Source of the DNA: an uncultured Gilliamella sp. | Lineage (GTDB): Bacteria; Pseudomonadota; Gammaproteobacteria; Enterobacterales; Orbaceae | DNA length: 64,000 nt | Assembly: GCA_946482005.1 (NCBI GenBank) | Contig: CAMLPV010000008.1 | Span: 55,806 to 119,805, forward strand | Reading direction: 5' to 3' | In this document: piece after piece, positions 1-64,000 of the stretch | Position numbering within the stretch: position 1 is the stretch's first letter | Layout of the letters: each line of letters begins with the position of its first letter | The notes under the pieces: generated by a model | What the model was told of the DNA's origin: nothing | The model's input: the letters and a program-made list of their open reading frames with translations, nothing else | The model's database searches: none | Program-made: the position numbers and the translations under genes

Positions 1-532
1 TGCCAATAATTATGCAATAAATGAGAAACGTAAGGAAAAGTATTTTTATTCAGATCCCATTTTTAAAAATCAATATGTTATCGCTGTAGCTAAAAACAAT
101 AATAACATCAATAGTTTTCATGATCTAAATGGAATGTCAACAGAGGTAACACCAGGACTAAATTATGCCACTGCTTTAGAAACTTATAATCAGCAAAACG
201 CTAATAATCCTGTAAAAATCGTTTACAGTGAAGCCGACTTATTACCTGTTTTACAGCATGTTGAAAGTGGCCAATATGATTTTCAATTAATTGATAAAGT
301 GATGCTTTCTCAATTTATTAGTGAACATCATCTTAATCTTAAAATAATTGAACTCAGTAAAGAAGATGAAGATCGCATTGCTTCACCATTTAGTTATCTT
401 TTAATTAGTAAAAGTGGGAAAGGTGAACAATTGACTCAGGATATTAATGACGGTATTCAAAAAATTATTAGCAGTGGTGAACTTTCACAAATTAGTCAAC
501 GTTATTTTGGTGCAGATTATTCACCTAACTAA
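1..532 (+). CDS. Periplasmic amino-acid-type solute-binding protein, C-terminal part
   Basis: The reading frame is open from base 2 to the stop at 530-532, so the gene begins upstream of the window and the ORF-track start at 134 is internal. The visible residues resemble the C-terminal lobe of family 3 solute-binding proteins, which capture amino acids such as cystine for ABC importers. Supporting segments are 'YSDPIFKNQYVIAV', 'DLNGMSTEV', 'YDFQLIDKVM' and the terminal 'RYFGADYS'. Signal peptide and N-terminal lobe are off-window, so the ligand cannot be named. The next gene is convergent. Confidence 0.8.
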   Translation, partial: ANNYAINEKRKEKYFYSDPIFKNQYVIAVAKNNNNINSFHDLNGMSTEVTPGLNYATALETYNQQNANNPVKIVYSEADLLPVLQHVESGQYDFQLIDKVMLSQFISEHHLNLKIIELSKEDEDRIASPFSYLLISKSGKGEQLTQDINDGIQKIISSGELSQISQRYFGADYSPN

Positions 533-549
533 TTAATATTATATAAGTA

Positions 550-1017
550 TTATTTATCTAACAAAGGTAAATAAACATCCGTTATCATCTGTTCAGATTT
601 TACAGTTGGATCGACATTAACATAATGAAAAATTGGGGGAAAATCTCCCAAGTTTTCTCCACTGTTTGGTAACCATTTTTCAAGTAAATAAATAATTGCT
701 TGATTATGATATCTCGAACCTATATCTCTGGCTTTGGCACAGCGAAATTGTGGAATCGTTTTATTTATCACTCCATAAATGTTTTTAGTAATAAGTTCAT
801 CAACAGAGATACCGAAATCAACATGATGTTTTTCAGGTGGCGTAGTGTTAGGGTTAGTATAATGAATGCCGTAGTTTCTATATTTATCATCTAAAAGTTG
901 ATTTTCTTGTCACCATTTTATGAGTTTGTTTACTGATTCATGTTCTAACTCGGGCGCGTCATAATGTTCAATAAGGGCTAAATACGTCATTGGGAATAGA
1001 ACGATTTCGACCTTCAT
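550..1017 (-). pseudogene. GyrI-like (AraC effector-binding type) domain protein, interrupted by a TGA stop
   Basis: Translated on the minus strand from ATG at 1017, this gives about 155 residues in one frame, the length of a stand-alone GyrI-like small-molecule-binding domain: 'MKVEIVLFPMTYLALIEHYD' at the start, 'PFHYVN'-like 'FPPIFHYVNVDP' and 'ITDVYLPL' at the end. A single TGA at 910-912 follows 'NKLIKW'. The ORF track shows only the 73-residue piece after the break. A good ribosome binding site (GGAGGG) precedes the ATG. There is no DNA-binding domain, so the intact form would be a SbmC/GyrI-type protein. I call it a pseudogene; a sequencing error is the alternative. Confidence 0.65.
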
Positions 1018-1097
1018 ATAACCCTCCACAATTTATCAATGGTAATCATCTTTTTGAATCTTAACACTTATTGTGTGTATAAAAAATCCAATTTTAC

Positions 1098-1126
1098 TTG
1101 ACAATATATCCGCTTAAAATGATAAT
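1098..1126 (+). promoter_or_regulatory. Sigma-70-type promoter of the RNA-repair operon
   Basis: TTGACA at 1098-1103, a 17-base spacer, then GATAAT at 1121-1126. This is the closest match to consensus that I noticed in the window. The expected start near 1133 gives a leader of roughly 190 nt before the RNA ligase gene. Confidence 0.75.
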
Positions 1127-1132
1127 GGCGCC

Positions 1133-1319
1133 GTTTTTTTAGTCTAATATTTAATTTTTTTATGAGGTGGCAAAATGCCTGTATTCAATACTTTATCTTA
1201 ATGCCGACATGGTATCTTCTATTATATTGTCTTTTAGCTTTTTCTAAAGCACCTACGTTGCAGTTCAATCTATAGATCTTCGCCTTGTCGGTTTTCCCTA
1301 ATTTTTCGGAGAAAACAAA
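1133..1319 (+). ncRNA. Long structured 5' leader of the RNA ligase operon
   Basis: This stretch has no convincing ORF but can pair with itself. CCGACAtGG (1204-1212) pairs with CCtTGTCGG (1283-1291) in a helix with one mismatch that encloses about 70 nt. Inside it GCTTT-TTCT-AAAGC (1237-1250) forms a small hairpin. Upstream, GGCA-AAA-TGCC (about 1169-1179) can form another. A stem closing both ends of a ~90-nt RNA recalls Y RNA/YrlA-type RNAs, which sit beside some bacterial RNA-repair genes, but no family is recognised and there is no Ro60 gene here. It could equally be only an mRNA leader. Confidence 0.4.
1291..1316 (+). promoter_or_regulatory. Hairpin that masks the RNA ligase ribosome binding site
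   Basis: GTTTTC (1291-1296) pairs with GAAAAC (1311-1316) and CC (1297-1298) with GG (1308-1309), with A1310 bulged. The 3' arm contains the Shine-Dalgarno sequence GGAG (1308-1311), 8 nt before the ATG at 1320. The hairpin shares base 1291 with the long leader helix, so the two may compete. Folding energy was not computed. Confidence 0.45.
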
Positions 1320-2183
1320 ATGACAATGGAAACTTATATTCAAAACTTAGAATTAATTAAATACCCACGTACTCCACATTTGGAAAGTTCGCGCTTGCAA
1401 TTGGGTGATAGTGAGCATGGCCAGCTACCCTATAATCAATTAATAGGGCAATATATTGTGGTTGAAGAAAAACTTGATGGCGCTAACTGTGCAATCAGCT
1501 TTTCAGAGAGTGGTGAGCTATTATTACAATCACGCGGTCATTACTTAATAGGGGGCAGTCGAGAACGTCAGTTTAATCTATTTAAACATTGGGCAACCGT
1601 CCATGAAAGCTGGTTAATTGAACGTTTAGAAGATCGCTATATTATGTATGGTGAATGGTTACATAAAAAACACTCTATTTTTTATGATGCATTACCACAC
1701 TATTTTTGTGAATTTGATATTTGGGATAGACATAATAACTGTTTTTTATCAACCCAAAAACGTCATCAATTATTGGCTAATGGTCCTATTTTATCTGTTC
1801 CCGTATTGTATTCGGGAATCGCACCGAAAAGATTGGGTGACTTATTAGCATTAGTTAAATATTCTTTAGCTAAAACAAAAGATTGGAAAAGTTGTTTTGA
1901 GAAAATTGTTGCTCAAGAAAAAATTGATTTGAATAGGGCTTGGCAACAGTGTGATAACTCGGATTTGATGGAAGGTTTATATTTGAAAATTGAATCAGAG
2001 TATACCACAACGGGACGTTTAAAATGGGTAAGACAAGATTTTGTTCAATCTATTTTAGATGCGGGTCAACACCATTTACAGCAACCGTTTATTCCTAATC
2101 AATTAGCTAAAAATGCCGAGCTTTATACGCCACAAATAACGATAAATTGGAATGATGGCATAATATTTGGAGGTGATTTATGA
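1320..2183 (+). CDS. RNA ligase, nucleotidyltransferase family (Rnl2-like)
   Basis: A predicted ATP-dependent RNA ligase that seals 3'-OH/5'-phosphate RNA ends through an enzyme-AMP intermediate. The 287-residue protein has nucleotidyltransferase motif I 'EEKLDGANCAIS' (KxDGxN; the lysine near residue 51 would be adenylylated), a motif IV-like 'MEGLYLKIE' and a motif V-like 'GRLKWVR'. There is no N-terminal DNA-binding domain, which argues against a DNA ligase. ATG at 1320 follows GGAG; a second ATG two codons later is possible. Its stop overlaps the start of the HD/kinase gene by 4 nt, so the two are translationally coupled and probably form one end-healing and sealing system. The natural substrate is unknown; broken tRNA or other stress-cleaved RNA is an inference. 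Confidence 0.85.
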   Translation: MTMETYIQNLELIKYPRTPHLESSRLQLGDSEHGQLPYNQLIGQYIVVEEKLDGANCAISFSESGELLLQSRGHYLIGGSRERQFNLFKHWATVHESWLIERLEDRYIMYGEWLHKKHSIFYDALPHYFCEFDIWDRHNNCFLSTQKRHQLLANGPILSVPVLYSGIAPKRLGDLLALVKYSLAKTKDWKSCFEKIVAQEKIDLNRAWQQCDNSDLMEGLYLKIESEYTTTGRLKWVRQDFVQSILDAGQHHLQQPFIPNQLAKNAELYTPQITINWNDGIIFGGDL

Positions 2184-3319
2184 GTTATTCGCAGTTACAA
2201 CAAGAGATCGCCGACAGTATCAACAAAGATAACTTTGACCAGTGGTTGGAATGTATACCTGCGTTGAATAAATTGATGACGACACCACAAGATCCTACTT
2301 ATCATGGTGAGGGAAATGTCTGGATTCATACTCAAATGGTATTAAGATCCTTAATAGGTGAAGATGAGTTTGCAAAATCTTCCGATGATGAAAAGTTTGT
2401 GTTATTTATGACTGCTTTGTTACATGATATTGCCAAACCAGAAACGACCATCGTTGATGAGTTAAGTGGTCGAATTTCACAACCAAGACATTCCCAAAAA
2501 GGGGCGATTAGTAGTCGAATACTATTATGGCGATTGGGCATTGATTTTGAGTTAAGAGAAAAGATTTGTCGGATAATTGATGTGCATCAGGTTCCATTTT
2601 ATGCATTAAGTGATGATAGTCATAATAAATCACCGCAATGGTTAATTCATCGGCTTTCATGGGAATTACCTGTCTGGATGTTATGCATGCAAGCTAAAGC
2701 CGATATACTCGGTCGTATCAGTGCTGATAAAGCTCGAATGGTTGATGAAGTTGAACTCTTTAAACAATTAGCTTTGGAAGAAGGGTGTTTATATCAATCT
2801 CGGCAATTTATAGATGATTACACCAGAGTACACTATTTTCGAGGAGGCAATGTTTTGCCTGATTATGCTTTATATCCTCAGAAAGGACCTAAAGTCATAT
2901 TATTGTCGGGTTTACCTGCATCAGGTAAAAATAGTTGGATAAGTAAACATTATCCGCAATTACCGGTTGCCTCATATGATGACGCAAGGAGTGAACTGAA
3001 ATTAAAGCATGGTCAAAATGAAGGATTAGTGATCCAATTTGTATTAGCTAAAGTGAAACAATATTTAAGAGACAATCAACCATTCATCTGGAATGCTACT
3101 CATTTATCACGAGATATGCGCCAAAAAGCATTGGATTTGCTTTATGCTTATCATGCAGAGGTTGAAATTGTTTATCTTGAGCAGCCAGAAAAAACATTAT
3201 ATCAACGCAATTCAAGCCGAGATACTAGCTTACCGAATAAGAAAATTACACAAATGCTTTCTAAATGGCAAGTGCCATTACCGACCGAGGCGCATAAAGT
3301 GACATATTTAGTAAATTAA
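2180..3319 (+). CDS. HD-domain and P-loop polynucleotide kinase-like protein
   Basis: A predicted two-domain RNA end-healing enzyme and partner of the upstream ligase. The N-terminal half (about residues 40-180) has an HD phosphohydrolase pattern: 'HTQMVLRSL', 'ALLHDIAKPETT', 'RHSQKGA', 'IDVHQVP'. The C-terminal half (about residues 230-379) is an AAA_33-type kinase fold starting 'VILLSGLPASGKNSW', followed by 'YDDAR' and 'WNATHLSRDMR', a layout found in polynucleotide 5'-kinases. The P-loop ends GKN instead of the usual GKS/T. By family logic the kinase would phosphorylate 5'-OH ends and the HD part would process 2',3'-cyclic phosphate or 3'-phosphate ends; that split is inference. ATG at 2180 overlaps the ligase stop (ATGA). 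Confidence 0.8.
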   Translation: MSYSQLQQEIADSINKDNFDQWLECIPALNKLMTTPQDPTYHGEGNVWIHTQMVLRSLIGEDEFAKSSDDEKFVLFMTALLHDIAKPETTIVDELSGRISQPRHSQKGAISSRILLWRLGIDFELREKICRIIDVHQVPFYALSDDSHNKSPQWLIHRLSWELPVWMLCMQAKADILGRISADKARMVDEVELFKQLALEEGCLYQSRQFIDDYTRVHYFRGGNVLPDYALYPQKGPKVILLSGLPASGKNSWISKHYPQLPVASYDDARSELKLKHGQNEGLVIQFVLAKVKQYLRDNQPFIWNATHLSRDMRQKALDLLYAYHAEVEIVYLEQPEKTLYQRNSSRDTSLPNKKITQMLSKWQVPLPTEAHKVTYLVN

Positions 3320-3339
3320 TGATATTTAATATGAGTTAT

Positions 3340-3366
3340 GATGGGCTTTTTTAAAGCCCATCTTTA
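3340..3366 (+). terminator. Rho-independent terminator of the RNA-repair operon
   Basis: GATGGGCTTT (3340-3349), a 3-nt loop and AAAGCCCATC (3353-3362), then a short T-rich tail. It lies 20 nt after the HD/kinase stop and between convergent genes. Confidence 0.75.
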
Positions 3367-3377
3367 TGTTCTATTAA

Positions 3378-4781
3378 CTATTTTTTAATGCCATTGTCTT
3401 TGATGACTTGCTGATACCAATAAAAACTATCTTTTTTTATTCGATTAAGGGTTTTTAAGTCATGGTCATCACGATCAACATAAACAAAGCCATAACGCTT
3501 TTTAAAACCTTGATGTGAGCTTAATAAATCAATGACTGACCATGGACAGAATCCAAATAGTTCAACACCATCTTCAATTGCATCATGACAAGCTGAAATA
3601 TGGGATTTGATATAATCGATTCGATAATCATCATGTACTTTATTGTCAGCAGTTAATGTATCGGGAGTACCTAAGCCATTTTCAGTAATAATTAATGGTA
3701 AACGATATTGGCGATAATATTCATTTAGTACAAGGCGTAATCCCATAGGGTCAATTTGCGCACCATAAGTTGAAGCAACTAAATTTGGATTTTTCTCGAT
3801 TTTGAAGTAACCGTAAAGGTCAAAATCGATATCTTTTTCTTTGGTACCAAATGGGTGTGCATCGTCCTCTGGTAAATAACTGGCAACCAAAGTTCGATAA
3901 TAATTTACAGCAATAAAATCAGGTTTTGCTTGTTTTAATATTTCAGCATCTTCAGGATGGGTATTAGGATAGATTCCGCAGCGAGTTAGGTAGCTTTTAT
4001 AATAGTTAGGATAATCACCAAAACAGTACATTTCCAGCGCGTAATTCGTTTTGAAATTATCGTTCATTTTCGCTGCCCATACATCCATTGGTTTGTTACT
4101 TGCAGGATAGGTCATCGTGGATGAAACTGCAGGCCCAACTTTACTGTCGGAAATTAAAGCATGACAATCGTTGGTTGCCATTGCATGGGCAACAAACATA
4201 TGATAATCCATTTGTGCACGAACTTTTTCAATATCCTCAGGTGCAACTTGATACATATTCATTCTTTCATTGACACGAATCATCAGATTTTGTTCATTAT
4301 TAATCTGCCAATGTTTTACCCGATCGCCAAATGCTTTATAACAGACTTGAGCATAACGTCTGAATGCATCAACACAGCGACGATCTTGCCAACCATTATA
4401 TTTATCAACTAAGGCGAATGGTAAGTCAAAATGATAAAGAGTGATAAATGGAATGATATCGTTCTTGATTAATTCATTGATGACTCTGTTGTAGAAATCA
4501 ATGCCAGCTTGATTTATTTCACCATCACCATCGGGAATAATACGAGCCCATGATATAGAAAAGCGATAAGTTTTTAGTCCTAACTCTTTAAATAACGCAA
4601 TATCACTTTCAACATGATGATAAAAATCACTGGCGACTTTACTGTCGGCTTGTATAGCAGAGCGTTGAAATGAATTATAATCGGCAACAGTCATTCCTTT
4701 GCCATCTGCATCCCATCCCCCTTCTATTTGAAAAGCAGACGATGATGCTCCCCACCAAAAATCCTTAGCAAAAGCTTTCAT
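3378..4781 (-). CDS. bglA: 6-phospho-beta-glucosidase, glycoside hydrolase family 1
   Basis: Cytoplasmic enzyme that hydrolyses phosphorylated beta-glucosides delivered by the PTS to glucose 6-phosphate and the aglycone or sugar. The 467-residue protein begins 'FAKDFWWGASSSAFQIEGGW', the GH1 N-terminal signature. The catalytic pair is visible: acid/base glutamate in 'INNEQN' (near residue 163) and nucleophile in 'LIITENGLG' (near residue 368). The late 'FKKRYGFVYVD' segment is the phosphate-binding loop type of 6-phospho-glycosidases. It lies 10 nt downstream of the PTS gene on the same strand, so the pair is an operon. The exact subfamily (BglA, AscB or another) cannot be fixed from sequence alone. 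Confidence 0.92.
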   Translation of the reverse strand: MKAFAKDFWWGASSSAFQIEGGWDADGKGMTVADYNSFQRSAIQADSKVASDFYHHVESDIALFKELGLKTYRFSISWARIIPDGDGEINQAGIDFYNRVINELIKNDIIPFITLYHFDLPFALVDKYNGWQDRRCVDAFRRYAQVCYKAFGDRVKHWQINNEQNLMIRVNERMNMYQVAPEDIEKVRAQMDYHMFVAHAMATNDCHALISDSKVGPAVSSTMTYPASNKPMDVWAAKMNDNFKTNYALEMYCFGDYPNYYKSYLTRCGIYPNTHPEDAEILKQAKPDFIAVNYYRTLVASYLPEDDAHPFGTKEKDIDFDLYGYFKIEKNPNLVASTYGAQIDPMGLRLVLNEYYRQYRLPLIITENGLGTPDTLTADNKVHDDYRIDYIKSHISACHDAIEDGVELFGFCPWSVIDLLSSHQGFKKRYGFVYVDRDDHDLKTLNRIKKDSFYWYQQVIKDNGIKK

Positions 4782-4791
4782 ATCTAAACCT

Positions 4792-6648
4792 CTAAACGTG
4801 AATAACTAATAAATTGTCCGTAACACTCACTTGAGTTTGTTGACAATATTCTATATTTTTATATTGTTCGGAATTAACCACAATAATTGATGTGGTTAAA
4901 TCAAATTGTTGTTGTATTTTATCAATATCAAATGAAACTAATTTGGTACCTTTAGTAATATGTTGACCAGCATGGACATAAGATTGGAAGTATTGACCTT
5001 GTAGATTAACTGTATCAATACCGATATGAATTAACAGTTCAATACCATTATCTAATTTTAGCCCCATTGCATGTAAAGTAGGGTAGAGTGCCGTAACGGT
5101 ACAATCTTCAGGGGCAACGATTTCACCCACTTTAGGATAAACTGCGATTCCTTTTCCCATTGCACCTGAGGCGAATGCTTCATCTTTGACTTGATCTAAA
5201 GCAATCACCTCACCAGCAACCGGCGACAAAATAGCAGTATCTGAAGTTAATTGTGTACTGGACGTTGTTGGCATTGTTTTTGGCGCTTCTTCATTTGGTA
5301 TATCATTAAATCCAACAATCATCGTCATAATGCATGAACCAAAAAAGGCAAAACCTATGCCAATTAAATAACATAAGAATGCTTTTGTACCTGCTTCTGT
5401 GTACACCGGTATTGTTAATACTCCTTGGTTAGCAAATGCGTTACCATAGGAACCTCCCCAACCCATTAAGCCCCCTGCGATTGCGCCACAAATGACGGCG
5501 CAGATCATCGGCCTTTTTAATCTTAAATTGGCACCATAAATTGCTGGCTCAGTAATGCCAAACAGGGCTGTGACCGTTGCCGATGCTGCGACTGTTTTAA
5601 GATTTTTATTTTTGGTTTTGAAAAATACGCCAAACGCTGCACCAGCTTGGGCAAAATTAGCCGCACCAGCAAATGCCAAAAGATTTTGTCTGCCTGTTTG
5701 CGCTACATCATTGATGCCAATTGGCACAATTGCGCGGTGAGCACCAAATATAACTAAAATACACCATACACCACCAATAAAAGCACCTAATAAGATAGGA
5801 CTGACTCCCATGATAAAGTAATAGACCCAGTTTATAAATTCGCCGATATAGATACCAATTGGCCCGAAAATAAATAATGTGGCGGGGATCATGATGAGTA
5901 GTGAAAATGTAGGCACCATGATAATTTTTAATACTTCAGGAATGATTTTTTCTAAAAATCTTTGTATATAACTTAAAATAAAAACGGCAATAATGATGGG
6001 AATAACACTTGATGTATAATTGGCTTTGGTCAATTCAATCGCAAAAAAGGTGACTTCACTTTTACTTGTCATTAAACTCACAACGGAGGGATAACATAAA
6101 GTTGCACCAATAATCATTGAGATAAATTCATGTGCTTTAAATACTTTGGCTGCGGTATAGCCTAAAATGATAGGCATAAAGTAAAACACCGCATCCGATG
6201 CGGCATATAAAATAATATAAGTATTATAATTTTTAATATCCGTTGAGTAGTATTTACCAATTATAAACGCAATTGCTAAGATCCCTTTTAGCATACCGGA
6301 TGCGGCTATCGCTGGAATAATCGGGGTAAAAATAGCAGCAAAATTATTGAGTATTTTAATGCCTATTGAAACTTTTGGTTGTTCTTGTTTTATTGAGTTT
6401 ATTTCACCAATAAGTGGTAAAAGTGCGTCATAAATTTTTGTGACTTTATTACCCAATACTACCTGATATTGCCCACTGCTTTCTACAACAGAAATGACCC
6501 CCTCAGTTTGTAATAATTTTTCACGATTAGCTTTGTTATTATCTTTTAGTTGGAACCGTAATCGAGTAAAGCAATGGTTTACACTGATAATATTTTGCTT
6601 ATTTCCGACCAATTGTAATATTTGCTGTGCAATTTTCTCATAGTCCAT
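4792..6648 (-). CDS. bglF: PTS beta-glucoside-specific enzyme IIBCA
   Basis: Inner-membrane sugar permease-kinase that imports and phosphorylates beta-glucosides. Domain order is EIIB (residues 1-85, phosphorylated cysteine in 'VNHCFTRLRFQ'), EIIC (about 100-450, roughly ten hydrophobic segments, 'GAHRAIVPIG', 'GITEPAIYG'), then EIIA (about 475-618, 'LLIHIGIDTVNL' with the active histidine). About 618 residues, a normal length. I take the ATG at 6648 as start because GGAG lies 7 nt upstream; the ATG at 6660 overlaps that same site. No BglG/LicT antiterminator gene lies nearby, although the leader looks like an attenuator. Confidence 0.93.
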   Translation of the reverse strand: MDYEKIAQQILQLVGNKQNIISVNHCFTRLRFQLKDNNKANREKLLQTEGVISVVESSGQYQVVLGNKVTKIYDALLPLIGEINSIKQEQPKVSIGIKILNNFAAIFTPIIPAIAASGMLKGILAIAFIIGKYYSTDIKNYNTYIILYAASDAVFYFMPIILGYTAAKVFKAHEFISMIIGATLCYPSVVSLMTSKSEVTFFAIELTKANYTSSVIPIIIAVFILSYIQRFLEKIIPEVLKIIMVPTFSLLIMIPATLFIFGPIGIYIGEFINWVYYFIMGVSPILLGAFIGGVWCILVIFGAHRAIVPIGINDVAQTGRQNLLAFAGAANFAQAGAAFGVFFKTKNKNLKTVAASATVTALFGITEPAIYGANLRLKRPMICAVICGAIAGGLMGWGGSYGNAFANQGVLTIPVYTEAGTKAFLCYLIGIGFAFFGSCIMTMIVGFNDIPNEEAPKTMPTTSSTQLTSDTAILSPVAGEVIALDQVKDEAFASGAMGKGIAVYPKVGEIVAPEDCTVTALYPTLHAMGLKLDNGIELLIHIGIDTVNLQGQYFQSYVHAGQHITKGTKLVSFDIDKIQQQFDLTTSIIVVNSEQYKNIEYCQQTQVSVTDNLLVIHV

Positions 6649-6686
6649 TATTTTCTCCATTACGTTAACAGTGGTTAATTTTCGGT

Positions 6687-6755
6687 AAAAAAAAGATCAA
6701 ACATACTAGAGTTGTTGTTAATACTAAAACAACAATACATCATGTATATTTGATC
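6687..6755 (-). promoter_or_regulatory. Attenuator-like inverted repeat in the bglF leader
   Basis: On the minus strand GATCAAATATAC (6755-6744) pairs with GTATGTTTGATC (6706-6695) with one G-T pair, and is followed at once by eight T. Nested inside are AACAACAA and TTGTTGTT (6728-6735 and 6712-6719) around an 8-nt loop. This is terminator architecture between the likely promoter and the gene. The 12-bp arm is also followed by T8 on the plus strand after 4 nt, so it may stop transcription both ways. I see no clear RAT antiterminator sequence. Confidence 0.5.
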
Positions 6756-6913
6756 GTATTTTTTTTGTGATAACACTTTTTTTACCATTGGGTTAACTTT
6801 TCTCAAGCTAACACAGTTTAAAAAGTTAAACAAGATTGATTTGAATTGTTGCTAAATATTTTATTTAGATATATTTTTAACCTTAAGGATTGTAAGGATT
6901 AAAATTATAATTA
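6756..6913. promoter_or_regulatory. Divergent intergenic region between bglF and the MFS gene
   Basis: Beyond the attenuator this AT-rich stretch holds TGTGATAACACT near 6766-6777, a partial CRP-like or small-regulator palindrome, and two GTTAAC/GGTTAA motifs. It probably carries both promoters, but I cannot place -35/-10 boxes with confidence. An AAGGA-like ribosome binding site sits about 16 nt before the MFS start. Confidence 0.3.
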
Positions 6914-8074
6914 ATGAAAACAGCGAAAAAAAAATCGTATTTATTACTTTGTATTGTGTTTTTCTTTTGGTATGCACAATACGTTTATATCCCTTATCAA
7001 ACACCTTATCTTGCAGCCATAAATCTTTCAACTAATTTTATTGGTATGGTTGTGAGTGCTTATGGTATTTCACAATTACTGTTACGTTTACCTGTTGGTT
7101 TAATTGCCAATGTGAAAGAAAAGCATAAAGTATTTATAGTGTTGGGATCTTTTTTAGCTGGTTTCGCATCTGTTATTCGCATAATCCAACCTGATGGATG
7201 GGGATTTTTTATTGGTAATATTATTTCGGGTATTGCGAGTTCAACATGGATCTCATTTATGGTGTTATTTTTAGGTTTTTATCCTAAATCCAAAAAAAGT
7301 TATGCAACAAGTCTTATTATTATGGTAAATAATATAGGCGTATTTTTAGCATTTTTATCCAGTACGTTACTCTTTGAATCTTTTGGAATGAGTTTTATTT
7401 GTCTTTTAAGTTGCTTAAGTGGATTTATCGCTTTTATTTTGGCGATTAGGCTTAAATATCCTGAAAGAATTCATCATCAGTTTAGCTTTCAAAACTTATT
7501 TAAGGTTTTTTTAGATCCCAAATTGCTTTCTTTTTCTCTGTTGGCCTTAATTCAGCAGGGCATACAAATGTCCACTACCATGTCTTTTACCAACCAAATA
7601 CTCAGTGAACTTGGTGCCAATTCTGCTTTAATTGGTCTATCTTCAATTGTATATATGCTGTCATCTGTATTGTTTGCAAAAGTTGGAGCAAGTAGCTGGA
7701 TAACCAAATTAAGCACCTCATCTTGGATCATCCTCTCTTTTCTTATGCTTGCCCTTTATTGTGTTTTAATACCACAATTATCATCAAGTTATCTCATATT
7801 ACTGTTGCAAATTATTCCAGGGATGGGGACTGGTATACTATTTTCACTATTAACTTTTGAAGCGATTTCAGATATTCCTTCTTATGCTCGTTCAACAGCG
7901 ATGGGTCTTTTTCAAGCTATTTATGCATTAGGTATGACAGTTTTTCCAATCATTGTCGGTTATGTTAGTCTGCTATATTCAATGACGACGGCATATTTTT
8001 GTTTAGCGATTATAGCGGTTTTGGGGGCAATTTTTTATTGCTTTTATTGCTCAAACAGAACAATAAAATCATAG
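6914..8074 (+). CDS. Major facilitator superfamily transporter
   Basis: A 386-residue inner-membrane carrier with about twelve hydrophobic segments starting at residue 9. The usual MFS loop after helix 2 is present in altered form ('LRLPVGLIANVKEKHKV', normally GxLaDrxGrr), and 'NIISGIASSTWISF' occupies the helix 4 position. It is transcribed away from the beta-glucoside operon from a shared intergenic region. The substrate is unknown; sugar or drug export are both possible. Nothing in the sequence ties it firmly to the PTS operon beyond position. Confidence 0.8.
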   Translation: MKTAKKKSYLLLCIVFFFWYAQYVYIPYQTPYLAAINLSTNFIGMVVSAYGISQLLLRLPVGLIANVKEKHKVFIVLGSFLAGFASVIRIIQPDGWGFFIGNIISGIASSTWISFMVLFLGFYPKSKKSYATSLIIMVNNIGVFLAFLSSTLLFESFGMSFICLLSCLSGFIAFILAIRLKYPERIHHQFSFQNLFKVFLDPKLLSFSLLALIQQGIQMSTTMSFTNQILSELGANSALIGLSSIVYMLSSVLFAKVGASSWITKLSTSSWIILSFLMLALYCVLIPQLSSSYLILLLQIIPGMGTGILFSLLTFEAISDIPSYARSTAMGLFQAIYALGMTVFPIIVGYVSLLYSMTTAYFCLAIIAVLGAIFYCFYCSNRTIKS

Positions 8075-8177
8075 TGATAATAAATATCTTTTAATAGCCA
8101 TATTATGTTTTTCAAAATGGAAAATTGAATGCTATGAATTAGTCAAATACTTAGCTCTAAACATAAAGAACATTCAA

Positions 8178-9065
8178 TTAATATTGTGCTAAAAACCAAG
8201 TAATCGCAATTAAATCGGCTGTACCACCCGGACTTAGATTGCGTTTTATAAATTCTTCATCTAACTGATTTAACCGTTCAAGACCATTAGTATCAGTCAT
8301 TCCACCTTGTTCAATGAGTTTTCTCGCTTCCTGTTGAGCAAAAGTTAATCCGTCTAAGCCACCTCTAGATACTAAATTAGTATCTTGATTATAGGCAAGT
8401 AAATGTAGCATTGCTTGCAGTAAACATGTTTCTTCGTTATAGCCATTATGTTTCATTGCTCGATAAATAGGCAGTGAGATAGTGCGAACCGTTGCATAGC
8501 CTGATTCTGCTTCACCTCTGGCTCCGGGCAAATTGTGAAGTTTAAAAAGTTTTTCACCTATTGAACGGGTTGAATTATTTTGCTTAAGTTCATTGGTAAC
8601 GATTCCTTGGCAAATAGCAGAAACTTGATCACAAATATTTTGTGTATTAATTGTTAAGCCTAGTTGTTCTAATTTGCCGATTGCACCTAGCAGCAGTCCA
8701 AAAGCAAAAATACCGCCTTTGTGAGTATTGACTTGATTTGTCGCTTGGTACATTGCTTGCTCGCACTCAATACCAATCGGTCTAATGCCTGCTAAAAATT
8801 GTTGGTTATCTTGCAAAGCCGATGCTTTACCATATTGATAAAAACGTTCGAACCAGACACTGATTGCTTTGATACTTTGAACAAAAGTTTGGAAATCCAT
8901 ATCACGATGTGCACCGCTATTATTCATATCAACCAATCCAGGTTTCGGCGATAAACAGACCTCTTTTATTAATGCTTTTGTCGCTAATTGTGCGGGTATA
9001 CATTGATTATTATCACTGTTAAGTTCAAGTTCTAATAGTGCTATTTGCTGAGAATAATCACTCAT
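8178..9065 (-). CDS. citG: Triphosphoribosyl-dephospho-CoA synthase (CitG/MdcB family)
   Basis: Makes 2'-(5''-triphosphoribosyl)-3'-dephospho-CoA, precursor of the prosthetic group of citrate lyase or malonate decarboxylase acyl-carrier subunits. The family signature 'CLSPKPGLVDMNNSGAHRDM' is near residue 38, followed by 'THKGGIFAFGLLLG' and 'GARGEAESGY'; the end 'NLSPGGTADLIA' is also typical. About 295 residues. ATG at 9065 is preferred, although TTG at 9071 sits at better spacing from AGG. No citrate lyase or malonate decarboxylase genes are in the window, so it stands alone here. Confidence 0.88.
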   Translation of the reverse strand: MSDYSQQIALLELELNSDNNQCIPAQLATKALIKEVCLSPKPGLVDMNNSGAHRDMDFQTFVQSIKAISVWFERFYQYGKASALQDNQQFLAGIRPIGIECEQAMYQATNQVNTHKGGIFAFGLLLGAIGKLEQLGLTINTQNICDQVSAICQGIVTNELKQNNSTRSIGEKLFKLHNLPGARGEAESGYATVRTISLPIYRAMKHNGYNEETCLLQAMLHLLAYNQDTNLVSRGGLDGLTFAQQEARKLIEQGGMTDTNGLERLNQLDEEFIKRNLSPGGTADLIAITWFLAQY

Positions 9066-9128
9066 TATCAATTATTACCTATAGGCAATGATGTAAAATC
9101 ATTTGTTTGTGATGTAATGTTTGGATAT

Positions 9129-9157
9129 CGCCAACTCATTGAACAAAATGGTTGGCG
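9129..9157. other. Inverted repeat between ftsK and citG
   Basis: CGCCAAC (9129-9135) and GTTGGCG (9151-9157) enclose 15 nt and are followed on the plus strand by a T-rich run. No plus-strand gene ends here, and the minus-strand side lacks a T tract. It may weakly separate ftsK from citG. Confidence 0.35.
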
Positions 9158-9176
9158 TACTTTTTATTTATTAAAA

Positions 9177-12164
9177 TCAATAATTATTGTGGGATGGTGC
9201 TGCAAGTACTTCACGATTCCCATTATGGGCAGGAGGACTAATAATGCCTTCCGCTTCCATTTGTTCAACAATTCGGGCTGCTCTATTATAACCAATACGG
9301 AATTTTCGTTGTACGCTCGATATTGATGCTCTTTGTGTTTCAACGACAAAATCCACCACTTGGTCAAATAGTGGATCGAGTTCTTCCTGAAACATATCCG
9401 AACTACCATTTTCACCGTCATCGGTCGCTACGGTCACATTTTCAATATATTTTGGTGTACCGCGCGCTTTCCAATCTTGCACCACAGCGTGTACTTCTTC
9501 ATCACGGACAAATGCACCGTGAACACGAATTGGAATAGAACTATTCGGCGCTAAATAAAGCATATCACCCATACCAAGCAATGATTCCGCTCCCATCTGA
9601 TCTAAAATGGTGCGCGAATCAATTTTACTTGATACAGTAAAAGCAATACGGGTAGGAATGTTAGCTTTAATTAAACCCGTAATCACATCTACCGATGGTC
9701 GCTGGGTGGCTAATACCAAGTGGATACCTGCAGCTCTTGCTTTTTGTGCTAATCTAGCGATTAACTCTTCCACTTTTTTTCCAACCGCCATAATAAGATC
9801 AGCAAATTCATCGACCATAACGACAATGTAAGGCAGTTTTTCCAGCATTGGTCTGTCTAGATCCATACTGTCAGTGGGTTTCCAAAGTGGATCTGGGATT
9901 GGTTTACCCATATTTTCTGCTTCTTTAATTTTATCATTATAGCCTGCAATATTGCGTACACCAAACGCTGACATAAGGCGATAACGGCGTTCCATTTCAT
10001 TGACACACCAATTAAGTGCATTAGCTGCATCTTTCATATCAGTAACAACTTGGGTTAATAGATGTGGAATACCTTCATAAATGGATAACTCAAGCATTTT
10101 TGGATCTATCATGATAAATCTTACATCTTCAGGTTTTGATTTATATAAAATACTTAAGATCATCGCATTAACACCAACCGATTTACCTGACCCCGTAGTA
10201 CCTGCAACAAGTAGATGAGGCATTTTAGCTAAATCAGCAACCACAGATTGCCCAGAGATATCTTTACCAAGAACAACGGTAAGTGGTGATTGTGCATTTC
10301 TAAATTGAGGGCTATCAAGCACATCTCTAAAATAGACTGTTTGGCGATTTTTATTAGGTAACTCAATTCCCACATAAGGTTTACCCGGAATCACTTCCAC
10401 CACACGTACAGATGGCATGGATAATGAGCGAGCTAAATCGCGATCTAATGTTGAAATGCGTGCAGCTTTGATACCTGGTGCAAGTTCAATTTCAAAGCGA
10501 GTAATAACAGGTCCCGGTAAATAGTCAACGACTCTTGCTTTCACACGATAATCAGATAAACTTTTTTCTAAAAGATTGGCTGTTGCATTTAACGCTGAAT
10601 GATCAATTTCTATTCGCGTAGTAGGCGGTGCCGTCAGCAAATTTAACGATGGTAAAGGAGTTGTTGGTTTTGGCAAAGGTTTATCATTACGTCTTAATAA
10701 AGGATGAATTAAGCCATCTTCTTCGCTTTCTTCTTCAGTATTTTCATCGTTATCTTCATTAACCTGAACTTCACTTACCGGCTCTGCTTCAACAGCAAAA
10801 GTAGGAGATTGCGGTATTTCTTCAATCTGGTCAATCTCTTCTTCATTTAGATAGATATCATCAATAACAGGATTCGCTTTTTTTAGCGATTCAATATCGA
10901 CATCATAAGGTTGTTCTCTTTCAATGATTTTTTCTTTAAGTTCTTCATGCTCATTTTGATCATTAATTGTTGTTGAAAGATTAACTTTTGGTGGTGTTAT
11001 TTCACTGATAGGCTCAAACGGTGTTAACTCAACTTCTTGGGTTTGCTCTATTTTAGGCGCTTGATAGCCTGATGTGAATAAAGGTTTGCTCGGTGCATCA
11101 GAAATTGTATATTTATTTTCTTCCAAAGCTTGTACTTCTTCAGATTTATCTGATTGCATGTCAGATGATGTTTTTCGCTCATTCATATTTTTTATGATTA
11201 CTTCCATACGAGCTAAAATATCATTAGAGTCAGCCTCTTTTTTAGACTCATCACGAGTTACTTGATTGGTTGAATTGACTTGATCTGTCGTTGTTTTTTC
11301 AAGTTCTTGTAATAATTGTTCAGCCGTTTTGATGAGTTTCTCATCATCTTTAAGGTTGTTGGATTCGGCACGTTGTTCAGCTTTATCTGTATTGATATCA
11401 TGCTGTATTTTTTCTTCACTTGCTATGATTGATGTTGATTGAGCGGTATCTGTATTTACCGTCTCGTTATCAATAGGCATAGTTAATTTTGGTTCTTGTT
11501 CTTTGCCAACAACGGATGACGCTTTATCAGATTGTTGGTTGGTATTTATTATTTGGTTGGTTTTACGTGATAAAATTAACTTTGAGAATGGCGTAATGAG
11601 CCACATAACCAAAGCACCTAATTTTTCCATTAAGTAAAACCAAGATAATCCAGTTAATAAAGTGATGCAGGCAAGACTGGTAATTAATAATGCCAATGAA
11701 GTGGTTAGGGCATTCATTACCGGTAAAAGACTTTCAATTACAATTGCACCTAAATATCCTCCAGCATTGAATTGTTCTGCATCACGAATATTTAAAGCAA
11801 AGAAACCTGTGCTGCTGAAAATAAACGCTAAAATACCAATAATGCGAAATGACAAACTAAAGTAATTGATAGGAGCATTGGGGTTACGATAATAGTAGAC
11901 CACCATTTGTGAGCTAAAGAATATCGAGATAAAAGGGATACAAAAAGCAATAAAACCTAGGAATTGGAATAAAATATCTGAAACATAGGCGCCAATGATA
12001 CCACAATAATTACTGATTGGATTGTGCCATGCAGTACGAGACCATCCAGGATCAGATGGATTATAAGAATATAAGGATAAAAATAGACCAACAGATAATC
12101 CTATAATTGCCAGTAAAATGAATTGAGTGATTATCTGTTTTCTTGTTGTTTTTGACTTTTTCAA
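9177..12164 (-). CDS. ftsK: DNA translocase FtsK
   Basis: Septal ATPase that pumps DNA at the closing division site and activates XerCD recombination at dif. The 995-residue protein has four N-terminal membrane segments (residues about 15-185), an acidic low-complexity linker (about 205-490) rich in Glu, Ser and Thr, then the motor: '[16 protein letters not shown]' Walker A near residue 655, '[12 protein letters not shown]' Walker B, '[12 protein letters not shown]'. The C-terminal gamma winged helix is '[20 protein letters not shown]', which reads KOPS. The start is TTG at 12164, 7 nt after AGG, giving 'MKKSKTTRK'. The linker is shorter than in E. coli FtsK (1329 residues). Confidence 0.97.
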
Positions 12165-12270
12165 GTACGTACCTAAACAATTGCAACAGTTAAAATTGTT
12201 AGCATTTTATCATAAATTGCACCCTCTCACAGAGTGAATAAACCCTAAAGCATCATTATTCTTGTTGGTA

Positions 12271-12792
12271 TTAATCAATCGGTGATAGGATTTTGCTAAA
12301 TTTTTGTCCGTTTTGTACATAATTTAGAGCATTTTGTTTATTAGCAGCAATTTCAGCTTCAGTGAGTTTGCGAATAATTTTGGCTGGTGACCCCATAATT
12401 AAACATCCTTCTTCATAAGGTAATGAATGTGTCACTAATGAATTGGCGCCAACTAAACAATTTTTAGCAATTCTCGCATTATTTAAGATAGTACTTCCCA
12501 TACCGATTAAAACATTATCCTCAATGTGACAACTATGAAGAATAACGTTATGACCAATCGTTACATTTTCACCCACAATACAGGGTATATCGGTTTCAAT
12601 ATGCACTGTACAATTATCTTGCACATTGCTATTTTTGCCTATATAGATTGGTGCAATATCACCGCGTAAGACAGCATTAAACCAAATCGATACTCCTTGC
12701 TCTAAAATCACATTACCAATAATATCAGCCGATTTGGCAATAAAACAATGTTCATGAATTTGTGGACATAAATCCCCTAATCGATAGATCAT
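12271..12792 (-). CDS. yrdA: Gamma-carbonic-anhydrase-like hexapeptide protein (YrdA family)
   Basis: A left-handed beta-helix protein of 173 residues with repeated hexapeptide turns such as 'ADIIGNVILEQGVSIWFNAV', 'VGENVTIGHNVILHSCHIED' and 'VLIGMGSTI'. Histidines of the gamma-carbonic anhydrase metal site are present in 'CTVHIET', 'TIGHNVILH' and 'HSCHIED'. It begins 'MIYRLGDLCPQIHEHCFIA' as in YrdA/PaaY relatives. Whether it is an active carbonic anhydrase is not known for most bacterial members. It lies 2 nt after the bcr-like gene on the same strand, so it is probably cotranscribed. Confidence 0.9.
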   Translation of the reverse strand: MIYRLGDLCPQIHEHCFIAKSADIIGNVILEQGVSIWFNAVLRGDIAPIYIGKNSNVQDNCTVHIETDIPCIVGENVTIGHNVILHSCHIEDNVLIGMGSTILNNARIAKNCLVGANSLVTHSLPYEEGCLIMGSPAKIIRKLTEAEIAANKQNALNYVQNGQKFSKILSPID

Positions 12793-12794
12793 CG

Positions 12795-14039
12795 TTATTT
12801 CCTTTTAATATTTCTGATTTTTAAAAATAAACCGACTGCCAAAAAATTACATAAAACCATGGAGCCTGTCATTAGCCATTCAGAACTATTGTCTGAAACT
12901 GTCGTTACTGTTGTAAGATTTGAGACTAGGAATGATAGTGATATACCAACGGCTCCCGCTACTGCGAATCGAATTGTGCCAGCAAGCGAAGAGGCCGTTC
13001 CTGCGATATGCGGGTAAAAATCTAAAATAATAGCCATACTATTTCCGCCTATGGTTGACATACAGCCAATATATCCAGCAATGCAGATAACTAAATAGAT
13101 GAAACCTAAATTAAATAATGTCACGATCATAAGTCCAATTGCCATGACAAATTGGATAAAAAGACCTAACTGCATCATTTTAAATGAGCCTACATGTTTA
13201 ACCAAACGACTATTTAGGGTATTCATAAACACCATAACAACAATATTAAGTGCAAAGTAATAACCAAAATGTGTGGATGCAACACCATGCAGGTTCATGT
13301 AAACAAAAGGTCCCAAACTTAAAAATGAGAATAAACCTGCACCGGCAAAGGCGCCTATCATCATATACGCCAATACTTGTCCATGACGGAACAACGTAAT
13401 GAAATTACTCAAAATACGGGTAAAACTAAAATTAGATCGTTTTGCCTTTGATAATGTTTCTGGAATAAAGATGATAACTAAAGCTAGCCCTATTAGTGCC
13501 GTCAGACTGATAGTGTAAAAATTAGCCTGCCAATTAAACCAATATAGAATAAATCCACCAATGATCGGTGCAAGGAGTGGAGCAACATTGGATATTAGCA
13601 TGACAAATGACATCATTTTAGAAAATTCATCGCGATCACGATAAATATCTTTCATTAATGCATTAATTACTATTGATGTTGCAGCGGCAGCAATACCGTG
13701 AAAAAAGCGAGCGGTAATTAATTGATTAATATTCGATGCAATACCACAAATTAATGCGGCAACTATAAAAATAATTAGACCCGCAATTAAAACGTAACGC
13801 CGTCCGTAGCTATCAGTAATAGGGCCAAATAAAAGTTGTCCAAAAGAAAATCCTAATAAATAACAGCTAATAGTAAGTTGTACTGTTGCATCGGCTACAT
13901 TAAAATCTTGCGCAATGGTTGGCATGCTGGGTAGATACATATCTATGGATAACGGCATTAACATAGATAATAATCCAAGAATTAAAATCAGTTTTTTTTT
14001 GGAAATATTGATTCCTAACTGTAAATGTTGATCTTGCAC
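12795..14039 (-). CDS. bcr: Bcr/CflA family drug-resistance MFS transporter
   Basis: Twelve-helix inner-membrane drug:proton antiporter of 414 residues. The helix 1 signature 'LGLLSMLMPLSIDMYLPSMP' is diagnostic of the Bcr/CflA group, and 'GPITDSYGRRYVLI' is the MFS loop 2-3 motif. 'ARFFHGIAAAATSIVINALM' also matches E. coli Bcr closely. Start is GTG at 14039 (upstream AGG is very close, so initiation is not certain). The rsuA-bcr adjacency, both on one strand, is the same as in E. coli. Substrates such as bicyclomycin or sulfonamides are known for the family, not shown here. Confidence 0.9.
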   Translation of the reverse strand: MQDQHLQLGINISKKKLILILGLLSMLMPLSIDMYLPSMPTIAQDFNVADATVQLTISCYLLGFSFGQLLFGPITDSYGRRYVLIAGLIIFIVAALICGIASNINQLITARFFHGIAAAATSIVINALMKDIYRDRDEFSKMMSFVMLISNVAPLLAPIIGGFILYWFNWQANFYTISLTALIGLALVIIFIPETLSKAKRSNFSFTRILSNFITLFRHGQVLAYMMIGAFAGAGLFSFLSLGPFVYMNLHGVASTHFGYYFALNIVVMVFMNTLNSRLVKHVGSFKMMQLGLFIQFVMAIGLMIVTLFNLGFIYLVICIAGYIGCMSTIGGNSMAIILDFYPHIAGTASSLAGTIRFAVAGAVGISLSFLVSNLTTVTTVSDNSSEWLMTGSMVLCNFLAVGLFLKIRNIKRK

Positions 14040-14184
14040 CTATTAAGTCCTGTACCTGTTTTAACCTGTAAGTTAATTAAAATGTTATTTAAAAAACGAT
14101 AACGTTACATGCAATTTTGTAAGAGATTTTGAAATATTAATTATCCGTTTAATACAGTAAAAATAGTTAAAGTTGTTAAATATC

Positions 14185-14880
14185 TTAATTCTGGTTAAAC
14201 GAATTGATTTCATCTTGGGTAAGGGGACGGTACTCACCTTCAGGAATATCGACCTTAATATTACCTATTTGTTTACGATGTAATGCAACCACATGATTAT
14301 CTACAGCTGCAAACATACGTTTAACTTGATGATATCGTCCTTCGCTAATGGTAAGCTCCGCATGGAAATCATCAATAATATTTAATTTAGCTGGTTTAGT
14401 TAGTGATTTCTCACTTTTTAATTGAATGCCATTGTTAAAAATTTCAATGAGATCTGCGGTTAATGGGCGTTCAACTGTCACCAAATAGATTTTTTCACAA
14501 TGATGTTTAGGAGAAGTAATGCGATGTGACCACTTACCATCATCAGTCAATAATACCAATCCGGTTGTATCAAGATCCAATCGACCCGCGGCATGAAGTT
14601 TTTCAGGCATAGGTTCATCAATAAAATAAAGAATTGTTGGATGATCAGGATCATCAGTTGAACACACATAACCTTGAGGCTTATTTAGCATAAAATAGCG
14701 GTTATTGGTCACAGGTGTAATCTCATAACCATCATATTCAACTATCTGTTCGGGTGACAATTGATAAGCACCTGATTTAATAATTTCACCGTCGACCGTG
14801 ACTTTTTTCGCTTTTAATTCTTTATTAACAATTGTTCGACTGATGCCGAGATGATGAGCAAGAAACTTATCTAATCGCAT
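14185..14880 (-). CDS. rsuA: 16S rRNA pseudouridine(516) synthase RsuA
   Basis: Isomerises U516 of 16S rRNA to pseudouridine during small-subunit assembly. The 231-residue protein has an N-terminal S4 RNA-binding domain ('[20 protein letters not shown]') and the RsuA/RluB catalytic core with '[19 protein letters not shown]', where the first Asp after GRL is the catalytic aspartate. '[16 protein letters not shown]' is the N-terminal synthase motif. Length matches E. coli RsuA (231). It lies upstream of rsmJ by 20 nt in genome order but both are read leftward, rsmJ from its own upstream gene prlC. Confidence 0.95.
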
Positions 14881-14900
14881 AAATTATGAATATTCCTGTA

Positions 14901-15632
14901 TTACTTTAAAGGGGTATAAATATCAAAACGGTGATTTTTCGTTTTAATTTCTGCTGTTGGTTTTTGGTTAGCTAAAAAAGGTGCGTAACTAGGACGTTTA
15001 ACCACCACTCTTTTGTTGGCTAACTGTCTTGCTGGCTCAAGTAAACTGTCTGAATCATCATCGCTGCCCACTAATTGTTGAAATATTCGCATCTCTTTTT
15101 TGACTAGTGCACTTTTGGTTCGATGAGGAAACATAGGATCAAGATAGACCACATCTGGTTTTTGAGTGTAAGTGCATAACCCATCAATACTTGAGTGATA
15201 AATCAGACGTAGATGTTGCTGTAACCAAGCACCCATATTTTCATCTAAATAAGCACGCTGTAGACCATCTTCTAACAGTGCAGCAACAACAGGATGACGT
15301 TCAAACATAGTAACATGACAACCAATAGCAGCAAGTACAAATGCGTCGCGACCCAGTCCAGCTGTGGCATCTACAACCGTTGGTAAATACTCACCTTTGA
15401 CGCCAACTGCTTTGGCAATAGCTTCACCTCGTCCTCCGCCAAATTGACGACGATGTGCCATAGCGCCAGATACAAAATTGACGCATATTGAGCCTAATTT
15501 GGGTTCGTCGTTTTTTTGTAATTCGAGTTGATTGTTTTGATTTACAAGAGTGAACGGCAGATCGGTATGCGTGGCCAACCACTGCTCAGCAAATAACTTT
15601 AGCTGAGCAGTATCTGTATTACTTAATTCCAT
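14901..15632 (-). CDS. rsmJ: 16S rRNA (guanine1516-N2) methyltransferase RsmJ
   Basis: SAM-dependent methyltransferase that modifies G1516 of 16S rRNA. Diagnostic blocks are '[20 protein letters not shown]', '[16 protein letters not shown]' (SAM site), '[20 protein letters not shown]' and '[14 protein letters not shown]'. I start at ATG 15632, giving 243 residues beginning '[12 protein letters not shown]', close to the family length of about 250; the longer ORF start at 15671 reads through the prlC C-terminus. This start overlaps the prlC stop by 14 nt, so translation is probably coupled. The order prlC-rsmJ is the same as in E. coli. Confidence 0.93.
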
Positions 15633-17646
15633 AGTGACGAAGCAATGCCTCAAGTTGTGGTTCACGACCACGGAAATTTTTAAATAGCGTCATTGGTTCA
15701 TCGCTGCCACCTTGTGACAAGATATTGTCAAGAAAAGCATTACCCGTGTTAGTATTGAAGATACCTTCTTCTTCAAAACGTGAAAATGCATCAGCCGACA
15801 ATACTTCTGCCCATAAATAACTATAGTAACCAGCAGCATAACCACCTGCAAAAATATGACTGAAAGCGTGTGGGAATCGACCCCATTCAACCGTTGGAAC
15901 CACAGCTACTTGTTGTCGGACTTTTTTAAGTGTTTCTAAAATATCCGGATCTTTTTGACTGTGTAACGTAAAGTCAAACAAGCCAAACTCTAATTGACGT
16001 AAAATAAATAATGCTGCTTGATAGTTTTTAGCATCCAACATTTTATCTAGCATCTCTTTTGGTAATGGCTCACCAGTTTGATAATGTCCAGATATAAACG
16101 AAAGTGCTTCAGGCTCCCAGCACCAGTTTTCTAAAAATTGGCTTGGTAATTCTACCGCATCCCAAGGTACACCATTAATACCTGCAACACCCGGTACTTC
16201 AATTTCAGTTAACATGTGGTGTAAACCATGTCCAAATTCATGAAATAGGGTAGTGACTTCGTTATGGGTAAATAACGCAGGTTTATCACCAATAGGTCGG
16301 TTAAAATTACACGTTAAATAAGCAACTGGATTTTGTGTATGACCATCCGCAAAGTGCATACGACCAATACAATCATCCATCCAAGCTCCACCACGTTTAT
16401 GTTCGCGAGCATATAAATCAAGATAGAAGCTACCTTTTAATTCACCATTAGCAGTATACAGATCGTAGAATTTAACTTCAGGGTCCCAAACATCAACACC
16501 TTTGCGCTCTTTCGCGGTAATGCCAAAGATTCGATGTACGACTTCAAATAAACCGCTAATTACACGTTGCTCTGGGAAATATGGTCGTAACTCTTCATCA
16601 TTGATGGTGTAAAGGTGCTGTTTTTGTTTTTCGCTGTAATAAGCGATGTCCCATGGTTGTATATCACTGGCACCGAAAAATTCGTAAGCGTAACGTTTAA
16701 GTTCAGCAAGTTCTTTTTCGCCTTGTGGTTTGGCTTTAGAAGCTAGGTCGGTAAGAAATTCCATTACTTGCGTGGTAGATTTTGCCATTTTGGTCGCAAG
16801 TGATTGATCTGCATAGGTCTTAAATCCTAATAATTGAGCAAGCTCATCGCGTAATGTCAAAATTTCTTGAATGATTTTAGTATTATCCCATTTGCCAGCA
16901 TTTGGACCTTGGTCAGATGCTCGGGTATTATAAGCTTGATAGAGTTCAAATCGTAGATCACGGTTATCACAATAGGTCATCACGGGAAGATAACTTGGGA
17001 TATCTAAAGTAAGTAACCAGCCTTCTTCACCTTTAGCTTTAGCCTGTTCTTGGGCTGCGACAAGGGCACTTTCAGGTAGACCCGATAAGGCTTTAACATC
17101 CGTAATTAATTTTGACCATCCCATAGTTGCATCTAATACATTATTGCTATAGGTTGATGATAATTCTGATAGTTTCGCAACAATTTCACCATAACGTTTT
17201 TGTTTTTCATCTGGCAGCCCAATGCCTGATAATTCAAAATCACGTAGGGCATTATTAATAACTTTTTTCTGAGCTTTGGTTAGTTTGGCGTATTGTTCAC
17301 TTTCTTTAAGTTGTTTATATGCCTGATATAAAGGTTTATGTTGACCAACCCAAGTGCTGAATTCAGAAAGAAGTGGTAAACATGCTTCATAAGCTTCGCG
17401 TAATTCAGGGCTATTTTTGACCGAGTTTAGATGACTAACAGGTGACCATGCACGACTAAATTTTTCATCCACTTCATCAATTGGTTGAATTAAATTTTCC
17501 CAAGTATATTGGCTGTTTTGTTTTAATACTGTTTCGATCGTATTTCGGCTGTTTTTTAATGTTTCTTGTATGGCTGGTAAAACATGTTCTGGCCTAATCT
17601 TCGAAAATAGGGGTAATGGTGCATTTGTTAATAATGGGTTAGTCAT
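15619..17646 (-). CDS. prlC: Oligopeptidase A (M3 metallopeptidase)
   Basis: Cytoplasmic zinc peptidase that degrades oligopeptides, including cleaved signal peptides. The zinc motif '[14 protein letters not shown]' (HExxH) is near residue 470 and a third ligand glutamate lies in '[16 protein letters not shown]'. The start '[20 protein letters not shown]' at 17646 matches the usual family N-terminus; the 7-residue extension in the ORF track is unlikely. About 675 residues, compared with 680 in E. coli. It is followed by overlapping rsmJ. Confidence 0.95.
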
Positions 17647-17725
17647 GTTGCGATACCTTATGTACATTGATATTTTCTATTAATAGAAAATAATATTGAG
17701 GCAAAAAATGTTTATTCAAGGGTTA

Positions 17726-17742
17726 ATAAGAATCATTCTTAT
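17726..17742. promoter_or_regulatory. 17-bp palindrome between ibaG and prlC
   Basis: ATAAGAAT-C-ATTCTTAT is a perfect 8+1+8 palindrome that overlaps the ibaG stop codon (17739-17741) and lies about 80 nt upstream of prlC. It resembles a degenerate Fur-box-type operator, but an ibaG terminator hairpin is also possible. Confidence 0.35.
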
Positions 17743-17996
17743 AATCCTATTAGTTTGCGCTCACGTTGCCATTCAGTGGGAGTATAAGTTTTTATGGATA
17801 GCGCATGGATACGATTATCATTAATAAATTCTGCTAAAGGGGCGTAAATAGCTTGTTGTTTTTTTACACGGCTAAGATCGGTAAATAATTCTCCGACAGC
17901 AATAACTTGAAAATGACTTCCATCATCAGTCATTACATGAATATCGTCAAGTTCAAGTGAATTTCTTAATTTATTTATAATTTCTTGTTTATCCAT
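17739..17996 (-). CDS. ibaG: BolA-like acid stress protein IbaG
   Basis: An 85-residue BolA-family protein; relatives bind [2Fe-2S] clusters together with monothiol glutaredoxin. The family core is visible as '[20 protein letters not shown]' and '[20 protein letters not shown]', with the conserved His in 'RIHALSIKT'. It is downstream of the mla genes, as in E. coli (mlaB-ibaG-murA), but here prlC follows instead of murA. A copy of a dispersed 45-nt repeat lies just upstream. Confidence 0.93.
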
Positions 17997-18034
17997 TAGT
18001 TATACTCATCATTAATATAAATTATACGTTTTAA

Positions 18035-18080
18035 TTTTTGTAAAAAAGTTTCAGGTTATGGGGGTGTTTCAGTATAAAAA
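18035..18080 (+). repeat. Dispersed intergenic repeat, copy A
   Basis: Begins TTTTTGTAAAAAAGTTTCAGG and ends GTTTCAGTATAAAAA. It lies between ibaG and mlaB. It aligns without gaps to copies at 21341, 25881 and 37654 along TGTaAAAAAGTTTnAGGTtA-N7-GTTTnAGTA. Confidence 0.6.
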
Positions 18081-18089
18081 TCCAATATA

Positions 18090-18362
18090 TTAATCATCTA
18101 TGACATGTTGTAAATCATATAAAGTGATTAATGTTTGTAATTGTGGATTAATATTTTTTAGTTTTACACAATATTTAATACAAAAATAGACTAAAGTCGC
18201 GAGTCCTGAAGAATCAACTCGAGTGAGCTCACCTAAATTAATGTATTTAACACCATTTAATATAGAGCTTTGCGTTGTCCATAAATCATTTAAAGAGTGA
18301 ACATCAAGTTCACCCTGTAAGTACAATACATCTTGTTGTTTATCTGTTTTGATTCGCGACAT
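18090..18362 (-). CDS. mlaB: Phospholipid ABC transport STAS-domain protein MlaB
   Basis: Cytoplasmic STAS-domain subunit that binds MlaF and stabilises the MlaFEDB lipid transporter. The 90-residue protein has the STAS core 'VKYINLGELTRVDSSGLATL', with the conserved 'DSSG' loop and nearby 'TLVYFCIKYC'. Last of the five mla genes on this strand, 15 nt after mlaC. Confidence 0.88.
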   Translation of the reverse strand: MSRIKTDKQQDVLYLQGELDVHSLNDLWTTQSSILNGVKYINLGELTRVDSSGLATLVYFCIKYCVKLKNINPQLQTLITLYDLQHVIDD

Positions 18363-18377
18363 TATAAAATAGCCTTT

Positions 18378-19010
18378 TTATTTAGCGTTAGGATCAATAT
18401 TGCGATTTGATAGATCATTTAATTGTTTGGTTAATTCATCAATACCTTTTTGGCGCAGAACAGTTGCCCATTCGTTTTGTTTAGTGGTAACCATGCTTAC
18501 CCCTTCCGCAGTTAGGTCATAGGCTTTCCATTCACCTGTTACAGTATTTTTTCGCCATTGGAAATCGATACGAATAGGTTGTTGATTTTTGTCTGGCTGA
18601 TTTAATAATATGCGGATTGAAACAAGTGATTTATCACCTAAATCTTTTGATTTTTCAACTTGATAAGTTTGTCCGTTGTACATTGAAAGTGCTTGAGCAA
18701 ATGCTTGTACTAAATAGTTTTCAAATGCCTTGAAATAAGCTGTACGCTGTGCATCAGTCGCTGATTTATATGCATTACCTAAGATTAATGCTCCTGCATA
18801 TTTAACTTGTACGTAAGGCAGTAAATCCGTTCTTACAATATCTTTAAGTTTGTTCGGATTGGATTTAAGAGTTGAAGACTCTGCTTTCATCGTGTTAAAA
18901 ATTTTGTCAGCTGCAACTTGCATATCTTGATATGGATCGTTTGCAAATGCTGTAGCACTTATCATTAAAGTAAGTACTAAAAAAAAGGTTTGTTTAAATT
19001 TGGTTAACAT
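18378..19010 (-). CDS. mlaC: Periplasmic phospholipid-binding protein MlaC
   Basis: Periplasmic shuttle that carries phospholipid between the MlaA-porin complex in the outer membrane and MlaFEDB in the inner membrane. The 210-residue protein starts with a Sec signal peptide, 'KFKQTFFLVLTLMISATAFA' followed by mature 'NDPYQDM'. The Tol/MlaC fold signature includes 'LLPYVQVKYAGALILGNAYK', 'FKAFENYLVQAFAQALSMY' and 'AEGVSMVTTKQNEW'. It is 2 nt after mlaD. Length is normal for the family (E. coli 211). Confidence 0.95.
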   Translation of the reverse strand: MLTKFKQTFFLVLTLMISATAFANDPYQDMQVAADKIFNTMKAESSTLKSNPNKLKDIVRTDLLPYVQVKYAGALILGNAYKSATDAQRTAYFKAFENYLVQAFAQALSMYNGQTYQVEKSKDLGDKSLVSIRILLNQPDKNQQPIRIDFQWRKNTVTGEWKAYDLTAEGVSMVTTKQNEWATVLRQKGIDELTKQLNDLSNRNIDPNAK

Positions 19011-19012
19011 AG

Positions 19013-19600
19013 TTACTCCTTACTGTCATTAGTATCTTGTTTTTTGTCTTTATCTGATGATCCACCCGCACTATATAAAAATTGTCCAATTAAATCTTCA
19101 ATAACCACTGCTGGTTTTGTGTTATATATAATAGAACCATCTTTAAGATAAGGATGATTATCTTCTTGATTTTGACTATCCGTATTTGATGAAGATGTCG
19201 GTGCATCTAAAGCATCAATATCATGTTCTGTGCTTTGATCTAATCCAAAATTGATATCAATAAATTGTTCACCTAATAAACCTGATGTTTTAATTGAAAG
19301 TGAACTTAATTTTGGAATTTTATTATATTGAGTATCTAAATCCATAGTTACCCATGGTTTATAATCTTCATTGTTCGTGGTTTTTAAGCTAATATTACTG
19401 ACACGACCAATAACAACCCCACCAATTTTAATTGGTGAGCGTACTTTCAAACCACCAATATTATCAAATTGCGCATAGACTCGATAAGAGTTATGACTAA
19501 CAAAAGATGTTGGGTCAGTTACTCTAAAGCATAAAAATAGCACTGAGACAATAACCAGCACCATAAATAATCCTACTGTAATTTCTACTTTACGACTCAT
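19013..19600 (-). CDS. mlaD: Phospholipid ABC transporter substrate-binding protein MlaD
   Basis: Inner-membrane-anchored MCE protein that forms a hexameric ring on MlaE. One N-terminal membrane segment ('VGLFMVLVIVSVLFLCFRV') is followed by the MCE domain: 'YRVYAQFDNIGGLKVRSPIK', 'GGVVIGRVSNISL', 'TSGLLGEQFIDINFG'. I start at ATG 19600 ('MSRKVEITVG'), which has GAGG 9 nt upstream and follows the mlaE stop by 11 nt; the ORF-track start at 19615 is a TTG within mlaE. The C-terminal tail is acidic and Ser/Asp-rich. Confidence 0.95.
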   Translation of the reverse strand: MSRKVEITVGLFMVLVIVSVLFLCFRVTDPTSFVSHNSYRVYAQFDNIGGLKVRSPIKIGGVVIGRVSNISLKTTNNEDYKPWVTMDLDTQYNKIPKLSSLSIKTSGLLGEQFIDINFGLDQSTEHDIDALDAPTSSSNTDSQNQEDNHPYLKDGSIIYNTKPAVVIEDLIGQFLYSAGGSSDKDKKQDTNDSKE

Positions 19601-19611
19601 GTTTAATGACC

Positions 19612-20391
19612 TCAATTACTAAACATTAATGCGGTTAAAATAAAATCTAACCCCAAAATAACTAATGATGAATAAACAACTGTATTAGTTGTTGCCCGAC
19701 TAATTCCTTCTGATGTTGGTACACAATCGTATCCATTAAAAAGTGCAATCCAAGTACTGGCAATAGCAAATGCAAAACTTTTAACAAAACAGTTACCTAA
19801 ATCATGCCACCAATCGACATTACTTTGGATGGATGACCAAAAGAACCCTGCGTCAATCCCTTTCCAATCTACACCAACTAATACGCCACCGATGATTCCG
19901 ACCGCAACAAAAATCGCTGTTAAAAATGGCATGCTAAAAAATCCTGCCCAGAACCGTGGAGCTATAATGCGGCGTAAGGGATCAACGGCCATCATTTCCA
20001 TACTTGATAGCTGTTCGGTAGCTTTCATAAGACCGATTTCAGCTGTTAAGGCAGAGCCTGCACGACCAGCAAACAGTAATCCAGCAACAACAGGTCCTAG
20101 CTCTCGTAACAATGCAAGTGCAACCAACATCCCTAAACTGGCTTCAGCCCCAAATGTTGTTAAAATAAAGTAGCCTTGTAGTGCTAGTACCATGCCGATA
20201 AACAGACCTGACACGATAATAATGGATAATGATTGTACACCAACAAAGTAGAATTGTTTGACCAGTAATGGGAATTGTTTTTTAAATTGTGGTTGACCAA
20301 TCAATGCACCAAATAGCATCATTCCTGAACGCCCGATCATGGCGATCACATTAATAAACCATTGCCCCATTTTTGCGAGTAAATTCAACAT
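19612..20391 (-). CDS. mlaE: Phospholipid ABC transporter permease MlaE
   Basis: Integral membrane permease of the Mla lipid transporter. The 259-residue protein has the MlaE/permease signatures '[20 protein letters not shown]', '[16 protein letters not shown]' and '[17 protein letters not shown]', with five to six membrane segments. The start overlaps the mlaF stop by 1 nt, and mlaD follows after 11 nt. Length equals the family norm (E. coli 260). Confidence 0.96.
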
Positions 20392-21206
20392 TATTTTATA
20401 CCTCTGCTTAGGTCCAATTTGTAATCATTAGCAGGATAATGAAAAGGTACTGGTCCATCTGCAAGTCCTTCCAAGAATTGTTTAACTCGTAAATCATCAT
20501 TGTCACGTAGTTGCTCTGAAGTACCACCAGCGATAATATGCTGTTCTGCTACAATGTAGGCGTAATCAGCAATACTCAACACTTCGCTTACATCATGACT
20601 AACCACAATGCATGTTAATCCTAATGATTGATTAATTTCAGAAATAAGCTTAACAATTACGCCCATTGAAATTGGATCTTGCCCAGCAAAAGGTTCGTCA
20701 AACATGATTAAATCAGGATCAAGCGCAATTGCTCTTGCTAATGCTGCTCGCCTAGCCATCCCACCAGATAATTCTGATGGCATCATATTTGCTGCACCGC
20801 GAAGTCCTACAGATTGTAACTTCATCAATACCAAGTTATGTAATACTGGTTCAGGTAATTTAAGGTGTTCGCGTAGAGGATAAGCGACATTATCAAATAC
20901 AGATAGGTCAGTAAATAATGCACCTGATTGGAATAGCATACTCATGCGCTTACGTACTTCATATAGTCTTGAGCGAGACATGCTTGGTATGTCTTCACCA
21001 TCAAATAAAATTTGTCCTGTTTGTGGTTTTAATTGCCCACCAATCAGTCTTAATAGTGTAGTTTTACCAATTCCAGAAGGCCCCATAATAGCGGTTATCT
21101 TGCCTTTTTGAACAGTCAAACTCATATTTTTATAAATAGGCCGAGTTCCACGATAGAAAGACATATCGTGTATTTCGACCAAATTTTGCTGTAATGCGTC
21201 AGTCAC
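20391..21206 (-). CDS. mlaF: Phospholipid ABC transporter ATP-binding protein MlaF
   Basis: ATPase that powers the Mla phospholipid transporter and maintains outer-membrane lipid asymmetry. The 271-residue protein has Walker A '[20 protein letters not shown]', signature '[16 protein letters not shown]' and Walker B '[13 protein letters not shown]'. The start is GTG at 21206 with AGGAAA upstream. First gene of mlaFEDCB-ibaG on this strand; spacing of the first five genes is tight. Confidence 0.96.
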
Positions 21207-21340
21207 AATGATTTCCTACACTACCAGAATTAAAATTTCGCCTATTTTACTTGATATTTATTAATAATGAAATCTATTAAACATATTATCAATGAGTCTG
21301 TGTTTACTAATTTAAACCTGTTATAACGAACTTATTCGTG

Positions 21341-21386
21341 TGTTTTATACTCAAACGTATAGTTAACCTCAAACTTTTTTACATTC
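21341..21386 (-). repeat. Dispersed intergenic repeat, copy D
   Basis: Read on the minus strand: TGTAAAAAAGTTTGAGGTTA, then ACTATAC, then GTTTGAGTATAAAA. It is nearly identical to copy C at 25881 and lies about 140 nt upstream of mlaF. Confidence 0.6.
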
Positions 21387-21476
21387 ATTGCTGTTTATTA
21401 ATCTGCAATAAAGTCGTATTTAAACTCAGGTGATAGAACTTAAGTAATAAAGATGTTTAATAAATATAGGTAATAA

Positions 21477-21495
21477 AGAGAGTAATTTACTCTCT
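21477..21495 (-). terminator. Hairpin terminator of the metN-metI operon
   Basis: AGAGAGTAA and TTACTCTCT form a nearly loopless palindrome 10 nt after the metI stop, followed on the minus strand by TTATT. The T tract is weak. Confidence 0.5.
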
Positions 21496-21505
21496 ATATT
21501 ATCCC

Positions 21506-22213
21506 TTAGTTAAGCAATTCATGCCGTGCCTTGCGGGCTAAATAGTTACCCGTACTTTGTACAAATTGAATGACAATAACCAAAATAAACACACAGATGT
21601 AAGTTACCGTTGTGTCAAAACGTTGATAACCATATGAAATAGCTAAATCGCCAATACCACCTGCACCAATAGCACCTGCCATGGCGGTCGCTCCAATTAA
21701 ACCAATTGTGGCGGTTGTAAGCGTTAAAAGTAATGAGCTAAAAGCTTCTGGTAACATAAAATGCCAAATTATTTGAATTGGCGTTGCGCCCATAGCTTCA
21801 GCAGCTTCTATAATACCGCTTTTTACGTCTAATAACGAGTTTTCCACTAATCGAGCTATGTAAGGAGCCACATAAAAAGTGAGTGGAACAATTGCTGCTG
21901 TAGTACCAATTGAGCTGCCGACAATAAACTTTGTTAAAGGCAAAATTGCCACAAGTAAAATAATGAATGGCAATGAACGCACTAAATTAATGATTGGGTT
22001 GATAATGCGATAGACTCGTCTATTTTCAAGTAGCCCAGAGGGGCGAGTGGTTACTAAACAGATACCCAGCGGAATGCCAATCAGAGAGCCCAATATTAAA
22101 GAAAAAACAACCATAATCAAGGTTTCGTAAGATGCGTGTATAAACTGATCAGAGGTGACAGTAGTGGCAAAATTCGTACTTAAATAACTAAGTATATTAT
22201 CAAATATTTGCAT
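21506..22213 (-). CDS. metI: Methionine-type ABC transporter permease MetI
   Basis: Inner-membrane permease of the MetNIQ importer. The 235-residue protein has five hydrophobic segments and the permease EAA loop 'GIIEAAEAMGATPIQIIWHF'. 'IPLGICLVTTRPSGL' and 'AGAIGAGGIGDLAISYGYQR' are typical of MetI. It directly abuts metN. The family imports D/L-methionine or, in some members, other small amino-acid derivatives. Confidence 0.94.
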   Translation of the reverse strand: MQIFDNILSYLSTNFATTVTSDQFIHASYETLIMVVFSLILGSLIGIPLGICLVTTRPSGLLENRRVYRIINPIINLVRSLPFIILLVAILPLTKFIVGSSIGTTAAIVPLTFYVAPYIARLVENSLLDVKSGIIEAAEAMGATPIQIIWHFMLPEAFSSLLLTLTTATIGLIGATAMAGAIGAGGIGDLAISYGYQRFDTTVTYICVFILVIVIQFVQSTGNYLARKARHELLN

Positions 22214-23257
22214 TTAATTAATCTCCCATTGTTTTATTTTGGTAACTTGTACACCACGTTCACGTAGATAGTGCACCGCTTGGTCAATGTTACTATCCTC
22301 ACCTTTTAATTGAACAAACATACTGCCTAAAACCGTTTTTTCGATTTCTGACATATGGGCAAATAAAATATTCACGATAACTTTTTGTTGTAAAATGAGT
22401 GAATTAATGACGGGCTCAGAGGCTGAACGTCCTAAAAACTCCAATTTAAATAATTTGATATTATTTTTGTCTCCTTCTATTTTTAATAGATTTTCAACTA
22501 CACCACTTGGAATTTGATCGTTTATCACAGAGCTGACAAAATTTTGTGTCGTGTGATGTTTCGGGTGGCCAAATACATCAAGCACATTACCATGCTCAAT
22601 GATGTTACCTTTTTCCATGACGGCAACTTTGTGACAAATTCGTTCAATAACACTCATTTCATGAGTGATTAATACAACGGTTATTTTATATTTTTCATTG
22701 ATTTGTTTTATTAAGTCTAAAATGGATTGAGTTGTTTGTGGATCAAGCGCTGATGTAGCTTCGTCGCACAGCAGTATATCTGGATTGTTAGCTAAAGCTC
22801 GCGCAATACCTATGCGCTGTTTTTGCCCACCCGATAGCTCTTTAGGATAGCTATTAGCTTTATCTCTTAATCCCACAAACTCCAATAGTTCATACACTTT
22901 TTGTTTAATCGTTTGTTTATCTTTTTTGATTAGGACTAATGGAATAGCAACATTTTCAAATACGGTTTTTGATTCAAGTAAATTAAAGTGCTGGAAGATC
23001 ATGCCGATTTTTCGACGAACTTGACGTAGCTCTTGACTAGATAGTTGATTGAGTAATTGGTTTTGAATTGTGACACTGCCTTGAGTCGGTCTTTCAAGAA
23101 AGTTAATTAAACGAACAAGTGTGCTTTTTCCTGCTCCACTATAACCGATAATGCCATAAATATCCCCCTTTGCTATGGTTAAATTGATATTATTTAATGC
23201 TTGGGTAGTAATGCCATTGCGCTCATATTGTTTTGATACATTTTCAAATTTAATCAT
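22214..23257 (-). CDS. metN: Methionine-type ABC transporter ATP-binding protein MetN
   Basis: ATPase of the MetNIQ importer. The 347-residue protein has Walker A 'GIIGYSGAGKSTLVRLINFL', signature 'KELSGGQKQRIGIARALANN', Walker B 'ILLCDEATSALDP', and a C-terminal NIL (ligand-sensing) domain from about residue 265 ('IKLFKLEFLGRSASEPVIN'), which mediates feedback inhibition by methionine in known members. The start overlaps the amidohydrolase stop by 1 nt. Confidence 0.95.
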   Translation of the reverse strand: MIKFENVSKQYERNGITTQALNNINLTIAKGDIYGIIGYSGAGKSTLVRLINFLERPTQGSVTIQNQLLNQLSSQELRQVRRKIGMIFQHFNLLESKTVFENVAIPLVLIKKDKQTIKQKVYELLEFVGLRDKANSYPKELSGGQKQRIGIARALANNPDILLCDEATSALDPQTTQSILDLIKQINEKYKITVVLITHEMSVIERICHKVAVMEKGNIIEHGNVLDVFGHPKHHTTQNFVSSVINDQIPSGVVENLLKIEGDKNNIKLFKLEFLGRSASEPVINSLILQQKVIVNILFAHMSEIEKTVLGSMFVQLKGEDSNIDQAVHYLRERGVQVTKIKQWEIN

Positions 23258-24411
23258 TAGTTACCACCTGCTTTTTTATCTTGTGCTAATTGAATTAGTG
23301 CTTGCTTGGCAAGTTCAGATAAATAGTTAACGGCAGGCATTATCATATCTCGATTAAGCTGAAATTTAGGATGATGAACAGCGTAAGGACTTTGTGAACC
23401 AAGGTTAATAAAAGCGCCGGGAACGTGATGTAAGTAATGAGCAAAATCTTCGCCACCAAGTTGAGGTTTAAAGTCGACGATTTCATAATTTGCATGTTTA
23501 GCAACTTGTTTGGCAAATTCAACCCATTTAGCATCATTAATAATGGATGGTGGACCATCAAACCAGCGTAGCTCAGCTTGTGCACCTAAGGCAGAAGCAA
23601 TATTTTCAGTAATATTTTTTAGCTGCTGTTTAACTTTTGCTCTAATTTCAGGCATGAGCGTTCTAACCGTTCCCTCCATTTCTACCGTTTCGGGAATTAC
23701 ATTCCAAGTATTTCCTCCTTGAAATTTGGTAATACTAATGATAACCGCATCTAATCCGCTCACACTTCGACTTGATATTGTTTGAACTGCATTAACTATT
23801 TGAGCGCCAACAACGATAGGATCAACTCCTGTTTCTGGTCTTGCTGCATGCGCACCGACACCTTTAACAGTAATTTCAATACGGTCAACATTAGCAGAAA
23901 ACGGCCCAGCACATGATGCCATCTGATTTATGGTTAAATTGGGATTATTATGTTGCCCTAATATTGCATCAACGCCCTTTAATGCACCAATTTCAATAAA
24001 GTGTAATGCACCACTAAAGTTTTCTTCAGCAGGCTGAAATAGTAGACGAATTGTTCCTTTTAAATCTTTTTCATGTGCTTTTAGTAAGTATGCTGATCCC
24101 ATTAAAATAGCAGTATGTACGTCGTGTCCACAGGCATGCATTACATTTGGATTTTTTGAACGATATTCACACGTGGTTTGTTCTTCGATAGGCAATGCAT
24201 CAATATCAGCACGTAATGCTAGCACTGGTGAGCCGGAGCCTATTTCTGCTATCACACCTGTTTTAGCGCCTAATTCCAAAATGCGTATATTGGCTTTTTG
24301 TAAATAAGATTTTAATCGTTTTGTGGTTTCAAATTCCTGATTAGAAAGTTCAGGATATTGGTGTAACTCGACAAAGAGTCGATGAATAATATTTGCGATA
24401 GTTTGACTCAT
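23257..24411 (-). CDS. M20 family amidohydrolase (N-acyl-amino-acid deacylase type)
   Basis: Predicted metal-dependent hydrolase that removes acyl groups from amino acids or cleaves related amides. The 384-residue protein has the M20D signature elements 'LALRADIDALPIEEQTTCEY', 'VMHACGHDVHTAILMGSAYL', 'LLFQPAEENFSGA' and 'LGGEDFAHYLHHVPGAFINL'. It is the first gene of a tight operon with metN and metI, with metQ divergent. The context suggests that the transporter brings in a conjugated amino acid that this enzyme frees; that is inference. Confidence 0.9.
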   Translation of the reverse strand: MSQTIANIIHRLFVELHQYPELSNQEFETTKRLKSYLQKANIRILELGAKTGVIAEIGSGSPVLALRADIDALPIEEQTTCEYRSKNPNVMHACGHDVHTAILMGSAYLLKAHEKDLKGTIRLLFQPAEENFSGALHFIEIGALKGVDAILGQHNNPNLTINQMASCAGPFSANVDRIEITVKGVGAHAARPETGVDPIVVGAQIVNAVQTISSRSVSGLDAVIISITKFQGGNTWNVIPETVEMEGTVRTLMPEIRAKVKQQLKNITENIASALGAQAELRWFDGPPSIINDAKWVEFAKQVAKHANYEIVDFKPQLGGEDFAHYLHHVPGAFINLGSQSPYAVHHPKFQLNRDMIMPAVNYLSELAKQALIQLAQDKKAGGN

Positions 24412-24595
24412 AATATATCCAACGATTAATAATGATTGATACTATTAACGGTAACATAGGCATATTTATCTCTCTAATAATCGTTTTTTATATCTTATTC
24501 CAAAAAGTTATAAGATAGAATTACATGGAATAAATGAACTATTTTTTCTATGTTAGAGTGTATCTAATGTTTCTAGCTTACAAAGGGTAGCTCAC
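24412..24595. promoter_or_regulatory. Divergent promoter region of the amidohydrolase-metNI operon and metQ
   Basis: The 184-nt AT-rich gap separates the divergent start codons. I see no SAM riboswitch core and no clear tandem MetJ boxes (AGACGTCT). Pairs such as TTTATATCTTATTCC/TTATAAGATAGAATT hint at a local inverted repeat. Confidence 0.3.
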
Positions 24596-25444
24596 ATGAA
24601 AATATGTTTTATCAAACAAAAATTATTTAAATACCTATCATTAGCATTAATCGTATGTTCTGCATTTTTTATAAATGCTTGTAACGATTCATCCAAGCAA
24701 GCTAATAATCAAACCAAAAAAGAGATTAGTATGGGGGTGTCGCCTGGCCCCTATAATGATCTTTTTAAAGATGCCGTTAAGCCAATATTAGAATCAGAAG
24801 GATATAAGGTTAAGTTAGTTAATTTTCCTCATTTACTTGAATCCGATGTGGCTTTAAGTGAAGGTAGTATTGATTTAACGGTCGCTCAGCATACTGCTTA
24901 TATGGATGTTTTTAATAGTCAGCGCAAAGCTAATTTAAAGCCAGTGGTTCATGTGCCGTCTGTACCGGCAGCCATATTTTCAAATAAGTATACCTCATTG
25001 CAGCAAGTGTTTGCGGGGGCTAAAGTGGCGATTCCACAAGATGCGTCAAATGCGGCCCGTTCTTATAACTTACTCGAAAAAGCAGGTTGGATAAAATTGA
25101 AAGAAAATGCTAATCCAATTATCGTTAGTAAAAATGATATCGCTCAAAACATTGCAGGCATTGATATTGTTGAAATGGATTCAGCTAATATACCTCGTGT
25201 CATGAACGAAGTAGATTTTGCGGTGATACCAGGAAGTATCGTTTATTCAGCTAACATTGACTCAAATAAAGCGTTACTTTTAGAAACCATTATTCCTGAT
25301 TTAGAAATTATGGTTGTTGTGAACGGCGGTAATGAAAACAGTCAATGGGCTCAAGATATTAAGCGCATTTACCAATCCCAACAGTTTAAAGATTATATGA
25401 AAGAGCATAATCAAAATGGTTATTGGGTAATGCCTCAGGAATAG
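24596..25444 (+). CDS. metQ: MetQ/NlpA-type lipoprotein, methionine ABC transporter substrate-binding protein
   Basis: Membrane-anchored lipoprotein that delivers substrate to MetNI. The 282-residue protein begins with a lipoprotein signal peptide ending in a lipobox-like 'FFINACNDSS' (Cys near residue 29). Family motifs are 'SMGVSPGPYNDLFKDAVKPI', 'VALSEGSIDLTVAQHTAYMD' and 'KVAIPQDASNAARSYNLLEK'. It is divergent from the amidohydrolase-metN-metI operon instead of downstream as in E. coli metNIQ. Methionine specificity is by family and not proven here. Confidence 0.92.
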   Translation: MKICFIKQKLFKYLSLALIVCSAFFINACNDSSKQANNQTKKEISMGVSPGPYNDLFKDAVKPILESEGYKVKLVNFPHLLESDVALSEGSIDLTVAQHTAYMDVFNSQRKANLKPVVHVPSVPAAIFSNKYTSLQQVFAGAKVAIPQDASNAARSYNLLEKAGWIKLKENANPIIVSKNDIAQNIAGIDIVEMDSANIPRVMNEVDFAVIPGSIVYSANIDSNKALLLETIIPDLEIMVVVNGGNENSQWAQDIKRIYQSQQFKDYMKEHNQNGYWVMPQE

Positions 25445-25485
25445 ATCAAAATTCTCATTAGGATAAAGTATATATAGTTGCATAC

Positions 25486-25510
25486 AGCCCATGTAGTCAT
25501 GGGCTTTTTA
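25486..25510 (+). terminator. Rho-independent terminator of metQ
   Basis: AGCCCATG-TAGT-CATGGGCT followed by TTTTTA. The tail touches the stop codon of the convergent rhodanese gene at 25508. Confidence 0.85.
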
Positions 25511-25843
25511 ATACCTTGTCATCTGTTCATCAATAGTGAGCGCCCAAGCGTCGATCCCACCTGTAAGGTTATATAAATACTCGGTATCAAAGCCATTTTC
25601 GGCTAAATAGTTAGCTACATTTAAGCTTCTAACACCGCGGTGGCAGTAAATAACGATATCAATTCCATCTGGAATTTCATCTAAATATAATGGAATAAGA
25701 TTCATTGGAATATGTGTTGATCCATTAATACTACAAATGGCAACTTCATTAGGTTCACGGACATCAAGTAAGAATAACTTTTCAGATGCCTCTATTTTTT
25801 GTGCTAGCTCAGCAGGTGTTATTTCTTTTATGGTAATTGTCAT
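25508..25843 (-). CDS. glpE: Rhodanese-domain sulfurtransferase (GlpE-like)
   Basis: A single rhodanese domain of 111 residues that transfers sulfane sulfur to thiol acceptors such as cyanide or thioredoxin. The active-site cysteine is in 'VIYCHRGVRSLNVANYL' (near residue 68), and 'FLLDVREPNEVAICSI' is the N-terminal rhodanese motif. 'GGIDAWALTID' closes the domain. Length and loop fit GlpE-type proteins, but assignment among small rhodaneses is tentative; the glycerol-3-phosphate genes that usually accompany glpE are not in the window. Confidence 0.82.
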   Translation of the reverse strand: MTITIKEITPAELAQKIEASEKLFLLDVREPNEVAICSINGSTHIPMNLIPLYLDEIPDGIDIVIYCHRGVRSLNVANYLAENGFDTEYLYNLTGGIDAWALTIDEQMTRY

Positions 25844-25880
25844 TTAAAGTCCGTTATCTTATTTTTTTAAAAGGTAGAAA

Positions 25881-25923
25881 TGTCAAAAAGTTTGAGGTTA
25901 CCTATACGTTTTAGTAAAAAACC
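25881..25923 (+). repeat. Dispersed intergenic repeat, copy C
   Basis: TGTCAAAAAGTTTGAGGTTA, then CCTATAC, then GTTTTAGTAAAAAA. It lies between the rhodanese gene and pepN. On the minus strand its end supplies TTGACA, possibly the -35 box of the rhodanese gene. Confidence 0.6.
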
Positions 25924-25938
25924 ATCGAATAATAAAGT

Positions 25939-25978
25939 CATATCATCCTACTATAATTATGTAGGATGATATGTTTTA
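25939..25978. terminator. Perfect 13-bp hairpin downstream of pepN
   Basis: CATATCATCCTAC (25939-25951) and GTAGGATGATATG (25961-25973) enclose 9 nt, followed by TTTTATT on the plus strand. It lies 10 nt after the pepN stop on the minus strand, whose own downstream side is ACTTTATTA. Confidence 0.65.
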
Positions 25979-25982
25979 TTGA

Positions 25983-28616
25983 TTATGCTGCTAAAGCTTT
26001 ACTAATTTTTTCATATAAATCTTTAGAGAGATTATCAAGTTTTAGTAATCTTTCAAGCGCTGTTCGCATCAGTTGTTGACGTTTTTCGCCATAACGTTTC
26101 AACCGAATCAGTGGATCGATTAATCTAGCAGCAACTTGTGGATTTTTCTGGTTCAACTCAGTCAAGATTTCAACTAAGAAATGATAACCACTGCCATCTT
26201 CAGCATGAAAAGCAACAGGGTTATTATTTACAAAAGCCCCAATTAATGCACGAATGCGATTTGGATTATTCATTGAGAATGAACGGTGAGTTAATAATTT
26301 CTTCACGGTTGATAGCACATGGGTATCTGGACTTGTTGCATTAAGGGATAACCATTTATCCATTACCAAGCCATCTTTATGCCATTTATTATCAAAATCA
26401 GTTAACAATTCATTGTAACAATCAAGTTGCGCTTTAACTGCTGTAGTTAGAGCAGCTAAGCAATCCGTCATGTTATTAGCGTGATAGTATTGCTGACTTA
26501 CTAATGTGTTGGCATGGGATTTATTATCTGCATAGGCTAATAAAGTTAAACAGCAGTTTTTAAGTGATCGCTTAGCAATATCTTTATGTTCAATATGATA
26601 GTCAACTACTTTATTATCAAAATAAACAGCATTTAATTCGTCGTTCAGTTCATTGGCAAAACGACTCAGTAAAAACTGACGAACTTGATAAATAGCTGTT
26701 GGATCGATGACTTTAAATAAATTGGCTAATTCGTTTTCAGACGGTAAAGTCAGAATTTGTGCAATTAAAGCTGGATCAGTTGTTTCTGATAATAATACTG
26801 CTCTAAAGGCATCTAATACTGATTCTGGCAATGTTAATTCACGATTTTCTTGGAAATTCGCTACATTTAAGCGTACATATTTTGCCAATAACATTTGTGC
26901 GGCATCATAACGACTAAAAGCATTAGTCGCATGTTGCATCAAGAAAATAAGATCATCGTCTTGATAATCATAAGTTAATTTAACAGGTGCTGAAAAATCC
27001 CGTAATAGTGAGATAATGGGTTTTTCATTAACATGGTCAAAAATAAATTGCTGTTTAGACTGAGTTAAATTTAAAACATGGTGAATAGGTTTACCTTGAT
27101 ATTGTAGTGTAATCACTTGACCATTATGTTGATATAATTCAATATCTAGCGGAATATGCAGTGCTTGTTTTTTCGCTTGATCTTGAGTTGCAGGAGTATG
27201 TTGTTCGACTGTTAAAGTATATTGCTGATTTTTGGAGTCATAACTATCAGTAACAGTTAATTCAGGTGTTCCTGATTGGCTATACCATAATTTGAATTGA
27301 GTTAAATCGATTCCTGATGCATCTTGCATTGCTGCTACAAAATCATCACACGTTGCTGCACTACCGTCATGACGTTCAAAATAGAGCTTCATACCCGCTT
27401 GGAATTTGTCTTCGCCTAATAGAGTATGCATCATACGAATCACTTCTGCGCCTTTCTCATACACGGTTACCGTGTAAAAATTATTCATCTCAATAACTTG
27501 GTCAGGGCGAATAGGGTGTGACATCGGACTTGCATCTTCGGCAAACTGTACTGTGCGCATTAATTTAACGTCATCAATACGTTTAACGGCTCTTGAACCC
27601 ATGTCAGAACTGAATTCTTGATCTCGAAATACCGTTAATCCTTCTTTTAAACTAAGTTGGAACCAATCTCGGCAAGTGACCCGATCGCCTGTCCAATTGT
27701 GAAAATATTCGTGACCAATTACCCCTTCAATCCCCAAATAGTCGGTATCGGTTGCGGTTTCTGGTTTGGCTAATACATATTTGGAGTTAAAGATATTCAG
27801 ACCTTTATTTTCCATTGCGCCCATATTGAAAAAATCAACCGCAACGATCATGAAAATATCTAAATCATATTCTAAACCAAAACGTGTTTCGTCCCAGCGC
27901 ATCGAATTTTTTAAACTCGTCATAGCCCAATGTGAACGGTCTAAATTACCTTTATCAACATAAATTTCTAAATCAACTTTACGATTAGATTGAGTGGTAA
28001 ATTGATCTCTCAATATGTCAAAGTCACCTGCAACTAATGCAAATAGATAGGCTGGTTTAGGGAAAGGGTCTTGCCATTGAACCCAATGACGACCGTCAGC
28101 AAGTTCACCTTGTGCAATACGGTTACCATTAGAAAGTAGATAAGGATAATGTTGTTTATTGGCAGTGATTCGAGTTGAAAAGCGAGCAAGAACATCTGGA
28201 CGATCAAGATAATAGGTGATATGTCTAAATCCTTCTGCTTCGCATTGAGTGCATAGCGCTTCGCCTGAAACGTATAATCCTTCCAGCGCTGTATTATCAA
28301 TTGGCTTAATTTCGTTAACAATAGTAAGGGTGAATTCGCTTGGAACATTCTGAATGATTAGACCTATTTCAGTGATTTGATAATCTTGCCAAGGTTGTTC
28401 ATTAATGTTGATCGAAATGAGCTTAAGGTCTTCGCCATCTAAAATGAGATCGTTTGCTTGCTGGTTTTTTTGCACAACACGGCTACGAGCAGTGACTGTG
28501 GTTATTTCTGGCGCCAAATCAAAATCAAGATCAATGTCTGTAATGGTAAAATCTGGAGTTTTATAATCGAGACGATATTTGGCAATGGGTTGTAATTCAG
28601 CTGTTTTGGTATTCAT
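25983..28616 (-). CDS. pepN: Aminopeptidase N (M1 family)
   Basis: Broad cytoplasmic zinc aminopeptidase that removes N-terminal residues from peptides. The 877-residue protein has the exopeptidase motif 'FNMGAMENKGLNIFNSKYVL' (GAMEN, near residue 267) and zinc motif 'GVIGHEYFHNWTGDRVTCRD' (HExxH, near residue 305) with the third ligand in 'LKEGLTVFRDQEF'. The M1 C-terminal superhelix ends 'LDNLSKDLYEKISKALAA'. Length agrees with the E. coli enzyme (870). It is divergent from pncB. Confidence 0.97.
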   Translation of the reverse strand: MNTKTAELQPIAKYRLDYKTPDFTITDIDLDFDLAPEITTVTARSRVVQKNQQANDLILDGEDLKLISININEQPWQDYQITEIGLIIQNVPSEFTLTIVNEIKPIDNTALEGLYVSGEALCTQCEAEGFRHITYYLDRPDVLARFSTRITANKQHYPYLLSNGNRIAQGELADGRHWVQWQDPFPKPAYLFALVAGDFDILRDQFTTQSNRKVDLEIYVDKGNLDRSHWAMTSLKNSMRWDETRFGLEYDLDIFMIVAVDFFNMGAMENKGLNIFNSKYVLAKPETATDTDYLGIEGVIGHEYFHNWTGDRVTCRDWFQLSLKEGLTVFRDQEFSSDMGSRAVKRIDDVKLMRTVQFAEDASPMSHPIRPDQVIEMNNFYTVTVYEKGAEVIRMMHTLLGEDKFQAGMKLYFERHDGSAATCDDFVAAMQDASGIDLTQFKLWYSQSGTPELTVTDSYDSKNQQYTLTVEQHTPATQDQAKKQALHIPLDIELYQHNGQVITLQYQGKPIHHVLNLTQSKQQFIFDHVNEKPIISLLRDFSAPVKLTYDYQDDDLIFLMQHATNAFSRYDAAQMLLAKYVRLNVANFQENRELTLPESVLDAFRAVLLSETTDPALIAQILTLPSENELANLFKVIDPTAIYQVRQFLLSRFANELNDELNAVYFDNKVVDYHIEHKDIAKRSLKNCCLTLLAYADNKSHANTLVSQQYYHANNMTDCLAALTTAVKAQLDCYNELLTDFDNKWHKDGLVMDKWLSLNATSPDTHVLSTVKKLLTHRSFSMNNPNRIRALIGAFVNNNPVAFHAEDGSGYHFLVEILTELNQKNPQVAARLIDPLIRLKRYGEKRQQLMRTALERLLKLDNLSKDLYEKISKALAA

Positions 28617-28727
28617 TTTTGTCGTGACCTTTTTGGTTGGTATTCAATCTATATCCTATTTAGTTAGTATTATAGCTGATTAAAAATAATCTTATTACAT
28701 AATTAATCTATATCTTCACTATTATTC

Positions 28728-28736
28728 TGCTATAAT
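28728..28736 (+). promoter_or_regulatory. Extended -10 promoter of pncB
   Basis: TGCTATAAT, an extended -10 element with no obvious -35 box, lies about 40 nt before the pncB start. Confidence 0.55.
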
Positions 28737-28774
28737 CTGAGGAATTTTCTTTATAGTAGTAATAATAGATACAT

Positions 28775-29968
28775 ATGTTACCAGCAATAATTACATCAAT
28801 TTTAGATACTGATGCATATAAATTGCATATGCAACAAGCCGTTTTTCATCATTACCCAGATGCAACCGTTGTTGCGCAGTTCCGTTGTCGAAGTGATGAT
28901 TTATTAGGGCATTATGCTGATGAAATAATGTATCAAGTTAAATTAATGGAATCGTTATCGCTTACAGATGATGAATTTAACTATTTATCTGGTATTCCAT
29001 TTTTTAAATCCGACTATTTAAATTGGCTTAAAGATTGGCGCTTCAATAGTGATTTACTCACCATTAAAAACGAAGATGGTGTACTTGAAATTTCGATTGA
29101 AGGTAAATGGTTAGATGTTATCTTATGGGAAGTCCCTCTGCTTGCGGTAATCAGTGAAATTGTACATAAGGATCGTTCACCACAAATCGGTGTGCCAGAA
29201 GCAATTGCTAGACTAAAAGATAAATTAGCTCTATTTAATGAAAAAACGGCTAATATGGATATGTCTGGTTTTAATTTAATGGATTTTGGTACGCGTCGGC
29301 GTTATTCGTTTGCGGTACAAGAAGCTGTTGTCAGCTATTTGAAAGATAATTTTCAAGATTTTAATAGCACTAGCAACTATTTACTTGCTTATCGTTTGGG
29401 ATTAAATCCCGTTGGCACGCAAGCTCATGAATGGTTCCAAGCGCATCAACGATTAAGTCCAATTTTGAAAGATTGTCAAAAAGATGCGCTTCGAGTTTGG
29501 TTAGACGAGTACCCTCATGATTTAGATATTGCATTAACTGATTGTATTACCATGGATGCTTTTTTGCGTGATTTCGATCATCATTTTGCTTCTTGTTATC
29601 AAGGACTTCGCCATGATTCAGGTGATTCTATTGAATGGGGTGAAAAAGCTATAGCGCATTATCAGCAGTTAGGAATAGATCCTAAAAGTAAATTACTCGT
29701 TTTTTCTGATAGTTTAAATTTTGATAAGGCTATTAAAATTTATAACTATTTTAATCATCGAGTAAAACTGTCATTCGGTATTGGTGGCTTTTTGGCGTGT
29801 GATATTCCTTCAACCGAAGCGAATACCAAAGCTTTGAATATTGTGATTAAATTAACGCAATGCAATAATCAATCAGTGGCTAAATTATCTGATAGTCCAG
29901 GTAAAACAATATCTCAAGATTTAGATTTTATTGATGAGTTAAAACGAACTTTCAATGTTAAATATTAA
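28775..29968 (+). CDS. pncB: Nicotinate phosphoribosyltransferase
   Basis: Converts nicotinate and PRPP to nicotinate mononucleotide, the first step of NAD salvage from nicotinate. The 397-residue protein starts '[20 protein letters not shown]' and carries '[20 protein letters not shown]', '[17 protein letters not shown]' (near the autophosphorylated His) and '[17 protein letters not shown]' for phosphoribosyl binding. Length matches E. coli PncB (400). Divergent from pepN, as in E. coli. Confidence 0.96.
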
Positions 29969-30118
29969 TAATAAGTTATTATTAATCTTATAAAAGTAAA
30001 TCCGTATAAAAATTTTTAAATTGGGTATTGATTCCATTTTATTATGGGAAATCGTTAAAATATATCAGTATTACTTAAAATTTATTTAAACAAATTAATG
30101 TAGAGATGGATAATTAAA

Positions 30119-31522
30119 ATGAATTCAGTTGCACCTATTGTTGATGTGTTACAAGGCAAAATTGCTGTTGGTAGCACCATTTCCGTTCAAGGTTGGGTGA
30201 GAACTCGCCGTGATTCAAAAGCAGGTATTTCATTTCTAGCAGTTTATGATGGCTCTTGCTTTTCGCCGATTCAAGCTGTTATCGAAAATAATTTACCTAA
30301 TTATGAACAAGATATTTTGCGCTTAACTGCGGGTTGTTCGGTTAAAGTCACAGGTAAAGTTGTGGAATCACCAGGACAGGGGCAAAAATACGAATTACAA
30401 GCAACACAGGTTGATGTGTATGGCTTTGTGGATGATCCTGAAACTTATCCTATGGCGGCAAAACGTCACTCAATAGAATATCTGCGTGAAGTTGCCCATT
30501 TACGTGCAAGAACCAATATTGTCGGTGCAATTACGCGTGTACGTCATACGCTTGCTCAAGCTATTCATCAATTTTTTGATGAACGTGGCTTTTTTTGGCT
30601 TTCTACGCCAATTATTACAGCATCGGATACCGAAGGTGCAGGCGAGATGTTTCGTGTCTCAACGCTTGATATGTTGAATCTTCCAAAAAACGATAATGAT
30701 AAAATTGATTACGATAAAGACTTTTTTGGTAAAGAAGCGTTTTTAACAGTATCCGGCCAATTAAATGCTGAAACTTATGCATGTGCGCTTTCTAAAGTCT
30801 ATACTTTTGGGCCAACGTTTAGAGCTGAGAACTCAAATACTACGCGTCATTTAGCCGAATTCTGGATGATGGAACCTGAAGTTGCGTTTGCTGATCTTGA
30901 TGACAACGCCAAGCTAGCTGAAGATATGCTGAAATATGTATTTAAGACAGTACTTGAAAAACGTGCTGATGATATGCAATTTTTTGCTCAGCATATTGAT
31001 AAAGATGCGATTACTCGGCTAGAAAATTTTATAAGTGCCGATTTTGCACAAGTTGATTACACCGATGCAATTACTATTTTACAAAATTGTGATGCCAAAT
31101 TTGAAAATCCAGTGAGTTGGGGTATTGATTTAGCTTCAGAACATGAACGATATTTGGCTGAGCAACATTTTAAAGCCCCAGTTGTTGTTAAAAACTACCC
31201 TAAAGATATCAAAGCATTTTATATGCGTATGAATGACGATGGTAAAACTGTGGCAGCAATGGATGTGTTAGCGCCAGGCATTGGCGAAATTATTGGCGGT
31301 TCACAACGTGAAGAACGCTTAGATATGCTAGATAAACGAATGGACGAAATGGGTCTTAAAAAAGAAGATTACTGGTGGTATCGTGATTTACGTCGTTATG
31401 GCACAGTCCCTCACTCTGGTTTTGGTCTGGGATTTGAACGCTTAATTGTCTATGTCACGGGTGTACAAAATGTCCGAGATGTTATTCCATTCCCAAGAAC
31501 TCCGCGTAACGCAAATTTCTAA
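30119..31522 (+). CDS. asnS: Asparaginyl-tRNA synthetase
   Basis: Charges tRNA-Asn. The 467-residue class II synthetase has an N-terminal OB-fold anticodon-binding domain ('[20 protein letters not shown]') and a catalytic core with motif 2 '[20 protein letters not shown]' and motif 3 '[15 protein letters not shown]'. '[19 protein letters not shown]' is typical of AsnRS. Length matches E. coli AsnS (466). Two porin genes follow, the same order as asnS-ompF in E. coli. Confidence 0.97.
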
Positions 31523-31538
31523 ACTGATTGCGTTTTTA

Positions 31539-31573
31539 TTCATCTAAACCGATATTAAGTTGGTTTAGATGAA
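31539..31573 (+). terminator. 12-bp hairpin after asnS
   Basis: TTCATCTAAACC (31539-31550) and GGTTTAGATGAA (31562-31573) with an 11-nt loop. The stem is strong but a T tract does not follow, so its terminator role is probable, not certain. Confidence 0.5.
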
Positions 31574-31690
31574 AAAAGTATAATAGAAATCCAAAAAAAG
31601 TACAAAAAGTATCCAAACAAACTCTCTTTTAGCCTTAGACATCAGTTTTAACGAAAAGTTCACTTGATTTTATGTAAATTTTATACATAA

Positions 31691-31719
31691 TTTACACTAC
31701 TATGAAAATTGGATAAAAA
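31691..31719 (+). promoter_or_regulatory. Candidate promoter of the first porin
   Basis: TTTACA (31691-31696), a 17-nt spacer and TAAAAA (31714-31719). It would give a 5' leader of about 95 nt. Confidence 0.4.
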
Positions 31720-31822
31720 TAATAGATAAAGATATTATTTTTGGATGAATAATCATTGTAGTTGAAATTGACTCAAATCCTATGGACTGTGTCAGTATTA
31801 AAATAACCATGAGGGTAAAAAA

Positions 31823-32974
31823 ATGAAACGTAATCTATTAGCAATCGCTATCCCTGCACTTTTAGTTGCAGCTGGTGCAAACGCTTCTATCGAAGTATGG
31901 AACAAAGACGGCAACAAAGTTGACTTTTATGGTCGAGTAAAAGCAGCTAACAACATCACTGACCGCGGTCAAAAAGATGAAGGTGATGATACTTCAGCTC
32001 GTCTAGGTATGTCTGGCCAAACTCAAATCACTGATAGCTTAGTAGGCTACGGTCGTTGGGAATATGAAGCGAACGCAGGCAAAAATTCTAGCAATGAAGT
32101 TCGCTATGCATTTGCTGGTTTAAACTTTGGTGACTTAGGTTCATTCGATTATGGTCGTAACGATGGTGTGTTAAAAGCAATCACCGCTTATACTGACGTA
32201 TTACCACAATTTGGTGGAGAAGCAGCAAATAATGCTTGGAACGTACTTTCTTCACGTACTAAAGCGGTAGCGACTTATCGTAACAACAACTTCTTTGGTT
32301 TAACTGATGACATCAGTTTTGCTTTACAATATGCAGATAATGGTGATAATTCTACTACTGTAGACGGTATCAAAGGTAATTCAAGAGAAGCTTACGGCGC
32401 AAACGTGCAATGGCGTATTTTTGATACAGGTTTGACTGCTGGAGCAGGTTATGCTCAATCAACTCAGAGCGATACTCGTCATAATACTTGGGCGGCAGGT
32501 CTTAAATATGAAAACTATGACCTATATTTAGCTGCTAACTATTTCCAAAGTAAAGTAAAAAGAGGCAATACTGTAAAATGGAAAACTCCTCAATACGATG
32601 TTTATCGAGATCGTGATGTTAAAATCAGAGGTTTTGAATTAGTTGCTCAATATGGCATTGATTTAGAAGTGGGTCGTTTAACTCCATCTTTAGCTTATGT
32701 TCAACATAAATATAAAGTAGATTCTTTGCATTTCTCTGACGCTAATTACCGTTATTATGCAGCAGGAGAAAATTCTCCTATAGCTAAATATGTGTCTTTA
32801 GGTGCAACTTACGATTTAAACAAAAACTTTAGTACAATTGTTGAATATAAATTCAATTTATTAGATCATAAAGATATCGGTGCTGATTGGAATACTGAAA
32901 CTCCACGTGGTAAACACGGGAACAAACCAGGTACAAAAGATGTGTTAGGCGTTGGTTTAATTTACCAATTCTAA
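31823..32974 (+). CDS. OmpF/OmpC-type trimeric porin (first of two)
   Basis: Outer-membrane general diffusion porin. The 383-residue precursor has a signal peptide 'MKRNLLAIAIPALLVAAGAN' cleaved near AxA before 'SIEVWNKDGNKVDFYGRVKA', the classic start of mature enterobacterial porins. Beta-strand repeats with alternating aromatics follow, with 'YGRWEYEAN', 'FAGLNFGDLGSFDYGRNDGV' (strand plus constriction loop region) and the terminal 'GVGLIYQF' ending in Phe. A GAGGGTAA ribosome site precedes the ATG. A paralogue about 300 nt downstream shares the same signal peptide and layout. Confidence 0.95.
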   Translation: MKRNLLAIAIPALLVAAGANASIEVWNKDGNKVDFYGRVKAANNITDRGQKDEGDDTSARLGMSGQTQITDSLVGYGRWEYEANAGKNSSNEVRYAFAGLNFGDLGSFDYGRNDGVLKAITAYTDVLPQFGGEAANNAWNVLSSRTKAVATYRNNNFFGLTDDISFALQYADNGDNSTTVDGIKGNSREAYGANVQWRIFDTGLTAGAGYAQSTQSDTRHNTWAAGLKYENYDLYLAANYFQSKVKRGNTVKWKTPQYDVYRDRDVKIRGFELVAQYGIDLEVGRLTPSLAYVQHKYKVDSLHFSDANYRYYAAGENSPIAKYVSLGATYDLNKNFSTIVEYKFNLLDHKDIGADWNTETPRGKHGNKPGTKDVLGVGLIYQF

Positions 32975-32990
32975 TCTCTTAACCTCTTAT

Positions 32991-33015
32991 AAAAAGGCAC
33001 TTAGGTGCCTTTTTT
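32991..33015 (+). terminator. Terminator of the first porin
   Basis: AAAAAGGCAC-TTAG-GTGCCTTTTTT. Almost the same hairpin follows the second porin. Confidence 0.9.
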
Positions 33016-33280
33016 AATACCTAAAAAAACTATTTTTGAGCAAAAAAACATTTAATGTTTAAAAAATTTAATATTAAATATTAAAATAATCGCAAAACCT
33101 CAGATTTAATCTAAAGAACATTGTTAAATAGATAGTGTATACGATTAAAATCTATTTTATAAAAATTAAAATAGATATCACCGTAATAATATAATTACTA
33201 TTTTTTAGTAGTTAAATATTAAATCCAGAGCAAAGTAATTTGCTTCTTTAATAATAAAATATACCTACGAGGGTAACAAA
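33016..33280 (+). promoter_or_regulatory. Intergenic region between the porins
   Basis: About 265 nt, extremely AT-rich, no ORF. It must hold the promoter and leader of the second porin; several TTAAATATTAAA-like runs are present, but I cannot choose -10/-35 boxes. A GAGGGTAA ribosome site precedes the next start. Confidence 0.35.
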
Positions 33281-34420
33281 ATGAAACGTAATCTATTAGC
33301 AATCGCAATCCCTGCGCTATTAATTGCAGGTACAGCTAATGCTTCTATTGAAGTATGGAACAAAGATGGTAATAAAGTTGACTTTTATGGTCGAGTTTAT
33401 GCTTTAAACTATATTACCGATCGCGACAATCAAACTGGCGAAGGTGACAAAACTACCGCTCGTTTAGGCATGTCTGGACAAACTCAAGTTACTGACAGTT
33501 TAACCGGTTATGGTCGTTGGGAATATGAAGCAAAAACTGGTAAAGATGCAGATAACGAAACTCGTTATGCATTTGCAGGTTTAAACTTTGGTGATTTTGG
33601 TTCATTCGACTATGGTCGTAATGATGGTGTGTTAAAAACCTTAACTTCATATACCGATGTTTTACCTGAATTTGGTGGTGATGCATCAGATAATAATCTT
33701 TATGCTTTAACTGCACGTACTAAAGCTGTAGCAACTTACCGTAACTCAGATTTCTTCGGTCTAGTTAATGGGTTACGCTTTGCTGTTCAGTACGCTGACA
33801 ATGGTGATAATAGTTCAACTAGTCATTTCAATGAACATGCCCGAAATGGTCACAACAGTGCCGAAGCATGGGGTTCTGTAGTAGATTGGGATGTGCTTGA
33901 CACAGGTCTATCTGTCGGTGCTGGTTATGCACAAACAGGTGGTCATAAAGATGCTAAATCATGGTCAGCAGGTGTTAAATACGACAACAATAATGTGTAT
34001 TTAGCTGCACTATATATTGAAGGCAAACAAAAATATGGTTGGGACAATGCTACAACAGCGCGTCGTGCGGATGATTTAAAAACTAAAGGTTTTGAATTCG
34101 TTGCACAATATGGTATCGACTTTGAAGTTGGTCGTTTAACTCCATCTTTAGCTTATATCCAACATAAAGTTAAAGATGCATCTAGCTTAACAAGTGATGC
34201 AGGCCTTAAAGGTAATGATCTGGCTAAATATGTTGATGTTGGTCTAACTTATGATTTCAACAAAAACCTACAAGCTATCATTGATTACAAAATCAACTTG
34301 TTAGATAAAGATGATATTGGTGCTCGTCGTGCTCTTTACGAAGACGGTGCATTTACTAAATCACAAATTAAAGCTACAACTAAAGATACCGTTGCACTTG
34401 GTTTAATCTATCAATTCTAA
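33281..34420 (+). CDS. OmpF/OmpC-type trimeric porin (second of two)
   Basis: A 379-residue paralogue of the preceding porin with near-identical signal peptide ('MKRNLLAIAIPALLIAGTAN') and N-terminus ('SIEVWNKDGNKVDFYGRV'), strand motifs 'YGRWEYEAKTG' and 'FAGLNFGDFGSFDYGRNDGV', and terminal 'VALGLIYQF'. The central loops differ strongly between the two copies, as expected for surface loops under phage or immune pressure. Its own terminator shows it can be expressed separately. Tandem duplication followed by loop divergence is the likely history. Confidence 0.95.
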   Translation: MKRNLLAIAIPALLIAGTANASIEVWNKDGNKVDFYGRVYALNYITDRDNQTGEGDKTTARLGMSGQTQVTDSLTGYGRWEYEAKTGKDADNETRYAFAGLNFGDFGSFDYGRNDGVLKTLTSYTDVLPEFGGDASDNNLYALTARTKAVATYRNSDFFGLVNGLRFAVQYADNGDNSSTSHFNEHARNGHNSAEAWGSVVDWDVLDTGLSVGAGYAQTGGHKDAKSWSAGVKYDNNNVYLAALYIEGKQKYGWDNATTARRADDLKTKGFEFVAQYGIDFEVGRLTPSLAYIQHKVKDASSLTSDAGLKGNDLAKYVDVGLTYDFNKNLQAIIDYKINLLDKDDIGARRALYEDGAFTKSQIKATTKDTVALGLIYQF

Positions 34421-34443
34421 TTGGTTGTAACTTGTTAAATTCT

Positions 34444-34468
34444 AAAAAGGCACTTCGGTGCCTTTTTT
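34444..34468 (+). terminator. Terminator of the second porin
   Basis: AAAAAGGCAC-TTCG-GTGCCTTTTTT, a stable TTCG tetraloop hairpin with a T tract. Confidence 0.9.
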
Positions 34469-34558
34469 ATTATCGATTGATCAATAAATATCCCTTGCAC
34501 TTTAATTCATACTCTGTTAAAAAATTAAAAAAAATTATAAAGAATTAGGACAACAAAA

Positions 34559-35017
34559 ATGCGTTATACCACTCGTAAATTACCAGCAAAAAAAAATATT
34601 GCATTAGTTGCGCATGATCACTTGAAACAATCGCTATTAAATTGGTGTCAAAAAAATCGGGAAGAGCTTGCACATCATAATTTATGTGGAACAGGGACAA
34701 CGGGCACTTTAATTAAAAAAGAAACAGGATTAAATATTACCCCAATGCTTAGTGGTCCAATGGGCGGTGATCAGCAAATAGGCGCATTAATTGCGGAAGG
34801 TAAAATTGATATTCTTATCTTCTTTTGGGATCCACTTAACGCTGTCCCACACGATCCAGATGTTAAAGCGTTATTACGGTTATCAACAGTTTGGAATATT
34901 CCAGTTGCAACCAACCAAGCTACTGCCAATGCATTAATTCAATCGGCCATATTTAAACAAGAAATTGATATCGAAATTCCTGATTATCAAGGTTATTTAG
35001 CTGAAAGAGTTGAATAA
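34559..35017 (+). CDS. mgsA: Methylglyoxal synthase
   Basis: Converts dihydroxyacetone phosphate to methylglyoxal and phosphate, a bypass of lower glycolysis under phosphate stress. The 152-residue protein equals E. coli MgsA in length and shows '[20 protein letters not shown]', 'GTGTTGTLI' (phosphate binding), '[20 protein letters not shown]' with the catalytic Asp, and '[20 protein letters not shown]'. It abuts the mdtH-like gene with no gap, so the two are likely cotranscribed. Confidence 0.96.
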
Positions 35018-36229
35018 ATGCCAATACCATCCCAAATTCGCAAGACTGGCAGACAAATACTATTGTTAGATAATTTGTTTATTGTCTTAGGTTTTTACGT
35101 TGTTTTTCCTCTGGTTTCGACTCATTTTGTAAGTCAAGTCGGATGGAGTGCTCTATTTGTCGGTTTTGCTTTAGGTTTTCGACAATTTGTGCAACAAGGT
35201 TTTGGAATTATTGGTGGGGCGATAGCTGATCGTTTTGGTGCAAAACCGATGATTGTTGCTGGAATGTTTTTGCGTTGCGTCGGATTTATTTCGATGGCGG
35301 TTGCTAGCGAACCTTGGCTATTGTTACTTTCTTGTTTGCTTTCAGCATTAGGAGGATTACTCTTTGATCCCCCTCGTATGGGATTAACCATTAAATTCAC
35401 TCGTCCACATGAGCGTGGCAAATTTATTTCGCTATTAATGATACAAGATAATGCAGGTGCAGTTATTGGTGCGCTTATTGGTGGGATTTTAATTGATTAC
35501 GACTTTCATTTAGTCTGTTGGTGTGGGGCTTTTATTTTCTTCTTGTGTGGTATTTTTAATATTTTCTTTTTGCCAGCTTACCACATAGCCATAGGTAAAG
35601 CGCCAATCATCAATGGTATGAAAATGGTTGTTAAAGATAAAAAATTTACCCGTTATGTGCTTACTTTAACCGGTTATTATGTGTTATGGGTACAGATAAT
35701 GTTAATGTTACCGCTCACTATAACCCAAGTATCTGGTAGCCCTAGTTATATAAAATGGATGTATGCAATTCAAGCTGGTATTTCACTGTTATTACTTTAT
35801 CCACTTGCGCATTTAAGTGAAAAATATTTTAGATTGGATCAACGTCTTAAATTCGGTCTGTTCTTGATGTCATTTGCTTTTATCATTATCGGTTTTACGA
35901 CACATTTATCCATGCTTTTAACACTAATTGCACTTTTTTATTTAGGGGCAATTGTTGCTGAACCTGCCAGAGAAACTTTATCAACGGTTTTAACAAACCC
36001 TAAAGCTAAAGGCAGTTATATGGGGTTTAGTCGGTTAGGGCTGGCTCTAGGCGGATTTATTGGTTATACCGGTGCGGGATGGCTTTATGATATTGCCATA
36101 GAGATTGGTTTTCCACACCTACCTTGGATTATATTAACCTTTATTGGTCTATTAACATTAGCGTATTTACAGTACTTATTTAAAGACGAACCGCCAATGG
36201 TTCGCATTAAGATGAAAAAGATTGGTTGA
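35018..36229 (+). CDS. mdtH: MdtH-like multidrug MFS transporter
   Basis: A twelve-helix inner-membrane exporter of 403 residues. The sequence follows E. coli MdtH closely: '[17 protein letters not shown]', '[20 protein letters not shown]', '[16 protein letters not shown]', '[16 protein letters not shown]', '[12 protein letters not shown]' and '[20 protein letters not shown]'. It starts immediately after mgsA. Its last 23 nt overlap the end of the convergent yafJ gene. Drug substrates are known for the E. coli protein only. Confidence 0.92.
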
Positions 36230-36986
36230 TTTCACCATTTTTAAACAAGATTGCTTCATTTGCGTTAAGTTTATTCCAAGTCTCATTTGATGTTAAAGGT
36301 AAAGTCGAAATAATGGTTACTACATCATTAGGTGTTGTATGTTTTTGAAAATCAATTTCTACATCTTCATCAAGTAGTTTTGCTTTACCAAAGGGAGCTC
36401 TACGGGTTATCCAATGTAGATTAGTGGTACAGTAAGCAAAGACAAATTGCCCATCAGAAAGTAGCATATTAAATATCCCCAGCTTACTGAGATTATCAGC
36501 ACAAAGCTTTATAAAGCGAAATAAGGCTAAATCATCAGTAGGTTGTTGTGGATACGTTTGATGCAGTTGGTTAATTAAATAACAAAAAGCATATTCGCTG
36601 TCTGTTTCACCGACGGGTTGAAAAAGACCTGTTTCAAGATTTTGGTAATCAGTTAATTGACCATTGTGGGCAAAAGTCCAATTTTTTCCCCACAACTGAC
36701 GCGTAAATGGATGGGTATTTTCAAGTGCGACTCCGCCACGATTTGCTTGTCGAATATGTGCAACTACAGCCTTAGACTTGATAGGATACTCTTGAACCAT
36801 TTTGGCGATCGCAGAGTAACTACAAGGCTCAGGATCTTTGAATGTACGGCAACCTTTTCCTTCATAGAAAGTGATTCCCCAGCCATCTTTATGGGGACCT
36901 TTATCCCCACCTCGTTTAATTAAGCTGGTAAAACTAAAACAGATATCCGTTGGCACGTTAGCGCTCATACCCAATAGTTCACACAT
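36207..36986 (-). CDS. yafJ: Class II glutamine amidotransferase (YafJ family)
   Basis: A 259-residue protein with an N-terminal nucleophile glutaminase fold: the chain starts '[19 protein letters not shown]', where Cys2 would become the catalytic residue after Met removal. Other motifs are '[13 protein letters not shown]', '[19 protein letters not shown]' and '[10 protein letters not shown]'. I start at ATG 36986 because Cys2 is required; the longer ORF-track start reads antisense-like sequence of gmhA. It begins 1 nt after the gmhA stop. The synthase partner and the substrate of this family are unknown. The gmhA-yafJ pairing is also found in E. coli. Confidence 0.92.
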
Positions 36987-36987
36987 T

Positions 36988-37566
36988 TTATTTGGCCATC
37001 TCTTTTTCAATAAGTAAAATAAGGATATGGATAACTTTGATATGGATTTCTTGTACGCGATCAGCATAGCCAAAATGTGGAACACGGATATCCACATCTG
37101 CAAGTCCATTCATCTTACCGCCATCTTTGCCCGTTAGTGTAATGATCTTCATGCCTTTTTGTTTAGCCGCTTCAATGGCTTTAATGACATTGGTTGAATT
37201 GCCTGATGTTGAAATACCGAGTAACACATCGCCTTTGTTACCCACACCTTCAACATAGCGTGAAAAAATGTAATCAAATCCATAATCATTACCTACACAT
37301 GAAATATGGCTTACATCCGATATTGCAATTGCTGGATAGGAAGGACGATTATCACGAAAACGACCCGTTAACTCTTCAGCAAAATGCATGGCATCACAAT
37401 GAGAACCGCCATTACCACACGACAATACTTTACCGCCTTGCTTAAATGAATCGGCAATTAATACCGCTGCTTGTTGAATAGCTTTAAGATTTTTTTCATC
37501 CGAAACAAAGTTTGTTAGTACATCAATTGCTTGGGTTAATTCGTTTCGAATATTGTCAATATACAT
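36988..37566 (-). CDS. gmhA: Sedoheptulose 7-phosphate isomerase
   Basis: First enzyme of ADP-heptose synthesis for the lipopolysaccharide core; makes D-glycero-D-manno-heptose 7-phosphate. About 192 residues. The SIS-domain signature '[20 protein letters not shown]' and '[20 protein letters not shown]', '[17 protein letters not shown]' and '[20 protein letters not shown]' match E. coli GmhA almost residue for residue. Start ATG 37566 ('[10 protein letters not shown]') has GAGG 8 nt upstream; the earlier ORF-track ATG lacks one. The later pathway enzyme HldE is encoded at 44853. Confidence 0.96.
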
Positions 37567-37600
37567 CAGTCCTACCTCGTAATTAAAAAGCTTTATCACC

Positions 37601-37628
37601 ATTGTAGTTTTTTCCTAACTGCTTGCAA
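37601..37628 (-). promoter_or_regulatory. Promoter of gmhA-yafJ
   Basis: On the minus strand TTGCAA (37628-37623), a 16-nt spacer and TACAAT (37606-37601), giving a transcript start about 28 nt before gmhA. Confidence 0.55.
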
Positions 37629-37946
37629 GCGATAATAAAAATTAAATTACAAATTTTGTAAAAAAGTTTTAGGTAAGGCATATGTTTAAGTAAAAAAAGA
37701 AGAGGAATTAAGCAAATTAGCTCATTAATTGCATAAATTTTTTATGTTAACGAATGAAAAAAAATTATTGTGCATTAATAGACAAAATATTTGTATTTCT
37801 TTTACCAATAAATTGTTAGATAAAGCTTGTTCGAAGCGTTATTTGCCAATAGGATAAGCTGTTAATTTGTGATACAATTTCACAAGAAAATTTTCACAAA
37901 TAAAGATAGTGAAATTGCATTTAAAATCAATAAATAAGGAATTAAC
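37629..37946. promoter_or_regulatory. Divergent intergenic region between gmhA and ribH
   Basis: About 318 nt with repeat copy B (37654-37699), a long AT-rich stretch and the ribH leader. No FMN riboswitch consensus is recognisable upstream of ribH. CAATTTCAC (37875-37883) and GTGAAATTG (37909-37917) form a perfect 9-bp inverted repeat just before the ribosome binding site (AAGGA at 37936). Confidence 0.4.
37654..37699 (+). repeat. Dispersed intergenic repeat, copy B
   Basis: TTTTGTAAAAAAGTTTTAGG, then a 9-nt stretch, then GTTTAAGTAAAAAAAG. It lies about 25 nt upstream of the gmhA -35 box, in inverted orientation to that gene. Confidence 0.55.
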
Positions 37947-38417
37947 ATGCAAACTGTTACAGGTCAAGTTGCTGCACCCAATGCTAAAGTTGCCATTATT
38001 GTAGCTCGATTTAATCAATTTATTAACGAAAGTTTGGTCAACGGCGCTGTCGATGCGTTGACTCGTATTGGTCAAGTTGACGAAAAAAACATTACCATAA
38101 TTTGGGTGCCAGGTGCTTACGAAATTCCCTTAACTGCTAAAGTTGCTGCGCAATCAAAAAAATACGATGCAATTGTGGCGTTAGGTACGGTTATTCGTGG
38201 TAGCACAGCGCATTTTGACTTTGTTGCAGGTGAATCAAGTTCTGGATTATTAAATGCAAGTTTGGATTATACCATTCCGGTAGGATTTGGTATTTTAACA
38301 ACCGAATCTATTGAACAAGCTATTGAACGTGCAGGTACAAAAGCTGGCAATAAAGGTGCCGAAGCAGCGTTAACTGCATTAGAAATGCTAAATATTATTA
38401 AAGCAATTAAGGAGTAA
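37947..38417 (+). CDS. ribH: 6,7-dimethyl-8-ribityllumazine synthase
   Basis: Penultimate step of riboflavin synthesis: condenses ArP with dihydroxybutanone phosphate to lumazine, usually as an icosahedral 60-mer. The 156-residue protein has '[20 protein letters not shown]', '[15 protein letters not shown]', '[20 protein letters not shown]' with the catalytic His, and '[18 protein letters not shown]'. Length equals E. coli RibH. nusB follows after 4 nt, the common ribH-nusB pair. Confidence 0.97.
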
Positions 38418-38421
38418 TTTA

Positions 38422-38841
38422 GTGGCATTAGTTAATCCTCGTCGTCGGGCAAGAGAGTGTGCAGTACAGGCCATTTACTCTTGGCAAGTGTCTAGAAACG
38501 ATCTTGCTGATGTTGAGACCAGTTTTATTGCAGAACAAGATATGAAAGGTGTTGATACTAAGTATTTTCGAGAACTATTACATGGTGTTGCTAAAAACAC
38601 TGCAGAATTAGACGAAAAAATGGCTCCTTATCTCACTGAACGTAAAGTCGAAGAGCTAGGCCAAGTAGAACTTGCCATATTACGCATTGCACTTTATGAA
38701 TTAATGAAGCGTCAAGATGTACCTTATAAAGTAGTGATAAACGAAGCGATAGACCTGACTAAAACATTCGGTGCAGCTGATAGCCATAAATTTGTTAATG
38801 GCGTATTAGATAAGATAGCCCCAACCATCCGAACGCGATAA
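38422..38841 (+). CDS. nusB: Transcription antitermination factor NusB
   Basis: RNA-binding subunit of the antitermination complex (with NusE) needed for rRNA operon transcription. The all-helical 139-residue protein shows '[20 protein letters not shown]' and '[20 protein letters not shown]', '[20 protein letters not shown]' and '[13 protein letters not shown]', matching E. coli NusB (139 residues). Start is GTG at 38422, 4 nt after ribH, with GGAG upstream. Confidence 0.97.
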
Positions 38842-38862
38842 CCGATTAATTGTGAGATTGAT

Positions 38863-39912
38863 ATGACCGACAATACTGAAAAAAGTAAACCAACTATTTT
38901 TTACGCTAAACATAGCGAGCCTAAAAAACACTCTCGTGCTAATAAAGAAAAATCAACTGGATGGAAAGATAAGCGTAAAAATGATGCATTTCAGTCTAAA
39001 CCGAAACGTGATCGTAATGACCGTATTGAAACTTTTCAAGCACGCAGTGATAGACCTAGGTTTGCAAAAAAAAGTATTGTTATTGAATTAAATCGATCTC
39101 CATCAGAAATTGAACATGATTCACCATGGCAGAAGAAAGTACGTGCCAATGATCAAACCCCGACATTTGGTTATGACGGATATCGACAACGCAAAGAAGA
39201 AACCTTAGTTTACAGCGAAAATAGCTGTAAAGCGGTATTCAAACATCGACGCAGTGCCATCGTTAAATTGTTTATTATCCAAGAGATGACTTATCAGTTT
39301 AAAGAGTTAATCAATTGGCTAGTTCAAGAGCGTTTAGGTTATGATATTGTTTCTAATGAACAGCTTAATAAAATAACTCAAACACAGCATCATGGTGGAG
39401 TCTGTTTAATTGTTAAAAAACGCATTCCATTAACCTTATTAAATTATTTAGAACAAAAAAGTGATGCCGATAAGGATTGTATTTTAGCGATTGATGATGT
39501 TAATAACCCGCATAATCTAGGTGGATTAATAAGGAGCGCAGCTTTTTATCGTGTAAATGCTGTCATGTTACGTCAAACAAATCTGCTTGATAGTGGCGCT
39601 GCAATGCGAGTTGCTGAGGGTGGTATAGAAGCAGTTGAATCCATTAAAAGTGATGACTTTGTTGCTTCGCTTGATATGTTAAAGCAACAAGGTTATCAAA
39701 TTGTTGCTTTACTACCTTGTCAAACCAAATCGGTTGCTTCGAGCGAATTACATAAAGTTCAATTTAATAAAAAGGTTGCTTTAGTTATTTTTCAGCAAAT
39801 TAATATGAAACTTGTCAATTGTGCTGATGTCGTTGTACATTTGAAAGGTAATGATAATATGCCGGCACTGAATATTTCAGTTGCTACAGGGATTTTATTA
39901 TCAAATTTATAA
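38863..39912 (+). CDS. yfiF: TrmH/SpoU-family RNA methyltransferase homologue (YfiF), with altered SAM motif
   Basis: A 349-residue protein of the YfiF group: an N-terminal low-complexity basic region (residues 1-95, Lys/Arg/Asp-rich), the SpoU substrate-binding domain (about 100-190, 'HHGGVCLIVKK'), then the knotted SPOUT domain with 'AIDDVNNPHNLGGLIRSAAF' and final 'LNISVATGILLSNL'. The middle SAM motif, 'LVLGQEYEGL' in E. coli YfiF, reads 'LVIFQQINMKL' here: the conserved GxE and following Gly are gone, with no frameshift. It may therefore be inactive as a methyltransferase. The natural target of YfiF is not established. It lies 21 nt after nusB. Confidence 0.82.
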   Translation: MTDNTEKSKPTIFYAKHSEPKKHSRANKEKSTGWKDKRKNDAFQSKPKRDRNDRIETFQARSDRPRFAKKSIVIELNRSPSEIEHDSPWQKKVRANDQTPTFGYDGYRQRKEETLVYSENSCKAVFKHRRSAIVKLFIIQEMTYQFKELINWLVQERLGYDIVSNEQLNKITQTQHHGGVCLIVKKRIPLTLLNYLEQKSDADKDCILAIDDVNNPHNLGGLIRSAAFYRVNAVMLRQTNLLDSGAAMRVAEGGIEAVESIKSDDFVASLDMLKQQGYQIVALLPCQTKSVASSELHKVQFNKKVALVIFQQINMKLVNCADVVVHLKGNDNMPALNISVATGILLSNL

Positions 39913-40075
39913 AAATATTGAATTATAATTTTATTAGGTATTATCAAAATGTTACACTGAAGAATCTGAAAAGTTCTTTGGTGAAATCTATTTAATAGCA
40001 TCATTTGATTAGAAATAGCTTTTTTTTTCTGTACATTGTTAACTAGTAAAGCATATAAATGTGTTGGTGTTTGTT

Positions 40076-41011
40076 ATGACGTATGAGTATAAAGTTGGTT
40101 TAATTTTTGGTAAGTTTTATCCTTTACATTGTGGTCATATCTATTTAATTGAAAAAGCAATGACACAAGTTGATGAGCTGCATATTTTTTTGGGTTGTGA
40201 AGCAACACGAGATAAAGAACTTTTTGATAAAAGTCATCTACCAAGACAACCTCAAGTTAGCGATCGTTTTTCATGGTTAAAAGAAACGTTTAAAGATCGT
40301 CATAATATTCATATACATATTTTAGATGAAGCGGGCATTAAATCTTATCCAAATGGCTGGAAAGATTGGAGTGATCGTGTTAAACAGATTTTATCTAAGC
40401 ATAAAATTAAACCAAATGTTGTATTCACTAGTGAACCACAAGATGTCAAAGATTATGAATTCTATTTCGATTGCCCAGTAATTATTGTTGATGCTGATCG
40501 TAATTTTATGAACATCAGCGCGACGCAAGTTCGCCAAAATCCTTATAAAAACTGGTCATTTATTGCTGATGCGGCTAAACCATTTTTTGTCAAAAAAGTC
40601 GCAATTATTGGCCAAGGTAAATTCAATGAGTTATCGCTACAACTGGCCAATATTTATAATACGCAACATGTCAGTAATGGTTACATTAACTATATAGACC
40701 GAGAGATTTCAACTCCATATAATCAACGTTATCTTAGTGAAACTGATTATATTCGCATTGCAATTTTACATGTGGAACGACTCTCAAGAGCAGTAGCAAA
40801 TAGCAATAAACTGCTTTTCACAACGATTGACTTTGATACATTAGCTCAATATTACACACAGATTTTTGAAAAAGAAAATCAAGTGTTGAAAGGGCTGAAA
40901 GACAGTTATCATTTCGATTTAGTGATTCATCAAAATGATCTCGATCCTAATCATACTCATGCACAACATTTTGAAACGGTAAGCAAGATGGTTGAAGCAT
41001 TATTGATTTAG
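40076..41011 (+). CDS. nadR: NadR-like NMN adenylyltransferase with degenerate kinase domain
   Basis: Two-domain NAD-salvage protein of about 311 residues without the N-terminal HTH repressor domain of E. coli NadR. The adenylyltransferase half has 'VGLIFGKFYPLHCGHIYLIE' (HxGH) and 'MNISATQVRQNPYKNW'. In the ribosylnicotinamide kinase half the P-loop has lost its pattern: 'KVAIIGQGKFNELSLQLANI' replaces GxxxxGKS/T, so nicotinamide riboside phosphorylation is doubtful. The C-terminal 'DLVIHQNDLDPNH' region retains the fold's spacing. ATG 40076 is preferred over GTG 40061; the ribosome site is weak. pncB also lies in this window. Confidence 0.85.
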   Translation: MTYEYKVGLIFGKFYPLHCGHIYLIEKAMTQVDELHIFLGCEATRDKELFDKSHLPRQPQVSDRFSWLKETFKDRHNIHIHILDEAGIKSYPNGWKDWSDRVKQILSKHKIKPNVVFTSEPQDVKDYEFYFDCPVIIVDADRNFMNISATQVRQNPYKNWSFIADAAKPFFVKKVAIIGQGKFNELSLQLANIYNTQHVSNGYINYIDREISTPYNQRYLSETDYIRIAILHVERLSRAVANSNKLLFTTIDFDTLAQYYTQIFEKENQVLKGLKDSYHFDLVIHQNDLDPNHTHAQHFETVSKMVEALLI

Positions 41012-41073
41012 TTCATCACATTTATTCATGCTTATGTTAAAATAAGCTAAATCTTTGTGATAGGTAAATTTTT

Positions 41074-41850
41074 ATGTCTCAATCATCTGACAATCAAGAT
41101 AATACAAATCAAGAAAAAATTGATTTTGGTTATCGGCAAGTCTTAAAAGAAGAAAAAGTTAAACGTGTCGCCGATGTATTTCATTCTGTTGCAGATAAAT
41201 ATGATGTAATGAATGATTTGATGTCATTTGGTATTCATCGTATTTGGAAAAAAATCACCATTGAATATAGCAGTGTGCGCAAAGGTCAAAAAGTGTTAGA
41301 CCTTGCTGGTGGAACGGGTGATTTAACTGCAAAATTTTCTCAACTTGTCGGTGATAATGGCTTAGTTGTCTTGGCAGACATCAATGAATCCATGTTAAAA
41401 GTTGGACGTGATAAACTGCGCGACAAAGGCCTATTTAAAAATATCGAATATGTACAGGCTAATGCTGAAGAATTACCTTTTGCGGATAACTATTTTGATT
41501 GTATTACCATTTCGTTTGGTCTTCGCAATGTTACTGATAAAGATAAAGCATTACGATCTATGTGGCGGGTATTAAAGCCGGGTGGACGTTTACTCATTCT
41601 GGAATTTTCTAAACCACAATACAAAATTCTTAATAAAGCTTATGATCTTTATTCCTTTACCATGTTACCATTAATGGGCAAAATTGTGGCAAACGATTCT
41701 GATAGTTATCGTTATTTAGCTGAATCAATCCGCATGCATCCAAATCAAAATACCCTAAAAAAAATGATGGAAGAGGCAGGCTTTGTCGATGTTAAATATC
41801 ACAACATGACAGGTGGAATTGTCGCATTACATACCGGCTTTAAATTTTGA
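41074..41850 (+). CDS. ubiE: Ubiquinone/menaquinone C-methyltransferase UbiE
   Basis: SAM-dependent C-methylation step shared by ubiquinone and menaquinone synthesis. The 258-residue protein has '[20 protein letters not shown]', '[20 protein letters not shown]' (SAM motif I), '[20 protein letters not shown]' and '[20 protein letters not shown]'. Length fits E. coli UbiE (251). The next gene is ubiB after 14 nt, with no ubiJ between them as there is in E. coli. Confidence 0.96.
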
Positions 41851-41864
41851 AGCGATGACAAATA

Positions 41865-43406
41865 ATGACATTTTTTCGACTTTATAAAATATTAACAGTA
41901 TTTCATGCTTATCGTTTGAATGAGCTTTTGCCAGCACATCGTTTATCAAAATGGCTACGCTTTTTATTGCTTTGCCTATTTTGGGTAAAACCGAAAGCCA
42001 AGCAACAACCAATTGGTGAACGTTTACGTCAAGCTTTACAAGAGTTAGGACCGGTTTGGATAAAATTTGGGCAGATGATCTCAACTCGGCGTGATGTGTT
42101 ACCCAAAGACATTGCGAATGCATTAGCAAAATTACAAGATCAGGTCGATCCTTTTGACGGTAAAATTGCTAAACAACTTATTGAACAAGCACTTGAACAA
42201 CCCATCGACTATTATTTTACTAATTTCGATGAAAAACCATTAGCGTCAGCATCAATCGCTCAAGTGCATACGGCTACATTAAAACATAGTCAAGCTGAAA
42301 TCGTAATCAAGGTATTACGTCCTAATATTATGCCAGCAATTCAAGCTGATATTGGTTTGATGTATTGGGTAGCAAAACAATTTACTAAACGTATAAAATT
42401 TGGTGAGAAACTGCGTGCTGTTGAAATCGTACGAGATTATGAATCAACACTATTAAAAGAGCTTGATTTACTGCAAGAGGCTTATAATACTGCTAGATTA
42501 CGAGAAAATTTTATCAATAGTAATATTTTATATATTCCTTATGTATATCAAGAGTTATGTCGTAAGAACGTCCTTGTTGAAGAACGAGTGAAAGGGGTTC
42601 CTATTGCCAATGTTGAGCAACTTAAACAACATAATGTCGATATGAAATTACTTGCCCAACGCGGCGTTCAAGCTTTCTTTACTCAAGTCTTTCGTGATAA
42701 CTTTTTCCATGCGGACATGCATCCAGGTAATATTTTTGTTGATATCTCTGATCCTAATGATCCTCGTTATATCGGGATTGATTGCGCAATTGTTGGCATA
42801 TTAAGCAATGATGATCAGCGTTATCTTGCTGAAAACTTCTTAGCTTTTTTTAATCGCGATTATCGAAAAATAGCCGAAACCTATATTGCTTCTGGCTGGG
42901 TACCTGAAACAACAGATATTGTGGCTCTTGAAAGGGCTATGCGAAATGTTTGTGAACCTGCTTTTGCCAAACCACTGGCCGAAATATCATTTTCACACAT
43001 TTTATTGCAATTGTTTGAGGTAGCTCGGCAATTTGAGATGGATATCCAACCACAATTAATACTGCTTGAAAAAACGTTATTTTATATTGAAGGATTGGGT
43101 CGCCAGCTTTATCCTGAACTTGATCTATGGAAAACTGCCAAACCTTTTTTAGAAAAATGGTATGAAGATAAATATAGTGCGCAAAAGCTATTACAACAAG
43201 CATGGGAATCATTACCGCAATGGCGAATCATTTTGCCTCAGTTACCAGCGAAATTGAATGATTATGAACGAATAACCAAACAGATGAATACCCAATTAAA
43301 ACAAATTAACCAAGAGTTACAACAAAGTAAAAAATGTCAGCAATATTTAATGACAATACTTGCTTTAGTTAGTGTTGCGGGTATTGCATTGCTTATTATT
43401 CATTAA
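41865..43406 (+). CDS. ubiB: UbiB-type atypical kinase (ubiquinone biosynthesis accessory factor)
   Basis: Membrane-associated ABC1/ADCK/UbiB ATPase required for ubiquinone synthesis. The 513-residue protein has the KxGQ motif 'PVWIKFGQMISTRRDVLPKD' near residue 66, Ala-rich loop 'PLASASIAQVHTATLK', and 'DNFFHADMHPGNIFVD' with metal-binding residues. A C-terminal hydrophobic segment 'YLMTILALVSVAGIALLII' anchors it; E. coli UbiB has two such segments. Start follows ubiE after 14 nt. A separate promoter precedes tatA. Confidence 0.94.
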   Translation: MTFFRLYKILTVFHAYRLNELLPAHRLSKWLRFLLLCLFWVKPKAKQQPIGERLRQALQELGPVWIKFGQMISTRRDVLPKDIANALAKLQDQVDPFDGKIAKQLIEQALEQPIDYYFTNFDEKPLASASIAQVHTATLKHSQAEIVIKVLRPNIMPAIQADIGLMYWVAKQFTKRIKFGEKLRAVEIVRDYESTLLKELDLLQEAYNTARLRENFINSNILYIPYVYQELCRKNVLVEERVKGVPIANVEQLKQHNVDMKLLAQRGVQAFFTQVFRDNFFHADMHPGNIFVDISDPNDPRYIGIDCAIVGILSNDDQRYLAENFLAFFNRDYRKIAETYIASGWVPETTDIVALERAMRNVCEPAFAKPLAEISFSHILLQLFEVARQFEMDIQPQLILLEKTLFYIEGLGRQLYPELDLWKTAKPFLEKWYEDKYSAQKLLQQAWESLPQWRIILPQLPAKLNDYERITKQMNTQLKQINQELQQSKKCQQYLMTILALVSVAGIALLIIH

Positions 43407-43415
43407 TCGTTACTG

Positions 43416-43443
43416 TTGGAATCTTATTATTTAAGTGTATAAT
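43416..43443 (+). promoter_or_regulatory. Promoter of the tatABC genes
   Basis: TTGGAA (43416-43421), a 16-nt spacer, TATAAT (43438-43443). It lies just after the ubiB stop and about 30 nt before tatA. Confidence 0.65.
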
Positions 43444-43474
43444 TTAAATCTCAACTTTATTGGAGATAGATATC

Positions 43475-43690
43475 ATGATGCCAAGCTTGCCTCAACTACT
43501 CATATTAATTGCTGTTGTTGTGTTATTATTTGGAACTAAAAAGTTACGCTCGTTGGGCTCTGACCTTGGTGCATCAATTAAAGGCTTTAAAAAAGCCATG
43601 AATGATGACGATGATAAACCCGAAAGCAGTAATTCAGCGAAAGTTGAAAATCTTGATTCAACTGATGACAATAATTCCAAAAAAGAGTAA
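43475..43690 (+). CDS. tatA: Twin-arginine translocase subunit TatA
   Basis: Pore-forming subunit of the Tat system, which exports folded, twin-arginine signal proteins. One N-terminal membrane helix '[20 protein letters not shown]' is followed by the amphipathic helix '[15 protein letters not shown]' and an acidic tail, about 71 residues. I start at ATG 43475, 9 nt after GGAG; the TTG start in the track at 43460 overlaps that ribosome site. tatB follows 3 nt after the stop. Confidence 0.95.
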
Positions 43691-43693
43691 CAC

Positions 43694-44035
43694 GTGTTCG
43701 ATATCAGCTTTGGTCAGCTATTATTAGTATTAATTATTGGACTGGTTGTATTAGGACCAGAGCGATTGCCTGTTGCTATTAAAACGGTTGCTGGTTGGAT
43801 AAAAGTACTGCGCCGTATGTCAGCAACAGTGCAACTGGAATTAAACAAAGAACTAAAATTGCAAGAGTTGCAAGACAGTTTAAAAAAGGCTGAACAAAGC
43901 GGTTTAAAAGCACTGACTCCAGAAATTCAGGAATCAATTGATGACTTAAAACGCGTAACAGAATCGCTACAAAAAGAGATCGATTCGGCCACTCAATTGG
44001 ATCCTCAAATTCACTCAGATAAAGATAAATCATGA
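43694..44035 (+). CDS. tatB: Twin-arginine translocase subunit TatB
   Basis: Receptor-complex subunit that binds Tat signal peptides with TatC. The start is GTG at 43694: '[20 protein letters not shown]' is the TatB N-terminus, then '[20 protein letters not shown]' with the conserved Glu/Pro hinge and a long amphipathic helix. At 113 residues it is shorter than E. coli TatB (171), missing the variable C-terminal tail. The stop overlaps the tatC start (ATGA). Confidence 0.95.
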
Positions 44036-44805
44036 CTGACGACGCTACACAACCTTTAATTGGACATCTTGTCGAACTCAGAACACGCCTACTACGTTGT
44101 ATTATTTGTATATTAGTCGTATTCAGCGGTTTACTCTATTTTTCTAATGATATTTATCATATTGTGGCAAATCCACTTATCAGTCAGTTACCACAAGGTA
44201 GCAGTATGATAGCAACAGATATTGCCGCGCCATTTTTTACCCCGATTAAATTAACGGCTGTAGTGGCAATATTTATCTCAATTCCTTATGTACTTTACCA
44301 AGTCTGGGGATTTGTTGCGCCAGCGTTGTATCAGCATGAAAAACGCTTAGTTATGCCATTAATTGTATCAAGCACTGTTCTTTTTTATCTTGGCATTGCT
44401 TTTGCCTATTTTGTCGTATTTCCACTGGCGTTTTACTTTTTTATCCACACGGCACCGATTGATGTGGCGATAAATACTGATATCACAAAATATCTTGATT
44501 TTGTGATGACACTTTTTATTGTATTTGGTTTCGCTTTTGAGGTTCCTGTTGCTATTATATTACTTTGTTGGACAGGCATAACTACACCTCAAAGCCTACG
44601 TAAAAAACGCCCGTACATCATTGTAGGGGTGTTTGCTGTCGCTATGTTTGTCACACCTCCTGATGTCTTTTCTCAAATTTTATTAGCTGTACCTATCTGT
44701 CTGCTTTTTGAAATCGGAACTTTCTTTGCACGTTTTTACCAACCACGTAAACACGAAGATAGTGAAGAAGATGCTTTTGTATCTGAAGATGAAAATGAAA
44801 AGTAA
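44032..44805 (+). CDS. tatC: Twin-arginine translocase subunit TatC
   Basis: Six-helix inner-membrane receptor for twin-arginine signal peptides. The 257-residue protein has the cytoplasmic N-terminal motif '[20 protein letters not shown]', '[20 protein letters not shown]', '[20 protein letters not shown]' (with the conserved acidic region) and '[20 protein letters not shown]'. Its C-terminal tail is rich in Asp/Glu. hldE follows after 47 nt. Confidence 0.97.
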
Positions 44806-44852
44806 TAACAGATGACTATGATTTAAATAACCAGTAAGGATAACTAATCATA

Positions 44853-46277
44853 ATGAAAACATCATTACCTGATTTTAACCGTGCTAATGTACTCGTTGTG
44901 GGTGATATCATGCTCGATCGCTATTGGTATGGAGGCACTAATCGCATATCGCCCGAAGCGCCCGTACCGGTTGTCAAGATTGATGCCTTAGAAGAAAGAC
45001 CCGGCGGAGCGGCCAATGTTGCAATGAATATCACCTCACTGTGTGGTAATGCACGTTTAATTGGTTTAACGGGTATTGACGAACCTGCCAAAATTCTTGA
45101 TGATCAATTAAGTAAACATAAAGTACAATGTGATTTTGTATCAGTATCGACACATCCGACTATTACCAAATTACGCGTTTTATCGCGCAATCAGCAATTA
45201 ATTCGTATTGATTTTGAAGAGGGGTTTGATAATGTTGATTCTACTCCCATGCTTGAACGCATTCAAACCGCATTAGAAACACATAAAGTTTTGGTCTTAT
45301 CGGATTATGCCAAAGGTGCGCTATCGGCAGTACAAGCCATGATAAAACTGGCTAATCAAGCAAATGTTCCGGTATTGGTCGATCCTAAAGGTACGGATTT
45401 TGAACGTTACCGAGGCGCGACGTTACTTACTCCAAATATGTCGGAATTTGAAGCCGTAGTCGGTCGATGCCAAACAGAAGAAGATATTGTTGAAAAAGGT
45501 CATCAACTGATTAAGCAATATGATCTAAAAGCACTATTAGTGACTCGTAGTGAAAAAGGCATGACCTTGTTGCAATTAAATAAACCAATTTATCATCTAC
45601 CAACACAAGCGAAAGAAGTGTTTGATGTAACGGGAGCAGGTGATACCGTCATTGCCACATTAGCCGCGGCTTTGGCTGCTGGTCAATCATTAGAAGAGAG
45701 CTGTTTCCTTGCTAATGCTGCAGCAGGTGTTGTGGTTGGCAAACTGGGTACATCAACCGTTTCGCAGGTAGAACTTAGCAACGCTATCCGTGCCCGTGCC
45801 GATGATGGTTTTGGGGTAATGACTGAAGATGAGCTTAAAGAAGAAGTAAAAAAAGCTCGCATGCGTGGTGAAAAAATTGTGATGACCAATGGTTGTTTTG
45901 ATATCCTGCATGCAGGACATGTATCTTACCTTGCTAATGCAAGAAAACTGGGCGATCGTCTCATCGTTGCTGTTAACAGTGATGCATCGGTAAAACAATT
46001 AAAAGGTGAATCAAGACCCATTAATCCACTTATGCAACGCATGATTGTTCTGGGTGCACTCAATTCAGTTGATTGGGTTGTTCCATTTGAAGAGGAAACA
46101 CCACAACGACTTATTGCCAACATCCTGCCAGATGTATTAGTCAAAGGCGGTGATTATAAACCTGAAGATATTGCCGGAGGCAAAGAAGTCACTGCTGCGG
46201 GTGGCACAGTCAAAGTCCTCAATTTTGAAGATGGTTGCTCAACCACCAACATTATTAATGCCATTAAAAACCGCTAA
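44853..46277 (+). CDS. hldE: Bifunctional heptose 7-phosphate kinase/heptose 1-phosphate adenylyltransferase
   Basis: Acts after GmhA in ADP-heptose synthesis for lipopolysaccharide: a ribokinase-fold kinase (residues 1-320; '[20 protein letters not shown]', '[14 protein letters not shown]', '[20 protein letters not shown]') joined to a nucleotidyltransferase (about 340-474; '[20 protein letters not shown]' with HxGH). Length 474 is close to E. coli HldE (477). With gmhA at 36988, two of the pathway enzymes are in this window; the phosphatase gmhB and epimerase hldD are not. Confidence 0.97.
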
Positions 46278-46290
46278 CTTTCTTCGACAA

Positions 46291-46318
46291 AATCGGTTAC
46301 TGAATCAAGTAACCGATT
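46291..46318 (+). terminator. Hairpin downstream of hldE
   Basis: AATCGGTTACT (46291-46301) and AGTAACCGATT (46308-46318) around a 6-nt loop. There is no T tract after the stem, so termination is likely but not assured. Confidence 0.5.
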
Positions 46319-46565
46319 AGTCTAGCGGGCGTTACACCAATCAAACGTTTTATACTCGCTTTTCATTTTAATATTACTTCCCCCTGATAAGCTGAAAATT
46401 AAGAGCTTTATATACCTAACGCCCTAATAAAATGATTTTTTATTCAATACACCAAAGATCAATCGTTAAAATCTATTGTTAAATTTTATAATTAACGCTT
46501 TTTTTATTATTCACTTTGTGCAAAGCTATTACTTAATTTGGGAGAACGATTACAGAGGATATTTA

Positions 46566-47918
46566 ATGACCAAACATTATGATTATATAGCGATTGGCGG
46601 TGGAAGTGGCGGTATTGCATCAGTGAACCGAGCAGCGTCATATGGTAAAAAATGTGCAATTATAGAAGCAAAATTGTTAGGTGGAACATGTGTTAACGTA
46701 GGTTGTGTACCTAAAAAAGTGATGTGGTATGGTGCACAAATCGCCGAAGCAATTAATCACTACGGTCCGGATTACGGTTTTGATACGACAATTAATCAAT
46801 TTAATTGGGATAAATTACTTGATAGCCGAAATGCCTATATCGATTGTATTCACCAATCTTATGATCGTGTTTTAACTAATAACAATGTTGATATCATTTA
46901 CGGTTACGCTAAATTTGTTGATGCACATACAATCGAAGTAAATGGTGAACATTACAGTGCCGACCACATTTTAATTGCAGTAGGCGGTAAACCGACAATC
47001 CCAACTATCCCTGGTGCAGAATATGGTATTACCTCTGATGGTTTTTTTGCATTAAAATCTTTACCTAAACGCGTTGCTGTGGTTGGGGCAGGGTATATTG
47101 CTTGTGAAATTGCAGGAGTTGTGCATGCATTAGGGGCAGAAACTCATCAATTTATTCGTCAAGCAACACCATTAAGATCGTTTGATCCGTTGATTATTAA
47201 AACCTTAATGGAAGTAATAACGGAAGAAGGACAGCATCTACACACGTTTGCTATTCCACAATCAGTTACTAAAAATAGCGATGATAGTTTAACCTTAACC
47301 CTTGAAAATGGTGAAAGTTATACGGTTGATTGTCTAATTTGGGCAATAGGCCGTGAACCGGCTACACAGGATATGAACTTATCTGCGGCAGGTATTGACG
47401 TTAATGATAAAGGATTTGTTATTGTCGATAAATTCCAAAATACGAACGTGCCTGGCATTTATTCTGTTGGTGATGATACTGGCGCAATGGCTTTAACACC
47501 TGTTGCTGTTGCAGCTGGGCGTCGTTTATCGGAAAGATTGTTTAATAACAAACCTGATGAACATTTAGATTATACTAATATTCCAACAGTGGTATTTACG
47601 CATCCAGCAATTGGTACTGTAGGCTTAACCGAACCGCAAGCGATTTTAGAATACGGTGATGAAAACGTCAAAGTTTACACCTCAAGCTTTACGGCTATGT
47701 ATACGGCTGTCACAAGTCACCGCCAACCTTGTCGAATGAAACTGGTTTGTGTGGGGCCTGACGAAAAAATTGTTGGAATACATGGTATAGGGTATGGCAT
47801 GGACGAAATGTTACAAGGATTTGCTGTGGCACTAAAAATGGGTGCAACTAAAAAAGACTTTGATAACACTGTTGCTATTCACCCAACAGCGGCAGAAGAG
47901 TTTGTTACAATGCGCTAA
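46566..47918 (+). CDS. gor: Glutathione-disulfide reductase
   Basis: NADPH-dependent flavoenzyme that keeps glutathione reduced. From ATG 46566 (AGAGGA 7 nt upstream) the chain is 450 residues, identical in length to E. coli Gor. Seen: FAD motif '[20 protein letters not shown]', redox-active pair '[17 protein letters not shown]' (near residue 38), NADPH motif '[20 protein letters not shown]' and C-terminal '[16 protein letters not shown]' with the catalytic His. The ORF-track start 30 codons upstream adds an unrelated hydrophobic stretch and is rejected. Confidence 0.96.
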
Positions 47919-47964
47919 TGTATTTGTGTTAATACATTAAAGATTCATCATATCTTGAACTAAA

Positions 47965-47991
47965 AAACAGGGCGATTGCCCTGTTTCTATT
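47965..47991. terminator. Bidirectional terminator between gor and the MHS transporter gene
   Basis: AACAGGGC-GATT-GCCCTGTT, with TCTATTT after it on the plus strand and TTTTTTAG after it on the minus strand. It fits both convergent genes. Confidence 0.85.
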
Positions 47992-48014
47992 TGGTTTCTT
48001 GATTAATTGATGGA

Positions 48015-49364
48015 TTAATTAGCTGTGTTATTTTGCCAACCCTTTTGGGCTAGCTGAGAAAAGCCAACTAAAACCGCAAGTAAAGCTACAGCTGAGATAT
48101 AAATACCTGCACCAAGATAACTATATTCACCTAAAATATGATCAGGACTTAATAAATAGATCGTTAAAGTCGGTGTGATTGCACTAAATAGCGCATAAGC
48201 TAAATTATATGATAATGATAACCCAGAATAACGAATAGCAGGGGGAAACGTTCTCGTACCTATAATTGGAGTCATGGCGATGGATCCAATAAATAAGCCA
48301 AATACTGCCCAAATCGAATAAAGTTTTGTTAATGACATATCTGCGCTTAATGAACTGTAAAAATAGATACTGACTATTGCTAATCCTCCCCAAGTCACGA
48401 TAACGGTTTTTGCTGTTCCTAATTTATCATCTAACCAACCAGAAATAACACAGCCAATTGATAATGTTAAAGCAGCAATACACCCACCAATACGCCAATC
48501 AAGATTAGCAAAATGATACATACCACCTACGATACGTCCAGGGGTGATTAAAATACCAACCATAATTGCGGTTGATAATGACCAAGTTAATAAAGCGACA
48601 ATTAAACAAGCTTTTTTATGTTTTTTTATAACAGTTACAACGGGAATACTTTTTTCTAAAGCTTTACGGGCAGCTAATTCCTTAAAAATTGGTGTTTCAG
48701 ATAAAAATTTTCGTAAATAGACGGAAATGACGCCAAAAATACCACCAATAATAAATGGAATACGCCAAGCGAAATCTAAAATATTTTGATTAGTAAAATA
48801 GAGATCAATAATAATCGTGACGAAAAATCCAAGTAAAATACCGCCCGTAATACCAGATGTTAGCGTACCAACACCCAAACCATAACGTTGTTTTGGGGTA
48901 TGCTCAGCGATAAATACCCAAGCACCTGGCATCTCGCCCCCAATTGCAGCCCCTTGTAACATACGCATAACTAACAGCAGTAAAGGAGCAAAAATACCAA
49001 TGGTTTCGTAAGTTGGTAACACACCAATAATAAAGGTAGGTAGAGCCATCATTGCTACGCTTAGAGTAAACATCTGCTTCCTGCCCACTTTGTCGCCAAA
49101 GTGTGCCATAATGATGCCGCCAATTGGACGAACCAAATAACCAGCAGCAAAAATACCCCAAGCAAATAAATCTAACGTTAATGGCGATAAGGTATGGGGC
49201 AAAAACAGCGGTTTGACAATGGTATCAATATATAGCGCGTAGATAACAAAGTCATAAAACTCAAGTGTTCCACCTAAAGATGACAATATTAATGTCTTAA
49301 AATCCTTACTATTTAATGGCCGAGCACTAGGTTGCCATTGGGCATTGATTTCAGATTGACTCAT
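48015..49364 (-). CDS. MFS transporter of the metabolite:H+ symporter type
   Basis: A twelve-helix carrier of 449 residues. The early motif 'SLGGTLEFYDFVIYALYID' (EFYDF) and 'YLVRPIGGIIMAHFGDKVGR' place it in the MHS group with ProP, KgtP and ShiA; 'RMLQGAAIGGEMPGAWVFIA' is the helix 4-5 motif. Substrates in this group are osmolytes, dicarboxylates and aromatic acids, and cannot be chosen here. The gene is single, convergent with gor and divergent from tag. Confidence 0.85.
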   Translation of the reverse strand: MSQSEINAQWQPSARPLNSKDFKTLILSSLGGTLEFYDFVIYALYIDTIVKPLFLPHTLSPLTLDLFAWGIFAAGYLVRPIGGIIMAHFGDKVGRKQMFTLSVAMMALPTFIIGVLPTYETIGIFAPLLLLVMRMLQGAAIGGEMPGAWVFIAEHTPKQRYGLGVGTLTSGITGGILLGFFVTIIIDLYFTNQNILDFAWRIPFIIGGIFGVISVYLRKFLSETPIFKELAARKALEKSIPVVTVIKKHKKACLIVALLTWSLSTAIMVGILITPGRIVGGMYHFANLDWRIGGCIAALTLSIGCVISGWLDDKLGTAKTVIVTWGGLAIVSIYFYSSLSADMSLTKLYSIWAVFGLFIGSIAMTPIIGTRTFPPAIRYSGLSLSYNLAYALFSAITPTLTIYLLSPDHILGEYSYLGAGIYISAVALLAVLVGFSQLAQKGWQNNTAN

Positions 49365-49554
49365 GAAAAACCTTCTATTTATTTGAGATAGCCAGAAAAA
49401 ATCTATCCTTTTTGATTTTTTTAAATGTAGAAATTATTCTGCCACAAAAAAATGACTTTTTTTCCCTCATAAAAAAATTTAATGTTTGCTATAAAACTGA
49501 GGATTTGATTTATAATTTAAATTAATAAATTTTTTAAAATACTGAATAATTTGG

Positions 49555-50142
49555 ATGAAAACAAGAATGAATAATACTAATAAAACACGCTGTGATTGGG
49601 TTTTAAATGACCAAATTTATATTGATTATCATGATAATGAATGGGGAATAGCCCAATATGATAGCTTAAAATTATTTGAAAAAATCTGTCTTGAAGGACA
49701 ACAGGCAGGATTATCATGGATTACTATTTTAAGAAAGCGCGATGAGTATCGTCGTTGTTTTTTTAATTTCGACCCTTATAAAATCATCCAACTTATGCCT
49801 GAGGATATTGAACATTTGCTTGAAAACAAAGGATTGATTCGCAACCGATTAAAACTCAACAGTATTGTCAAAAACGCTCATGCCTATTTAAATATGCAAA
49901 AAAATGGTGAAGATTTTTCACAATTTATCTGGTCTTTTGTTGATAATAAACCGATAATCAACCACTTTAAAGATAAGAGTGAAGTCCCTGTTAATACTGA
50001 CATCTCTGATCGAATGTCAAAAGCATTAAAAAAACGAGGATTTTCCTTTGTCGGCTCTACCATATGCTATGCTTTCATGCAATCAATGGGACTTGTCGAC
50101 GATCATTTTGAAAATTGTTTTAGAAAGAGAACTAAGGGGTAA
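49555..50142 (+). CDS. tag: DNA-3-methyladenine glycosylase I
   Basis: Base-excision enzyme that removes 3-methyladenine from alkylated DNA. Zn-binding residues typical of Tag are all present: Cys in 'RCDWVLNDQIY', His in 'DYHDNEWGIAQYDSLKLFEK' and His/Cys in 'VDDHFENCF'. 'LEGQQAGLSWITILRKRDEY' is the substrate-pocket motif with its Trp and Tyr. 195 residues, slightly longer than E. coli Tag (187). A second ATG four codons in is an alternative start. The DUF218 gene overlaps its stop or follows closely. Confidence 0.95.
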   Translation: MKTRMNNTNKTRCDWVLNDQIYIDYHDNEWGIAQYDSLKLFEKICLEGQQAGLSWITILRKRDEYRRCFFNFDPYKIIQLMPEDIEHLLENKGLIRNRLKLNSIVKNAHAYLNMQKNGEDFSQFIWSFVDNKPIINHFKDKSEVPVNTDISDRMSKALKKRGFSFVGSTICYAFMQSMGLVDDHFENCFRKRTKG

Positions 50143-50147
50143 TGTTA

Positions 50148-50741
50148 ATGAAATTAATAAAATATGGTTTTTTATTAATATTAATCTATTTTATTGTCTG
50201 TAACATTGTTATCTATATTTATGCTGCGAAAAAACCAAGTCAGCATGCCCAAACCATGGTTATATTAGGCGCCCAAGTTACTGGTACTCCCGCTATACCA
50301 TCGTCAAGTTTAACAAACAGATTAGATATCGCTGTTCAATATCTTAACCAAAATCCTGAAACTAAAGTGGTTGTATGTGGTGGACAAGGTGAAGACGAAT
50401 CAGCAACAGAAGCCAGTGTAATGGCAAAATATCTTATTGATAAAGGGATAGAGGCAAACCGAGTTTATCAAGAAGATAAATCAAGGCGCACTGCTGAGCA
50501 ATTTATTTTTGCCAATCAGGTGTTACCTCTAGGCAGCACGGTGGTAGTTACCAATGATTTTCATATTTTACGCTCAATAATGCTTGCCAAACGTTCAGGT
50601 GTGCATGATGTATCGGGTTTATCGGCACCATTAGCGTTTAATAATGGTGATAAGTATGTTGCATTAATTCGCGAGCCACTTGCATTAGCAAATTCTTGGC
50701 TCTTTGATCACCCTAGTGATAATACAAAAACCACAAATTAA
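50148..50741 (+). CDS. YdcF/SanA-like DUF218 protein
   Basis: A 197-residue protein with one N-terminal membrane segment ('YGFLLILIYFIVCNIVIYIY') and a DUF218 domain: 'TMVILGAQVTGTPAIPSSSL', 'RLDIAVQYLNQNPETKVVVC', 'TEASVMAKYLIDKGI' and 'VVVTNDFHILRSIMLAKR' with conserved acidic and His residues. The function of DUF218 proteins is mostly unknown; SanA and ElyC-type members affect envelope integrity. I start at ATG 50148 because AAGGGG lies 8 nt upstream; ATG 50142 is too close to it. Confidence 0.8.
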   Translation: MKLIKYGFLLILIYFIVCNIVIYIYAAKKPSQHAQTMVILGAQVTGTPAIPSSSLTNRLDIAVQYLNQNPETKVVVCGGQGEDESATEASVMAKYLIDKGIEANRVYQEDKSRRTAEQFIFANQVLPLGSTVVVTNDFHILRSIMLAKRSGVHDVSGLSAPLAFNNGDKYVALIREPLALANSWLFDHPSDNTKTTN

Positions 50742-50866
50742 CTACGAAACGATGGATAAAATACGCTAAAATTAACGAATAACGGCAAAAGCGTTAGTCA
50801 CTACTGTTTTTGCTGAGCGTCCATGATATTATTAATCATCAAAATTTAAATTAGCTATAAACAAAT

Positions 50867-52228
50867 ATGAAATCAGATACAATTGTTGCGCAAGCAACAC
50901 CACCAGGTCGAGGTGGTGTAGGTATTTTGCGTATATCAGGCCCTAAAGCGCAAGAGGTCGCGCAGGCAGTATTAGGTAAATTACCTAGACCAAGGTATGC
51001 CGAATATCTTCCATTTTTAGCTAACGATGGCTCAACACTTGATGAAGGTATTGCTCTATTTTTTCCTAATCCGCACTCATTTACTGGTGAAGATGTGCTT
51101 GAATTACAAGGACACGGCGGTCCAGTTATTTTAGATTTACTTTTAAAACGCGTACTTGAAATCGCTAACGTACGCATTGCCAAACCGGGTGAGTTTTCGG
51201 AAAGGGCATTTTTAAATGATAAACTTGATTTAGCCCAAGCCGAAGCGATTGCTGACTTGATTGATGCCAGTTCAGAACAGGCGGCTAAATCTGCTATCTC
51301 GTCTTTACAAGGTGTATTTTCTAAAAAGGTTAATGCACTGGTTGAATCCTTGATTCATTTGCGTATTTTTACGGAAGCGGCTATCGATTTTCCAGAAGAG
51401 GAGATTGACTTTCTTTCTGACGGTAAAATAGAAGCAGAACTGAATCAAGTTATTGAACGATTAAACGAAGTTCGCCAAGAAGCTAAACAAGGCACTCTAT
51501 TGCGCGAAGGGATGAAAGTGGTTATTGCTGGTCGACCAAATGCCGGGAAATCCAGTTTACTTAATGCATTAGCTGGGCGTGATGCTGCTATTGTTACCAA
51601 TATTGCAGGTACTACTCGTGATGTACTGCGTGAACATATTCACATTGATGGTATGCCTTTGCACATCATTGATACCGCTGGACTACGTGAAGCAAGTGAC
51701 GAAGTAGAGCGGATAGGTATTGAGCGTGCATGGCAAGAAATCGAACAAGCCGATCGCGTTTTATTTATGGTCGATAGCACAACAACAAATGAAACCAATC
51801 CTGAAAAACTTTGGCCAGAATTTATTGAACGATTACCAAAAAATATACCTGTTACAGTGATTCGCAACAAAGCAGACTTAACCGGTGAGGCACTAGGTTA
51901 TAGCGAAGAAGAGGGATATGCGCTCATTCAATTATCTGCTCGAACGGGTGAGGGTGTGACATTATTGCGTGAGCATCTAAAACAAGCTATGGGATTTTCG
52001 AGCAGTACAGAAGGTGGCTTTTTGGCTCGACGTCGTCATCTGCAAGCACTTGAAAAAGCCTCTGAGCATTTAAATAATGGTCAATACCAACTTATAACAT
52101 TCCATGCAGGTGAACTCTTAGCCGAAGAGTTAAGATTAGCTCAAGAAGCCTTAAGTGAAATCACTGGGCAATTTACTTCTGATGATTTATTAGGAAGAAT
52201 ATTCAGTTCATTTTGTATTGGCAAATAA
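50867..52228 (+). CDS. mnmE: tRNA uridine-5-carboxymethylaminomethyl modification GTPase MnmE
   Basis: With MnmG installs the cmnm5 group on wobble U34 of several tRNAs. The 453-residue protein has the N-terminal formyl-THF-binding domain ('[20 protein letters not shown]'), a helical region, a GTPase domain (G1 '[20 protein letters not shown]' near residue 220, G3 '[14 protein letters not shown]', G4 'VIRNKADL') and the catalytic C-terminal 'FSSFCIGK'. Length equals E. coli MnmE (454). A tandem duplication of its last 45 codons and terminator follows. Confidence 0.97.
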
Positions 52229-52280
52229 ATTAAATGTGCCAAAAAATTCATACTGTTAATGAATATTTCTCATAATTAAC

Positions 52281-52307
52281 CCCATATTGCTTTTTAAGCT
52301 TTATGGG
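52281..52307 (+). terminator. Terminator of mnmE (repeated at 52538-52564)
   Basis: CCCATA-tt-GCTT-ttt-AAGC-tt-TATGGG followed by TTTAATT, a nested hairpin. The duplicated copy lies 257 nt further on. Confidence 0.65.
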
Positions 52308-52350
52308 TTTAATTCATCTATCTTTAAAAAATTAGGGATAGAAGCTAATC

Positions 52351-52485
52351 ATAACATTCCATGCAGGAGAACTCTTAACCGAAGAGTTAAGATTAGCTCA
52401 AGAAGCCTTAAGTGAAATCACTGGGCAGTTTACTTCTGATGATTTATTAGGAAGAATATTCAGTTCATTTTGTATTGGCAAATAA
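52351..52485 (+). pseudogene. Duplicated C-terminal fragment of mnmE
   Basis: In the frame of mnmE copy 2 codes for the last 43 residues, from '[12 protein letters not shown]' to 'FSSFCIGK' and a TAA at 52483-52485. It has no start codon or ribosome site in frame, so it is a fragment that is almost surely not translated on its own. Confidence 0.9.
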
Positions 52486-52654
52486 ATTAAATGTGCCAAA
52501 AAATTCATACTGTTAATGAATATTTCTCATAATTAACCCCATATTGCTTTTTAAGCTTTATGGGTTTAATTCATCTATCTTTAAAAAAATAGGGATAGAA
52601 GTTAAAAGTTCCACCCCAATGATAAGTTTTAATATTATAAAAAGTTAACCAGAT

Positions 52655-54079
52655 TTATTTATTCTTACCGGCATTGCTTGGAACTAAAATTAAAATTGAA
52701 GTAAAGCATAACAGACAAAATCCAACACTAATCCAGAGTCCTAGTGCTGCAGCTATTGCTATGCTTTGACCACTGGCAATAATTGCTGAATAGGTGGATG
52801 CTGAAATGGCTACACCAAATGCACCGCCTAATGAGCTTGCCATTTTATAAATTCCTGATGCAATACCGACCTTATCTTCAGGAGCGCTTGATATTGCGGT
52901 ATCGATTGATGGCGTTGCATAAAAACCTAAGCCAAGACCAAATAAAATATAGCCCCCCAACACCGAAATAATATAAAGCGTATCGGGTAAGAAAGTCAGC
53001 GTCATCAACGCAATTCCTGAACCAGTAATTAATGGTCCGAGTAACATTGGTTTTTTTGCGCCTACTTTTTGTAAGATTTTTTCTCCAACTCGAATCATAC
53101 ATAGCACTGACACTAAATAACCAATGGTCAATAATCCATTTTCGAAAGGTGTAAAGCCTCGTCCTTGTTGGGTATAAGTACTGGCAACAATTAATGTACC
53201 GGCAACAGAATTGAGCAGAAAGTTAGATAAGGTAGCACCACGGTAAGGAACATTTTTAAATAATGAAAAATCGATAAAAGCGCCACTCGCTTTACGTGTT
53301 TCAATAACAAAAAATAAAATAAGAAAAACAAAACATACCGTAGCCAAGGATAATGTCACGACACTTGTCCAACCAAATGTTGATCCTTTAGTTATCACAA
53401 GATTTAATGAAACCAAAGTAATAACAAAAACAAATAGTCCTACATAGTCAAATTTTGGCAAACTTGAAGGATCTTCAATTTTGGTTTCTGGTGTACCTTT
53501 CAATAACAGCATACCGAGCACAGCACAGATGATTGAAATAATAAAAATCCACTGCCAACCCAAATAAGTTGCTATGGCACCGCCAGCAAGCACACAAGTA
53601 CCTGAACCGCCCCAAGAGCCAATCGACCAAAAACTTAATGCGCGTTGGCGCTCTTTACCTTGAAAATAGGTTTTCACTAATGCCAAAGTCGAGGGCATAA
53701 TACAGGCAGCAGACAAACCTTGAATAATGCGTCCAATGATGAATAACACTTCACCTTGAGCGAAGATCAAACAAAGGCAACCAATAATACTTAAAATAAA
53801 ACCTAAATAGGTAAAACGAACCCGTCCAAAACGATCAGCAAGTCCGCCAGCAACCACAATAAAACAACCAGAAAAGAGGGCGGTCAAACTCACCGCCAAA
53901 TTAAAAGACGCAGGTGTAATACCGACAGAATGCTGAACTGCTGGCCCAACATTGACAATTGATTGAGCAAAAAGCCAAAAAGTAATGACCCCTAATACAA
54001 TACCTAATATTAACCGGTTATCATTTTTAAATGGCACAGCTTCAGAATTTGTTGAATTTGACATATTTAAATTAGCCAT
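52655..54079 (-). CDS. DHA2-type MFS transporter
   Basis: A 474-residue multi-helix carrier with DHA2/EmrB-like drug-exporter motifs: 'VSLTALFSGCFIVVAGGLAD', 'RFGRVRFTYLGFILSIIGCL', 'FIIGRIIQGLSAACIMPSTL' and 'KERQRALSFWSIGSWGGSG'. Length suggests 14 helices rather than 12. It begins 15 nt after the M20 peptidase gene on the same strand, an arrangement that suggests export or import of an acylated amino acid or peptide, not a drug. The substrate is not determinable here. Confidence 0.82.
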   Translation of the reverse strand: MANLNMSNSTNSEAVPFKNDNRLILGIVLGVITFWLFAQSIVNVGPAVQHSVGITPASFNLAVSLTALFSGCFIVVAGGLADRFGRVRFTYLGFILSIIGCLCLIFAQGEVLFIIGRIIQGLSAACIMPSTLALVKTYFQGKERQRALSFWSIGSWGGSGTCVLAGGAIATYLGWQWIFIISIICAVLGMLLLKGTPETKIEDPSSLPKFDYVGLFVFVITLVSLNLVITKGSTFGWTSVVTLSLATVCFVFLILFFVIETRKASGAFIDFSLFKNVPYRGATLSNFLLNSVAGTLIVASTYTQQGRGFTPFENGLLTIGYLVSVLCMIRVGEKILQKVGAKKPMLLGPLITGSGIALMTLTFLPDTLYIISVLGGYILFGLGLGFYATPSIDTAISSAPEDKVGIASGIYKMASSLGGAFGVAISASTYSAIIASGQSIAIAAALGLWISVGFCLLCFTSILILVPSNAGKNK

Positions 54080-54094
54080 AGATGTACGCTATCC

Positions 54095-55267
54095 TTATTT
54101 ACTTAAATATGTTTCAGTTAATGCAACCCAATATGACGCAGCAGGAACAATACATTTATCATTAAAATCATAACCAGGATTATGTACACTACAAAAACCA
54201 GGTTCATCACCATTGCCAATAATCATGTAACAACCGTTTGGATTACTTTCTAACATAAATGCAAAATCTTCACTGCCCATAAAAGGATGGCAATTATCAT
54301 GAACGCGATCTTCTCCGAATAATTTTTGGGCAACGTCAAATACAAATTTTGTTGCATCCGCACCATTATGTAAAACAGGACTACCATTGACATGCTCGAT
54401 TTTAACGCAGGCACCAAAACTTTCCGCCTGAGAAGTGGCAATTTCAGTAATACGTTTAAGTAATAACGTTCGGGTATCATTATCTAATGCTCTAACGGTT
54501 AGTTTCATAAGTGCATCGCTATTAACAACATTCGGCGCTTCACCAGATTGAATACAACCAATGGTGATAACAGCTTGCTCAAACGGAGAAACATTTCGAG
54601 AAACAATACTTTGCAGTGCAGTGCCGATATAACATGCGACAAGGGTCGCATCAATTCCTCGTTCCGGCATGGCGCCGTGAGCACCTTTGCCTTTAATATT
54701 GATATGAATGGTATCGGATGAAGCCATAAGTGCACCGGCTCTAAAATAAAAATGGCCTTCTTTGAATCCGGGCATATTATGGATACCGAAAATAACATCA
54801 CAAGGAAATTTTTTAAATAATCCATCATCCACCATCACCTTTCCACCATATAATAACTCTTCTGCAGGTTGAAAAATGACATGTAACGTGCCATCAAAAT
54901 TGCGGGTTTGGGCAAGATATTTAGCTGCACACAGTAAAATAGTGGTATGTCCATCATGACCACAACCATGAAATTTGCCATGGATAAGACTACTCCAAGG
55001 TTTTCCGGAGGCTTCAACTATAGGTAAAGCATCCATATCTGCTCGGATACCAATTTTTTTATTACTGGTACCATTTTTCAAAACACCAACGACGCCTGTT
55101 TTGGCTAACCCTCGATGAACCTCGTATCCCCACTCAGCCAATTTATTTGCAACCAAATCGCTGGTTTTATTTTCTTCAAAACCTACTTCAGGGTGTTGAT
55201 GAATTTGATGTCGAATCTCAATAAATTCTTGTTCTGTTTTCCTAATTGTTTCCATAATATGTTGCAT
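54095..55267 (-). CDS. M20 family aminoacylase/hippurate hydrolase-type amidohydrolase
   Basis: Predicted metal-dependent deacylase of N-acyl amino acids, 390 residues. Motifs: 'IGIRADMDALPIVEASGKPW', 'HGKFHGCGHDGHTTILLCAA', 'VIFQPAEELLYGGKVMVDDG' and 'CHPFMGSEDFAFMLESNPNG', which supply the binuclear metal ligands. Start ATG 55267 has AGGAG 7 nt upstream. It forms a two-gene operon with the downstream DHA2-type carrier. A distant relative of the same family lies with metNI at 23257. Confidence 0.9.
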   Translation of the reverse strand: MQHIMETIRKTEQEFIEIRHQIHQHPEVGFEENKTSDLVANKLAEWGYEVHRGLAKTGVVGVLKNGTSNKKIGIRADMDALPIVEASGKPWSSLIHGKFHGCGHDGHTTILLCAAKYLAQTRNFDGTLHVIFQPAEELLYGGKVMVDDGLFKKFPCDVIFGIHNMPGFKEGHFYFRAGALMASSDTIHINIKGKGAHGAMPERGIDATLVACYIGTALQSIVSRNVSPFEQAVITIGCIQSGEAPNVVNSDALMKLTVRALDNDTRTLLLKRITEIATSQAESFGACVKIEHVNGSPVLHNGADATKFVFDVAQKLFGEDRVHDNCHPFMGSEDFAFMLESNPNGCYMIIGNGDEPGFCSVHNPGYDFNDKCIVPAASYWVALTETYLSK

Positions 55268-55665
55268 TTTTCGGCTCCTAATTAACCTGAATATCGTTTA
55301 TGAAAAAAATAAAAAAAAAGACAACTACACATCTGAGCCAAGATCAAAATGAAAAACAGCAGACAAATTAATCACAACACCTGCTTAGATGAATAAATAT
55401 ACAATACCCTCAATTTTTGCTGATGTCGATGATTTCTATCATGTAATATTTGAAAATTGTTATGTCAAACTTGTATTAAGATATGAACTTACGAAGAATG
55501 AGGAAAGAATACGTTAAACTAACCGCACTATTATCGATTCTAAAAAATAGAAATAGATTTGACTAATAGAGATACTTTTAATTAATCTAAAAGTGTGCTC
55601 TACCTTAATTAAATTATTTTTATGCAAATGAATAGAGATTATTTTTTTAGTTATACTGATTTATT
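55268..55665. other. Intergenic region upstream of the M20 gene
   Basis: About 398 nt, AT-rich, no credible ORF. It holds the M20 promoter and the 3' side of kptA; ACTTTTA-ATTAATC-TAAAAGT (55574-55594) is a 7-bp inverted repeat that could be the kptA terminator although no T tract follows. Confidence 0.35.
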
Positions 55666-56238
55666 TTAAATAACTTCTAAAAATTGGCTTGGCACATTAT
55701 TCGTTAACCAAACCCCATTATCGGCTAAATAAAACTTAAAACCTTGTTGAAACATTGCTAATGCTTTAATTCTTAAAACAATTGGTTTTCCATGACGTTT
55801 ACCAACGGCTATAGCTGTTTTTTCATCAATTGAAATATGAACATAATGGCGTTCCCCTGCAATCAAACCTTGTTGAAAAATTGAATCAAGAAAATGGGTT
55901 GCTGTACCATGATACAAATATTCAGGCGGAGTTTTCTCATTATACGCTATATTAACTTGCTTAGTTGAATGCCCTTGTGCTGCACGAATTTTTAAATTAT
56001 CTTCGGACAGAGTAAAGCGTTTTTTATCATTGGTTCTCACGACTTCGGTAATTAAATCTTGAGAAATTTGCATACCATGTTTCTTCGCTTGCCGAATTAA
56101 AACATCTACTCCAACCCAACCATTACTATCTAATGTGATACCTATCGCTTCTGGTTTATGCCTTAAGATATAGCTTAAAAATCTACTAATCTTCTCTAAA
56201 TCTTTACTCGTACATTTAATATTTGATTTTTTACTCAT
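55666..56238 (-). CDS. kptA: RNA 2'-phosphotransferase KptA/Tpt1
   Basis: Transfers an internal RNA 2'-phosphate to NAD+, forming ADP-ribose 1'',2''-cyclic phosphate and nicotinamide. The 190-residue protein has the N-terminal winged helix ('KISRFLSYILRHKPEAIGIT', 'LDSNGWVGVDVLIRQAKKHG') and the ART-like catalytic half with 'PPEYLYHGTATHFLDSIFQQ', 'GERHYVHISIDEKTAIAVGK' and 'GVWLTNNVPSQFLEV'. These contain the Arg-His-Arg-Arg catalytic residues of the family. In fungi it removes the 2'-phosphate left by tRNA ligase; the bacterial role is unclear, but a ligase/HD-kinase pair lies in this window. Confidence 0.93.
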   Translation of the reverse strand: MSKKSNIKCTSKDLEKISRFLSYILRHKPEAIGITLDSNGWVGVDVLIRQAKKHGMQISQDLITEVVRTNDKKRFTLSEDNLKIRAAQGHSTKQVNIAYNEKTPPEYLYHGTATHFLDSIFQQGLIAGERHYVHISIDEKTAIAVGKRHGKPIVLRIKALAMFQQGFKFYLADNGVWLTNNVPSQFLEVI

Positions 56239-56955
56239 GCACTTAATATTTGAACTGTTAAATAATAGGTTTGATTTTATCTTTTATTAAAAGTAATACA
56301 AGGTATATTGTTAATATTATTAAAATATACGGCAAATTATCAAACATATATAATCATATCAAATGCAAAAATATTAATTAAATGGTATACAGTTCTAAAT
56401 TATTTTTACAAAAAAATATCGACTAACTAAATTTAAAAGGTATCTGTTGCAACTATCAATAATCTTTTATCGATTTATTCTAACTAGTTTTTTGAGTTAA
56501 TCTATCAAAAGGATGATTAATTTTTATATTTCAAAGTTAATTATATCGTTACCAATTTTATTTCTGTGCTGCTTGCTTTTTTTTATCTGAACTGGATGTA
56601 ATATTCATAGATTTGGTGATAAAATAGACAATAAATAGTTTTTAATTTAGATAACTTCATTAGATGCCCTTTTTTATCTGGCTTTTTTAATAGTTATTTA
56701 GAGCTTATTGCACTATTGAAGTTATATTTACCGATAATTTTTTAAGTTATTTTCTTTCATTTTGATCTGATAAGTAAGTCAAACACAATTACTGTTTTAT
56801 TTTGAAGCAATATAAATAAGTATTAATTAGTAGTTTGATAATTACTAAACCTGCTGCGCAAAGCTTTATATTCACTATTACTAAAAGAGTCGTAAGTTTC
56901 GCTAGATGAGAATTAATTAATAATAAAATTAATAATTTAAAAAGGAGAAAGTAAG
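56239..56955. other. Long AT-rich non-coding stretch before the toxin array
   Basis: About 717 nt with no ORF I can support. Near its end, in one plus frame, a short piece reads '...TKPAAQSFIFTITKRVVSFAR' before a stop, roughly at 56840-56910, which could be the tail of another decayed toxin; it is too short to judge. Confidence 0.35.
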
Positions 56956-57201
56956 ATGAAGTATAGAAAATATTTAGCATTATTGTTTTTATGTATAGCG
57001 ATGCCTTTACTGTTGTTTTTGATTATTTTAATTACAAGTTTAATATCTTCAATTTTGTTTTATTTTAATACAAATCAATTTGTAATTAACACTGAAGATA
57101 TATATATAGCCTGCAAAATAGCACCTTTGGGTATTCCAACCGGAATCTGTCTCTGGTATTTAGAATGCCGTCGTTTAGGAATTAAGATGTTTGGCAAATA
57201 A
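56956..57201 (+). CDS. Small membrane protein, possible immunity protein
   Basis: An unrecognised 81-residue protein with a good ribosome site (GGAG 8-12 nt upstream) and two predicted membrane segments: 'LALLFLCIAMPLLLFLIILI' and 'IACKIAPLGIPTGICLWYL', ending in a basic tail. It is followed by a strong terminator, so it is a single unit. Small two-helix membrane proteins at such loci often guard against membrane-active toxins, but no toxin is visible directly before it apart from the short piece noted above. It lies at the left edge of the toxin array. Confidence 0.6.
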   Translation: MKYRKYLALLFLCIAMPLLLFLIILITSLISSILFYFNTNQFVINTEDIYIACKIAPLGIPTGICLWYLECRRLGIKMFGK

Positions 57202-57206
57202 TTAAG

Positions 57207-57234
57207 ATCCCAGCCTAAAAGCTGGGATTTTTTA
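57207..57234 (+). terminator. Terminator after the small membrane protein
   Basis: ATCCCAGC-CTAAAA-GCTGGGAT followed by TTTTTTAT. Confidence 0.9.
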
Positions 57235-57253
57235 TATTTGGAGCTACTTCATA

Positions 57254-57410
57254 TTACAAAAACACAACAATTAACTTACTTTTAATGGTGACAGATTGTG
57301 GGTCCTGTTGTAAAGCCAAGCTCATTAAATAAGTTACTTTCAATGATAAGCTGCGAAGATGGGGGAAAGTAAAGCGATAGCAAGGGAGGCATATTTTCTG
57401 TTTTTTTACT
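57254..57410 (-). pseudogene. SymE-like toxin relic 1, frameshifted
   Basis: On the minus strand the downstream frame ends 'QSVTIKSKLIVVFL' and the neighbouring frame upstream reads 'SSQLIIESNLFNELGFTTGP'. Joined across a frameshift they match the intact SymE-like protein at 63461 ('PQLTIKGFWLEAFGFYAGQA' then 'KIERNKLIIEL'). This explains the otherwise meaningless 61-residue ORF in the track. It is the first of several SymE relics with the same orientation. Confidence 0.7.
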
Positions 57411-57433
57411 TCCTTTTTTAGCTGCCAAATTTT

Positions 57434-57604
57434 AACCAACCAACTGCTAAGCCTGATGCTTTAAAAAAATAGCGTCTAAAATCAATTTTGCCAATTAGCA
57501 ATAAAAGCACATTCCAGAAAATTGACGGACGAGTTACTACTCTTTAAACTATGATAATTACAGATAAAACTGGCAATTACAGTAACACAAGGAGGAATAT
57601 CTTT
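57434..57604 (+). pseudogene. Possible toxin C-terminal relic upstream of the next small gene
   Basis: In the frame of the following gene: 'NQPTAKPDALKK', stop, 'RLKSILPISNKSTFQKIDGR', 'VTTL', stop. It sits in the place where other modules carry a toxin end. The identification rests only on position and on open stretches broken by two stops, so it is tentative. Confidence 0.35.
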
Positions 57605-57940
57605 ATGATAAACAAGGATGAGTTAATTAAAAAAAAGTTGGATGAATTTGATCAATTAGAAAAGGAAATAATTTATCCGTTTTTCTTATCAGAATTTGGC
57701 GAATTAACTTCTGCATATTATCTTTGTAAAAATTACGATCAGGGCGTTGAAATATATGCTTATCTGGTTAATGGCAAATATGTTATTGAATTTGATGTTT
57801 CAACTATAGATCACTCTATAATAATAAATTCAATAATAACTCCCAATGAATATAAGAAATCAATACAAGGTAGAGGCAGAACACAAAAGGAAAAAAGAGA
57901 ATATTTCGATAAAATTATGAAAGAGAGTAATGCAAACTGA
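57605..57940 (+). CDS. Candidate immunity protein
   Basis: Unrecognised protein of 111 residues. ATG 57605 is preferred over the ORF-track start because AAGGAGG lies about 9 nt upstream. It has an N-terminal coiled-coil-like stretch ('MINKDELIKKKLDEFDQLEK') and a mixed alpha/beta remainder ('GVEIYAYLVNGKYVIEFDVS'), with no signal peptide or membrane helix, so it is cytoplasmic. Small size, own ribosome site and position between toxin relics and SymE relics suggest immunity to a nuclease-type toxin; no family match can be claimed. Confidence 0.6.
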   Translation: MINKDELIKKKLDEFDQLEKEIIYPFFLSEFGELTSAYYLCKNYDQGVEIYAYLVNGKYVIEFDVSTIDHSIIINSIITPNEYKKSIQGRGRTQKEKREYFDKIMKESNAN

Positions 57941-58016
57941 TTTATTTGATGAACTATTTTTCCAGTTCTGCGATTTCAATGGCAGAATTGGAGTAACTAT
58001 CTTCTTGTTATGTGCG

Positions 58017-58166
58017 CTATTTCGTGAATTGGACAATCACCTTAACTTTTTTAGTCGTGACGCTGACAGGCTTACCAGTGGTAAATCTGAGTCCATTGAG
58101 CCAATTGACTTTAATGATAAGTTATGGAGCCTGAACACCTTTATCATAGTTAATGCCTTTATCCAT
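58017..58166 (-). pseudogene. SymE-like toxin relic 2, with internal stop
   Basis: On the minus strand: 'MDKGINYDKGVQAP', stop, 'LIIKVNWLNGLRFTTGKPVS', 'VTTKKVKVIVQFTK', stop. It parallels SymE 'RPQLTIKGFWLEAFGFYAGQ' onward, with the stop (TAA) where Gln is expected. The 96-residue plus-strand ORF at 57930-58220 is mostly the antisense of this relic and is not a gene. Confidence 0.65.
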
Positions 58167-58296
58167 TTTTACCAAAATATAACCACTTTACTTAAACACA
58201 ATAGTAATAAAACGGTATAGACACCTGAATTATTTTTACAGAAAAACTATACTAAACCAAAATAATCAAATAATTATCATTTTTTCAGGCATATGA

Positions 58297-58449
58297 TATT
58301 ATGTCGGCAATAACACTGACTTAAAAAGTACAGTAATTGCCCTCGAAACCGAAAAACTTATTATGAAAAAAATATATTTATTAAGAACAGCATTAAGCGA
58401 TACTTGCTTTTTTATTCAAGACTATCCTAAAGAAGAAATAAGGGAATAA
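58297..58449 (+). pseudogene. Toxin C-terminal fragment
   Basis: An open frame of 50 codons without a start codon: 'YYVGNNTDLKSTVIALETEK' then 'KKIYLLRTALSDTCFFIQDY' to 'PKEEIRE' and TAA at 58447-58449. It ends 3 nt before the next gene, as toxin tips end before their immunity genes. No family identified. Confidence 0.5.
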
Positions 58450-58452
58450 AAC

Positions 58453-58827
58453 ATGAATAAAATAAAATGGATTGTTCAAGTAATAGCTCAGCCTTATGAA
58501 ATTCAGAAAAGTTTGTTTCCTGATTTTGCTAATGTAGCTGATGAACTAGCCGTTGAATGGGAGGGAGCTTTAGATGAGCTAAATATTACCTCTATAACAG
58601 ATGAACAACGAAGTGTAATTAAAAAACTAGATGATTATATGCTGTCTATTAGTGGACCTGCTAATATTCAATACTGGAATAATACTGCACTTTGCAAAAG
58701 TGTAGAATGGCAGAAAATGCGAGAAATGGCTATTGATATTTTATCTATAATGCATTGGGAAAAAATTGTTCCAGCTAAGCCTAAGGCAATCTATATTAAT
58801 CAGGATAATGTAAGCATCATGTCTTAA
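58453..58827 (+). CDS. Candidate immunity protein
   Basis: Unrecognised 124-residue soluble protein, 'MNKIKWIVQVIAQPYEIQKS' at the start, largely helical with 'LDELNITSITDEQRSVIKKL' in the middle. AGGGA lies 8 nt upstream, inside the end of the toxin fragment, so translation is likely coupled to it. A SymE relic on the opposite strand follows 24 nt after its stop. Position and size argue for immunity; nothing else identifies it. Confidence 0.6.
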   Translation: MNKIKWIVQVIAQPYEIQKSLFPDFANVADELAVEWEGALDELNITSITDEQRSVIKKLDDYMLSISGPANIQYWNNTALCKSVEWQKMREMAIDILSIMHWEKIVPAKPKAIYINQDNVSIMS

Positions 58828-58850
58828 ATATTTATTTTATTTACTATTCT

Positions 58851-58955
58851 TTAGATCTGCATAGCAAACCTAATAATTAACTTATCATCCACGATTGTTA
58901 TGATTACTGGCATGAATTTTAGCTCTTCTAGTCAATATTCTTTAATGAGACATTT
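58851..58955 (-). pseudogene. SymE-like toxin relic 3, truncated with internal stop
   Basis: Minus strand: 'KCLIKEY', TGA, 'LEELKFMPVIITIVDDKLII', 'RFAMQI', stop at 58851. Compare the intact 'QLTIKGFWLEAFGFYAGQAV' and 'ERNKLIIELAMQL'. The TGA replaces the conserved Trp (TGG). The N-terminal half is missing because a toxin fragment begins 5 nt away at 58960. Confidence 0.75.
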
Positions 58956-58959
58956 TTGA

Positions 58960-59280
58960 TCACAACAATATTCAAGTAATTGGGCTACAGCAAGTCTTGA
59001 TAAGGTTATTAATGAGTTTGCAGTCTCAAATCCAATAATAACTACAACTGAAAAAGGAAAAAGAATTTATACTAATCCAACAACAAGTATACAGGTGGTT
59101 GAGGATTTGTCTGGAAACTACTTCCGAATTTATAACCCTAATATTTCGGGAAAAAGAGCTTATCTGGATTTGAATGGTAATATTCCTAACAACAAATTAT
59201 TAGAAAATGGAAAAGAAGCTGGCCGAAGTCAAGGTGAATATAATGCGGTAACTCATTTTAATATAAAAAGGAATAAATAG
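58960..59280 (+). pseudogene. Toxin C-terminal fragment (Rhs-CT type)
   Basis: An open frame of 106 codons with no plausible start: 'NWATASLDKVINEFAVSNPI', 'ITTTEKGKRIYTNPTTSIQV', 'VEDLSGNYFRIYNPNISGKR', 'AYLDLNGNIPNNK', 'GRSQGEYNAVTHFNIKRNK'. The ORF track shows only its last 61 residues. The 'GNYFRIY...YLDLNGN.P' pattern is of the kind seen in nuclease tips of polymorphic toxins (BECR-fold-like), an impression and not a search result. The stop is 1 nt before the immunity gene. It lacks the delivery part, so it is a displaced tip. Confidence 0.65.
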
Positions 59281-59281
59281 T

Positions 59282-59614
59282 ATGAAATATATATCCGTTC
59301 CAGTAAATAAAAGTGCAATGGAGCGCCTAGATTTAGATAATTGTGTTGATGGTGATTTGATTGAATTAATTCTTGATGAAGATAATTATACAAATCTTTT
59401 AAAGAGTAATGTTATTAATCAACTTAATAATGAATTAGATATAAACATTGATGATTATGAAGATGAAAAGATAATCGATCTTGATAAGCTTATAAAGGCT
59501 AAAAGTATTATTCAAAATTCAATAGTATCCAATAATAGCGAAATGTTGATTCAATTATTAACTCAAGTTGATAATGCAATAAAGTATAAAACAGGGCTAT
59601 TTTTTTATTTTTAA
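59282..59614 (+). CDS. Candidate immunity protein for the adjacent toxin tip
   Basis: An acidic, soluble 110-residue protein: 'MKYISVPVNKSAMERLDLDN', 'DINIDDYEDEKIIDLDKLIK'. Start lies 1 nt after the toxin fragment stop, the usual toxin-immunity junction; acidity suits neutralising a basic nuclease. A terminator follows. Its last 20 codons and terminator are repeated at 60091, so this unit was duplicated in the past. Confidence 0.7.
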   Translation: MKYISVPVNKSAMERLDLDNCVDGDLIELILDEDNYTNLLKSNVINQLNNELDINIDDYEDEKIIDLDKLIKAKSIIQNSIVSNNSEMLIQLLTQVDNAIKYKTGLFFYF

Positions 59615-59670
59615 ATGTAATAGTAAGGTCCTTACCTAAATCCTATTAGGATCTTACTTTGATATCTATA
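59546..59670 (+). repeat. Direct repeat, copy 1 (immunity 3' end plus terminator)
   Basis: Starts TTGATTCAATTATTAACTC and runs through the hairpin AGTAAGGTCCT...AGGATCTTACT (59622-59658) to GATATCTATA. Copy 2 lies 545 nt downstream. Confidence 0.85.
59622..59660 (+). terminator. Terminator of the immunity gene
   Basis: AGTAAGGTCCT and AGGATCTTACT pair with one G-T, 15-nt loop, then TTTGATA. In repeat copy 2 the corresponding stem is perfect. Confidence 0.6.
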
Positions 59671-59684
59671 CTTTTATCTCAAGT

Positions 59685-60071
59685 TTGATAACTAACAGCA
59701 TTTGCTGCTCCTCAAATAAAAAATGCCAGATATTTAATATAGATCATTTAGATTCAAATATTTATGGTCGAGTAATTTTTAATGGTAGCGTTTTTTTAGA
59801 ACTGGAAGAAGAGAATATCCTACCATTTATCATTGGATGTGATGATTTGGTGGGTGGTTATGAAGGTATAACCAAAATAAATCACCAAAAAGAATCAGAA
59901 GTAGCAATGAAGAATAAAGTTCTAGACATTAGTAGGTTTAATAATATTGAGTCACCAATATGGGATTTTGACTTTTTAATGGAGTATCTTCCTAGTTGTG
60001 ATGGCTATAGAGAAGCGATAAAAAATTATCCTCCGACTAACAACTCATCAGAGATAGAGTTAAATGAATAA
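59685..60071 (+). pseudogene. Immunity-type or toxin fragment lacking its start
   Basis: The 128-codon frame begins at TTG with no ribosome site and its first residues are unusual ('ITNSICCSSNKKCQIFNIDH'), then normal-looking protein follows: 'IYGRVIFNGSVFLELEEENI' and 'IWDFDFLMEYLPSCDGYREA'. It lies between the two copies of a direct repeat, so it was probably cut by the duplication event. No family recognised. I treat it as a remnant; use of an unusual start cannot be ruled out. Confidence 0.5.
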
Positions 60072-60090
60072 AAAAGTTATTCTTTGAATA

Positions 60091-60212
60091 TTGATTCAAT
60101 TATTAACTCAAGTTGATAATGCAATAAAGGATAAAACAGGGTTATTTTTGAATTTAAATGTAATAGTAAGATCCTTATCAAAAAACTTTGAGGATCTTAT
60201 TTTGACATCTAT
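60091..60212 (+). repeat. Direct repeat, copy 2
   Basis: About 120 nt matching 59546-59670 at 80-90% by eye: TTGATTCAATTATTAACTC, GCAATAAAGGATAAAACAGG, then AGTAAGATCCT...AGGATCTTATTTTGA. Here the piece is not attached to an immunity gene. Confidence 0.85.
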
Positions 60213-60235
60213 AGATAAATTTAAGGAGCATCCTA

Positions 60236-60718
60236 ATGCTGAATAATATTATAAATAAGCTTCCTGATGGAAGAGCTGAAAATGAGTTAGCTCATTATTT
60301 AAGAAAACTACCTGAGCATGAAAGTTCAGCTTTGATGGAAATTTTGCTAAAACATAATTCTGATGTAGTTAGAGAATCCTCACTAAGATTGATCCCGCGT
60401 GTTATTAGGGATCGTAGTGTGTTGATAAAGTTTTTAGACATGGGATTAGAAAAAAAAAATGTCTCTGGGGCTAAGCCTTGGATTAAAGCGACGGTATCTG
60501 GATTAGGTTATAAAAAATTACTTCAGCACATTAAAAAAGTAGCTGAAACAAACCCTGACTGGATACTACATGCTTGGTATCAATTAGTTCCTCTTGTAAT
60601 AAAGGAAGCTCCCGAAAAAATTCAGTATTTGCAGGAGATAGAAAAAATTATTGATGCTCATTTATGTAATGAACTAAAAGGCTCATGGTTAAGAACCAAG
60701 GAAGCTGTACCTATCTAA
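60236..60718 (+). CDS. HEAT-like helical protein, candidate immunity protein
   Basis: An unrecognised 160-residue all-helical protein with a good ribosome site (AAGGAG). Alternating short helices such as 'LAHYLRKLPEHESSALMEIL', 'NSDVVRESSLRLIPRVIRDR' suggest two or three HEAT-type repeats, which occur among immunity proteins. It has no toxin directly upstream: the repeat copy 2 lies there, so it is an orphan. A terminator follows. Confidence 0.65.
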   Translation: MLNNIINKLPDGRAENELAHYLRKLPEHESSALMEILLKHNSDVVRESSLRLIPRVIRDRSVLIKFLDMGLEKKNVSGAKPWIKATVSGLGYKKLLQHIKKVAETNPDWILHAWYQLVPLVIKEAPEKIQYLQEIEKIIDAHLCNELKGSWLRTKEAVPI

Positions 60719-60728
60719 TTAGACTTAT

Positions 60729-60760
60729 TATCCTCACCTAATCGGTGTGGATTTTGTTTT
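60729..60760 (+). terminator. Terminator and SymE-tail-like spacer
   Basis: ATCC-t-CACC-TAATC-GGTG-t-GGAT then TTTGTTTTA. The same spacer, ending GTTTTA(g/c)CTyTTAryTC as if entering a SymE 3' end, follows the immunity gene at 61936. A SymE stop (TTA) appears to survive at 60766. Confidence 0.6.
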
Positions 60761-60772
60761 AGCTTTTAACTC

Positions 60773-60853
60773 GATGATTGGGAATTAAAGTTAGCACCAC
60801 CTAAAAAACTAGGTGATCTTCCTGTTGTAATTCACGCTCGGCTAGTTAAATAA
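60773..60853 (+). pseudogene. Toxin C-terminal fragment
   Basis: Twenty-six codons in frame without a start: 'DDWELKLAPPKKLGDLPVVI' then 'HARLVK' and TAA at 60851. It ends 13 nt before the next ribosome-bound gene. Very short, so identification as a toxin tip rests on position. Confidence 0.45.
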
Positions 60854-60866
60854 AAGGGGGGTGTTA

Positions 60867-61256
60867 ATGAGTATTAATTTAAATGATCCTATCAAAATAT
60901 TTTTTGATGAGATAGAGATAGATAATTATTTACCATCAATTAAATTTAAAATTGATATTAATATGAAACAGTTTACTCATCATTTAGCATACAGTGGTGA
61001 AATTTGGATTGATTGTAATGTTTGGGATCTTTTCTCTAAAGGACTTAATAAGAGAGAAAGCGCAGTGTTACATGATATGAATGATGTTTTTATTATAAAA
61101 ATAATAAAAAAACATGAGTTTATAGAGTTTGCATGGTCAGTTAAGAGACAAGATCCAGAAGGAAACGTTATGACGGCTACCTATAGTAGTAAGATTACTG
61201 ATGATGTTTATTCATTAATCAGAAATGAATTTACTAATTATCCTAAATGGTGGTAG
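60867..61256 (+). CDS. Candidate immunity protein
   Basis: Unrecognised 129-residue soluble protein, 'MSINLNDPIKIFFDEIEIDN' at the start, beta-rich with 'YSGEIWIDCNVWDLFSKGLN' and 'HEFIEFAWSVKRQDPEGNVM'. ATG 60867 follows GGGGGG at 7 nt; the GTG at 60861 is too close. It stands between two toxin fragments, as expected of an immunity gene, and has a hairpin after it. Confidence 0.62.
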   Translation: MSINLNDPIKIFFDEIEIDNYLPSIKFKIDINMKQFTHHLAYSGEIWIDCNVWDLFSKGLNKRESAVLHDMNDVFIIKIIKKHEFIEFAWSVKRQDPEGNVMTATYSSKITDDVYSLIRNEFTNYPKWW

Positions 61257-61258
61257 AT

Positions 61259-61289
61259 AGTCAGATCCCCAACCTGTGAGGATCTGACT
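61259..61289 (+). terminator. Hairpin after the immunity gene
   Basis: AGTCAGATCC (61259-61268) and GGATCTGACT (61280-61289), 11-nt loop, no T tract. Confidence 0.5.
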
Positions 61290-61291
61290 TA

Positions 61292-61518
61292 TATGGTTCA
61301 AATAATTCAATCTGGTATGAGACTAAATCAGGACGCTATTGGCAAGATCATGCTCAGGCAGGTAGTAAAGGATTTAAGAAATTTAAATCCGATGTGGATC
61401 TCATGCGAGTATTGCCAAGTAAAATGGTGCGTCTTTTGAAGTGCATTCTAACACACCTATCCCTCAGCATGTTAAAGACTGGTTAACATCAAAGAACATA
61501 CCGTTTAAGGAATATTAA
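61292..61518 (+). pseudogene. Toxin C-terminal fragment, frameshifted
   Basis: Frame 1 gives 'YGSNNSIWYETKSGRYWQDH', 'AQAGSKGFKKFKSDVDLMRV', 'LPSKM'; the next frame continues 'GASFEVHSNTPIPQHVKDWL' and 'TSKNIPFKEY' with a stop at 61516-61518. Together they read as a nuclease-type toxin tip ('ETKSGRYW' and 'SNTPIPQHVKDWL' are toxin-like to my eye). The shift lies near 61424. The immunity gene starts 1 nt after the stop. Confidence 0.62.
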
Positions 61519-61519
61519 T

Positions 61520-61936
61520 ATGGGAATGCAAGTCAGCATAGATATAAATTTTGCACAAGAATATTCTCCTAAAGAGATATTAAAGTGCCTAATAAATAAT
61601 GGCGGGAATATTTATTATCAAAATATGGTCACTTATCTATCGTCAAATGATATCGATGATTATAACTGGTTAAATATCGACATGAATTTGTTCAATTTAG
61701 ACGAGTTTATAAACTCTCATAATATTATGGATAAAATCGGTATAGTGATGGTTTATGATAATGAATCAGGGGGTAATTTATTAATTTACCCTAACTATTT
61801 ATCTATGTCATTGTCAATAAATCGTCAGTATTTATCTGGGGAAGAGATTCCAGATTTTAATTGGTATCTAAAAAAAATGAGTGTGTTTTTAAGAAATATA
61901 AAACTATCTAGCATACAATGTGAAACCATCTACTAA
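61520..61936 (+). CDS. Candidate immunity protein for the adjacent tip
   Basis: Unrecognised 138-residue soluble protein, 'MGMQVSIDINFAQEYSPKEI' at the start, beta-alpha with 'IGIVMVYDNESGGNLLIYPN'. AAGGA lies 8 nt upstream inside the toxin relic; the start is 1 nt after the toxin stop. Although its toxin is frameshifted, this gene is intact, so immunity is retained. The conserved terminator/SymE-tail spacer follows. Confidence 0.68.
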   Translation: MGMQVSIDINFAQEYSPKEILKCLINNGGNIYYQNMVTYLSSNDIDDYNWLNIDMNLFNLDEFINSHNIMDKIGIVMVYDNESGGNLLIYPNYLSMSLSINRQYLSGEEIPDFNWYLKKMSVFLRNIKLSSIQCETIY

Positions 61937-61942
61937 TGAATA

Positions 61943-61975
61943 ATCCCCACCTAACCCGGTGGGGGATCTTGTTTT
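61943..61975 (+). terminator. Conserved terminator after the immunity gene
   Basis: CCCCACC-TAACCC-GGTGGGG then GATCTTGTTTTA. The sequence resembles 60729-60760 and leads into a SymE 3' end. Confidence 0.7.
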
Positions 61976-61980
61976 ACCTC

Positions 61981-62091
61981 TTAGCTCAGTCCCTCAATCC
62001 TAATAATCAACTGCTCCTGTTGCGCATCGATGATGACTGGCTGACCGGTAGTAAAGTCGAAAACTTCCAGCCAGCGGCTTTTAATGGTCAT
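61981..62091 (-). pseudogene. SymE-like toxin relic 4, C-terminal half only
   Basis: Minus strand from 62091: 'MTIKSRWLEVFDFTTGQPVI', 'IDAQQEQLIIRIEGLS', stop. All 36 residues align with 'LTIKGFWLEAFGFYAGQAVV' onward in the intact copy. The N-terminal half is missing; Rhs core sequence begins here on the other strand. The first part of the 219-residue plus ORF at 61936 is the antisense of this relic. Confidence 0.85.
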
Positions 62092-62922
62092 AATGGCCGG
62101 GAACGAGGGGGTGAGATTTACTACTACTTCAATGACCAACTGGGGACACCGCAGGAGTTAGTGACGACTCAGGGGGAGATTGTATGGAGTGCTGTGTATA
62201 AATCTTATGGTAACTCAGCAATTGATTATCAAACGGTACCCCAACCGCTGCGACTATCGGGACAATATTTTGATGAAGAATCGAGGTTACATTATAATCG
62301 ACACCGTTACTATGACCCGCACTGTGGGCGTTACATTAGTCAAGACCCGATTGGTTTAGCGGGGGATGAAAATGCCTATAGTTACGTGGCTAATCCAATC
62401 TCTCGGATAGATCCTTTAGGGTTAAATGAAGTCTGTCCGGGAACGGAAGCTGGAAAGGGGACTACAGGTGCGACACAAGCGGGAAGAGAAGCGATTGGAG
62501 TGCCTGCAACTCAATCTAAAAATCCGTTAAATCCAGTACAGCAATATGATGTTCACGGAAATGAGATTGTTTATCGGACTATGTCTCCTGAGTAATTTAA
62601 GCAATTTGAAAGAACAGGTATTATGCCAGCAACCACAGAAACCTCAGTTTCGCTAGTTCTAAGCTATTTGTCAAAATATGATGGTATAACAGTAAAAATT
62701 ACAGTTAAACCTGGTACATTCTCCGAGCTTGAAAAAATAGGGATTGCAGTGAATGAAGCAGAAGCAAAACAACTGCCGAGTATGTCAACTCAAACAGGAA
62801 AATGAATGGATACCAATATCCGTTTTAAAGTTTAAGGTGAGCAAATGACGACCCAAGTTGGGCAAGGTAAAGGAATGGAAATTCTTAATAATAATATTGT
62901 CTATTTTGAAAAAGTGCAATAA
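62092..62922 (+). pseudogene. Rhs core C-terminus with nonsense-riddled toxin tip
   Basis: One frame runs from the Rhs core ('GGEIYYYFNDQLGTPQELVT', 'SGQYFDEESRLHYNRHRYYD', 'GRYISQDPIGLAGDENAYSY', 'VANPISRIDPLGL') into a variable tip ('EVCPGTEAGKGTTGATQAGR', 'GNEIVYRTMSPE') and on past three stops: TAA 62593, TGA 62803, TAA 62833, to 62922 ('GKGMEILNNNIVYFEKVQ'). The YRTMS...TTETS pattern is reminiscent of ART-like toxins; that is inference. Rhs cores encapsulate the tip; the N-terminal cage and secretion part are absent. The ATG at 61936 is not its start. Confidence 0.85.
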
Positions 62923-62934
62923 AAGGAAAGAATT

Positions 62935-63417
62935 ATGCTATTAAAGTTAGAAAATACAAAAGTGCCTATGAAATTGGTATATCTTCTTTCTGAAGAGTTA
63001 CAAGCTAATCCAGAAAAGATCACTTTAACTCAAGCTCTCACACTGGATCATTCAAGACCTAATATGGGTCTTAAAGGTACTAATGGTCTTTTTGGCTCCC
63101 AAGAATGGTGGAATAGTATTGAGCAAAATAAAATGCCTTTACTATTTATTTCAGGAATTATAATTAGAACCTATGTCGCCGGACAAGATCCATCATTGAT
63201 AGATAACAGCTTCAGTTTATTATTAGATGATGGATCAGTATGTGAAGAAGGTATTTATAATTATATAAAAGAAGATGATAAAAAGCTTTTTAGAGTCGGA
63301 TCCAAAGTTAATATTATTTATGCTCGTGATGAGTTGAAAAGAAGTGGGGCTAATGGAGAAAAGATCTATTTAGATATAGTGCTAGAAATGGCAGTTTCAT
63401 TAGCACCTGTTGAATAA
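62935..63417 (+). CDS. Candidate immunity protein for the Rhs tip, intact
   Basis: A 160-residue soluble protein, 'MLLKLENTKVPMKLVYLLSE' at the start, 'LFGSQEWWNSIEQNKMPLLF' in the middle, mixed alpha/beta. AAGGA 9 nt upstream. It begins 13 nt after the end of the broken toxin and keeps a full reading frame, so the cell probably stays protected after losing the toxin. No family match recognised. Confidence 0.7.
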   Translation: MLLKLENTKVPMKLVYLLSEELQANPEKITLTQALTLDHSRPNMGLKGTNGLFGSQEWWNSIEQNKMPLLFISGIIIRTYVAGQDPSLIDNSFSLLLDDGSVCEEGIYNYIKEDDKKLFRVGSKVNIIYARDELKRSGANGEKIYLDIVLEMAVSLAPVE

Positions 63418-63460
63418 GCATTAATCCCCGCTTTAACCAACGGCGATCTTTTATTGCTTT

Positions 63461-63697
63461 TTAGAGCTGCATCGCAAGTTCAATAATTAACTTGTTGCGC
63501 TCAATTTTTACCACGACAGCTTGCCCGGCATAAAAGCCGAAGGCTTCCAGCCAGAATCCTTTAATGGTCAGTTGTGGTCTGGGGTTGGGTTGCCCGCCAT
63601 TAGTGCTGTAATCGACCGTTAAGCTGCGCTTTGGACGTGGTTTTATCGTTCTGGTTTTAGTAATGGTAGTTTTTAGCGTAGAATATGCCTTAGTCAT
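63461..63697 (-). CDS. SymE-like toxin (type I family), intact
   Basis: A 78-residue protein aligned with E. coli SymE over the core: 'RSLTVDYSTNGG' (SymE 'RQLTVSYAS'), 'RPQLTIKGFWLEAFGFYAGQ' (SymE 'IPAITLKGQWLEAAGFATG') and 'VKIERNKLIIELAMQL'. The family has an AbrB-like fold; E. coli SymE is SOS-induced and inhibits growth, held by antisense RNA SymR. Here it sits opposite and after an immunity gene. The basic N-terminus ('TKTRTIKPRPKRS') fits nucleic acid binding. No SymR is identifiable. Confidence 0.85.
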   Translation of the reverse strand: MTKAYSTLKTTITKTRTIKPRPKRSLTVDYSTNGGQPNPRPQLTIKGFWLEAFGFYAGQAVVVKIERNKLIIELAMQL

Positions 63698-63788
63698 AGC
63701 TAACTTCTGGTAAGTAAATTATTGATGGTTTCAGGCGTATATCTAAGATTGATGATGGGCAATGACCATTGGTGTAGCAATATGATAA

Positions 63789-63950
63789 ATGTGGTCGTAT
63801 TACGCAGGAGCATCAAAAGTTTATCAATTAAAAGGAAGCCTGAATGGTGTTTCTGGTAAATTTGAATGGGTAGATCCTAATTTAGGAGGTTTAAGCCATC
63901 GTATGTTTTTACCAAATGGAACAATTAATGGAATCCCATCTAAGTCATGA
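63789..63950 (+). pseudogene. Toxin C-terminal fragment
   Basis: A 53-codon frame, 'MWSYYAGASKVYQLKGSLNG', 'VSGKFEWVDPNLGGLSHRMF', 'LPNGTINGIPSKS' and TGA. It lacks a ribosome site and resembles the ends of polymorphic toxin tips ('GKFEWVD...SHRMFLPNG'). It is not in the ORF track. The stop overlaps the next start (ATGA). Confidence 0.6.
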
Positions 63951-64000
63951 TAAATAAAATATTTAATGAACTTGAAAAGTTCAAAATAGTTGATTGGGGA
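63947..64000 (+). CDS. Candidate immunity protein, truncated by the window end
   Basis: Starts at ATG 63947 with a 4-nt overlap to the toxin fragment: 'MINKIFNELEKFKIVDWG', still open at 64000. It is absent from the ORF track. Only 18 codons are visible, so the call relies on the same coupled layout as the other modules. Confidence 0.55.
   Translation, partial: MINKIFNELEKFKIVDWG

What the first reader, a model, noticed from the sequence alone, without database searches (positions are those of the whole stretch)
62092..63417. Rhs tip with three point nonsense codons but an intact immunity gene
The toxin frame stays in register for about 830 nt from the Rhs core to its natural end, broken only by TAA, TGA and TAA. 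No indel is needed to restore it. The immunity gene directly after it is complete. Toxin loss with immunity kept is expected if neighbours still deliver the same toxin.
Basis: partly seen in the sequence, partly recalled or inferred. Interest (0 to 1): 0.6.

Follow-up and report, generated by a model that had tools for sequence, protein, structure and literature searches.

The report
Dead orphan Rhs toxin, intact immunity gene
In a Gilliamella (bee-gut type) bacterium, a leftover copy of an antibacterial toxin tip of the RhsP2 type has been killed by three stop codons while the antidote gene behind it is whole; this is one clear case in a run of such antidote-only leftovers, a pattern already described for this bacterial genus.

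Summary
The frame from the Rhs core through the tip (62092-62922) stays in register and is interrupted only by TAA 62593, TGA 62803 and TAA 62833; a complete 160-aa gene follows (62935-63417). The tip is identifiable: the window's own fragment and intact relatives match RhsP2, an antibacterial RNA ADP-ribosyltransferase (PDB 7RT7_A), and the downstream protein matches its immunity protein RhsI2 (7RT7_D). The third stop falls on the column of the catalytic glutamate. The gene was already a displaced orphan: only about the last 110 residues of Rhs core remain, behind a terminator and a symE-like remnant. In relatives the pair is intact in G. intestini and at the tip of a 1765-aa CdiA in another genus of the family. 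In Gilliamella Choc5-1, Pas-s25 and one unnamed species (deletions), and on a Cronobacter plasmid (frameshift), the tip is otherwise broken and immunity complete; a Psychrobacter plasmid has immunity alone. The window cassette is one of about nine in an immunity-rich array. So 'toxin lost, immunity kept' is supported; delivery of this toxin by neighbours is untested. The phenomenon is published for bee-gut Snodgrassella and Gilliamella (PMC5727410, PMC8125069). Ordinary in kind, well resolved in detail.

The parts
61944..61965 (+). terminator-like hairpin after the preceding immunity gene, upstream of the orphan tip
61996..62091 (-). remnant of a symE-like gene (antisense), joined to the Rhs core fragment
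   Evidence: tblastn E=1e-5 to the window's own SymE-like protein
62092..62430 (+). last ~110 aa of Rhs core, ending in the DPLGL motif
   Evidence: NCBIfam RHS_core and Rhs_assc_core, Pfam RHS
62494..62919 (+). RhsP2-type ADP-ribosyltransferase tip, 142 codons, pseudogene
62593..62595 (+). nonsense codon 1 (TAA), just after the conserved YRTMS segment that holds the catalytic Arg
62803..62805 (+). nonsense codon 2 (TGA), at a column invariant in G008, G039 and RhsP2
62833..62835 (+). nonsense codon 3 (TAA), at the column of the catalytic Glu of RhsP2
   Evidence: with PMC12340436
62935..63417 (+). RhsI2-type immunity gene, 160 aa, complete
   Evidence: 7RT7_D E=1.1e-38 with the family profile
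63461..63697 (-). SymE-like protein gene, 78 aa
   Evidence: NF010128 E=3.3e-8, below its curated cut-off
63791..63949 (+). C-terminal stub of the next toxin tip; its immunity gene starts at 63949 and runs off the contig
   Evidence: 94% DNA identity to G018 cassette L016:10095-10275
61291..61936 (+). preceding cassette: frameshifted toxin stub (to about 61511) and intact immunity gene 61520-61936; relatives in G029 keep a longer toxin
60750..61256 (+). cassette: ~30-aa toxin stub and intact immunity gene 60861-61256; in G001 the same end follows a long open toxin gene
60200..60718 (+). cassette: toxin reduced to a few residues, intact immunity gene 60236-60718
59685..60071 (+). truncated immunity gene: only the C-terminal half of a ~230-aa family is left
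58957..59614 (+). cassette with open toxin-like domain (58960-59278, no Rhs core or start) and ORF 59282-59614
   Evidence: sequence
58453..58827 (+). immunity-like gene; relatives follow long open CdiA-like genes in G001 and G016

Best explanation
This is a displaced (orphan) Rhs C-terminal cassette: the end of an Rhs core, an RhsP2-type RNA ADP-ribosyltransferase tip and its RhsI2-type immunity gene. It lost its delivery part by C-terminal displacement or cassette recombination, and the tip has been inactivated by three point nonsense mutations. The immunity gene is still intact. Most likely it is kept (or was until recently) because it blocks the same toxin when Rhs- or CdiA-armed relatives deliver it, and because losing an idle toxin costs nothing. 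Shown: homologies, order, stops, catalytic column hit, recurrence in relatives. Inferred: expression, protection, and the selective reason.
For: Tip = RhsP2; immunity = RhsI2. R and Y of the R-Y-E triad are present but the Glu column is a stop (residues from PMC12340436). Only an Rhs core fragment is left, behind a terminator and a symE remnant. Of 12 Rhs-core matches in this genome none lies in a frame longer than 284 aa. Intact tip plus immunity exist in G. intestini (two orphan tip copies) and at the tip of a 1765-aa CdiA in G039. Tip broken but immunity complete, by other lesions, in G016/G019, G018 and Cronobacter pCCO1; immunity without any tip on Psychrobacter pA46P5. Immunity looks constrained between two lineages whose tips are dead: window-G019 pN/pS 0.20, bootstrap 0.14-0.28. 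The window tip changed at 8 of 46 deeply invariant columns, against 3/41 and 2/40 in intact tips (P=0.066). Own genome has T6SS genes. Literature: same outcome in S. alvi and Gilliamella; an orphan Rhs immunity protein proven protective in Serratia.
Against: The statistical asymmetry within this one cassette is weak: the chance that three random stops all land in the tip rather than the immunity gene is about 0.075. The tip still looks mostly constrained (pN/pS 0.33 against 0.27 between intact tips), so death is recent and the immunity gene has had little time to decay. Most of the window-G019 divergence may predate toxin loss. In G009 and G027 the tip is wrecked and no immunity gene is found, and a neighbouring immunity gene (59685) is truncated, so immunity genes also decay. 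No expression data; the genome is a draft, 81% complete.
Confidence: 0.85

Rival explanations
1. Both genes are drifting neutrally; the immunity gene is intact only because toxin death is recent and the 3' gene has not yet been hit.
For: Tip constraint is nearly normal apart from the stops; P=0.075 for the stop distribution; a neighbouring immunity gene is truncated and two species with wrecked tips lack the gene.
Against: Immunity is complete behind differently broken tips in G016, G019, G018 and Cronobacter, and alone in Psychrobacter; complete immunity ORFs outnumber working toxins in this array; low pN/pS among immunity genes.
Confidence: 0.2
2. The stops are sequencing or assembly errors near a contig end and the tip is in fact intact.
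For: The window end is a contig end about 1.2 kb from the last stop, in repetitive Rhs sequence; no reads could be checked.
Against: Three substitution-type nonsense changes with no indel, plus six other changes at deeply conserved columns, in one gene; flanking genes are clean; relatives lost the same toxin by other lesions.
Confidence: 0.05
3. The orphan tip is a stored cassette kept as raw material for recombination back onto a full-length Rhs or CdiA.
For: Orphan tips can be re-recruited (Koskiniemi 2014, cited); the same tip is found on Rhs and CdiA chassis.
Against: The stops hit the toxin itself, including the catalytic Glu column, so re-recruitment would give a dead toxin.
Confidence: 0.05

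Closest known systems
RhsP2-RhsI2 of Pseudomonas aeruginosa (PDB 7RT7; PMC12340436)
   Same: tip domain and immunity protein are homologous over nearly their whole length and in the same order; the R-Y-E triad and the RNA-binding Lys are conserved in the intact relatives
   Different: the window copy has no delivery part, only an Rhs core end, and three stops including one at the catalytic Glu column
Orphan Rhs toxin domains and orphaned immunity genes of bee-gut bacteria (Steele 2017 PMC5727410; Steele and Moran 2021 PMC8125069)
   Same: same genus; arrays of displaced tips with immunity genes; toxins pseudogenised by multiple nonsense mutations (S. alvi rhs3); 'other Gilliamella spp. [quoted passage not shown]
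   Different: the papers do not, in the passages read here, single out the RhsP2/RhsI2 pair
Immunity gene arrays by sequential displacement, Vibrio cholerae (Kirchberger 2017, PMC5361080)
   Same: effectors displaced and lost, immunity genes retained in a row
   Different: there attached to T6SS clusters; here the T6SS genes found lie on another contig and no full-length Rhs was found in the draft
Serratia marcescens 2280Db10 orphan Rhs immunity protein (PMC10539506)
   Same: stand-alone Rhs immunity gene next to other Rhs genes; shown to protect against a delivered NAD+-using toxin
   Different: its toxin is a TNT-like NADase, not an RNA-modifying ART; no decayed tip is reported beside it in the passages read

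Membership tests
RhsP2-type ADP-ribosyltransferase toxin | sequence homology to the RhsP2 toxin domain | tested here: met
   window fragment E=4.8e-9; family profile E=1.3e-27
RhsP2-type ADP-ribosyltransferase toxin | R-Y-E catalytic triad in an open frame | tested here: not met
   R and Y columns kept, Glu column is a stop, two more stops; all three present in G008 and G039
RhsP2-type ADP-ribosyltransferase toxin | ADP-ribosylates 2'-OH of structured RNA | not testable with these tools
   needs an assay on the intact relatives
RhsI2-type immunity protein | homology to RhsI2 over its length, complete ORF | tested here: met
RhsI2-type immunity protein | gene directly downstream of the RhsP2-type tip | tested here: met
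   12-nt gap in the window; same order in G008, G016, G018, G019, G039 and Cronobacter
RhsI2-type immunity protein | protects against the toxin | not testable with these tools
   co-expression assay needed
Orphan rhs-CT/immunity cassette (C-terminal displacement) | Rhs core end and tip without N-terminal part and most of the core | tested here: met
Orphan rhs-CT/immunity cassette (C-terminal displacement) | lies downstream of a full-length rhs gene | tested here: inconclusive
   no full-length rhs found, but the genome is an incomplete draft and the array is cut by a contig end
Orphan immunity gene array | several consecutive immunity genes without working cognate toxin | tested here: met
   57.5-64 kb
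Acquired interbacterial defence (AID) cluster | immunity genes carried on a mobile element with recombinase | not tested
   no recombinase search was made; the array sits at the same chromosomal site as in G018

The most novel reading that the evidence does not exclude
RhsI2-type immunity genes form a stand-alone, horizontally spread defence against RNA-ADP-ribosylating Rhs/CdiA toxins, kept by selection in Orbaceae, Cronobacter and Psychrobacter after the toxin has been lost several times independently.
Probability: 0.4. Interest if true: 0.45.

Novelty: new member of a known kind. Interest (0 to 1): 0.3.

Why it matters
It gives a well-resolved example, with a known toxin mechanism and a solved toxin-immunity complex, of a weapon lost and its antidote kept. 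Intact natural partners exist in G. intestini and in a CdiA of a related genus, so the question whether an orphan immunity gene still protects could be tested directly in E. coli. It also shows one RNA-modifying toxin type on both Rhs and CdiA delivery proteins in one bacterial family.

Tried and rejected
AlphaFold model of the immunity protein: pLDDT 54, not used. Relative-rate test of tip against immunity change: no significant difference. Viral contigs: no relative of the immunity protein. Rfam: nothing in 55-64 kb. Promoter scan: no more sites than in shuffles, so expression cannot be argued from it. Pfam and NCBIfam give no name to the tip or to the immunity protein; only the PDB sequence search did. 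Recoding of the stops was rejected: neighbouring genes read normally by the standard code and both TAA and TGA occur. A link between the nearby KptA gene and RhsP2 damage was considered but not supported; KptA occurs in 16 of 35 genomes of the genus, with and without the tip.

Full report
OBSERVATION. The reported frame is real. Read from 62092, the sequence encodes the end of an Rhs core (NCBIfam RHS_core 1.2e-30, Rhs_assc_core 2.8e-25) to DPLGL, a linker, and a 142-codon tip ending at a natural TAA at 62920. Three stops interrupt it: TAA 62593, TGA 62803, TAA 62833. An independent six-frame search of 35 genomes of the genus reports the same '1 TGA, 2 TAA'. Against the intact tip of G039 the 142 codons align gap-free. 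Other frames of the stretch hold 6 to 17 stops. The immunity ORF 62935-63417 is complete and starts 12 nt after the natural end, with a Shine-Dalgarno-like sequence.

WHAT IT IS. No Pfam or NCBIfam model names the tip or the immunity protein. A sequence search of the PDB does: the tip family matches RhsP2 (7RT7_A, 1.3e-27; 2.1e-28; the window piece alone 4.8e-9) and the immunity family matches RhsI2 in the same crystal (7RT7_D, 1.1e-38). RhsP2 is an antibacterial ADP-ribosyltransferase that modifies 2'-OH groups of structured RNA, with the triad R1490, Y1524, E1576 and RNA-binding K1574 (PMC12340436). In the alignment the window keeps the R, Y and K columns; the third stop occupies the E column. 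The intact relatives in G008 and G039 have all four.

AN ORPHAN, NOT A WEAPON. Only about 110 residues of Rhs core remain. Upstream come a terminator-like hairpin (61944-61965) and an antisense symE-like remnant (61996-62091). The whole stretch 57.5-64 kb is an array of about nine cassettes on one strand. At 58453, 60236, 60861, 61520 and 62935 a complete immunity-like gene follows a toxin that is reduced to a C-terminal stub, frameshifted, point-mutated or not recognisable. At 58960-59278 a toxin-like domain is still open, but without Rhs core or start. At 59685 the immunity gene itself is truncated. The last cassette is cut by the contig end, which is also the window end. In relatives, ends homologous to some of these stubs belong to long open genes (G001, G029 and others). 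The genome has T6SS genes (tssB and hcp on contig C12) but no long Rhs frame among 12 core matches; it is 81% complete, so a full-length gene may be missing.

RELATIVES. Pair intact: G. intestini, two orphan tip copies, the second immunity gene running into masked sequence; and G039, another genus of the family, where the tip ends a 1765-aa CdiA-type protein with a TPS domain. Tip broken, immunity complete: the window; G016 and G019 (N-terminal part with the catalytic Arg deleted, apparently the same junction in both); G018 (67 residues left); Cronobacter condimenti plasmid pCCO1 (frameshift). Immunity only: Psychrobacter plasmid pA46P5. Tip wrecked and no immunity gene found: G009, G027. G007 has a distant open tip (39%) followed by a gene that the immunity profile does not recognise.

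SELECTION. Immunity genes show pN/pS 0.20 (bootstrap 0.14-0.28) between the window and G019 and 0.25 between G016 and G018, lineages whose tips are dead. The window tip has pN/pS 0.33 to G039 against 0.27 between the intact G008 and G039, so its death is recent. Of columns invariant in the other three sequences it changed 8 of 46, against 3 of 41 and 2 of 40 in intact tips; pooled Fisher P=0.066. Given three stops in tip plus immunity, all falling in the tip has a chance of about 0.075. Each test is weak alone. The repeated pattern across loci with different lesions is the stronger argument, with the caveat that C-terminal displacement removes 5' parts and so spares immunity genes mechanically.

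KNOWN OR NEW. Steele et al. 2017 (PMC5727410) found in S. alvi a toxin 'pseudogenized by multiple nonsense mutations', immunity genes without toxin but never the reverse, and also nonsense mutations in immunity genes that had lost their toxin. Steele and Moran 2021 (PMC8125069) state that Gilliamella species other than G. [quoted passage not shown] Kirchberger 2017 (PMC5361080) gives the displacement model; the Serratia work (PMC10539506) proves protection by an orphan Rhs immunity protein. The finding is therefore a new, well-resolved member of a known kind. What is added is the identity of the pair, its Rhs and CdiA carriers, and the recurrent loss of the tip.

Noticed in passing
window 55666-56238 (-); L014:15554-16099 (-); G029:C1:1959932-1960432: A KptA/Tpt1-type RNA 2'-phosphotransferase gene lies within a few kb of an orphan toxin/immunity array in at least three Gilliamella genomes. 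It may only mark the chromosomal site.
   Followed up: partly
window 58029-58127, 58854-58946, 61996-62091, 63461-63697 (all -); L016; L019: symE-like genes or their remnants, antisense to the cassettes, recur between cassettes of the arrays (the matches at 58029 and 58854 are weak); they could serve as short homologous stretches for cassette exchange.
   Followed up: partly
L015 (G019) compared with L014 and the window: The G019 tip stub is 98% identical to G008 while its immunity gene is 61% identical to G008 and 77% to the window: tip and immunity allele have different histories.
   Followed up: no
L020 (G000:C1) 3301-6048: Three near-identical tandem copies, period about 971 bp, of a toxin-end ORF and a 108-aa ORF: local amplification of one cassette.
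   Followed up: no
L019 (G000:C2) 717-1067 and 1678-2028: A 116-aa immunity-like ORF is duplicated with the same 60 first and 40 last residues about 960 bp apart, at a contig start.
   Followed up: no
L016 (G018) 6391-9507: Four tandem diverged copies of a 223-241-aa immunity-like gene; the window keeps only half of one (59685-60071).
   Followed up: no
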